The notes under the pieces: generated by a model
Told to the model about the DNA's origin: nothing
The model's database searches: none
What the model saw: the letters and a program-made list of their open reading frames with translations, nothing else
Program-made: the position numbers and the translations under genes
Shown: piece after piece, positions 1 through 29,439 of the stretch
Layout of the letters: every line of letters starts with the position of its first letter
Position numbering within the stretch: position 1 is the first letter of the stretch
Source: a virus
Virus record (IMG/VR): IMGVR_UViG_3300032304_002195
Span: 1-29,439 of that record
DNA length: 29,439 nucleotides
Direction: 5' to 3' (one strand)

Positions 1-476
1 GTCCTGTTAAACCTTGAAATCCTTGATCACCTTGAAACCCTTGAGGACCTGTTACACCTTGTAAACCTTGAGGTCCTGTTAAACCTTGAAATCCTTGAGG
101 TCCTGTTAAACCTTGAAATCCTTGATCACCTTGAAACCCTTGTGGACCTGTTACACCTTGAAATCCTTGAACACCTTGAAATCCTTGAAATCCTGTAGCT
201 CCTTGAAATCCTCGATCACCTTGGAAACCTTGTGGACCTGTTGATCCTTGAAATCCTTGAAATCCTTGTGGACCTGTTGCTCCTTGTCCCTGATCACCTT
301 GGAAACCTTGAGGACCTGTTGCGCCTTGAAATCCTTGAAATCCTTGAGGACCTGTTACACCTTGAAATCCTTGGTCACCTTGTAAACCTTGAGGACCTGT
401 TACACCTTGAAATCCTTGAAATCCTTGAGGACCTGTCGCACCTTGGAAACCTTGAGGTCCTTGGCCGCCCTGAGAT
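1..476 (-). repeat. Collagen-type tandem repeats (Gly-X-Y coding)
   Basis: This is a degenerate tandem array in units that are multiples of 9 nt, built on CAAGGTTTCAAGG, CAAGGACCT and GTAACAGGTCC on the minus strand. It encodes GFQG, GPQG and GVTG units of the fibre. Several 27-60 nt blocks are near-identical (for example around 1-60, 85-140 and 340-440), so length change by recombination or slippage is likely. Confidence 0.85.
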
Positions 477-1294
477 CCAGTCGCTCCAATTTGAGTATAA
501 GTTATTTGTGAAACTGTTAATATAACAGATGGAATTGCTGGCCTTAATGGTGTTGATTGAGTTCCTCTACTTAACAACCTAATATTCCTATCGGGTGAAC
601 TCCACATTATCTCATAATAGTCATTACTATTAGAAGAAACCAACCAGTTCCAAGCGGCTACCTCTTCACTATTATTACCAAAAACTTCAACAGTTGTATT
701 TGAATTATCTACATTTTGTCCATTCTTTTTTAACCATATGTCAATCTGATCATTGCCATTATCTGTTTTATCTATTTGGGCTATGAATTGTATGTTATAA
801 ACACCAACTGAACTTATAGTTATTCTAGAATTACTAACTATTGAAACTCCATTTGAGAAATCAGTTGTGTTGAATCTCATAGCATTCGCCAATGAAGCTG
901 TTGGATTTATTTGAGTTGTAGTATCATAAAAAGAACCATAAAGTCCTATAGTTCCTCCAAGTCCAGTTGCACCTTGAACACCTTGGGCACCCTTTGCTAA
1001 TATTCCCCAATTAGATGTATCTACATCTGGGGGAGATGATGGAACAGATAAAATTGGATTCAAACATATATATGTACTATTATCATAGACAACCAGATCA
1101 TTTGCATCATATAAAAACATATTATCCCATTCACCCATCCAAAGTAATGTAGTGCCAGCAGGTCCGGTTGGTCCTGTAGCACCCTTTGATATTGGTATAT
1201 AATTTCCAATTCCATCGTAAAAATCACCTGATATGTATTGTACTAACCTTTGATATGTTCCAGATACGGTTAATCCAGTTAAGCTATATGTCAT
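1..1294 (-). CDS. Collagen-like tail fibre protein (3' end outside window)
   Basis: Probable receptor-binding or fibre protein of the virion. Reading leftward from ATG at 1294, the frame stays open to the window edge (about 431 codons). Residues 37-48 form a short collagen-like Gly-X-Y stretch. Residues about 50-112 (LLWMGEWDN, later DVDTSNWG) look like a small Trp-rich carbohydrate-binding module. Residues about 117-270, starting LYGSFYDTTTQ, resemble the C1q/TNF-like jelly-roll domain seen in many phage and marine viral proteins. From about residue 272 to the edge it is uninterrupted Gly-X-Y (GPQGFQG, GVTGPQG). Collagen-like segments commonly trimerise phage fibres. It is divergent from the gene at 1326. 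The family assignment of the two globular parts is by eye; the collagen-like part is certain. The missing C-terminus may hold the receptor-binding tip. Confidence 0.85.
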   Translation of the reverse strand, partial: MTYSLTGLTVSGTYQRLVQYISGDFYDGIGNYIPISKGATGPTGPAGTTLLWMGEWDNMFLYDANDLVVYDNSTYICLNPILSVPSSPPDVDTSNWGILAKGAQGVQGATGLGGTIGLYGSFYDTTTQINPTASLANAMRFNTTDFSNGVSIVSNSRITISSVGVYNIQFIAQIDKTDNGNDQIDIWLKKNGQNVDNSNTTVEVFGNNSEEVAAWNWLVSSNSNDYYEIMWSSPDRNIRLLSRGTQSTPLRPAIPSVILTVSQITYTQIGATGSQGGQGPQGFQGATGPQGFQGFQGVTGPQGLQGDQGFQGVTGPQGFQGFQGATGPQGFQGDQGQGATGPQGFQGFQGSTGPQGFQGDRGFQGATGFQGFQGVQGFQGVTGPQGFQGDQGFQGLTGPQGFQGLTGPQGLQGVTGPQGFQGDQGFQGLTG

Positions 1295-1325
1295 ACTTTG
1301 ATATATATATTATATAATCTAACTT

Positions 1326-1670
1326 ATGTTTATGAAAAGATACCTTAAATGGGAAGAAACTGATTTTACTTGGGAAAACCTTTTTATGGTTTGGGAAGAA
1401 GTAGCAATAATTGATGAAATATTGAAAAGATTAAAGGGTGGCGGACAATCCTATTGGGATTATGTTAAAGGAAATCCATGGGAAAAGAATTCCAAACTAT
1501 TAGGTGAAGAACTTTCCAAAAGGTTTATTAAGATTTATTGTAAGGTAAATGGAATAGACTACAAAGAAGAAAAATCAAATAAGAAAGTTAATGCTACCGT
1601 AAATGGACTCCATAGAGTTTTAAACTATAATGAATCTATTAAAAAGATTGTTTTGAAAAACAAAATATAA
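1326..1670 (+). CDS. Hypothetical protein, 114 aa
   Basis: I do not recognise this protein. The N-terminal 60 residues are rich in Trp, Glu and Lys (KWEETDFTWEN, MVWEEVAIIDE), with a GGG turn near residue 39. The C-terminal half is basic, with a run of Lys and Asn. There is no signal peptide or membrane segment. ATG 1326 lies 31 bp from the divergent fibre start; a second ATG follows two codons later. The AT-rich spacer (tatatatattatataat) could carry promoters in both directions. In this phage type, short W/E-rich proteins next to fibres are often structural, but nothing here proves it. Confidence 0.6.
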   Translation: MFMKRYLKWEETDFTWENLFMVWEEVAIIDEILKRLKGGGQSYWDYVKGNPWEKNSKLLGEELSKRFIKIYCKVNGIDYKEEKSNKKVNATVNGLHRVLNYNESIKKIVLKNKI

Positions 1671-1698
1671 TATATAGAAATAAAAAAATAAACTTTTT

Positions 1699-2280
1699 AT
1701 GGAAGTTATAAAATTCTCAAATTACATAAAAGATATGAATTACGATAATATACCCCCACATCTAAAAGATACCCTCTATTCTATCCTAGAATCTGATGAT
1801 TTAGACAACTTTGAAGAAACTGATTACCAAGAAATTATTGATGATGAAGTAGATGAATATACTACAGAAGAAGAACCTGAAATAGACTTAGAAACGGAAC
1901 CAGAAAAACAAATTGAAGATGAAGAGGATGAAGATTTTGTTATCTATAATGATAAGAACGACGCTTTTTCATGTGAGCTATCTGTAGAAGGTGTTGATAT
2001 GAAGAGCTGTAAAGTTAGACTTATATTAGAAACAGATGAGTGGAATATATTCTTCAATGGTAAAATAGATAGAAGTGGTAAATGTGAAATCAATTTGAAA
2101 AGGGTAAGCCTTTTTCAAGAAGGTAAAAAAGGTGTTGCTAAACTTGAAATAATAGCAGATGATACTATTTTCATACCTTGGGAAAGTGATTTCATAGTGA
2201 AGAAAAGTAAAAAGGTTTCTGTAAAGATCAATGAATCCTATAAAAAGAAATCTAAAATAAAGTTAAAAAGGATTATATAA
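1699..2280 (+). CDS. Hypothetical protein with acidic linker and beta-rich C-terminal domain, 193 aa
   Basis: Function unknown; possibly a head protein. It starts MEVIKFSNYIKDM, resembling the short N-terminal tag shared by many genes here, and an I-L-E|S site follows at residues 29-32 that would fit a T4-type prohead protease. Residues about 34-80 are extremely acidic (runs of E and D). Residues about 84-180 look like an all-beta domain (FSCELSVEG, DEWNIFFNGKID, KLEIIADDTIF), and the last 15 residues are very basic. An acidic region with a compact domain would suit a scaffold or capsid-associated protein, but this is inference. It lies 28 bp after the gene at 1326 and is probably co-transcribed with it. 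Confidence 0.6.
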   Translation: MEVIKFSNYIKDMNYDNIPPHLKDTLYSILESDDLDNFEETDYQEIIDDEVDEYTTEEEPEIDLETEPEKQIEDEEDEDFVIYNDKNDAFSCELSVEGVDMKSCKVRLILETDEWNIFFNGKIDRSGKCEINLKRVSLFQEGKKGVAKLEIIADDTIFIPWESDFIVKKSKKVSVKINESYKKKSKIKLKRII

Positions 2281-2302
2281 TTAAAGAAAAATTAATATTT
2301 TT

Positions 2303-2314
2303 TTTTAATATATA
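2303..2314 (+). promoter_or_regulatory. Candidate phage promoter box TTTTAATATATA
   Basis: This AT-rich box sits 20 bp before the ATG of the gene remnant at 2335. The same TTTTAATATATA core occurs just upstream of several other starts on both strands (13306, 17014, 18114, 19616, 24275). The surrounding stretch is also nearly self-complementary, so a structural role cannot be excluded. Confidence 0.35.
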
Positions 2315-2334
2315 TATATTAAAAAAAATAATAT

Positions 2335-2517
2335 ATGAATCATTTAAAGACGTTTGAGGAAATTAATTTTAAGAATCTAGCCGCTGGAACACTATTGGCT
2401 TTGAGGTAAAAACAGAGAAGTTGAGTTCCGTACTAGAGACATAACATTCAATATTGGGGATTCTGTTAAATCAAGAACGGAGAATGTGGTGTTGAAGTTA
2501 AACGAGTTAATAAATAA
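2335..2517 (+). pseudogene. Frameshifted remnant of a tagged small protein gene
   Basis: ATG 2335 opens a 24-codon frame that carries the shared N-terminal tag (MNHLKTFEEINFKNLA, then GTLLALR) and stops at TAA 2407-2409. A protein-like sequence continues in the +1 frame from about 2405 (GKNREVEFRTRDITFN, then KSRTENVVLKLNEL). There is a stop at 2515-2517 in the first frame and a terminator hairpin right behind. This looks like one small gene broken by an indel near the ggtaaaaac run at 2405-2413. It could be a sequencing error, or decay following insertion of the neighbouring homing endonuclease. No function is recognised. Confidence 0.5.
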
Positions 2518-2521
2518 AAAT

Positions 2522-2546
2522 AAAAGTGGACTAAAAGTCCCCTTTT
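2522..2546. terminator. Bidirectional terminator
   Basis: Hairpin aaaaGtGGACT-aaa-AGTCCcCtttt with one internal mismatch, followed by T runs on both strands. It separates the gene remnant (+) from the 3' end of the homing endonuclease gene (-), whose stop is at 2552. Confidence 0.7.
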
Positions 2547-2551
2547 TGATT

Positions 2552-4213
2552 TTAAAACTCCCATCTTTTATTTCCACCATTCATTATTTTAACAGCACCA
2601 ATCTCGTTCATCATTTGCTCCTCTGTTAAAGAAGGATCGAAACCCAATTTTATCAACTTCTTTTTTGTCCAATTTGATCTATGTTCCCCTTTACCATCTA
2701 TTAAATACCAGTAACCTGGCTTAGATTCGTGGATGAAGTTAAATCCTAATTTTTCATGCAATTCCCCACTAGATATCAAGTTGTCGGAATAGGTTACTAT
2801 TTTACTTGGTGAATAATTATCTATGAAATATTTCAATAACTTCGAAGCCCCACCAACCACATTTACAAATAATTTATTACAAAATCTAGTAAGTTCATAA
2901 GAATCCTTATCTCCATTCATAATAACCCTACCTTTTGAGAAAGACATAAAAGAAACTATTTCTTCATTAAAATATAATCCCAATCTAATGGAAGACTTAC
3001 AATCACCTTGTAAGTGATTATCATCTAAGAACTTCTTAGAATCTTTCCAAGATACTAATTTTATAGAACATTTTCTAGCTCCAATTTTACTTGGCGTCCC
3101 ACCAATCTTATTTAGTATAAAGGATTTACATATATTCATTTTCATGATCCATTCATCTTCCCATATAGTTATGATTGATATTCCCATTTCTTTAAAATAC
3201 TTAGTCTTATTCAAATGGTAGTTTTCTTCTTTGTATTTATCTGAATGCCACCAAAGTCCATTATATTCAAAACCTATATTTAATTCGGGTAGATAAATAT
3301 CTATTTCATACTTACCAATCCTTTTATTCTGTAAAACTTCCAAATCAGTATTCCCCGATACAAAGTGATATATTTCAATCTGTGACAAGGATGAGTTATC
3401 AGAAATGGGGAAGCATTTCGTACATGGGTTATGTCCATTATTTACCCTCCAATAAAATTGATATGGAAGTATATTAAATTCTTGTTTACATTCACCACAA
3501 TCGAATATAAGTGTAGTGGTTAAGTCCTTTTCAAACCTATTGAATGTGTAGTTACCATTTACTCTCTCTTCAATCCTTTTCCTATATTCAATATAGAAAT
3601 GTTCTGTTGTCTTCTTATGTATTTCTTTATTCATCCAAGGGTGTTCCACCCCATACTTTTCAATAGAGGATTTCTTAAATGAATCTTTAAAGTCAGAATT
3701 CTTGAATGAGTCAATTCTTTTATCTAAAAGTATTTTGGACTTGGAAGGATTATCCACACTCCAATTTTCCAATAGTGTTTCTTTAGACTTTTCCTTTATT
3801 TTATTATTTGACATTGGTGAATTTCCACCATATCTTTCAATATTGGTTTTTATTATCTTTTCTTTTATTGAATCTAATTGAGATGGGTGTTCAACTCCCC
3901 ATTTATTTATAGAGTTTATCTTTTTATTTTGTATTATGCTAGGATCTTTTGATATACACTTATTTGAACAATATTTAAGATATCCTATATTAGAGTTTTT
4001 AAACCTTACATTATTTACGCATTCAGGATTGACACACTTAGGGATTTCAGTTAATCCATTTATAGATAAATAAACCTTTTCCTTGAATGAACATTGTAAA
4101 TGGGTATATCCCTCGATAATAAAAGTATAGTGATCAGGATAGTTTTTTAATAAATAAGATTCTTTGAACATTCTACCAGATGGATCTGGTTGTTTAAAAA
4201 TAGAAAAATCCAT
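2552..4213 (-). CDS. Free-standing homing endonuclease, Vsr/PD-(D/E)XK type, 553 aa
   Basis: Site-specific DNA endonuclease that would spread its own gene. Two Cys clusters look like zinc-binding modules: C60, C65, C82, C86 and C239, C242, C264, C267. Between them, repeats such as KYGVEHPWMNKE and WGVEHPSQLDS recur at residues 105-200; these are DNA-binding repeats typical of phage homing enzymes. The nuclease core at residues about 278-356 contains E280, D305, E316, the run FEYNGLWWHSD and TIWEDEW. This matches the Vsr-like EDxHD fold of enzymes such as I-Bth0305I. The C-terminal 180 residues (SIRLGLYFN, LTRFCNK, GGASKLLKYF, YSDNLISSGELHEKLGF) are the extension usually found on these phage proteins. 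It stands alone between terminators, and its start codon lies in a hairpin. Enzyme class is confident; the target is unknown. Confidence 0.88.
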   Translation of the reverse strand: MDFSIFKQPDPSGRMFKESYLLKNYPDHYTFIIEGYTHLQCSFKEKVYLSINGLTEIPKCVNPECVNNVRFKNSNIGYLKYCSNKCISKDPSIIQNKKINSINKWGVEHPSQLDSIKEKIIKTNIERYGGNSPMSNNKIKEKSKETLLENWSVDNPSKSKILLDKRIDSFKNSDFKDSFKKSSIEKYGVEHPWMNKEIHKKTTEHFYIEYRKRIEERVNGNYTFNRFEKDLTTTLIFDCGECKQEFNILPYQFYWRVNNGHNPCTKCFPISDNSSLSQIEIYHFVSGNTDLEVLQNKRIGKYEIDIYLPELNIGFEYNGLWWHSDKYKEENYHLNKTKYFKEMGISIITIWEDEWIMKMNICKSFILNKIGGTPSKIGARKCSIKLVSWKDSKKFLDDNHLQGDCKSSIRLGLYFNEEIVSFMSFSKGRVIMNGDKDSYELTRFCNKLFVNVVGGASKLLKYFIDNYSPSKIVTYSDNLISSGELHEKLGFNFIHESKPGYWYLIDGKGEHRSNWTKKKLIKLGFDPSLTEEQMMNEIGAVKIMNGGNKRWEF

Positions 4214-4233
4214 ATATTTATATATGGATTTTT
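4204..4233 (-). promoter_or_regulatory. Hairpin burying the endonuclease start codon, with TATAAATA in it
   Basis: There is a perfect 13-bp inverted repeat (4204-4216 and 4221-4233) with a 4-nt loop. The ATG at 4213-4211 lies inside the stem. The minus strand across the loop reads TATAAATA (4222-4215), identical to the T4 late promoter -10 consensus. T4 homing endonuclease genes such as I-TevI use a start-region hairpin together with a late promoter to delay translation. Here the box is so close to ATG that a transcript from it would be leaderless or start just inside the gene, so the parallel is only partial. Confidence 0.45.
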
Positions 4234-4252
4234 TGGTATTGTTTTAAATAAA

Positions 4253-4282
4253 AAAAACCTCTCAATTTCTTGAGAGGTTTTT
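4253..4282 (-). terminator. Terminator of the tail sheath gene
   Basis: A 13-bp stem around ACCTCTCAA / TTGAGAGGT with loop tttc, followed on the minus strand by a T run. It begins 5 bp after the sheath stop codon and separates it from the endonuclease gene. Confidence 0.85.
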
Positions 4283-4286
4283 ATCA

Positions 4287-7200
4287 TTATGGATTTATGA
4301 AACCACCTGATTGGATTGCTCCAGTTCTTAGAATTGTAACATTGTTTACAATTATACCCATACCCTTAATAGGTTCTACATAGGTGTCTAATACACCGAT
4401 TTGACTATCTATTATTATTTGAGTGTTGTTTTCTTCATCACACTTGTTGAAGTAGTTAAACAATCCGTTTCTATTCACATAGCTTTCACATATTGAATCA
4501 GCTCTTAACTTGATTTCTGCTCTTGTTTCTGCTGTGTTGAATCTCCATTGGAAATCAAGTAACATAGCTGACAATTCTCTTTCTAGTTCGATTAGGACCT
4601 CTCTTACGTGGATGTAAGATAAAGCTGATCTATAAAGAGTTTGGGCTGTATTTTCAGTCTCAATCACGAATCCTCTATTTTTCTTAAGAACTAGTGGATT
4701 GATTTGAGCCACATTTAGGTTTTCAATATCAGATGGTGTGAAATCTTGTTCCAATCCAGCGATATTAATAACCCTACCATTTGTAACACCTGCTGCAATT
4801 GTCCAAGGAGTAATTGTAGAAGCACCAGTGTTAATTTTTCTCATGTAGGTTGTTGCTACATAAGCTGCTGGTGGGACATCTATAGGTCTTCCATTATCGT
4901 TTACTGTTACATAAGGTAAGAAGTAACCAACTGAGCTAGCTCCTCTACCATCACCAAATGAATACAAGAACGCTGGACTCTTTTCAAGGTCACCACCAGA
5001 GGCGATTAAACTTGTTTGAAGTACACCTTCTGAATCTACGAAGATTGGAGAAGATGAGTTCTTAAATTGTTTTAGAGATGGCATATTTAAGAATCCGAAA
5101 CAGTCAAGTCTTTCGCCACAAATATCTACTATTTGTTGTTTAGATCTTTCTGTTAGACCAAGACCAAATGTATCAATCACATATCTAAAGTCAATTGCTT
5201 CTTTATTTGTAAGAGCTTTAAACAATGGTGTTCCTTTTGCCACTAGGTTTAGGATTGCATTTTGTCTTGTTTCAGTTCCATCAGGCATTGAAGCTTCTCT
5301 TACTCTAAATCCTTTTAGGGATATAGCTTTATAAGTAGATACATAATCTTCGATTGATGTATATCTTATTGTTTGTAAGTCACCTGAACCAAATGATACT
5401 TTTTCAATCGCTGAGTCACAAGTAATTTCTACTAGAGTTGTATCAGGAGCGTAAACTCTTTTGTTAATAATTCTAGTTAATTTTCTTGGAACTTGACCAA
5501 TTTCAAGATTTGTAGTATCAACCGCTGCTTCTAGGAAGTCACCAATTTTTACCTCTGTATATCTTGAACCATTTACTAAGATTTTATTTTCTACTTGAGT
5601 ATATCCAGATGGCACTTCGATTTCAATTGATTGTTTGTAGTTAGAATCGTAAGTAACAACATCGAATGGAATATCTCTTGTTACTGTTAATGCTGATTCA
5701 CTTGACAAATCGGAATCCACAAAATCAACAGTAAGTGTTTCACCACTTAAATACATTTTCAAGTAAGATTTGCCTCCATCATTAGCATCATATAACTTAG
5801 TTACGCCTGATAGGTCTTCAGCAGTTACCTGAGAAGTTAATTCGTATGTATAGAATGTTCCTGCGTAAAATGTTCCTGTTATTGGATCAACTAGTTCAGA
5901 AGCTGTTCCTGTTTCACCTGATAATTGAAGAGTTCCAGTGTTTAATGTAGAATCCGGAACTAAGAATAATGGTGAATTTAATTCATCAAATCTAGGATTT
6001 CCTGATTTTGGATCATTATCAAATGTGATATAACCAATTCCTCCACTGTTTTGTAATATTACTCTAAAAGAGTAATCTGGATCTAAAAGGTTATGGTATA
6101 TAAAGTCTCCTGTGTTTATTGATCCATTAGAGAAGTCTTGGTATAGATCTGAATACTTAGACACAACACCATATGTTCCTGTGCCAGCAAATGTAGATTT
6201 AGTTAGTAAACCTTTTCCTGTAGTACTGAATACCAATTCATTGTCTGTCCTGTAGAACACTAAGTTACCAGCTAGTATAAATTGAGGTACACTTGTAACA
6301 CCTAAGCTTAAGTTAAAACTCTTATTCTGAGATGTTGCTGTTACAATACCACTTACAGTTGCGTTTTCAAGAGAATGCTTTTCAAATGTCACACCATCTT
6401 TTATAATAACCATTTTATCTAGGTCAGCAGAGTCTAACATATTTACTAAGAAGTTAAATGCTTTTATCCTTCTGTAAACTTGGTAGTTAGATGTACTTGG
6501 TGTTACAGCTGTATTTAAGAATGTGACTTTTATCGTACCGTTTGTTTGGTCTGTTACTTGGTAGTCTACACCATTTACTAGGTCAACAAATCCACCTTGA
6601 TCTACTGTTAAATCTGCATAAACAGGGTTAACATTTGGATTTGATATTGAAGTAACACTTGATACAGTCAATCCAAATACACTTGCTGTGTATAATAATA
6701 TTTGTGTGGATGGTGTTGTTGCTGATGTAGATACAGTCAATCCAAAAGTAGCTCCTCTAACATAGTTTGTAGAAGCAGTGAATAATGTTACTGATTGAGT
6801 TGATGCAAAAGTTGTTAGTCCACCTGTTGTGAAATAAGCCACACCAGGACCAGTTGAGAATGTAGTCCCGGACCAAGTGGCCGAGAACCCACTCTGAACA
6901 TAGTTTGATTGAACAAACAAACCGCTTCTGACACTATAAGTTACACTCCCAAGAGGGATATCATTTGCTGCCAAAGTTGGAGCTGATAATCCATTCTTAG
7001 ATTTTATTGTACCTGTTGATCCTTCAATGTATAATAAAGAAGTACCATTTTGTGTATTAGAGTTATTCGCGAATCCAGAAGTTGTTAATGAATATGTAAA
7101 TGTTCCAGTCGTCCCAGAATTAACTAGAACTTTATTACCACCAATTATTGCATAAGCATTTGATGAAGTTTCAGAATTAAGAGAAAGAGTTGGATCTGTT

Positions 7201-8417
7201 AATGTGAAGGATACAACAAGTGAGCTTGTTCCACTAAGAACATCGGATGCTGTTGCGTGAATAAGTCCGTTTACGAATCCTTCCGAGAAATTAACATTTC
7301 TTGATGATCTAGATCCCCAATTTCCTCTTAATAGGGACATACTAGGACCAAAAGCGATACTATTATTTGGAAGATCTAGGAATGTTTCAGAGTAAGGAAC
7401 TTCTTGAACGATTGTTTCGCTATATGATAAGTAGTCGATTGTTTTTCGGAATTCACCAACTAAACCATCTGCTGCTACCAAGTTGTTACCGATTAGATCA
7501 ATCATTCCAGTAGAGAAATCCTTTTCTAGTTTGTCTGAGTTAAATGCGCAGAACACACCAGTCATATCTGTATCTAAGTTCATTACTGTCTCGATAAAGA
7601 TATTTCTACCATTTGTATCTCTGAAGAATGGGATTAGTGATAAACCTTCATAAAACCTTAAAAGATTAACATTTCTATCATTGGCAAAATTCAAGACTTG
7701 ATCTTTTGACAAACCTTGGTTGGTGAAGTATTTAGACCATGTACTATCAACCGAAAGTTGTTGATAATTAGACCAATCTCCAGCTACCACCAAAGCGTCC
7801 ACTATATAATCCGAAGCATAATCTAAAGGACTTACATAAGTAGGAACTTTATCACCAGAACCATAAGCCTGTAACAAAGTATAGTTGAATGTTGTTAATT
7901 TTGTTTTGAATACGAATAGGGTCACATATCTATCTGACAGGTTAGTGAAGCTCAATAGTCTATCATCATCACCTGGATCATTTGTGATCAAGTTGATGAA
8001 TGCTTCGGTATCTCTTTTCCAAAATCCAGTAGTATCAAAGAATCTTCTGTATGCGCCTTCTCTTTCAACGTCATTCAGTTTATCTGTTCTTGTTGAAACA
8101 GATTTATATTCTATCTTATCAAGTGTGTCTGATGTAGACAAAAGATTCATAGCGAATACTGGACCAGATTCTAACATCTTTTGGACTGTTCTGTGGAAAT
8201 AAGAACCCTTTCTCTCCATACTCCTATCTAGAGGACCAAACATATTCTCAAAATCTGTAATAGTTTGAACCAATACTGGAGTATTTACAGGACCTTTCTT
8301 AGAGAAACCAAATACCAAATTAGTTGTTCCAGCTACTGTTGGTGAACTAATTATAGAATTATCAAACTCTTCAATAAATATGCCTGGTCTTTTGTATTTT
8401 CCAATTTGAATTGCCAT
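4287..8417 (-). CDS. Contractile tail sheath protein, unusually large (1376 aa)
   Basis: Subunit of the contractile sheath around the tail tube. The N-terminus (KYKRPGIFIEEFDNS, then GFSKKGPVNTPVLV and FENMFGPLD) is the classical myovirus sheath start. The C-terminal third is also classical: PDGTETRQNAILNLVAKG near residues 1040-1060, FRYVIDTFGLG, and a tail reading SQIGVLDTYVEP, then GMGIIVNNVTILRTG. T4 gp18 has 659 residues, so this protein is twice as long. The extra mass lies in the middle, about residues 330-960, which is rich in Ser, Thr, Gly and Val. It includes a repeated motif around 535-590 (TLFTAS...GLTVST, ILLYTAS...GLTVSS) that suggests stacked beta-sandwich domains. It is transcribed alone, with a promoter-like box at 8441-8455 and a terminator at 4253. 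Identity is very secure from both ends. Confidence 0.95.
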   Translation of the reverse strand: MAIQIGKYKRPGIFIEEFDNSIISSPTVAGTTNLVFGFSKKGPVNTPVLVQTITDFENMFGPLDRSMERKGSYFHRTVQKMLESGPVFAMNLLSTSDTLDKIEYKSVSTRTDKLNDVEREGAYRRFFDTTGFWKRDTEAFINLITNDPGDDDRLLSFTNLSDRYVTLFVFKTKLTTFNYTLLQAYGSGDKVPTYVSPLDYASDYIVDALVVAGDWSNYQQLSVDSTWSKYFTNQGLSKDQVLNFANDRNVNLLRFYEGLSLIPFFRDTNGRNIFIETVMNLDTDMTGVFCAFNSDKLEKDFSTGMIDLIGNNLVAADGLVGEFRKTIDYLSYSETIVQEVPYSETFLDLPNNSIAFGPSMSLLRGNWGSRSSRNVNFSEGFVNGLIHATASDVLSGTSSLVVSFTLTDPTLSLNSETSSNAYAIIGGNKVLVNSGTTGTFTYSLTTSGFANNSNTQNGTSLLYIEGSTGTIKSKNGLSAPTLAANDIPLGSVTYSVRSGLFVQSNYVQSGFSATWSGTTFSTGPGVAYFTTGGLTTFASTQSVTLFTASTNYVRGATFGLTVSTSATTPSTQILLYTASVFGLTVSSVTSISNPNVNPVYADLTVDQGGFVDLVNGVDYQVTDQTNGTIKVTFLNTAVTPSTSNYQVYRRIKAFNFLVNMLDSADLDKMVIIKDGVTFEKHSLENATVSGIVTATSQNKSFNLSLGVTSVPQFILAGNLVFYRTDNELVFSTTGKGLLTKSTFAGTGTYGVVSKYSDLYQDFSNGSINTGDFIYHNLLDPDYSFRVILQNSGGIGYITFDNDPKSGNPRFDELNSPLFLVPDSTLNTGTLQLSGETGTASELVDPITGTFYAGTFYTYELTSQVTAEDLSGVTKLYDANDGGKSYLKMYLSGETLTVDFVDSDLSSESALTVTRDIPFDVVTYDSNYKQSIEIEVPSGYTQVENKILVNGSRYTEVKIGDFLEAAVDTTNLEIGQVPRKLTRIINKRVYAPDTTLVEITCDSAIEKVSFGSGDLQTIRYTSIEDYVSTYKAISLKGFRVREASMPDGTETRQNAILNLVAKGTPLFKALTNKEAIDFRYVIDTFGLGLTERSKQQIVDICGERLDCFGFLNMPSLKQFKNSSSPIFVDSEGVLQTSLIASGGDLEKSPAFLYSFGDGRGASSVGYFLPYVTVNDNGRPIDVPPAAYVATTYMRKINTGASTITPWTIAAGVTNGRVINIAGLEQDFTPSDIENLNVAQINPLVLKKNRGFVIETENTAQTLYRSALSYIHVREVLIELERELSAMLLDFQWRFNTAETRAEIKLRADSICESYVNRNGLFNYFNKCDEENNTQIIIDSQIGVLDTYVEPIKGMGIIVNNVTILRTGAIQSGGFINP

Positions 8418-8440
8418 AATATTTTATTAGTTTTTATTTA

Positions 8441-8455
8441 TCCTATATATAAAAA
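8441..8455 (-). promoter_or_regulatory. Candidate promoter box TTTTTATATATAGGA
   Basis: It lies 24 bp before the sheath ATG. Nearly the same word precedes the gene at 23590 (CTTTATATATAGGA, 20 bp before ATG) and the gene at 25669 (TTTTTTATATATAGT). The even spacing supports a phage-specific promoter, possibly late. Confidence 0.45.
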
Positions 8456-8482
8456 CAAAAAACCCTATTTTTCCATTTTCAA

Positions 8483-8513
8483 TAAAAAAATTGAGACCAC
8501 TTAAAGTGGTCTC
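8483..8513 (-). terminator. Terminator overlapping the stop codon of the 8501 gene
   Basis: GAGACCACTT-a-AAGTGGTCTC inverted repeat at 8493-8513, followed on the minus strand by AATTTTTTTATT. The TAA stop codon (8501-8503) is in the loop, so the hairpin is partly coding. It ends the five-gene operon 13275-8501. Confidence 0.85.
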
Positions 8514-9061
8514 GGTTCATTTTGAAGTTTATTCCTATTGTCATTAATTTCTTTTTGATATTGCTTCATTTTTTCTTTTAGGTCTAATTCAAGTTTTGCG
8601 CATTCCTGATTAATTTTATTAATCTCTTTTGTTTTCACTTTCATCTTGTCATTCATTAGTTTAATATTCTCATCACCATATTGTTTACTACTTGGATTAT
8701 TTTTTATATTTGTTTTTTCGTTATCCACATCTTTTTTAAGTTTATCTATTGAAAGGTTAAGATTATTTATTTGTCTTTGTTTTTTAAAAATTTCAGCTGA
8801 CATACCAAGTAGTTTATTATCAAATGTTGTTTTTTTAGGATCACTTATGTTTAAAAATTTGTTTGATACTAATAATTTATTCAATTCGATTTCATTTAAC
8901 GATTTCATATAAAGGTTATATAGAGTTCCTCTTTTAGCATTATATTCTTTTATTTCCTCTTCCATTTTATTTAAGGCGTTTTTAGATGAAACGATATCAA
9001 TGGAATCGTTTTTTTCTGGTTCTAAATTTTCTAAAATAAAATTTTTATAGTTCTTTATCAT
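8501..9061 (-). CDS. Coiled-coil protein with capsid-targeting-like N-terminus, 186 aa
   Basis: This may be packaged inside the phage head. The start MIKNYKNFILENLEPE closely resembles the T4 internal-protein capsid-targeting peptide (MKTYQEFIAEA). It contains I9-L10-E11, a fit to the [LI]-x-E site cut by T4 prohead protease gp21. The rest is highly charged and helical (KMEEEIKEYNAKRG, NNLNLSIDKLKKDVDNEK), typical of long coiled coil, with no catalytic motif. Its ATG overlaps the previous stop as ATGA, implying translational coupling. It is the last gene of the operon. A scaffold role is an alternative, since T4 core proteins are also helical and protease-cleaved. Confidence 0.72.
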   Translation of the reverse strand: MIKNYKNFILENLEPEKNDSIDIVSSKNALNKMEEEIKEYNAKRGTLYNLYMKSLNEIELNKLLVSNKFLNISDPKKTTFDNKLLGMSAEIFKKQRQINNLNLSIDKLKKDVDNEKTNIKNNPSSKQYGDENIKLMNDKMKVKTKEINKINQECAKLELDLKEKMKQYQKEINDNRNKLQNEPRPL

Positions 9062-10392
9062 GGCAATATATTATTTAACATACCTGTCAGTATTCCAGGA
9101 GCACCGCAGAAATAATCAAATTTTTTATTTATTTTTATTTGATCTTTTGTGGACTCATCCACAAGTGTTTTTATAGTCCCCAAATTTTTTATTTTCCGGT
9201 TTCCATCGCTATTTTGTAAAGTCCCAGTGCTCACCAACCATGTACTTGATTTTACCATGTGCAAGGTTTTATTTTTCAGTTTATCTATTTCCATTCCTCC
9301 AACGTCTTTAGCCCCGGTCAGTATTAAATCAGTATTGCCTCCACCACTTATACTCGTGTAATCATAATTATTTGAACCAAGAGTTTTATCCAATAGTTTT
9401 TTAATATCCTTTGAGGATCTCTGACCCACCATTACTACTTTATCTCGATCAACCTTAACAACATAAAAAGTTATAGAACTTGGAGAATTCCCTGCCCAAT
9501 ATTTTTCATTATCCCATTCATACTTTAATTGATAAAACTTTCCTTCTTCAAATTTTTCGTTAGGATTAATGTCTTTCCATTCAACTTTTTTCTTACTTCC
9601 AGTGCTAGGTGATTCAGAATTTCCTCTGGTAGGGGACCTTGAACCACTTCCATCACTTCTTTCTTCACTTTTATCATCAATGTTGAAGTATTTTCTCAAC
9701 ATTTTACTTCTTATTTTTTTGAATTCGCCGCTACCATTTAACAATTCCTCAATAAAAGAGAATAAATTTGTACCACTACTCTTAACACTTTGTTGTGTGT
9801 CCGTGTTACTTTCTGCTGTTGATACAAACTCTGTATTAGCCAACACTTTTCTTAGTTTTGGATCTTCTAATATATTCATCACGAGTTTTTGCCATTCATC
9901 ATAAGTAGTTCTAACAGCCCAAGGTCCTCGGCCAGGTACACCGTCTTTACCACTATAATCCCTGTCTTTGTCACCACCTATATATTCATATTCTCTTAAA
10001 ACACTTTGACTTACCTTACCATCTTTTCTTCCAGAAGGAATATACATCGTAGCATATTTATCGTATGCTTTTCTAAAAATGTTAATTATCCTAATTATTC
10101 TATCATAATCGTCTTTGTCTATCTTCGATGGATCGTTAAGTGAGGATTTTATTTTATTATCCAGATCATCTAGGTCGTTTTTAACTGGAGTGTAATTACC
10201 AAAGTGGTTATTGAATATAATAGAAGATGTCCCCAAATTAGTTGGCCCTTTTCCTCCAGTAGGCCCCCCAGTTCCCCCAGTAGGCCCCCCAGTTCCCCCA
10301 GTAGGCCCGTATTCTCTTATAAGCTGAGTCTCGTCAAATAGCTTTATATATCTCCCACTTCCTTCGTCTGTAAAAGTGTATTTATACTTCAT
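9058..10392 (-). CDS. Hypothetical virion-type protein with GPTGG repeats, 444 aa
   Basis: Function unknown. The N-terminus contains the tag-like YIKLFDETQ, and I25-R26-E27 fits a prohead protease site. Directly after it, residues 29-49 are three GPTGGTG-type repeats encoded by a 21-bp tandem DNA repeat, probably a flexible linker. Residues about 70-140 are helical, and residues about 240-275 are a Ser/Gly/Arg-rich linker. The C-terminal part (from about residue 278, VEWKDINPNEKFEEGKFYQLKY cut here to its start) looks like one beta-rich domain ending in KFDYFCGAPGILTG. Tag, linker and folded domain would suit a cargo protein freed in the capsid. It overlaps the next gene by 4 bp and follows the 10395 gene by 2 bp. 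Confidence 0.68.
   Translation of the reverse strand: MKYKYTFTDEGSGRYIKLFDETQLIREYGPTGGTGGPTGGTGGPTGGKGPTNLGTSSIIFNNHFGNYTPVKNDLDDLDNKIKSSLNDPSKIDKDDYDRIIRIINIFRKAYDKYATMYIPSGRKDGKVSQSVLREYEYIGGDKDRDYSGKDGVPGRGPWAVRTTYDEWQKLVMNILEDPKLRKVLANTEFVSTAESNTDTQQSVKSSGTNLFSFIEELLNGSGEFKKIRSKMLRKYFNIDDKSEERSDGSGSRSPTRGNSESPSTGSKKKVEWKDINPNEKFEEGKFYQLKYEWDNEKYWAGNSPSSITFYVVKVDRDKVVMVGQRSSKDIKKLLDKTLGSNNYDYTSISGGGNTDLILTGAKDVGGMEIDKLKNKTLHMVKSSTWLVSTGTLQNSDGNRKIKNLGTIKTLVDESTKDQIKINKKFDYFCGAPGILTGMLNNILP
10256..10308 (-). repeat. 21-bp tandem repeat, about 2.5 copies, GC-rich
   Basis: Unit ccagtaggccccccagttccc at 10256-10276 is repeated exactly at 10277-10297 and partly at 10298-10308. It encodes GPTGGTG repeats on the minus strand. 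Its high GC content stands out in this AT-rich genome. Confidence 0.9.
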
Positions 10393-10394
10393 AT

Positions 10395-10760
10395 TTATTT
10401 TTTATTTTTTTGGGTACCAATCATATCAAGAAGAAACTCCCTTTGTTTATCACTTAGATTTTCGGTCTTAATATCTTTGTATATACTAATAATTTTTTCA
10501 ATTTTACTTTTACCGAGACATTTCAATTGAATAGTGTAAAAGTTTAGGTCTTGCTCTAATTCATTTTTAAATGAAGGATTGGAATTCATTCTATATTTCT
10601 TTAGAATATTAAGATAATCCCTAAACCTTTCCTGATAAGAAGAAAAACTATTTTTCCATATTTGATGTTTTTCCTTTTTATACTCTTCTCTAATATTTGG
10701 TTTACCAAAACCAAACCATTTCTCGGATAAGAAAAAATCATAATCGATTAAGTGTTTCAT
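10395..10760 (-). CDS. Small protein with capsid-targeting-like N-terminus, 121 aa
   Basis: I recognise no domain. The N-terminus MKHLIDYDFFLSEKWFGFG has the shared tag pattern, and L11-S12-E13 fits a T4-type prohead protease site. The rest is helical and basic (KNSFSSYQERFRDYLNILKK, LGKSKIEKIISIYKDIK). It lies 6 bp after the 10767 gene and 2 bp before the 9058 gene, in the middle of the operon. Packaging in the head is inferred from the tag alone. Confidence 0.68.
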   Translation of the reverse strand: MKHLIDYDFFLSEKWFGFGKPNIREEYKKEKHQIWKNSFSSYQERFRDYLNILKKYRMNSNPSFKNELEQDLNFYTIQLKCLGKSKIEKIISIYKDIKTENLSDKQREFLLDMIGTQKNKK

Positions 10761-10766
10761 ATATAG

Positions 10767-11198
10767 TTATGGTAATGTTTGTAAATAGTTTTCCAAATCT
10801 TGGATATAAATATCTAGAGTAGTTTCAAATGATTCTGTGACGTTTCCTTTTACGTTTTTTGCGTTTCTTATTAGCAATTCGACCTTTTGTTTTTCAGTCA
10901 AGTTATTGTTACTTAGTATAATCCTCTGTCTATTTAAAAAATCAGCCTCCATCTGATGATAATATTGTTCTAGATCATCATCATTCATTCTGGTCATCAC
11001 TGCCAAAGATTCCAACTCATTCCTGAGTTGTTTTGCCAATCCATCTAATCCAACTTTTTTCACATAGATTTTACCTATTCTTAAAGTGGAATTTATCAAC
11101 CTACCTAAATAACTATCACCCCAACTAACGTCGTTGGTAAGTGATTCGTCTAACTTCTTTGCCCTTAAAAATTCTTCTCTTGATTTAAAATTTTTCAT
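10767..11198 (-). CDS. Small helical protein with capsid-targeting-like N-terminus, 143 aa
   Basis: Function unknown. It starts MKNFKSREEFLRAKKLDES, with L16-D17-E18|S19 matching a prohead protease site. The remainder is predicted mostly helical with amphipathic segments (LAKQLRNELESLAVMTRM, QMEADFLNRQRIILSNN) and no Cys. It has the size and composition of T4 internal or core proteins. It lies 1 bp downstream of the 11200 gene, so it is co-translated with it. Confidence 0.68.
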   Translation of the reverse strand: MKNFKSREEFLRAKKLDESLTNDVSWGDSYLGRLINSTLRIGKIYVKKVGLDGLAKQLRNELESLAVMTRMNDDDLEQYYHQMEADFLNRQRIILSNNNLTEKQKVELLIRNAKNVKGNVTESFETTLDIYIQDLENYLQTLP

Positions 11199-11199
11199 G

Positions 11200-13275
11200 T
11201 TAACTTTGTTTTTGTAAATCTATTATCTTTTTAAGTGTTGAGTTGAAGTTCTTTAGGTCTTCACCAAACTCACCTAGTGAGCTATAAAAACCTTGACCAT
11301 CAAATTGTTTACTTCTTTTGTAAAATCTAGCTATTTTTTCAGCGACAATAACCCTTTTGGTTTGTTTGGAAATAACTTGAATACTTTCCTTATAAAGAAT
11401 ATCCATATCAGGGAGTGTTTTACTATACTTACCTTCTAAGAATTCAAAAACATCATTGTATAAGTTTTTTATTTGTTTTTTTCCTTCCTCGGTAAGCTTC
11501 TCCTCTAAAATATCACTAATGAATTTTGGAGTAATTCCAATACCTTTAAAATTATCATCCTTAATATTTCTAACAGATTTTGATATCTTTTCAAAAGCTT
11601 GTAAAAGATGAGTTTCATTTTTATTTATCACAACTTTTCTAGGTTGTATTCCAAGTTGTTTTTCTTGTATAAGCTCATCATATCTTAGTAATCTAAAGTT
11701 TTCTTGTATTTTAACCCCATCAAAAGAAATTAAAAGTGATCTTAGATGACCAAGATTTAAAACCATTAGAGCATAAATATTTTTAGTGCCTCCCCCATTA
11801 TTTCCGGACTTAGTTACATCATTATTTCCGTCATTATTTCCAGAATTGGCTTCGTCATTAATTCCGTCATTATCCACTGGTTTAGTTTCAGATTTAGTTC
11901 CTGAATTAGTAACAAATTCTAAAGATTGCAACAGGTCGTTCAATGTTTTAGCCCTTGATTGTCTCTGCCCCTTTTCCCTCATAAGTTTAACTACCACACC
12001 AGCAACTACTAAAGAAATACCTAGAGCACCTAGTATTGGAGACAGACCAATCAGTTTAGATCCAGTTGATGTTACAACGGATGACACAACACCTTTTACT
12101 ACAACTTTTTTAAGTTGTATAACTATTTTATTTATTATAAGTGATTTTACACCACCATTTTGATTCATTAGGAAACCATTTCCCCAAGTTTTTTCTAACT
12201 TGTTAAATACATCACCTACAGTTTTATTACTGGGATCATTTAATTGATCCATAATGTTTTCAACAGAAGGGTTTCTTCCATCAGGACTAAGAAAATCTGA
12301 CATTGATTCTATTCCCTTTTCTGTATTTCCATTACCATACCAAGAAAAGGCATCTTTTAAGTTTTGTATAGGTTGGTCGGAATTTAAAGATTTACCAGTT
12401 TCAGACATGAAACCATTGTTTTGTATAGTATATGTCCAACCATTAGGATCAACAATTACATTTTTTGATACTAAGTCATTAACTTTATCAACTCTGAATG
12501 TATCTGGACTTTTAATTGTCTCTGAAACTAAAGTTTTAAACCATTCTGTTTGTAAAATCCAACTTAATGTTCCCAAAGCACCACCAAGTAAAGATAAGAC
12601 AATTGGAAGTTTATTTGATTGCAATGTCTTAATCCTTTCACTACTTATATTCTGTTGTCCAGATGTTTTTTGGAATTTAGAATACTGACCTGTTCCTGAT
12701 TTTGGGGTTCCCATTTTCTTTCCAAAAAGCTTATCCATCGCCTTATCTTTCAAAGCAGATAGTTTTTTTAATATTTCTTCTTCTTCATTCAAAAGTTCCA
12801 TATCTAAGGCCCCCAACTCATTAGAAGTGATGGATCTGGACTCCATAACCGAGTAAACAGCTTTTAGATCAACATCTAGATGTTTCTTTACAATTTCTCT
12901 TAGATCTTCTATTATCTCATTTACAACCGAAGCATCCATATATCCTGGGTCATTAGTTTGTTTTTGAGAAGCTTCAACCAATGAATCATAGAATTGCCCA
13001 TATAAAATAATGCCTCTTAAAAAGTTAATCTTCTTTTTATCGTTGGGAAATTCAGGAGCTACTTTTTCAACCTCATCACTTACTTTTTTTAAAAGGATAT
13101 TGGTTTGCTTATTTAAAATATTTGCAATATTTGATGCGGCCTTTTGGTCAGTCTTGCTTCTTCCAGTAAATTTTCCACCAACTTTATACCTCCCCAGCTT
13201 GGACAGACCATATTTAACATCTTCCCAAAAAGATTCATTTATTTTTTGATCATTTTCCCTGTTGTAAAAGTTCAT
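11200..13275 (-). CDS. Large tagged protein with two hydrophobic segments, 691 aa
   Basis: First gene of the minus-strand operon; I do not recognise a family. The start MNFYNRENDQKINESFWED has I12-N13-E14|S15, fitting the tag-plus-cleavage pattern. Two hydrophobic stretches could span a membrane: residues about 222-245 (LPIVLSLLGGALGTLSWIL) and about 405-430 (SPILGALGISLVVAGVVVKL), each with basic residues next to it. A Gly/Asn/Asp linker (NSGNNDGNNDVTKSGNNGGG) lies near 465-500, and a helical C-terminal domain follows. A virion protein with membrane segments, expelled with DNA and acting at the host membrane, would fit, but this is inference. A box TTTTAATATATAC precedes it at 13294-13306. 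Confidence 0.68.
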   Translation of the reverse strand: MNFYNRENDQKINESFWEDVKYGLSKLGRYKVGGKFTGRSKTDQKAASNIANILNKQTNILLKKVSDEVEKVAPEFPNDKKKINFLRGIILYGQFYDSLVEASQKQTNDPGYMDASVVNEIIEDLREIVKKHLDVDLKAVYSVMESRSITSNELGALDMELLNEEEEILKKLSALKDKAMDKLFGKKMGTPKSGTGQYSKFQKTSGQQNISSERIKTLQSNKLPIVLSLLGGALGTLSWILQTEWFKTLVSETIKSPDTFRVDKVNDLVSKNVIVDPNGWTYTIQNNGFMSETGKSLNSDQPIQNLKDAFSWYGNGNTEKGIESMSDFLSPDGRNPSVENIMDQLNDPSNKTVGDVFNKLEKTWGNGFLMNQNGGVKSLIINKIVIQLKKVVVKGVVSSVVTSTGSKLIGLSPILGALGISLVVAGVVVKLMREKGQRQSRAKTLNDLLQSLEFVTNSGTKSETKPVDNDGINDEANSGNNDGNNDVTKSGNNGGGTKNIYALMVLNLGHLRSLLISFDGVKIQENFRLLRYDELIQEKQLGIQPRKVVINKNETHLLQAFEKISKSVRNIKDDNFKGIGITPKFISDILEEKLTEEGKKQIKNLYNDVFEFLEGKYSKTLPDMDILYKESIQVISKQTKRVIVAEKIARFYKRSKQFDGQGFYSSLGEFGEDLKNFNSTLKKIIDLQKQS

Positions 13276-13293
13276 AATTAATATTTTTTTTAT

Positions 13294-13306
13294 GTATATA
13301 TTAAAA
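13294..13306 (-). promoter_or_regulatory. Candidate phage promoter box TTTTAATATATAC
   Basis: It lies 18 bp before the ATG at 13275 and would drive the five-gene operon down to the terminator at 8483. The core is the same as at 17014, 18114, 19616 and 24275. Confidence 0.4.
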
Positions 13307-13427
13307 AAATTTCTTTACTTTTATCAATTTCAATAAAAAAATATTTTCACACACCACTATGAAAAAATAGAAAAAAAGAAAGGTTTTAAGGAAATTGAAT
13401 TTCGATCATCAATATATATGTATAGTT

Positions 13428-13715
13428 ATGAGATTTAAAGAATTATTAATTGACAATAAGAAAATAGTAGGTGAAAAGCAGATAACAGATGTCTTAGAGA
13501 GAAAAGGATTCCATTGGTTAATAGATTCCGAAGTAGAAGAGGCAAAAATAGAGATCGAGCACAACACTTTAATTTGGCACTCAGGAAGTTACTATTCAGG
13601 TAACTGGCACTATGGTATCTTCAAAGGTGGTGAATTTTATGGAGTATTTGAAAACGGAATATTTGAAAAAGGTAATTTCAAGGGTGAGTTTAAAAGTGGT
13701 ATGATGTTTGAATAA
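13428..13715 (+). CDS. MORN-like repeat protein, 95 aa
   Basis: Small protein whose second half consists of Gly/Trp/Tyr/Phe repeats of MORN-like type: WHSGSYYSGNWHYGIFKGG, then EFYGVFENGIFEKGNFKGEF (four to five units of about 11 residues). Such repeats form a beta-hairpin strip that binds lipids or proteins; the partner is not evident. I place the start at ATG 13428 (MRFKELLIDNKKIVGEKQ) rather than an in-frame TTG at 13395, because MRFKELL resembles the other N-termini and the upstream codons look non-coding. The next gene starts 19 bp after its stop. Confidence 0.7.
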   Translation: MRFKELLIDNKKIVGEKQITDVLERKGFHWLIDSEVEEAKIEIEHNTLIWHSGSYYSGNWHYGIFKGGEFYGVFENGIFEKGNFKGEFKSGMMFE

Positions 13716-13734
13716 AAAAATAAGTGTAAATCTT

Positions 13735-14181
13735 ATGAGTAAGAAGCAGTTCCGAAACATAGTAAAGGTCTTGACAGAACCTAACTTTGTTAAAATCGAA
13801 AAAGGTGAAAAAACCTCATTCTACCAAATTGGCGACTTTATTACTAACGATGTAGCAGAAGCAGTTGCGATTATGATGATAACACCTGAAATAGATCCAC
13901 ACTTATGGAATACTAAATTTAATTGTAATTGCGAAGATCTAGAACCTAGGAAATGCTTATATTGGTTAACCGGAGGCGATAAAGAATGGGTACTTTTGGA
14001 AAACTATAAAAAGACATGGATTGAATGTGACCTGGATTTCCAACAGAAATATGGCCTTTTAATACTAGATATTGTTAAGAATGCTAAGACCCTTGGTGAC
14101 ATAAAAGAAAGGTTCACAAAAGAGTTAAATCTACTTGATTTGTATGAGTTTGCCCTTTCAATAGACATCGTGAGATTCTAA
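13735..14181 (+). CDS. Hypothetical protein, 149 aa
   Basis: I do not recognise this family. The start ATG 13735 (MSKKQFRNIVKVL) is preferred over an upstream TTG at 13708 that would overlap the previous gene. Residues about 65-90 contain a small Cys cluster (CNCEDLEPRKC) followed by YWLTGGDKEWVLLEN; the C-terminal half is helical (LLILDIVKNAKTLGDIKERF). The three Cys are too few for a sure zinc site. It lies between the MORN-like gene and the C-terminal TerL half and is transcribed with them. Confidence 0.6.
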   Translation: MSKKQFRNIVKVLTEPNFVKIEKGEKTSFYQIGDFITNDVAEAVAIMMITPEIDPHLWNTKFNCNCEDLEPRKCLYWLTGGDKEWVLLENYKKTWIECDLDFQQKYGLLILDIVKNAKTLGDIKERFTKELNLLDLYEFALSIDIVRF

Positions 14182-14223
14182 GGAAGAAATATTTGATGAT
14201 ATATATAATAAAAATCAATAGTT

Positions 14224-14658
14224 TTGAAGAAAATATTATCAAATATAATCTACTTTATAATCTATATTATTGAATCAATCGAATTATTCCATTATGACTT
14301 GGATGAAGATGATATAACTAAAAAAATATTATTTTCATCCAAGTTTAATAAAAAATTACTCTCAGATTCAGGATTTGTTAACACATCCAATATTCATATA
14401 ACACAACCTTATAGAATATGGGAACTGGAATTGGAAAATGGATTATACTTAGAATGTGCAGATAATCACATATTATTTAGACATGGATACTCAGAAGTAA
14501 GATGTAAAGACTTAAATATAGGTGACTACATACTTACAATTAATGGCGAGCAAAAAATAAGCAAACTTAAAAAAACCAATAAGAAGGTTTGTATGTTTGA
14601 TGTTACCGTAGATCATCCATCACATAGGTATTATACAAACGACATTTTAAGTCACAAT
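14224..14658 (+). other. C-intein segment of split TerL intein (145 aa)
   Basis: The segment ends with His144-Asn145 and is followed by Thr+1 (codon 14659-14661). It carries blocks B, F and G. The block B region lies in this half, so the split is upstream of block B, as in the AceL-TerL class of atypically split inteins. The first 35 residues are hydrophobic then acidic (IIYFIIYIIESIEL, HYDLDEDD) and may dock onto the basic tail of the N-intein. Confidence 0.92.
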
Positions 14659-16434
14659 ACTATTAATGCAGCTATAGTAATGCTTCATTATGTAACATTC
14701 AATAATGATAAAAACATTATGATTGTGGCTAACATAGCCGCCACAACCGTTGAAATCGTGGATAAGATAAAATCAATTTATACCTTATTACCATTCTTTC
14801 TAAAGATAGGAATTAAAAACTGGAACCAAAAAACAATCATATTTGAAAATGGTTGTAGAATAAAGTCTTCAGCTAGATCAAAAACACCAGCGATTGGTTT
14901 TACTATTGACTTTCTTTATATAGATGAGTTTGCTCATATACCAGCAAACATTATTGAGAATTATTATACGGCGGTATATCCAGTTGTTTCCGCTCTTGAA
15001 AACTCTAAAATAATTATCACATCTACCCCAAATGGTATGAATAAATTCTACCAAATATTAAATGATGCAGAAAGACCAGATGGAGATCCCCTTAAAAACT
15101 CTTATAGATCACTTAGAGTTTATTGGTATCAAGTTCCAGGCAGATTTGTTACTTATTGTAGACTAAATCCGTTTAGGTTAAAAGAATTTGGTGTAGATAA
15201 AGAATTTGTTTATAATCAACTAAATGAAAGATTCTCATCTAGAACAAAAACAATGATGAGGTTTGATTCTGAATTAACCAAAGATGTTATACACATATTC
15301 AATAACGAAGATGTTTCTGATGATGAAGTAAAATCTTTTATATTGAATATAGATGGACAAGAAGTTTCTATCAGATCTATTTCTGAAGTAACCACTTGGA
15401 AAGAAGAAAGTATTAAAAATATTGGAGGTGAAGATGCTTTTAACCAAGAATTCGGACTAAGGTTTATAAATGACTCTAAATCACTTTTAAATGAAACAAT
15501 AGTAGAAAAAATGTTACAAAACAAAAAGAATTTTATTTGGGAAAGGATAGATGAACTAGATAGAAGGTTAAAATTTTCTTATGAGGATCTAAAATGGATA
15601 GATGATGATTCTATCTATCAACCAATAGTAAGAAAACAAATAAGAGGGGTTATCTCTGTTGATATTGCTGAAGGACTAGGTCAGGATTATTCAGTTATAA
15701 ACATATTTAAAATATCCTTAAAATCAGCAGATGTAATAGAAAGAACTAGACATAAATATACACACCTATCGGATTTCTTTTGTTTGGAACAAATAGGCAT
15801 GTTTAGATCTAATTGGGTTTCAGTAAAACAATTGACTGAGATATTCTATGTTTTACAATTCGAATATTTTAACGATGAAAACTTTAAAGTTGTTTTAGAA
15901 CTTAACAACTATGGTAATGAATTTTTAGCTCACCTTCCCCACTTATTCGAAGGAAATAACAATTATGGTTCTGGTGTTTTCTTAAAATACAAACACAGAG
16001 CGGATGCAACAGAAGAGAAAATTGGATTGAAAGTTGGTGAAAACAAAAATTTACTGGTTAAGTCCTACCAAGAATGTATGGATATAGGTAACTTCTTAAT
16101 CTACAATGATCAAAATATAAAAGAGATCACCACATTTGTTAAAAGAGAGACAACATCAGGCAATATTAAATACTGCGCTGATATCGGTAATGATGATACT
16201 GTTATGACCTTGGTTAATGCTTCTTCTGTATTTCAAAAACACTCATTTAGAGAAATGGTTGAAGATTATGCTAGAACATTGGATCCAAGTATAATTAGCT
16301 CTTTCAATACATGGTTAAATCAAAATGAAGATCTAATACAAGCAACAGACTATTCATCTTTAATAAATGCCAATAGGGAAAGAAGGTTTAATCAACAATA
16401 TAAAGAAATGAGTTTAGGGAGAAGATTTTTCTAA
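14224..16434 (+). CDS. Large terminase (TerL), C-terminal half, preceded by a C-intein
   Basis: Encodes most of the DNA-packaging motor, but only as a trans-splicing partner. Residues 1-145 are a C-intein: KLLSDSGFVNTSNIHITQPY, then block B-like ECADNHILF, DLNIGDYI, block F CMFDVTVDHPSHRYYTNDI and block G LSHN145. The next residue, T146, completes the Walker A motif missing here. The mature part has Walker B FLYIDE (230-235), the coupling motif TSTPNG (about 265), and the RNase H-like nuclease with D480 (VDIAEG), E559 (LELNNYG) and D657/D658 (IGNDD). The partner is the gene at 19611-20111, on the opposite strand. No ATG is available in frame before residue 124. TTG 14224 is the likeliest start; an ATG frame (14196-14273) runs into it in another frame. 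The gene ends just before the terminator at 16437. Confidence 0.95.
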   Translation: MKKILSNIIYFIIYIIESIELFHYDLDEDDITKKILFSSKFNKKLLSDSGFVNTSNIHITQPYRIWELELENGLYLECADNHILFRHGYSEVRCKDLNIGDYILTINGEQKISKLKKTNKKVCMFDVTVDHPSHRYYTNDILSHNTINAAIVMLHYVTFNNDKNIMIVANIAATTVEIVDKIKSIYTLLPFFLKIGIKNWNQKTIIFENGCRIKSSARSKTPAIGFTIDFLYIDEFAHIPANIIENYYTAVYPVVSALENSKIIITSTPNGMNKFYQILNDAERPDGDPLKNSYRSLRVYWYQVPGRFVTYCRLNPFRLKEFGVDKEFVYNQLNERFSSRTKTMMRFDSELTKDVIHIFNNEDVSDDEVKSFILNIDGQEVSIRSISEVTTWKEESIKNIGGEDAFNQEFGLRFINDSKSLLNETIVEKMLQNKKNFIWERIDELDRRLKFSYEDLKWIDDDSIYQPIVRKQIRGVISVDIAEGLGQDYSVINIFKISLKSADVIERTRHKYTHLSDFFCLEQIGMFRSNWVSVKQLTEIFYVLQFEYFNDENFKVVLELNNYGNEFLAHLPHLFEGNNNYGSGVFLKYKHRADATEEKIGLKVGENKNLLVKSYQECMDIGNFLIYNDQNIKEITTFVKRETTSGNIKYCADIGNDDTVMTLVNASSVFQKHSFREMVEDYARTLDPSIISSFNTWLNQNEDLIQATDYSSLINANRERRFNQQYKEMSLGRRFF

Positions 16435-16436
16435 AA

Positions 16437-16467
16437 AAATAAATCCTCACCATGTGAGGATTTATTT
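16437..16467. terminator. Bidirectional terminator between convergent units
   Basis: 14-bp stem AAATAAATCCTCAC-cat-GTGAGGATTTATTT, directly after the TerL C-half stop and 9 bp before the stop of the minus-strand gene at 16476. It separates the two transcription units that carry the TerL halves. Confidence 0.88.
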
Positions 16468-16475
16468 CAGTGGAG

Positions 16476-16994
16476 TTATTCGTCTTCAAGTCTAATTCTA
16501 TTAGGCTTACGACCATATTTACGATACCTAGTATATTTTGCATCTTTATTAAGAAAGTATCCTGCGGGTTCATTGACCCCATCTTCGAATTCATTACAAG
16601 CTTCTATAAATTTCTTATAATCTTTTTCACTCATTAGCTGTTTAGCTCTTTTATAGAATTCATTTCTAATCTCGAAAGCTTCTTCCCTTTCTATATTTCT
16701 TCCTTCTTCTTCGCCGAAATATAAGTTATTTTTGTGTTTTTCTAGTTCCATCAACAAATCTTTTATTTTTGGATCATCTTGTATCTTAGCAAAGAGCGGA
16801 CCTATTGTTGATTTCGCTATTTCGAAATCAAGTTTATCAAACAATTCACTCACTTTTTCATATCCACGAAAAAGACCATAACACACAAATGGTGTTGCGA
16901 GTTGCATTAATGCAACTGTTATTAGGTCAGAGTCAGTCGATTCATATACGGCCGTGTATTGTTGAAAAGTTCTTATATTTTTCATTTTTTTCAT
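16476..16994 (-). CDS. Tagged protein with one hydrophobic segment, 172 aa
   Basis: Function unknown. The N-terminus MKKMKNIRTFQQYTAVYESTD carries the shared tag, and V16-Y17-E18|S19 is a near match to a prohead protease site. Residues about 24-44 (LITVALMQLATPFVCYGLF) are hydrophobic enough for a membrane segment. The rest is charged and helical, with a basic tail (YTRYRKYGRKPNRIR). M4 (ATG 16985) is an alternative start. It is the last gene of the minus-strand terminase operon. A box TTTTTAATATATAA at 17001-17014 lies 6 bp before its ATG. Confidence 0.66.
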   Translation of the reverse strand: MKKMKNIRTFQQYTAVYESTDSDLITVALMQLATPFVCYGLFRGYEKVSELFDKLDFEIAKSTIGPLFAKIQDDPKIKDLLMELEKHKNNLYFGEEEGRNIEREEAFEIRNEFYKRAKQLMSEKDYKKFIEACNEFEDGVNEPAGYFLNKDAKYTRYRKYGRKPNRIRLEDE

Positions 16995-17000
16995 TTTTCT

Positions 17001-17014
17001 TTATATATTAAAAA
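17001..17014 (-). promoter_or_regulatory. Candidate phage promoter box TTTTTAATATATAA
   Basis: It ends 6 bp before ATG 16994 and overlaps the stop codon of the previous gene. If it is a -10 element, the transcript would be leaderless or nearly so. Confidence 0.35.
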
Positions 17015-17240
17015 AAAATACTTTTTTTGCTTTATTTATAAATATTTTGAACTTATTAAGATCGTGATTTTCTTGAGCTCCTTTTTTAGCATCATCTAAC
17101 GTAGTATAATATCCAATAGGCTTTTTATTAAGGAAAAGACACCAAGAATTGTCAAATTCTTCATATTGAATATGGAAATCCCCTTTATAGGATTTACTTG
17201 CTTTGTAACCGTAACTTTTTACTTCCCATTGTATCTTCAT
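17001..17240 (-). CDS. Small hypothetical phage protein, 79 aa
   Basis: Single small domain of unknown role. The pattern (WEVKSYGYKASKSYKGDFHI, then WCLFLNKKPIGYYTTLDDAKKGAQ) is beta strands followed by a helix with DDAKKGAQ. It resembles small proteins common in phages that read W.L.F......IG.f.tLddAK..A. It lies 3 bp after the 17244 gene and 6 bp before the 16476 gene, in the same operon. Confidence 0.65.
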   Translation of the reverse strand: MKIQWEVKSYGYKASKSYKGDFHIQYEEFDNSWCLFLNKKPIGYYTTLDDAKKGAQENHDLNKFKIFINKAKKVFFFNI

Positions 17241-17243
17241 AAC

Positions 17244-18098
17244 TTACATTTTAGTGGAAAATGACTCAAAAGTTTTTATTCTTGTTATATTCAATATAAC
17301 CTTAACTTTTGTAAATTTATTCATTTCATTTTCATTTACTTTAGTTATAATAAGTTCTGGTCTGAATTCAACTACATCTTCCTTTATAATATCCCTTAGA
17401 CCATTTTCTGTTTTTGTTAAAAGAACTTCTAGTGTGTAATTAATCTGTCTTGTTATTTCTAATGTATCCAGATCATCATCGAAGAAAAGTATTTTCCTAT
17501 ATCTTGTGATTTCTGTGTCAATAAACTTATCACCTTCTGTTCTATACCCAATTAAATGTTGTATTAAAAGTTTAATCTTTTTTAGCTTCGTGTCATTATA
17601 ATTTTGATTATAGAAATTGTCAGATATATAGTAATAACTTTTAATAGAAATACCATTTTTGTGGAGTATTTCATTAAGTTTTTCTATAAGAGTTTCATAA
17701 TTCTTTTTGGTTTGTCGTGAACATATTATATAAATATCATCAGTCCTATTCTTTAATAAGTTAATCATACCCATATTCAAATCAAAATCCAAATGGTCTA
17801 TGACACTTTTATTAAAGAACTCTTGTAAAGAAATAGCTAAATCTGATACATCAATCTTATTAGATTTACATTTAACTTTTATTTCATTGTAAAGTTTAGT
17901 AGGCAACCAATAAGTATTTCCATTGAATTGAATCTTATTATCCTGACTTCTATAGATGCCACTTCTGATTAAGTTAAAATCAGTTTTTGATATTTTTTTA
18001 ATAGGAATTGTTGGATTGTTTTTACTAACAACCCAGGCTTCATTTTTAACTATCAATAATGTATCTAAGTCTACAAAATAAGATTTTTTCTTAACCAT
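17244..18098 (-). CDS. HAD-superfamily-like protein with tag-like C-terminus, 284 aa
   Basis: Probable HAD-fold phosphatase or a binding derivative. It begins with a DxDT motif (YFVDLDTLLIV, D10 and D12). The run DDIYIICSRQ near residue 117 fits HAD motif II (Ser), and ILFFDDDLDTL near 207 fits the acidic motif IV. The substrate is unknown. The last residues, RIKTFESFSTKM, resemble the N-terminal tag of many neighbours (MKHIK.F..F) but sit at the C-terminus. It lies in the minus-strand operon after the 18118 gene, with a box TTAATATATAG 5 bp before its ATG. Confidence 0.62.
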   Translation of the reverse strand: MVKKKSYFVDLDTLLIVKNEAWVVSKNNPTIPIKKISKTDFNLIRSGIYRSQDNKIQFNGNTYWLPTKLYNEIKVKCKSNKIDVSDLAISLQEFFNKSVIDHLDFDLNMGMINLLKNRTDDIYIICSRQTKKNYETLIEKLNEILHKNGISIKSYYYISDNFYNQNYNDTKLKKIKLLIQHLIGYRTEGDKFIDTEITRYRKILFFDDDLDTLEITRQINYTLEVLLTKTENGLRDIIKEDVVEFRPELIITKVNENEMNKFTKVKVILNITRIKTFESFSTKM

Positions 18099-18103
18099 AA
18101 TGA

Positions 18104-18114
18104 CTATATATTAA
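18104..18114 (-). promoter_or_regulatory. Candidate phage promoter box TTAATATATAG
   Basis: It lies 5 bp upstream of ATG 18098. It matches the box before ATG 19599 in sequence and spacing. Confidence 0.35.
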
Positions 18115-18117
18115 TTT

Positions 18118-19599
18118 TTAAACCTTTGGTATAATTCCCCTAAATTTTGGGTTTATTTTAACCCAATTAGATAGGTCATATTTGAAACTATCACATCCAT
18201 AAAAAATATCTTCCATTTTAGTAACCTTACTAATATTCCATTTGGATATATCACAATTGAAGTTTTTACACCTTTTGAACATGTATTCCATATTCTTAAC
18301 ATTACTAACATTCCATTTTGATATGTCACAATTAAAGTATCTCCAACCATAAACCATATAACTCATATCAGTTACATTACTAACATCTAAGAAATTTAGA
18401 TCAGCATCATTTCCCATCTTATCTACTAAATGTTCAACTATTTTTTTTATGTTATTGTCATTTAATTTAGTATTTTTTACAATATTAATATATTTATCAA
18501 TAGGTATTGCTTTACCCCCACCAGAATTAAAGTAATCATGTTTTTGTTTATTATTGAACTTATTATAAATACTATTATCAAAATTAACATACTCATCTAA
18601 ACTATGAACTAGAAAGTCCAATATCGATTCGTTCTTCAAATCTACATTTGGTATAGTTCCGGTGTCTTCAAAAGTTCCCATTAATGCAGCGATTTGGTCT
18701 TCTAAATTATTACTAGGATTTACTTTTTCTGGATTATTGTAGTAATAATCATCTATTTCTTTATAAGAAAATATACTTTTATCTATTAACTTTAACCTAG
18801 AATTAAAGGATAATACTTTTTCATATGTTAAATCATTTTTAGTTTGGTTAATGATGTTAGTAAAGTCAAATTCACCTTTATTATTTAACATAACAACATT
18901 AATTTCGTTATTTTTATCAGGTGAGTTATAATCATAAATATACCATATATTATTTTTTCCTCCATAAACATAACTTCCATACATAACGGGTCCAGTTATA
19001 CAGAAACTGGTTTTTTTACCTAATAGTTGACTATCTCTAAGAGAGTTAACTCTAAAAACCTTTATATTACCATTATCATATTCTGCAACTGGTTTTAACC
19101 CTTCTAGATTTGGATTTATTTTGGTTCCAGGATTTCTTTTATTATACAACTCGGTATATAATTCATGAAGTTTTAAAATGAATTTATCTTCATCACTTAT
19201 TAATGATTTTAAAATACTTTTTAATTTATCTTTGTTGTCACTTGAATTAATTAAATCCTTGTATTTATCAATATCATCTTTAATAAGTTCCTTATTATGT
19301 TTAAATTTAAACAACTCTGGTATATCCATTTCAGATTTAACACCGGTATTTTTAAGATTATCATAGACGGAATCCAAATATTTTAAATAGTCTTCATATT
19401 TACTTTTATATTTAAGTGCATTATTATCAGTACTTTTGGATACAATTTCTTTTAATTTATCCGAATAGTTCTTGTTAAACTCCTTGAATTGTTCATCAGA
19501 CAACTTATAGTTTCGTTGAACACCTTTTAAAAAGGATTCTACATTAAATTCGGCCTCTTTTATAAGCCTATATCCATTATAACTCTTTATATATCTCAT
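18118..19599 (-). CDS. Tagged protein with BspA-type leucine-rich repeats, 493 aa
   Basis: Possible head-packaged effector. The N-terminus MRYIKSYNGYRLIKEAEF has the tag, with I13-K14-E15|A16 fitting prohead protease. Residues about 20-150 are helical. Residues about 182-205 (FRVNSLRDSQLLGKKTSFCI) and the following GGKNNIWYIYDY belong to an 'lGk-T-[WF]C' type module that I have the impression recurs in large phages; its activity is unknown to me. Residues about 401-485 are DUF285/BspA-like repeats (LDVSNVTDMSYMV, FNCDISKWNVSNVKNMEYMF, and again with ISKVTKMED), a repeat class usually found in surface proteins that bind other proteins. The gene starts 11 bp after the TerL N-half stop. LRR identity is secure; the role is not. 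Confidence 0.72.
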   Translation of the reverse strand: MRYIKSYNGYRLIKEAEFNVESFLKGVQRNYKLSDEQFKEFNKNYSDKLKEIVSKSTDNNALKYKSKYEDYLKYLDSVYDNLKNTGVKSEMDIPELFKFKHNKELIKDDIDKYKDLINSSDNKDKLKSILKSLISDEDKFILKLHELYTELYNKRNPGTKINPNLEGLKPVAEYDNGNIKVFRVNSLRDSQLLGKKTSFCITGPVMYGSYVYGGKNNIWYIYDYNSPDKNNEINVVMLNNKGEFDFTNIINQTKNDLTYEKVLSFNSRLKLIDKSIFSYKEIDDYYYNNPEKVNPSNNLEDQIAALMGTFEDTGTIPNVDLKNESILDFLVHSLDEYVNFDNSIYNKFNNKQKHDYFNSGGGKAIPIDKYINIVKNTKLNDNNIKKIVEHLVDKMGNDADLNFLDVSNVTDMSYMVYGWRYFNCDISKWNVSNVKNMEYMFKRCKNFNCDISKWNISKVTKMEDIFYGCDSFKYDLSNWVKINPKFRGIIPKV

Positions 19600-19603
19600 G
19601 AAT

Positions 19604-19616
19604 CTATATATTAAAA
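19604..19616 (-). promoter_or_regulatory. Candidate phage promoter box TTTTAATATATAG
   Basis: It lies 4 bp before ATG 19599 and overlaps the end of the TerL N-half gene (stop 19611-19613). It may give the downstream genes their own transcript. Confidence 0.38.
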
Positions 19617-20111
19617 CTTAAAAAGTATATTATATAATGATATTTTTAACTTTTCTAAAAATGTTAGGTTTCTTTCCATAGACTTTATTGTGTAATATAA
19701 TATCCCAATTCTAACCTTTTCACCAGACTCTAGATTGACCAAAGTATTAAATGTAACACATTTACCAATCTGTCTTGAACCCATTAGTATACTGAATCTA
19801 TTTTTGGTATATAAATCCAGTATATTATATTGATAATCTCTCAATTTTATGTGTGATATGTTTCCTTCTTCAGTTTTTACTTTGCAGTATTTTTCAGCGA
19901 AATAATAAATGTCTTTAGAACATTTAACCCACTCTTGTATTTGTTCATCGGTCCACGCAAAGGTTATACCCGATCTTCTAACACCCACTTGGTTTTCAAA
20001 CCAAGGGTTTTCATAACGCTTAATAACAACACCATCATTTATTTTATTTGTTATTTCTTCTACATTCTTACTTGTAAAAACAAATCTTTTTTCTTCCTGT
20101 GCTTTAACCAT
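19611..20111 (-). CDS. Large terminase (TerL), N-terminal half fused to an N-intein, 166 aa
   Basis: Residues 1-117 are the start of TerL: ITFAWTDEQIQEWVKCSKDI, FAEKYCKVKTEEGN, HIKLRDYQYNILDLY, then Walker A GSRQIGK (111-117). These are the usual T4-type gp17 features up to the ATP-binding loop. At that point Cys118 begins an intein block A (CVTFNTLVNLESGEKVRIG), followed by a basic, helical tail (TFLEKLKISLYNILFKF) and a stop. The Walker A Thr is absent here and is supplied by the C-half at 14659. The two halves splice into about 708 residues. The gene overlaps the stop of the upstream probable small terminase by 1 bp (TAATG). This half alone cannot bind ATP normally. Confidence 0.95.
   Translation of the reverse strand: MVKAQEEKRFVFTSKNVEEITNKINDGVVIKRYENPWFENQVGVRRSGITFAWTDEQIQEWVKCSKDIYYFAEKYCKVKTEEGNISHIKLRDYQYNILDLYTKNRFSILMGSRQIGKCVTFNTLVNLESGEKVRIGILYYTIKSMERNLTFLEKLKISLYNILFKF
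19614..19760 (-). other. N-intein segment of split TerL intein (49 aa)
   Basis: It starts at the Cys118 codon directly after the Walker A Lys and carries only block A. It is longer than the 25-residue AceL-TerL N-intein because of an added segment, SMERNLTFLEKLKISLYNIL, which looks like the linker that follows block A in contiguous TerL inteins. The tail is basic, opposite to the acidic start of the C-intein. Confidence 0.9.
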
Positions 20112-20695
20112 TATTTTACATTTTTTATTAGATCATTTAAGTCCCTAACATTCATTATGGTTCCCTCTTGTTCCTTTGGATTTGATTCTTCCATTTTATC
20201 GGAAATATCTTTTAAACCTAAGTCTTTTCTAAGGTCTTTATACATTTTTTCCATGTCCGTTCTTTGATTTTGTGAGAACTTAATATTATCTCTCATTTGA
20301 GATATTGTTTGGTTCACCACTTCGTGCATACGAGCTGAGTTGTCTCCATTATCAATCTGTCTTAATTGAGTTATACAGTTTTTAACAGTCATATTTTGAA
20401 GAAACTTCATTTGAGCAAAAACATCAGCATCTTCTTTTACTCTTCTAACTATATAAGAGTGTGTTCTGATATTATTATCATCACCTAAAAATAAATCAGC
20501 CAAATGATTTAAATAATCATCAGCTTCTTCTTTTGTCTTATCTAGGTCAGAATCATAGTCATAGATTTCTATCTCACCAAGATCTGGCATATCCTCTGGA
20601 CTAGCCATATATTTTGTTATGTCCAAACTATTTTCATTGGTAACCCTTTCAAATTCAGCATATAGGTCATTTAATTTTTCCTTTTTGCTACTCAT
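20111..20695 (-). CDS. Probable small terminase subunit (gp16-like), 194 aa
   Basis: Likely DNA-recognition partner of TerL; called mainly from position and architecture. It directly precedes the TerL N-half with a 1-bp stop/start overlap (TAATG), as in T4-like gene 16-17 pairs. Size (194 aa against 164 in T4) and make-up fit: an acidic region at residues 30-65, a long central coiled coil (VKEDADVFAQMKFLQNMTVK, then VVNQTISQMRDNIKFSQNQR) and a mixed C-terminus (RDLNDLIKNVK). I see no clear helix-turn-helix. It is the first gene of the minus-strand operon; an AT-rich element (CTATATATAATATAAAA) lies about 18 bp upstream. Confidence 0.65.
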   Translation of the reverse strand: MSSKKEKLNDLYAEFERVTNENSLDITKYMASPEDMPDLGEIEIYDYDSDLDKTKEEADDYLNHLADLFLGDDNNIRTHSYIVRRVKEDADVFAQMKFLQNMTVKNCITQLRQIDNGDNSARMHEVVNQTISQMRDNIKFSQNQRTDMEKMYKDLRKDLGLKDISDKMEESNPKEQEGTIMNVRDLNDLIKNVK

Positions 20696-20774
20696 AATAT
20701 ATAATTATTATTTTATATTATATATAGGTTTAACCACTTTCCTTTTGTTTTTTGTTTATTTTATGTATTTTACT

Positions 20775-20811
20775 ATAAAAAAGTTGAGTCAGTTAAAAAC
20801 AACTGACTCAA
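20775..20811 (-). terminator. Terminator of the nucleotidyltransferase unit
   Basis: 11-bp stem TTGAGTCAGTT / AACTGACTCAA with a 6-nt loop (20784-20811), followed on the minus strand by CTTTTTTATAG. It lies 20 bp after the stop at 20831. Confidence 0.88.
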
Positions 20812-20830
20812 TCGAAATTTTAAATCCATA

Positions 20831-21943
20831 TTATTCAACAAGTCCGTAAAATTCGGATCTAATATCAATAAGTAGACTATTAACTAAGTTTGGATCAACA
20901 GAATTTGGTAAATTAGAATTGTCAAAAAGTTTACGTATTGATTTAATCATCAACTCACTCTCTTCTATAATGGTTTCTAAATTGACCTTTCCTTTCCTTA
21001 TAGATAATAAATATTCAGCGTCTGGCCTTTCTACAATAACTCCCAAACCTTCGGATATTTCTTTGGCCATACGTAGCAATCTGACGCAGTGCATCATATT
21101 CTTTCCATCAATCTTCTGATTATGTTCCTCAACATCAACCCATCTAGATTCATTTCTATTTTCTAACCATTCCGTATATGATTTATAATCTTTACAGTGC
21201 TGTGTATATGAGTCGCTGTTATAAACTATAGTACAAAATGGCGTTTCCCCTTTTGGTATTGATGATAGTCTAAGTTGATTTGACTTTTCCTCATCACCAA
21301 CTACTCCAAAATATCCCTTATTCGAATCCGAATCATAATATAGGGCGAAGCAGTTTTGCGCGTTTGGTATATTAACCGCTCCAATTTTAGAAATGTCCAA
21401 TTTATTTAATTCTACATATTCTCGGAATGGTTTGCTTTTTTCTCCATCTAATATGTAACAGAAATCTAAAATAGACTTCCTTACCATTCTATCATTTTCC
21501 CAGTTAACTTTTTTATTCTGTCCCTTTGCTTTTGAGATTTGTTGTACTCCATATCCACCAAAAGTGTTTGAACATTTTTTCGTTAAGAATTGGTCCTTTT
21601 TATCGAGTATCAAATCGAAAATTGGATCTTTATACATTATGAATTCATCTGGAGTATTTACAATCTCCAATATATTTGGGTTATTTTGTTCCAACAACTC
21701 CAAAAAACGACTAACTTCATAGAATACAGTATCATTTTTATCATCACTGATCTGTTCTTTATACCGATTACCTAGAATGTCCGATAGACTTTGTATATAA
21801 ATACCACAATAATCAGTATCGGAATTGGGTAAGTTCGTACCATATACTTGAGATCCCCTCATTACAATTAATATGGGTTGGGCACCATTTACTTTTGAAT
21901 TTACTAAATTTTCAAGTTTTTTTAGTTCTATTAAAAAAGACAT
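20831..21943 (-). CDS. RNA-repair-type nucleotidyltransferase (RlaP/YcgL-like, PF10127), 370 aa
   Basis: Pol-beta-superfamily nucleotidyltransferase. The signature is MRGSQVYGTNLPNSDTDYCG at residues 28-47, with G30-S31 and the metal-binding pair D42 and D44. Later conserved pieces include FGGYGVQQISKAKGQ near 128-142 and the helical MMHCVRLLRMAKEI near 295. The family is found in predicted RNA repair systems in bacteria and phages, often beside ligases and kinases, and may act on cleaved tRNA ends. The N-terminus has no capsid tag, so it probably acts in the infected cell. It lies 25 bp after the ClpS gene in the same unit. The fold is confident; the substrate is inferred. Confidence 0.85.
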   Translation of the reverse strand: MSFLIELKKLENLVNSKVNGAQPILIVMRGSQVYGTNLPNSDTDYCGIYIQSLSDILGNRYKEQISDDKNDTVFYEVSRFLELLEQNNPNILEIVNTPDEFIMYKDPIFDLILDKKDQFLTKKCSNTFGGYGVQQISKAKGQNKKVNWENDRMVRKSILDFCYILDGEKSKPFREYVELNKLDISKIGAVNIPNAQNCFALYYDSDSNKGYFGVVGDEEKSNQLRLSSIPKGETPFCTIVYNSDSYTQHCKDYKSYTEWLENRNESRWVDVEEHNQKIDGKNMMHCVRLLRMAKEISEGLGVIVERPDAEYLLSIRKGKVNLETIIEESELMIKSIRKLFDNSNLPNSVDPNLVNSLLIDIRSEFYGLVE

Positions 21944-21968
21944 ATTTTTTTGTTGTTAAATGATTTAA

Positions 21969-22247
21969 CTAGATCGACTCAACTGTACATGATAATTTTT
22001 TTGAGATAAGCTTTTCTTTAATCTTTGTTAATGATTCGTAATCTCCTCTTTTAACATCACACATACCAACGTAGTGAACAATGTTCGCACATTGACTTGC
22101 CTGTTGATAGGTATGTTCACAAATTGATATTAGACAATTTATAACATGATCAAAAGAATTATAATCATCATTATGAAGTATAAGAGCAAATGGCTCTGTT
22201 AGTTTTTCTTTAAGAATTGATTTTTTCTGTGACTTTGTTTTTATCAT
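21969..22247 (-). CDS. clpS: ClpS-like adaptor of the Clp protease, 92 aa
   Basis: Phage-encoded homologue of the ClpS adaptor, which binds N-degron substrates and hands them to ClpA/ClpC-ClpP. Residues 19-90 cover the whole ClpS core: EPFALILHNDDYNSFDHVIN, then CEHTYQQASQCANIVHYVG and a C-terminal LSCTVE. The N-degron pocket residues corresponding to E. coli N34, D35 and H66 appear as N26, D27 and H58. The pattern 'NDD.N.FDHVI..L...CEHT..QA.QCA.IVHY.G' is that of Bacteroidota ClpS, which suggests capture from the host. It has only a short N-terminal extension. TATAAATA lies 5 bp before its ATG. It could redirect host proteolysis or protect phage proteins. Confidence 0.92.
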   Translation of the reverse strand: MIKTKSQKKSILKEKLTEPFALILHNDDYNSFDHVINCLISICEHTYQQASQCANIVHYVGMCDVKRGDYESLTKIKEKLISKKLSCTVESI

Positions 22248-22251
22248 ATAT

Positions 22252-22758
22252 CTATTTATAGTTTTTATATATGGTTTTGTTCACAACATCCACCACAACA
22301 ACTTCCAATAGTTGTCTATCAGCCCATTCCCTAAACCTAGGAAGGTGTTCTTGCCTGTCATCATAAATGGTGAACCTTTCTGGTTTATGTTTTGCAATCA
22401 TCCTTTCAAACAATCTACATTTAAAGTAGAATGTATCGCCACCTGTGTTGCAATAAACCTCATCTACGTCAATGCCGTTCATTTCGAGAATATGTCTAAC
22501 ATACTTTTCCAATTTTAAAATTCTTCCAGTAGCTACAAATACGTGTTTGTTTGGGTCTGATAAATCCGCAACAATTCTTTTATAAGTCCATCCGTTTACA
22601 GGAAATTCTAAAAAATCAGTGTTCAAGCTTTCGGCTTGTCCCCACCAATCATTTCTTGGCCATTTCATACCAGATCTAAACTCCCATTGTTTAATTCCCT
22701 CATCTGGCCCAGGTGAGTGAATAAGAGTTTCATCGAAATCATAAGATACAAGTTCCAT
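22252..22758 (-). CDS. HAD phosphatase of the Swiss-army-knife RNA repair type (PF10307-like), 168 aa
   Basis: Probable nucleic-acid-end phosphatase. It begins MELVSYDFDETLIHSPGP with the HAD nucleophile pair D7 and D9 and T11. Motif II is VFVATGR (T77), a lysine follows at K113, and motif IV is IYDDR (D133, D134). All four HAD motifs are thus present. The early GPDEGIKQWEFRSG with W25 matches the RNA-repair HAD group. I use ATG 22758, not the upstream TTG. It lies 4 bp before clpS, and two genes away is an RNA-repair nucleotidyltransferase, so the unit may repair RNA cleaved by host defences. The family is likely; the substrate is inferred. Confidence 0.82.
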   Translation of the reverse strand: MELVSYDFDETLIHSPGPDEGIKQWEFRSGMKWPRNDWWGQAESLNTDFLEFPVNGWTYKRIVADLSDPNKHVFVATGRILKLEKYVRHILEMNGIDVDEVYCNTGGDTFYFKCRLFERMIAKHKPERFTIYDDRQEHLPRFREWADRQLLEVVVVDVVNKTIYKNYK

Positions 22759-22796
22759 ATATTTATATATATAATACAAATATAAACAAAAATACT

Positions 22797-23531
22797 ATGA
22801 AAAAAAATTTTGGAATAATTTCTTTGGTTGTTGCTGGTATTGTAATTTTTTTACTTATATTAAGTAATATTACTGGTTGTGAGAAACATCCCACAAAAGA
22901 AGAACAAAACGCAATGGCTAAAAAGGATTCTAGTTACTCTCAGATTAAAACAAAAGAAGAGGTGAAAAGGGATCTAGGAAACTCTGACTTAGGTAAAAAG
23001 TTCAAAGAAGTTGATAAAAGTGAAAAGGTTACTACCATTACAAAAACTGTAGTAAAGTATGTTCACGACACAACTGTTTTAACAAGAACAGTTTATATCA
23101 AAAAAGACAACTCTTTGGAGTTTAATGGTGTCTTAGATGATTCTATAACAAGGTTAGAAGTATCAAGCCATGTAAAATGGAAATATGATTCAATATCAAA
23201 AAATATAGATATTGATACAGCATTCACAAAATTAAACAAAATTGATTTTAAATTTGGAATAGGTCTTATAAAATCAATAGATGAAAGGGGATTTTACAGG
23301 GTGAGATCGAATGCTTATTATTTAAACCCAAATGGTGAATTTGGATCTATTATACCACAAAGTAAGTTAAGCCTAAAGACAAATGATATTATTATAGAGC
23401 CTAATAAACAAAAATCAAATTGGACGGTTACCTTAAGTCCTGTAAGCGTTGGATACTTCTTAACACCAAGTGGATTTGTTTTCGGGGTTGGTCCAAATAT
23501 TGGAATTTCTTATAGAATATTTGGTTGGTAA
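22797..23531 (+). CDS. Envelope-targeted protein with N-terminal signal, possible lipoprotein or spanin, 244 aa
   Basis: It starts with a basic tip and a hydrophobic segment (residues 6-26, IISLVVAGIVIFLLILS), then NITGC28, a weak lipobox. After that comes a charged, partly helical stretch (SYSQIKTKEEVKRDLG), a beta-rich centre and a C-terminus with alternating hydrophobic residues (WTVTLSPVSVGYFLTPSGF, FGVGPNIGISYRIFGW), like the end of an outer-membrane beta hairpin. Such a layout would fit a spanin or an envelope-anchored lysis or exclusion protein in a Bacteroidota host. The gene is divergent from the HAD gene, with 38 bp between starts, and is alone in its unit. Confidence 0.65.
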   Translation: MKKNFGIISLVVAGIVIFLLILSNITGCEKHPTKEEQNAMAKKDSSYSQIKTKEEVKRDLGNSDLGKKFKEVDKSEKVTTITKTVVKYVHDTTVLTRTVYIKKDNSLEFNGVLDDSITRLEVSSHVKWKYDSISKNIDIDTAFTKLNKIDFKFGIGLIKSIDERGFYRVRSNAYYLNPNGEFGSIIPQSKLSLKTNDIIIEPNKQKSNWTVTLSPVSVGYFLTPSGFVFGVGPNIGISYRIFGW

Positions 23532-23555
23532 AAATGAAAAAAATGAGTTTTCAAT

Positions 23556-23569
23556 CTTTATATATAGGA
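23556..23569 (+). promoter_or_regulatory. Candidate promoter box CTTTATATATAGGA
   Basis: It lies 20 bp before ATG 23590 and is almost identical to the box before the tail sheath gene at 8441-8455. Confidence 0.45.
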
Positions 23570-23589
23570 TATAAAAATTAATTAAAAAG

Positions 23590-24234
23590 ATGAAGCATAT
23601 CAAACTATTCGATTCTTATAGAAACAAAAGAAGAAGAGATGAGATAATTAAGGAATCTGTAATGCAAGTAAATGATATTTACAAAGTTAAAACTATGGTA
23701 GATATTCCTCAATCATTGATCAACTCTTATGTTAAAAAAGTAAAATCAAATACTGGTAAAGATTTAAGACAATTCTTTGGGGATATGGATTTAGCAGAAG
23801 AAGTTGTTAAATGGGTCACATTAAACAACCTAGATGCTGATAAAATACCAGCTAACGCTTTAGTCGGTGGATCACAAATGGGACAAGGACAAGGACAAGG
23901 ACAGATGCAGGGCCAAGGCCAGATGCAAACTCAACCACAGGGTCAAGCCCAAACACAATCTCAACCACAAGGTCAACCACAAGGCCAAGGTCAAGGTCAA
24001 GGAGAATTTGAGGATATAGTCCCACAAGGCCAAGGACAGGGACAGGCTCAAGGTCAAGGACAGGGTCAAGGTCAAGGTCAAGGACAGGCTCAAGGACAAG
24101 GACAGGCTCAAGGCCAAGGTCAGGCTCAAGGCCAAAGACAAGGTCAGGCTCAAGGACAGGGTCAAGTTCAAGTGCAAACACAAGGACAAGGACAAGGACA
24201 AGAAGAAGAGGAAGACGAAGAACTTCCATTATAA
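23590..24234 (+). CDS. Tagged protein with long Gln-Gly repeat, 214 aa
   Basis: Unknown function; head packaging or scaffold suspected. Residues 1-22 hold the tag MKHIKLFDSYRNKRRRDEII, with I20-K21-E22|S23 fitting a prohead protease site. Residues about 23-95 form a small helical domain (PQSLINSYVKKVKSNTG, LAEEVVKWVTLNN). Residues about 96-203 are almost pure QG dipeptides with some QA, QP and QT, broken once by EFEDIVP. The protein ends in EEEEDEELPL. The repeat is very hydrophilic and probably disordered. The gene has the promoter-like box shared with the sheath gene and its own terminator, which fits late expression. Confidence 0.75.
   Translation: MKHIKLFDSYRNKRRRDEIIKESVMQVNDIYKVKTMVDIPQSLINSYVKKVKSNTGKDLRQFFGDMDLAEEVVKWVTLNNLDADKIPANALVGGSQMGQGQGQGQMQGQGQMQTQPQGQAQTQSQPQGQPQGQGQGQGEFEDIVPQGQGQGQAQGQGQGQGQGQGQAQGQGQAQGQGQAQGQRQGQAQGQGQVQVQTQGQGQGQEEEEDEELPL
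23876..24201 (+). repeat. Degenerate CAAGGA/CAAGGT hexanucleotide repeat (Gln-Gly coding)
   Basis: About 50 imperfect copies of caagga, caaggt, cagggt and caggct. The variation is mostly at third positions, so the amino acid pattern is under selection even though the DNA varies. Confidence 0.9.
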
Positions 24235-24244
24235 TTCAAGTTAT

Positions 24245-24272
24245 AAAATCCCACTTAAAAAAGTGGGATTTT
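24245..24272 (+). terminator. Terminator of the Gln-Gly repeat gene
   Basis: 12-bp stem AAAATCCCACTT-aaaa-AAGTGGGATTTT followed by atttt, 11 bp after the stop codon. Confidence 0.88.
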
Positions 24273-24274
24273 TA

Positions 24275-24287
24275 TTTTAATATATAA
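24275..24287 (+). promoter_or_regulatory. Candidate phage promoter box TTTTAATATATAA
   Basis: It lies 3 bp before ATG 24291 and directly after the preceding terminator, so it is the only space in which this gene's promoter can lie. The transcript would be nearly leaderless. Confidence 0.42.
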
Positions 24288-24290
24288 TTT

Positions 24291-24905
24291 ATGATATATT
24301 TAGAGTCATATCAAAGTTTCCCAAATGGAGGAACCCTAATAGTTGTAGATGTTCAGAAAAGCTTTAAAAAGTTTTTTTCTGAAAATTACGTAGAGGTTTT
24401 GAAAAAATACTGCAATAACTTTTCACAGGTCTATCAAATATTTGATAATCACAATGAGGGTAAGGATGTTGATTTGGACTATTTATATGATGATCATCCC
24501 GATACACCTGTTACAAATGATTTATATGAATTTCCCAACCAAAAGGGATTGATAGAGAAAAGATATAACTATGATGTTGATATAGATTTTTACAAAAAAA
24601 TTGTAACTAAGGAAGTATACGATAAAGTAAAGTCTATGGAGAATAACAAATCTCTAACAAGAGGTATGATGTTTCCCACAAATCAAGGAACCGTTTTGGT
24701 TTATATAGGAAATAATCACCAATGGTTTCATGTACCAAAAAAGTTATATGAGTTGTTTAAGAAGTTAAAAGGTCAAACTGTACATATGGCAGGTGGATCA
24801 AGAGATGAATGTTTCTTAGATGTAGAAACTACAGCAAAATCCATGGGTGTGGATATAAAGATAGACTATAAGTACACTTATTCAGCTAATGGAAGTTTAC
24901 TATAA
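24291..24905 (+). CDS. Isochorismatase-like hydrolase family protein, 204 aa
   Basis: Probable cysteine-hydrolase fold. The core starts at TLIVVDVQKSF, with D20 and Q22 in the place of the family's DxQ motif, followed by YQIFDNHN. The later TVHMAGGSRDECFLDVETTA places C174 at the catalytic cysteine position, followed by the usual amphipathic helix and strand (SMGVDIKIDYKYTYS). The usual catalytic lysine between them is not obvious, and a 70-residue insertion separates the motifs, so activity is uncertain. The first ten residues (MIYLESYQSF) vaguely resemble the shared tag. It overlaps the convergent gene at 24900 by 6 bp. Confidence 0.72.
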   Translation: MIYLESYQSFPNGGTLIVVDVQKSFKKFFSENYVEVLKKYCNNFSQVYQIFDNHNEGKDVDLDYLYDDHPDTPVTNDLYEFPNQKGLIEKRYNYDVDIDFYKKIVTKEVYDKVKSMENNKSLTRGMMFPTNQGTVLVYIGNNHQWFHVPKKLYELFKKLKGQTVHMAGGSRDECFLDVETTAKSMGVDIKIDYKYTYSANGSLL

Positions 24906-25325
24906 GTCAAACATTTTTATAAATTCATAATCTACGTCAAAATTTGATATAGCATAATCAAAATCTATTTTTGATTTATTACTGGCTAATGTTTCAACTA
25001 GATATTTTGAGAAATCAGCATACTTTACTAGGCGTGAAATCCCATCAACTTGGATGTCATAAAACATTGGTTGTTCATTTAAAATTATCCTAAACATCAA
25101 AAGATAGTAGTCATCATCAATCGCCTTTATGATTAAACTATTTCCATATCGGCTAAAATTTTGATTATCTGATACCACTATGTTGTTTTTTGATTTCCCA
25201 TATATATAATCAATTTCTTTTTTATTTAAAGGCCTACTATACTTCAACGTATGGGTTATTCCTTCAAGATTTAATTTTTTCCAAACCTTGTCCTGAAAAT
25301 TTTCAAATATCTTTATATGATTCAT
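24900..25325 (-). CDS. Tagged small protein, 141 aa
   Basis: No recognised domain. The N-terminus MNHIKIFENFQDKVWKK is a clear copy of the shared tag, but no exact [IL]-x-E site follows (nearest is NLE at 19-21). The rest appears as an alpha/beta domain (NNIVVSDNQNFSRYGNSLII, DDYYLLMFRIIL) with an acidic C-terminus. It is downstream of the 25334 gene by 8 bp. The leader is TTAAATATATATATG, with the TATA-like run touching the start codon. Confidence 0.65.
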   Translation of the reverse strand: MNHIKIFENFQDKVWKKLNLEGITHTLKYSRPLNKKEIDYIYGKSKNNIVVSDNQNFSRYGNSLIIKAIDDDYYLLMFRIILNEQPMFYDIQVDGISRLVKYADFSKYLVETLASNKSKIDFDYAISNFDVDYEFIKMFDL

Positions 25326-25333
25326 ATATATAT

Positions 25334-25669
25334 TTAAGATGTTTGGTTTACATATATTCTAACAGCCTTTTCTATCTCAATAGTCCCGTTATAGCACCAA
25401 TCTTCTTCATCAAAAAGGCAAGTATATCCAAGTTTATCCGTATCTATAGTTCTGAGGAAATATAACTTTTTGGGATAGATATTTTCGAATCTAGTTCTCC
25501 TATTCTTATTGATAAAATCTTCTTTAGCTATTTCAATAAAGGCAGGATCATTATCAAAAACAACCCTCCATTGATTCTGATCAAACTCATCTAGTTTACT
25601 TAAAAGATCTATTCTTTTATTTCCCCTAAACTTATTTATCTGATCTCTAAATTTCTTGATATGTTTCAT
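25334..25669 (-). CDS. Tagged small protein, 111 aa
   Basis: Unknown function. MKHIKKFRDQINKFRGNKR is the shared tag with a basic extension, and L26-D27-E28|F29 could be a prohead protease site. The remaining 80 residues form a small domain with several aromatic residues (QWRVVFDNDPAFIEIAKEDF, CLFDEEDWCYNG). A box TTTTTTATATATAGT lies 20 bp before the ATG. It is probably co-transcribed with the 24900 gene. Confidence 0.65.
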   Translation of the reverse strand: MKHIKKFRDQINKFRGNKRIDLLSKLDEFDQNQWRVVFDNDPAFIEIAKEDFINKNRRTRFENIYPKKLYFLRTIDTDKLGYTCLFDEEDWCYNGTIEIEKAVRIYVNQTS

Positions 25670-25688
25670 ATTATTTTTTATTTTTTCA

Positions 25689-25704
25689 ACTATATATAAA
25701 AAAT
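25689..25704 (-). promoter_or_regulatory. Candidate promoter box ATTTTTTATATATAGT
   Basis: It lies 20 bp before ATG 25669, the same spacing as the related boxes upstream of the sheath gene and the gene at 23590. Confidence 0.42.
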
Positions 25705-25787
25705 CAATATACGGATCATCTTTTTCAATCCTATATAGTTGACTTAAAGGATATTAAACTTTTTATATATTTTAAATACTAAATTAT

Positions 25788-26753
25788 ATGGATCTTATAT
25801 TCGTAACCGCTTATTGTCCAACCGAAGAACAAGTAGAAAGATTAAATCAATGTATAGACCACTTGTTGGTGGTTGGATTTGATATCTGTATTATATCCCA
25901 TACACCAGTACCATTACACATACAAGAAAAGGTAAAGTTTTATATATATGACTCGGAAAACGATTTATCTGATGATAATGATTTAAAACATACCGAATAT
26001 TACTTTGGAAAGGATTATGTGATAAAATCAAAACTATTTAAAAAAGTTCCCTTTTATGGATTTGCTATCTATAGAATGTTTTCAATTGTAAGTGGTCTAG
26101 CTAAAAGTTTAGGATACCAAAAGATCTATCATGTGGAATATGATTACTTAATAAAGGACCCAAATATCTTTATAAACCATAAAAAAATATTGGACACATA
26201 TGATTCTGTTTTATATGGCAGTGAACCAGGAGAAAATATAAAAGGCAATTTCAACCTAATATTAGGTGGATTAAAATCATTTAGAGTCGACAATCTCCCA
26301 AAACTATTCTACAATTTCAATAGGGCGGAAATGGAGAAAAGAATAAAAGAAGAAAGCCTGATTCCTTTGGAAAACTTTACTACTAAGATTTTTATGGAAT
26401 CAGGGAAACCCTTTTTCATAGAACATAAATGGTTAAAGGATAGGATTGAAATTAAGAAATTTATAAATCAAGAATTGAACTGGACTATTTATTATAATAT
26501 AGACAATGATTTTTTAGGATTTTTCTATTTAAATTATTTTGAGGATTGTGAAATAAAAATTATAATAAATGATTCAGAAGAATTTATTATAGATTTAAAA
26601 AAATCTGATACCAAATGTTATGATATAAAAAAATATAACATGGTAAATAGTCTTAAAATATTAAGAAATTCTCATATAATATTCGACCAAAACATAAACG
26701 ATGATCTTATCAAAAAACTTAAAACAGATTCAATTAGGATCGAATCTAAATAG
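25788..26753 (+). CDS. Glycosyltransferase-like protein (GT-A type), 321 aa
   Basis: Probable sugar transferase. It begins LIFVTAYCPTEEQVERLNQC, a Rossmann-like strand and helix, then GFDICIISHTPVP. The run YRMFSIVSGLAKSLGYQKIY, followed by HVEYDYLIKDP (near residue 125), is the usual place of the metal and nucleotide-sugar binding acidic motif. The motif FFIEHKWL follows near 205. The last 90 residues, rich in Lys, Asp and Ile, look like a separate beta domain. The acceptor could be phage DNA, a virion protein or host surface glycan; position before sugar-type genes supports glycan work. Fold call is by eye. Confidence 0.65.
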   Translation: MDLIFVTAYCPTEEQVERLNQCIDHLLVVGFDICIISHTPVPLHIQEKVKFYIYDSENDLSDDNDLKHTEYYFGKDYVIKSKLFKKVPFYGFAIYRMFSIVSGLAKSLGYQKIYHVEYDYLIKDPNIFINHKKILDTYDSVLYGSEPGENIKGNFNLILGGLKSFRVDNLPKLFYNFNRAEMEKRIKEESLIPLENFTTKIFMESGKPFFIEHKWLKDRIEIKKFINQELNWTIYYNIDNDFLGFFYLNYFEDCEIKIIINDSEEFIIDLKKSDTKCYDIKKYNMVNSLKILRNSHIIFDQNINDDLIKKLKTDSIRIESK

Positions 26754-26762
26754 TAAATTTAT

Positions 26763-26793
26763 TTTGTATATTCAGTTTATTGTGGTACCTTTG
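26763..26793 (+). promoter_or_regulatory. Bacteroidota-type sigma promoter TTTG-N19-TACCTTTG
   Basis: TTTG at 26763-26766, 19 bp, then TACCTTTG at 26786-26793. This is an exact match to the primary sigma factor consensus of Bacteroidota (TTTG-N19-21-TAnnTTTG). Transcription would start near 26799, giving a leader of about 37 nt before ATG 26836. A host-type promoter suggests early expression. Confidence 0.8.
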
Positions 26794-26835
26794 TTTTATC
26801 AAAAGGGAGATAACAAGCCCTAGTTAATCAGAATT

Positions 26836-27258
26836 ATGAAAACAACCGCAACTAACGTAAGCACAACCGCAACTAATGTAAGCCCTTATTTCTGGATTAA
26901 AGCTATATTTAATCAGAATGAATTTGATGATTTTTGTGATTTTGTCCATGGATGGACTTTAGAATATGGTGATGGTGTTTGTCATTGGTCTCTATACTCC
27001 CCTTCCAAAAATTCTCTTAGTAAAGTTTATTGGGATAATTATGTAAAAAATGGTAAAAAGATTGCTGTTTTAGAAGGAAATGGTAAGATTTATGCAGCAA
27101 TTGTTATGTCAGATGGTACCATAGACGAAAGTATAGGAGTATTTGACAATAGAGATGTTAAAATCAGTGATAAAATTTCTCTTGATAAGATACAAAGTAA
27201 AATATATTCAGGAATTAACGACAAGGGAGTAACGTCTCTATATCATAGAAATGGATAA
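26836..27258 (+). CDS. Hypothetical protein, probable early gene, 140 aa
   Basis: I do not recognise a family. The N-terminus contains a perfect two-copy repeat TTATNVS-TTATNVS, encoded by a 21-bp direct DNA repeat. The body begins PYFWIKAIFNQNEFDDFCDF and includes HWSLYSPSKNSLSK, GKKIAVLEGNGKIYAAIVM and a charged C-terminus ending LYHRNG. There is no membrane segment. It is the only gene here with a clear host-type promoter and is closed by its own terminator, so it is a single-gene unit that may be expressed immediately on infection. Small lone early genes often act on host functions, but no target can be named. Confidence 0.68.
   Translation: MKTTATNVSTTATNVSPYFWIKAIFNQNEFDDFCDFVHGWTLEYGDGVCHWSLYSPSKNSLSKVYWDNYVKNGKKIAVLEGNGKIYAAIVMSDGTIDESIGVFDNRDVKISDKISLDKIQSKIYSGINDKGVTSLYHRNG
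26842..26883 (+). repeat. 21-bp direct repeat, two copies, inside coding sequence
   Basis: Copies at 26842-26862 and 26863-26883 differ at one base (aacg against aatg). They encode TTATNVS twice at the protein N-terminus. Confidence 0.9.
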
Positions 27259-27281
27259 TTAGTTTAGTTTTTAATAAAAAT

Positions 27282-27313
27282 AAAAAAATCTACCAATTAT
27301 GGTAGATTTTTTT
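27282..27313 (+). terminator. Terminator of the 26836 gene
   Basis: 13-bp stem aaaaaaatctacc-aattat-ggtagattttttt, starting 23 bp after the stop. The stem-loop ends in a T run on the plus strand. Confidence 0.88.
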
Positions 27314-27379
27314 ATTTTCAAGGTTTTTATAAAAAAAATATTTTTTCAACTAATTCTATTTTTTCACATATACATCTAT

Positions 27380-28228
27380 ATGTCTAAAATTTGTATTTTA
27401 CAACCAAATACTAAAATAATAAACTATGTTCCAACCGGAACTCAAACAACTAGAGAAAACTCAAAAGCTCCTTTAACATCCCAAGAAATAATTGAGGATG
27501 TACAAAGAGCTTATGAGTTAGGCATAACTTTAACTCACCTACACGCTAGAGACAACGATTTAAAAAATACTTATAAAACAGAATTTTATAATGAAATAAT
27601 TGAAGGACTAAGGAAACACTGCAAAGATTTAGTAATATGTGTATCACTAAGTGGTAGACTATTTAATGATTTTGATAAAAGAACGGAAGTTTTAGAGTTG
27701 ATGCCTGATATGGCTTCTTTAACATTATCTTCTTTGAACTTTCCAAGTTCTGCTTCAGTGAATGACTTTGATACAATTATAAAAATATTGGAAAAAATGA
27801 AGGTGTTTGGTGTTATTCCAGAACTAGAATGTTTTGACTCAGGTATGGTAAATTTTTCAAAGTATTTATTCGATAGAAATTATTTAGAAGGACCAGTATA
27901 TTATAATATAATTCTTGGTAATTTATTCAATGCTCAATGTCAGCTTTCTACCTTATCTGATATAAAAAACTCCTTAATAAAAGAATCCGTATCAACTTTA
28001 GGTGGAATAGGAAATCAACAACTTAAAAGTAACCTATTTGGATTATTGGAATTTGATGGTATAAGAATTGGATTAGAAGATAACCTTTATTTAAGATCAA
28101 AAGAAAAAGCGACAAATCACGAGTTACTTGAAAGAATATTGAGAATAATGAAGGAATTGGACTTAAAAGTTCTTTCCTCTAAAGATCTAAAAGATATAGG
28201 ATTTGTCAACAAAATGTCAAATCTATAG
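27380..28228 (+). CDS. BKACE-family protein (beta-keto acid cleavage enzyme, DUF849-like), 282 aa
   Basis: Predicted TIM-barrel enzyme of the family that cleaves or condenses beta-keto acids with acetyl-CoA. Early motifs fit: INYVPTGTQTTRE, then PLTSQEIIEDVQRAYELGIT and LTHLHARD with the zinc ligands H53 and H55. Later come CVSLSGR, SLTLSSLNFP, PELECFD and a C-terminal GLEDN. Start chosen at ATG 27380; an upstream TTG frame crosses the preceding terminator and encodes an implausible hydrophobic leader. It is followed 10 bp later by the acyltransferase gene and then a DegT aminotransferase gene, so in this cassette it probably makes or modifies a sugar-like or amino-acid-like building block. 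Family fairly secure; reaction unknown. Confidence 0.78.
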   Translation: MSKICILQPNTKIINYVPTGTQTTRENSKAPLTSQEIIEDVQRAYELGITLTHLHARDNDLKNTYKTEFYNEIIEGLRKHCKDLVICVSLSGRLFNDFDKRTEVLELMPDMASLTLSSLNFPSSASVNDFDTIIKILEKMKVFGVIPELECFDSGMVNFSKYLFDRNYLEGPVYYNIILGNLFNAQCQLSTLSDIKNSLIKESVSTLGGIGNQQLKSNLFGLLEFDGIRIGLEDNLYLRSKEKATNHELLERILRIMKELDLKVLSSKDLKDIGFVNKMSNL

Positions 28229-28238
28229 TATAAAAAAT

Positions 28239-28865
28239 ATGAAAATAGTTCTTGGTAAAAGTGAAGACACTATAACGATGGTATTGGATAATTTATCATC
28301 AAACCATGATTTTGGCAATGTATCAATATTCAATAATTTAAAACTTGATTCAAAAGAAGATATTTATCACCCTGACTTTACTATATCTATAGTAGAAGAG
28401 ATGACCTTAACTGATATATCGGAATTTATTTTAGGCATCTATAATCCAAATCCAAAAAAGAAGATAATAGAATCATTTGGATTTAAACCATATAGATTCG
28501 TAAATGTAGTTCATAAAAGTGCTCAGATATCCTTAACAACTTCATTGGGATATGGATGTTTAATAAATTCTAATGTTTCCATAGCAGGAAAATCATCAAT
28601 AGGAGATTTTGTTTCTATAAATAGAAATAGTTCAATAGGACACCACACCATCATAGAAAATTTTTGTTCGATAAATCCAGGATCCAATATAGCTGGACAT
28701 TGTCATATAGGAGAAGGCACATTAATTGGAATGGGTTCTCAGGTTTTAAATGGTATCAGTATTGGAAAAAACTCAATCATAGGAGCAGGTTCAGTTGTAA
28801 CAAAAGATATACCTGACAATGTTGTTGCTTGGGGATCACCTTGTAAAATACAAAGATATGCCTAG
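28239..28865 (+). CDS. NeuD/PglD-type hexapeptide acyltransferase, 208 aa
   Basis: Probable acetyl- or acyl-CoA-dependent N- or O-acyltransferase of sugar biosynthesis. The N-terminal ~75 residues replace the usual nucleotide-sugar binding domain. From residue about 85 it is a left-handed beta helix: SLGYGCLINSNVSIAGKSSI, then NSSIGHHTIIENF with the catalytic His candidate, NIAGHCHIGEGTLIGMGSQV, and the standard end IGAGSVVTKDIPDNVVAWGS. I start at ATG 28239; a longer frame overlapping the previous gene is less likely. Its last 8 bp overlap the start of the aminotransferase gene (ATGCCTAG), implying coupling. PglD and NeuD homologues act right after a DegT-type aminotransferase, and one is next door. 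Confidence 0.9.
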   Translation: MKIVLGKSEDTITMVLDNLSSNHDFGNVSIFNNLKLDSKEDIYHPDFTISIVEEMTLTDISEFILGIYNPNPKKKIIESFGFKPYRFVNVVHKSAQISLTTSLGYGCLINSNVSIAGKSSIGDFVSINRNSSIGHHTIIENFCSINPGSNIAGHCHIGEGTLIGMGSQVLNGISIGKNSIIGAGSVVTKDIPDNVVAWGSPCKIQRYA

Positions 28866-29439
28866 AGATATTTATAAAATAACAGAAGAATTTGAAAATA
28901 GACTTTCAGAATATACAGGAGCACCTTATGTTGTTTGTGTGGATAGTTGTTCCAATGCTTTATTTTTGAGTTTATATTATATAAATATAAATGGTTTAGA
29001 GATTTCTATACCTTCAAGAACTTACCCATCTGTTCCTTGTGAAATAATTCATGCTGGAGGCAAGGTTAAATTCTTAGAATCTTCTGATAAGTTAAAAGGT
29101 GCCTACCAGTTATACCCAACAAATGTTTGGGACTCTGCTTTAAGATTCACTGCGGACATGTATATACCAGAATCTTTTATGTGTGTATCCTTTTCAGGAC
29201 CTTATAAACACTTAAAACTATCAAAAGGTGGTGCAATATTAACAGACAACGAAGAAGCTTATAGATGGTTTAAAAGAGCTAGATTCTCAGGTAGGAATGA
29301 ATGTTCTTATAATCAGGATAACTTCGATATGTTGGGATGGAATTTTTATATGTTACCAGAAATATCTACCAGGGGATTATTACTTATAAATGGTTTTTAT
29401 AACCCAGATGGTACTAAAAAGTATAATGAAGATTTGGAA
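28858..29439 (+). CDS. DegT/DnrJ/EryC1 aminotransferase, 5' part (194 codons, runs off window)
   Basis: PLP-dependent sugar aminotransferase. It starts MPRDIYKITEEFENRLSEYT, then GAPYVVCVDSCSNALFLSLY, the cofactor-phosphate binding start of the DegT family (usually V..sGT.AL). IPSRTYPSVPCEIIHAGGKV follows, then WDSALRF and SFSGPYKHLKLSKGGAI, which puts the PLP lysine at K117. The end reads RWFKRARFSGR and FYMLPEISTRG, all in family order. It would add an amino group to a keto sugar (or keto intermediate) that the neighbouring acyltransferase then acylates. The C-terminal half is outside the window. Confidence 0.92.
   Translation, partial: MPRDIYKITEEFENRLSEYTGAPYVVCVDSCSNALFLSLYYININGLEISIPSRTYPSVPCEIIHAGGKVKFLESSDKLKGAYQLYPTNVWDSALRFTADMYIPESFMCVSFSGPYKHLKLSKGGAILTDNEEAYRWFKRARFSGRNECSYNQDNFDMLGWNFYMLPEISTRGLLLINGFYNPDGTKKYNEDLE

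What the first reader, a model, noticed from the sequence alone, without database searches (positions are those of the whole stretch)
14224..20111. Large terminase split at its Walker A motif by a split intein, with halves on opposite strands
Seen in the sequence: the minus-strand gene 19611-20111 ends its terminase part at GSRQIGK and continues with an intein start, Cys-VTFNTLVNLESGE. The plus-strand gene 14224-16434 begins with an intein end (CMFDVTVDHPSHRYYTNDI, LSHN) followed by Thr and the rest of TerL, including Walker B and the nuclease residues. Joined, they restore GSRQIGK-T exactly and give about 708 residues. Known: fractured phage genes with split inteins, and the atypically split AceL-TerL family. 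Unusual here: the halves are convergent, on opposite strands, in different operons, with four unrelated genes between their facing 3' ends. No intact TerL is visible in the window. Inference: packaging needs both units to be expressed, so trans-splicing could act as an AND gate on DNA packaging.
Basis: partly seen in the sequence, partly recalled or inferred. Interest (0 to 1): 0.96.

Follow-up and report, generated by a model that had tools for sequence, protein, structure and literature searches.

The report
Phage packaging motor split across strands
In this phage the motor that packs DNA into the virus head is encoded by two separate genes on opposite DNA strands, each carrying half of a self-splicing protein element that should weld the halves together; relatives show the same gene whole, cut in place, or cut with its halves moved far apart.

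Summary
Confirmed: the large terminase (TerL) is encoded by two convergent genes on opposite strands, cut inside Walker A (SRQIGK|T) by a split intein. The joined exteins (708 residues) align with T4 gp17 across the junction. The intein has Cys1, terminal His-Asn and Thr+1; models fall on intein folds, VidaL first. The window keeps 77 of 77 highly conserved positions in the first 500 residues of the C-extein. The kind is known (fractured genes; AceL/GOS-TerL; DnaE). New is the dispersal. Within loci showing both halves they share a strand (75 of 75 in one census), often flanking an endonuclease-like gene. Two near-identical phages show the insert present and absent. Whole-contig searches found opposite strands twice more (22 kb apart, distant tree branches), 12 kb in the 735-kb phage, 67 kb in reversed order in another. 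Best reading: a mobile split intein fractured TerL in place; rearrangement then separated the halves because trans-splicing tolerates it. An AND gate is not supported: one promoter-like motif precedes both units. Against: the window's arrangement rests on one contig, and no splicing, expression or read data exist.

The parts
19761..20111 (-). TerL N-extein (117 aa, ends GSRQIGK, first part of Walker A)
19611..19760 (-). intein N-half (49 aa from Cys118, with C-terminal helical tail) and stop codon
14224..14658 (+). intein C-half (145 aa, hydrophobic N-terminal helix, His82 in ADNH, ends ILSHN); TTG start
14659..16434 (+). TerL C-extein (591 aa from Thr+1: rest of ATPase, nuclease) and stop codon
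16437..16467 (.). perfect 14-bp hairpin between the convergent 3' ends; candidate bidirectional terminator
   Evidence: z -5.8; not listed by the simple terminator scan
14199..14207 (+). ATATATATA motif 17-25 nt before the TerL-C start
20719..20726 (-). TATATATA motif 24-31 nt before the start of the operon that holds TerL-N
20111..20695 (-). conserved TerL neighbour directly upstream of TerL-N, overlapping it by one base (TAATG); small-terminase candidate, not confirmed
17244..18098 (-). conserved TerL-locus neighbour, inverted here relative to relatives
18118..19599 (-). DUF285 protein between the halves; no tblastn match in 140 relative loci
16476..16994 (-). orphan gene between the halves; no relative found
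17001..17240 (-). small gene between the halves; no tblastn match in 140 relative loci, weak PHROG match (0.005)
13395..13715 (+). conserved TerL-locus neighbour A, orientation kept
13708..14181 (+). conserved TerL-locus neighbour B, orientation kept

Best explanation
A mobile split intein of the HINT fold, often carried together with an endonuclease-like gene, inserted between the Lys and Thr codons of TerL's Walker A and fractured the gene in place (shown by comparison of relatives). In the window no endonuclease gene lies between the halves, and rearrangements put the N-half, behind the small-terminase candidate, on the minus strand and the C-half on the plus strand (arrangement shown in one contig; the order of events is inferred). 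The two proteins are made from separate mRNAs, the intein halves associate, perhaps helped by the helices next to the split point, and protein trans-splicing (Cys1, terminal Asn, Thr+1) yields the 708-residue motor with a restored GSRQIGKT loop (inferred). Because joining happens at the protein level, position and strand of the halves are nearly free, so halves can drift apart; by the TerL tree they came to lie on opposite strands in three separate lineages.
For: Anatomy. Fold: AlphaFold models of a contiguous homologue of the intein (L139, 203 aa; mean pLDDT 83) and of the window C-half (pLDDT 87) both match VidaL 6vgv first, and other inteins; profile matches to gp41-1, CatC and VidaL. Selection: the window agrees at 77 of 77 columns at least 98% conserved in 90 other rows, in the first 500 residues of the C-extein. 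Mobility: L023 (fractured) and L077 (intact) are 97% and 96% identical on the two sides of a 2.17-kb insert at the site; the fractured state is scattered over the tree (49 fractured and 41 intact rows, 13 changes). Ancestral state: halves on one strand in 75 of 75 loci where both are seen, of 83 examined; gene order A+B+C+D-N+K+E- complete in 70 of 140 loci. Dispersal elsewhere: G005 and G019 opposite strands, 22 kb; LR756501 12.4 kb; G018 12.3 kb; G015 67 kb. Separate places in the tree.
Against: No splicing, expression or read data. The window is one 29-kb record and no second contig with its junctions was found. Its TerL-C lies on a long branch (0.43-0.46), which could mean relaxed constraint; the trees are quick ones with SH-aLRT support only and several long branches. 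A whole TerL elsewhere in its unsequenced genome is not excluded. Its nearest TerLs by sequence are intact ones, so when the intein entered this lineage is unknown. The C-extein outside the first 500 residues was not tested for conservation.
Confidence: 0.85

Rival explanations
1. Assembly artefact: an inverted or chimeric join in a metagenome contig placed the halves on opposite strands.
For: All other loci with both halves in view have one strand.
Against: A single false inversion cannot give the order seen: relative to relatives the TerL halves and the 17244 and 20111 genes are reordered and partly reoriented; the boundaries lie between whole genes with tight spacing, and genes without match in 140 loci fill the gaps. 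The only inverted repeat near two of the boundaries, 36 bp at 13.27 and 16.99 kb, is AT-rich and 72% matched. Two other contigs show opposite strands, and the 735-kb phage, described by its authors as complete and manually curated (passages), has separated halves.
Confidence: 0.08
2. Regulatory AND gate: the phage profits from making packaging depend on two independently controlled transcripts.
For: Two units separated by a hairpin; opposite strands in three lineages by the tree, all three convergent.
Against: The same promoter-like motif precedes both units and the tail sheath; relatives seen with both halves in one locus keep them in one orientation, nearly all less than 5 kb apart, so two inputs are not needed; dispersed relatives differ in distance and order (12, 22, 67 kb), as drift would give.
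Confidence: 0.06
3. The halves are decaying remnants and a whole TerL elsewhere in the genome does the packaging.
For: Long branch of the window TerL-C; second TerL-like genes exist in four of eight related large records.
Against: 77 of 77 conserved columns kept and both intein ends intact. The two second copies that I read do not look catalytic: in the 735-kb phage 390 aa with SRQMGIT in place of Walker A and an end before the nuclease; in G002 245 aa without a recognisable Walker A (by eye). The other two (LR756500, LR756504) were not read.
Confidence: 0.05
4. The halves act as a two-subunit motor without splicing, the intein ends serving only as docking parts.
For: Helices at both split ends could hold the halves together.
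Against: The cut lies inside the ATP-binding loop, which is one chain in known motors (recalled); Cys1, terminal Asn and Thr+1 are retained.
Confidence: 0.03

Closest known systems
Fractured phage genes with split inteins (Dassa et al. 2009; seen only as a citation, not held; content recalled)
   Same: Essential gene cut into two reading frames, each with half an intein, with a free-standing endonuclease gene between them.
   Different: Here the halves are on opposite strands, convergent, with no endonuclease gene between them. The recalled cases are collinear.
Atypically split TerL inteins AceL-TerL, GOS-TerL and the consensus Cat (passages of PMC11766414)
   Same: TerL host, short N-half and long C-half, Cys1; the Cat C-half is matched by profile and fold.
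   Different: N-half 49 aa rather than 25-37 aa; C-half 145 aa rather than 104 (Cat); helices at both split ends; gp41-1 scores as well as Cat by profile and VidaL better by fold.
Cyanobacterial DnaE split intein (passage of PMC7765530)
   Same: [quoted passage not shown] opposite strands in Synechocystis is recalled.
   Different: Cellular polymerase, not a phage motor.
Fragmented genes of other large phages: Jug phages (passages of PMC12363816) and ICP1 terL (passages of PMC10448857)
   Same: TerL or other essential genes of phages in pieces, with introns, inteins or endonuclease genes near them; the Jug authors joined TerL fragments before making a tree.
   Different: ICP1 terL is joined by RNA splicing; the passages seen describe no halves on opposite strands.
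T4 gp17 large terminase (L303)
   Same: Joined exteins align from residue 44 to 658, junction inside Walker A.
   Different: T4 gene 17 is one reading frame.

Membership tests
T4-type large terminase (TerL) | Homology over ATPase and nuclease, Walker A restored on joining | tested here: met
T4-type large terminase (TerL) | Highly conserved positions of the family kept | tested here: met
   77 of 77 columns in the first 500 residues of the C-extein, against 90 other rows
Split intein | HINT fold | tested here: met
   models of a contiguous homologue and of the window C-half; the two window halves together were not modelled
Split intein | Catalytic ends: Cys1, terminal His-Asn, nucleophile at +1 | tested here: met
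   C118, H144-N145, T146
Split intein | Trans-splicing activity | not testable with these tools
   needs co-expression
Fractured gene (Dassa type, recalled) | Gene cut at one site, intact homologues exist | tested here: met
   intact TerLs and a precise empty site in a relative pair
Fractured gene (Dassa type, recalled) | Free-standing endonuclease gene between the halves | tested here: not met
   no such match among the genes between the halves; 43 of 75 relatives have a 310-350-aa same-strand gene there, four of which were scanned
Fractured gene (Dassa type, recalled) | Halves collinear | tested here: not met
   opposite strands
AceL/GOS-TerL atypical split intein | TerL host, short N-half, long C-half | tested here: met
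   49 and 145 aa
AceL/GOS-TerL atypical split intein | Closer to this family than to other inteins | tested here: inconclusive
   gp41-1 5.6e-9, CatC 9.9e-9, VidaL 1.2e-8
AceL/GOS-TerL atypical split intein | Same insertion site in TerL | not tested
   their extein sequences were not fetched
Small terminase (gene at 20111-20695) | Homology to T4 gp16 | tested here: inconclusive
   hhalign probability 0.5%; no PHROG match and no convincing PDB match

The most novel reading that the evidence does not exclude
Placing the TerL halves in separate, convergent units is not only tolerated but used: the active packaging motor can form only when both transcripts are translated in the same compartment late in infection, so splicing acts as a checkpoint on packaging in large phages.
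Probability: 0.07. Interest if true: 0.85.

Novelty: new variant of a known kind. Interest (0 to 1): 0.63.

Why it matters
One essential gene family shows every stage from whole gene, to contiguous intein, to gene cut in place, to halves 12 to 67 kb apart or on opposite strands. That makes the question of what happens after a gene is fractured directly testable. It also bears on annotation: gene callers and TerL trees of large phages may count only one half of the motor.

Tried and rejected
Simple 3-kb inversion of TerL-C: rejected, because in relatives TerL-C has the same orientation towards genes A, B and E as in the window; it is TerL-N and the 17244 gene that are turned, and the order also differs. 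Inverted repeats at the boundaries: only AT-rich, 72% arms. Search for a second contig with the window's junction: none by a 30-base exact pattern, none by the orphan gene 16476-16994. The N-half as single-protein query found nothing; it worked as alignment A6. The 20111 gene as T4 gp16 homologue: inconclusive. Sigma-70-type promoter scan: fewer sites than in shuffles (41 against 52.5), uninformative. The fusedORF flags for L079 and L082 are an error of my script on the minus strand and were ignored. The tree with dispersed rows omits G018 and G020, whose frame my pattern missed, and counts LR756501 (L079) as fractured, not dispersed. The motif shuffles fall back to plain shuffling when the dinucleotide method fails. 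A group I intron in the second interruption of TerL-C: no Rfam match in L022.
Full report
Observation. The window is a virus record of 29,439 bases. TerL-N, 19611-20111 (-), gives 166 aa: 117 of TerL ending GSRQIGK and 49 from Cys118. TerL-C, 14224-16434 (+), gives 736 aa from a TTG start: 145 of intein ending ILSHN, then 591 of TerL beginning with Thr. PHROG finds terminase in both halves; Pfam finds it in TerL-C only. Joined, the exteins make 708 aa that align with T4 gp17 at 7e-52 through the junction, SRQIGKT against SRQLGKT. The two genes converge; four genes, all on the minus strand, lie between them.

The intein. The C-half matches gp41-1 (5.6e-9), the Cat consensus (9.9e-9) and VidaL (1.2e-8) by profile. 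The model of the window C-half (pLDDT 87, 43 rows) matches VidaL, Cat and many other inteins. Three contigs (L139, L140, L141) carry the intein unsplit at the same site (L139 read, 203 aa). The model of L139 (pLDDT 83, 62 rows) matches VidaL at TM 0.82 of the target. In that model two helices (residues 46-64 and 67-88) stand where the others are cut, and the split halves have a helix-like stretch at each cut end. That they help the halves meet is my inference. In L149 the two genes overlap by four bases, a step between unsplit and split.

Is the product under selection? In the first 500 residues of the C-extein 77 columns are at least 98% conserved in 90 other rows; the window agrees at 77 of 77. 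The branch of the window is long (0.46), so it changes fast elsewhere.

Relatives. A search with TerL-C gave 77 loci; one with the intein C-half gave 144 relatives, of which the best 80 are shown. Of 95 loci with the C-half (two phage records included) I dropped 12 that repeat a contig. Of the 83 left the N-half is in view in 75, and in 75 of 75 it is on the same strand; in 8 the C-half begins 37 to 2,271 bases from the contig end and no N-half is seen. A profile search over 216 loci, repeats of a contig included, gave 134 same strand, 0 opposite, and 21 with the C-half but no N-half in view, some of these with the intein in another gene. A search from the N-half side gave 164 relatives, the best 80 shown, 68 of them new; of the 68, 63 are same strand, 0 opposite, 5 have no C-half in view. 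Of the 75 pairs, 43 hold a same-strand gene of 310-350 aa in the gap, 12 another same-strand gene, 4 only an opposite-strand gene, 15 have a gap under 400 bases and no gene (4 of them contiguous or overlapping), and one is LR756501 at 12.4 kb; without that one the longest gap is 2.6 kb. Four of the 310-350-aa genes were scanned: restriction-endonuclease-like DUF559 is above its cut-off in two of four, a ROS/MUCR zinc-finger match in one. Of two scanned against PHROGs both match phrog_22677 (unknown function) and one also endonuclease families. A homing endonuclease is therefore likely, not shown.

Mobility. Fractured and intact TerLs are mixed in the tree (49 and 41 rows, 13 changes, at least 7 forced by starred branches). 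L023 (fractured) and L077 (intact) align at 97.4% up to the site and 96.2% from it on, with 2.17 kb extra in L023: a clean empty site.

Gene order. With A=13395, B=13708, C=17244, D=20111, N and K the TerL halves and E=21969, the order A+ B+ C+ D- N+ K+ E- is complete in 70 of 140 loci (intact and fractured); the others lack some of the genes in view (often short contigs or distant relatives) or are rearranged in a few cases, but N and K are collinear wherever both are seen. The window reads A+ B+ K+ .. C- .. N- D- .. E-. Several changes are needed, the boundaries lie between whole genes, and three genes in the gaps have no match in these loci. This looks like evolution, not a single false join. 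But no second contig with these junctions was found.

Dispersal elsewhere. Because these searches see at most 10 kb on each side, I searched whole contigs where a half stood alone. From the C side 10 records were searched: the N-half was found in G005 and, on another contig of a metagenome bin, in G014; 8 of 10 gave none. Of four relatives of G005 (G005 itself included), G015 has both halves, G016 only C (near its end), G017 an intact TerL. From the N side 5 records were searched: the C-half was found in G018, G019 and G020, not in G021 and G022. G005 (IMGVR_UViG_3300035698_019747, 152 kb): N at 1797-2300 (+), C at 24507-26753 (-). G019 (IMGVR_UViG_3300023257_000083, 30 kb): C at 1996-4278 (+), N at 26409-26924 (-). 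Both are opposite and convergent, about 22 kb apart. G018 (36.5 kb): same strand, 12.3 kb, with a gene like the endonuclease genes beside N, by eye. G020: same strand, about 2.2 kb. G015 (271 kb): same strand, N 67 kb downstream of C. LR756501, 735,411 bases: same strand, 12.4 kb, genes of both strands between. Its length fits the 735-kb genome of Al-Shayeb et al. 2020 (PMC7162821; passages seen), described there as complete and manually curated; the word intein does not occur in the main text held. It has a second TerL-like gene, 390 aa, with SRQMGIT for Walker A and an end before the nuclease. In the tree the three opposite-strand cases fall in three separate starred sets (quick method, SH-aLRT only, long branches), so I count three origins.

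Expression. A perfect 14-bp hairpin (z -5.8) sits between the facing 3' ends. ATATATA occurs within 50 bases upstream of 16 of 31 genes (200 shuffles: mean 2.1, maximum 6): before TerL-C, before the gene that starts the TerL-N operon, before the tail sheath, and also before three of the four genes between the halves; not before TerL-N itself, A or B. The gene list is my own selection of reading frames. Both halves thus look like units of one regulon, which speaks against an AND gate with two inputs, without excluding it.

Literature. Searches on split inteins with terminase, fractured genes, opposite strands and split terminase and on huge phages with terminase and intein listed no title or abstract that describes TerL halves on opposite strands; I read passages of seven papers only. 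The library lacks most subscription papers, and Dassa et al. 2009 is not held. From passages: AceL-TerL has a 25-aa and GOS-TerL a 37-aa N-half (PMC11766414); [quoted passage not shown] TerL of Jug phages also comes in fragments (PMC12363816).

Verdict. Real and well supported as anatomy; a new variant of a known kind. The new part is the repeated dispersal of the halves of a packaging motor, including opposite strands.

Noticed in passing
L213:113-3291 and L214:1218-3185: In the 276-kb (G002) and 201-kb (G004) records a second gene, a gp41-like replicative helicase by recall, is also cut after a GK by a related split intein (C-half ends ILSHN, then Ser).
   Followed up: partly
L215:1855-3027 (-); L216:1357-2094 (-): Second, shortened TerL-like genes without a normal Walker A and without the nuclease part in the 735-kb phage and in G002; possible decoys or regulators.
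   Followed up: partly
L139, L140, L141; L149: TerL with the same intein unsplit (203 aa in L139), and in L149 two genes overlapping by four bases: stages before separation.
   Followed up: yes
window 2552-4213 (-): Free-standing homing-endonuclease-like gene (phrog_3339, 2.5e-114) beside the tail sheath; a similar gene, by eye, lies beside the sheath in G005.
   Followed up: partly
L022, L023, L035, L036, L038, L039, L056, L059, L064: TerL-C is interrupted again near residue 513-527 of its extein by about 1 kb; in L022 no Rfam family matches there, so its kind is open.
   Followed up: partly
window, upstream of 16 genes: ATATATA motif close before gene starts, a candidate promoter element of this phage group.
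   Followed up: partly
window 23590-24234 (+): Protein with a long Gln-Gly repeat; its first 92 residues are matched in many of the relatives near TerL.
   Followed up: no
window 2-1294 (-): Collagen-like Gly-X-Y repeat protein running off the record, perhaps a tail fibre.
   Followed up: no
L006, L048, L050, L072, L128: Other rearrangements of the TerL neighbourhood in relatives, with the halves or the whole TerL kept collinear.
   Followed up: no
L209 and L219 (G014): A Flavobacterium metagenome bin holds a C-half on one contig and an N-half on another, so a phage of this kind may sit in the bin.
   Followed up: no

Follow-up and report, generated by a model that had tools for sequence, protein, structure and literature searches.

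A ClpS adaptor with an intact N-degron pocket belongs to the core genes of a large huge-phage group

Phage-encoded ClpS is already known as a kind from reports of 2018 and 2021. Agrobacterium phage Atu_ph07 was described in 2018 as encoding ClpS (gp708, AUZ95447.1) together with ClpA, ClpP, ClpX, and ClpB (PMC6102473) and, like the phages considered here, is a jumbo phage that combines ClpS with further Clp genes. Several jumbo phages were later reported to encode ClpS, likely bringing targets to host ClpAP, and a redirection of host proteolysis by jumbo-phage ClpS was thereby already proposed (Iyer et al. 2021, PMC7824862). In those phages (e.g., AMM43882.1, by its description) ClpS occurred "instead" of ClpP, whereas here both are found in one genome. 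A full-text search for phage-encoded ClpS/ClpP, with a scope lying mostly outside subscription journals, returned nothing beyond these two reports. In bacteria, the residues forming the pocket have been listed for Caulobacter and E. coli ClpS (PMC12493166), and the ClpS extension was reported to enter the ClpA pore, with junction prolines shielding ClpS itself from degradation (PMC9663308). Phage ClpS had thus been noted in passing. Here, we show that it is a widespread core gene, present with its relatives in at least 464 viral contigs, that its pocket is fully conserved, and that it lies beside the terminase gene in a group in which large genomes additionally encode ClpP and an N-domain-less ClpC. 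This raises the questions of which N-degrons are relevant in infection, whose ClpC is used, and whether viruses select the adaptors to which their protease responds.

The window, by which we mean the whole stretch of DNA analyzed, is an entire IMG/VR virus record of 29,439 bases. It represents a genome fragment, with genes for terminase, tail sheath, and a collagen-like tail fibre as well. The clpS gene and the features of its product are as follows.

21969..22247, minus strand: ClpS adaptor, 92 amino acids, ATG start, TAG stop (Pfam PF02617, 1.5e-16; model fold)
22191..22247, minus strand: N-terminal extension, residues 1-19, MIKTKSQKKSILKEKLTEP; basic, low-confidence in the model, ending with P19
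22164..22172, minus strand: N-degron pocket residues N26, D27, and D28, 100% conserved in 72 distinct phage sequences
22152..22154, minus strand: gatekeeper F32 (Met40 in E. coli ClpS), from the alignment
22074..22076, minus strand: pocket residue H58 (His66 in E. coli ClpS), from the alignment

The open reading frame is complete and lies on the minus strand, about which the initial annotation had been silent; the plus strand of the same interval is rich in stops. Pfam ClpS matched residues 18-85 with 60.4 bits (cut-off 23), and in PHROGs the protein matched only a weak family, phrog_27368, "ATP-dependent protease." An AlphaFold2 model built from 52 sequences reached a mean pLDDT of 83.6, mostly above 90 in the core and mostly below 50 in residues 1-15 of the extension, and its order of strands and helices is that of ClpS. 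A PDB comparison gave 38 matches at E<=0.001, nearly all of them to ClpS, in some cases complexed with N-degron peptides. Among the best are the Phe-Ala complex of M. smegmatis ClpS (9ayo; TM by target 0.95, rmsd 0.7) and E. coli ClpS on the ClpA N-domain (1r6o). Reading frame, Pfam match, and fold thus bear out the complete ClpS core that the initial annotation had claimed, and N26, D27, and H58 are found where it had placed them, aligned with N34, D35, and H66 of E. coli ClpS. These data support the assignment of the window protein as a ClpS with an intact N-degron pocket.

E. coli ClpS (1r6o, 3o2b, 2w9r) has the fold and the N34/D35/H66 pocket in common with the window protein but differs in its low identity (~24%), its partner, ClpA, and its gatekeeper, Met40, which corresponds to F32 in the PDB-based alignment. 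Phe is the gatekeeper in every phage-clade and bacterial sequence compared. N26, D27, N30, F32, V35, and H58 are identical across 72 distinct phage-clade and 79 bacterial sequences, and D28 is present in all phage-clade and 88% of the bacterial sequences. Since the phage pocket is that of the bacterial relatives, the same choice of N-degrons as that of host ClpS is expected from the sequence. Atu_ph07 ClpS (L225:31272-31574, minus strand; ClpS profile 4e-18) differs in this respect: its pocket looks degenerate, with HDD in place of NDD and no equivalent of His66. Lacking counterparts of Asn34 and His66, it may bind another ligand or act only on ClpA.

The N-terminal extension sets the phage proteins apart from their bacterial relatives. 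Its mean net charge is +1.6 in phages versus -3.7 in bacteria (Mann-Whitney, 2.8e-19, a value that ignores kinship), and the junction proline P19, the single counterpart of two prolines in E. coli ClpS, is invariant in the phage clade. Bacteroidota ClpS (e.g., L064, L065, and L071; 37-58% identity to the window protein) has the same pocket, including the Phe gatekeeper, but an acidic extension, no junction proline, and E51 along with other group-specific residues; positions distinguishing phage from bacterial sequences include 29, 51, 55, 64, 67, 73-75, 77, 81, 82, and 88. Because the extension enters the ClpA pore and the prolines protect ClpS, a phage could sensibly adjust delivery at the extension and at P19. 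Of the residues with which E. coli ClpS docks, E79, E82, and K84, none is kept as such in phage or Bacteroidota ClpS: the position of E79 (E71) is acidic in most sequences, and equivalents of E82 and K84 are absent from both groups. As these residues are not kept even in Bacteroidota ClpS, docking is not a property to be judged from them.

A scan of IMG/VR with the window protein found 58 loci and one with an alignment at least 464; three phage records of 635-642 kb also match. The tree, computed on only 75 columns, included 77 phage and 79 bacterial sequences; in it the window protein falls among 73 phage-only rows with support of 89/89, just below the strict threshold, and this lineage stands beside Bacteroidota ClpS. 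The outgroup was an E. coli ClpS sequence that agrees with the PDB alignment over residues 26-76; the bacterial set comprised the best 80 of the matches listed, too narrow a sample for locating the source among the Bacteroidota. Four phage rows (L055, L056, L059, and L062) are placed among bacterial ClpS, therefore phages gained ClpS more than once, and L055, L056/L059, and L062 resemble separate gains. The median dN/dS of 0.16 over 588 phage-clade gene pairs indicates purifying selection. The closest bacterial sequences among the matches listed are nearly all from Bacteroidota, in agreement with the initial description of the sequence as Bacteroidota-like. This makes Bacteroidota the likely host phylum, as judged from the sequences, and the likely source of the phage gene, at an older date. 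The label "host type" was accordingly half right: the sequence is Bacteroidota-like, yet it belongs to a phage-only clade. The phylogeny with bacterial ClpS, which the initial annotation had proposed as a check, gave no support for a freshly borrowed host gene; the 73-row phage-only clade, the fixed gene order, and purifying selection argue against such an origin.

The genes with which clpS is compared in its surroundings are the following.

22252..22779, minus strand: HAD phosphatase-like protein (HAD_SAK_1) upstream of clpS, with a gap of 4 bp; relative in L061 (9.4e-10)
20831..21943, minus strand: RlaP-type nucleotidyltransferase, 25 bp after clpS; no usual neighbour in relatives
14224..16434, plus strand: C-terminal part of the terminase large subunit with an intein C-half; in relatives, the terminase gene adjoins clpS downstream

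HAD_SAK_1 within two genes upstream together with terminase within three genes downstream of clpS was found at 88 of 113 viral loci with flanks. A HAD gene directly next to clpS shares its strand, at a median distance of 14 bp; the terminase gene is usually convergent. The huge phages LR756502 and LR745206 (635-642 kb) share the ClpS lineage and surrounding gene order of the window; in the window itself, the terminase gene is in two pieces on opposite strands, to the left of clpS and with other genes between. From the conserved HAD/ClpS/TerL arrangement we conclude that clpS is part of the core gene set of these huge phages. Phage clpS genes of L055, L056, L058, L059, and L062 occur in other contexts.

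All 20 ClpS-bearing phage records hold a single ClpS copy, and neither Aat, which makes N-degrons, nor a Clp_N domain was detected in any of them; Clp_N-bearing Hsp100 genes are present in all 18 Bacteroidota genomes with ClpS, and Aat in 13 of them. A two-ring ClpC-like unfoldase is encoded in 7 of the 20 phage records. In LR745206 and LR756502, its sequence beginning at the first ring shows 70-75% identity to Bacteroidota ClpC, but only ~45 residues precede this ring, i.e., the N-domain is gone; these unannotated records also hold ClpP. Among 80 viral ClpC genes from a broader sample (L227-L306), 34 have and 46 lack the N-domain. The ClpC lacks it in all 12 phage records that have both ClpS and a two-ring ClpC, a pattern rather than a test, given that these records are few, related, and partly incomplete. 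Among 26 long phage records with ClpC, the five that also have ClpS all belong to the class without the N-domain. ClpP and ClpC are known here from the records of relatives, not from the window's own phage, of which the window is a 29-kb fragment. ClpA of Atu_ph07 keeps its N-domain, the reverse of the pattern in the window's relatives, and within the literature searched the pairing of a phage ClpS with an N-domain-less phage ClpC is apparently undescribed.

Since the two-ring ClpC of these phages lacks the N-domain, classical docking would be available only on host ClpC, and with the host as sole supplier of the docking domain, phage ClpS most likely acts there. We therefore favor, with a probability of roughly 0.55, a working adaptor acting through host ClpC. 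According to this proposal, a lineage of huge phages, probably of Bacteroidota, would keep ClpS as a core gene whose pocket, judging by its residues, would take proteins starting with Phe, Tyr, Trp, or Leu as host ClpS does. The adaptor would dock on the N-domain of host ClpC, its basic extension would go into the ClpC pore, and the bound protein would be passed on for degradation by ClpP of either host or phage. Because ClpS diverts ClpA/ClpC from other substrates, the phage protein would increase the turnover of N-degron proteins in infection and reduce the remaining activity of ClpCP. The redirection of host proteolysis suggested by the initial annotation is in this form plausible. Dependence on the N-domain has a precedent in Leptospira, where its removal from ClpA abolished the effect of ClpS on ATPase activity (PMC12493166); LinClpS2, however, still binds N-domain-less ClpA moderately (PMC12493166), so that docking elsewhere is possible. 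Further points count against action through host ClpC: the E. coli docking residues give no guidance here, the host has its own ClpS, which leaves the benefit of a second one unexplained, and the place beside terminase could hint at another role. It is tempting to extend the proposal to a divided machinery, in which huge phages took ClpC from Bacteroidota and removed its adaptor-binding N-domain while ClpS captures host ClpC. The phage ClpC-ClpP would then run free of host adaptors, and phage ClpS would steer host ClpC to N-degron substrates. We offer this extension only tentatively.

Alternatively, the phage might run an N-degron protease of its own, in which ClpS delivers to N-domain-less phage ClpC and phage ClpP, docking via its basic extension or another surface. 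The gene content lends this some weight: ClpP accompanies ClpS in 12 of the 20 records, in up to three copies, the main ones with catalytic Ser-His-Asp motifs as judged by eye, and all four records above 450 kb in this set hold ClpS, ClpP, and ClpC. Phage ClpC retains D1, D2, and an M-domain-like insert (matches to AAA, AAA_lid_9, AAA_2, ClpB_D2-small, and UVR), and a crude pattern for the ClpP-docking loop, [VI]GF, is present in 72 of the 80 viral ClpC proteins. The N-domain-less ClpC moreover begins with an acidic stretch, which might suit the basic phage extension, and the data allow docking on it by a new mode. However, an acidic stretch is found in the linker of host ClpC as well, and the known docking domain is missing from the phage enzyme. 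The clpS, clpC, and clpP genes also lie far from one another in the phage records, and 21 of the 26 long records with ClpC, many of them fragments, have no ClpS. We consider a self-contained phage protease unlikely.

Less likely again is an inhibitor or decoy, which would occupy host ClpC and thereby spare phage proteins or block host tasks, with delivery being secondary. The extension charge, so strongly unlike that of the host, and the invariant junction proline would fit such a role, but full conservation of the pocket in 72 sequences would be needless for a pure decoy, and the ClpS extension tolerates wide changes with delivery unharmed (PMC9663308).

A role in head assembly or packaging, such as the removal of maturation fragments or an association with the terminase, is suggested by the conserved place of clpS beside terminase and structural genes but is very improbable, considering that the N-termini predicted to arise in maturation are mainly Ser, Ala, Thr, Asn, and Glu rather than N-degrons, that clpS of the five loci named above lies in other contexts, and that in the window other genes set it apart from the terminase pieces.

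These N-termini derive from cut sites, [ILVM]xE|, predicted from the T4-like consensus. Seven window proteins (1699-2280, 10395-10760, 10767-11198, 16476-16994, 18118-19599, 23590-24234, and 24900-25325) carry an N-terminal tag, e.g., MKHIKLFDSYR...IKE|S, similar to capsid-targeting sequences of the T4 type that carry an [ILV]xE cut site. The initial annotation had suggested a possible link of ClpS to the tag system through type 2 N-degrons that cuts such as E|F or E|Y would expose. In the best-conserved tagged family, with 41 distinct members, the predicted new N-terminus is Ser (30) or Ala (11); in a second family, covered by 32 distinct N-termini, it is Ala (6), Asn (6), Glu (5), Thr (5), Ser (4), and one each of Met, Gly, Val, and Asp. 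At the best-supported sites, neither family yields Phe, Tyr, Trp, or Leu, nor do the window's own tagged proteins, which mostly leave Ser or Ala. The proposed link, and with it maturation cuts as a source of ClpS substrates, thus found no support in the sites predicted for these two families and for the window. A minor link of cut sites to N-degrons is possible from the sequences: the protein at 10395-10760 gives LSE|K, which may be a secondary degron, and when the first site is chosen in the second family, Arg, Lys, a few Tyr, and one Leu also occur. The phage ClpC proteins of L203 and L204 begin with MKKLKLYELF, similar to the window tags.

One of the tagged proteins (18118-19599, minus strand; 493 amino acids) has a tag-like N-terminus and a DUF285 (Mycoplasma-type repeat) domain; no counterpart was seen among the relatives compared. 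Two pieces encode the large terminase subunit (19611-20111, minus strand, and 14224-16434, plus strand) and carry intein halves at Walker A, with the junctions ...GSRQIGK|CVTFNTLVNL... and ...DILSHN|TINAAIVML.... As the halves lie on opposite strands ~3 kb apart, a whole terminase would require protein trans-splicing. The short intein N-half resembles the atypical split intein AceL-TerL. In four relatives (L024, L039, L041, and L148), an extra open reading frame lies between the terminase halves, in some of them a relative of homing endonucleases, and a free-standing homing endonuclease (2552-4213, minus strand; phrog_3339, 2.5e-114) adjoins the tail sheath gene of the window. Inteins also touch ClpC: one of the seven ClpC genes in ClpS-bearing records, in the record of L021, is broken by an intein half, and ClpC of the 464-kb record IMGVR_UViG_3300023174_000033 (L221) is interrupted in the D2 Walker A motif (...YYTNGLLSHN|TQLAKVL...) apparently by the C-half of a further split intein. 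The last part of the window (27299-29439, plus strand) contains genes of the sugar-nucleotide type, which encode a hexapeptide acyltransferase and a DegT/DnrJ aminotransferase, and a gene for a beta-keto acid cleavage enzyme (BKACE; Pfam, 1e-57) that is unusual in a phage.
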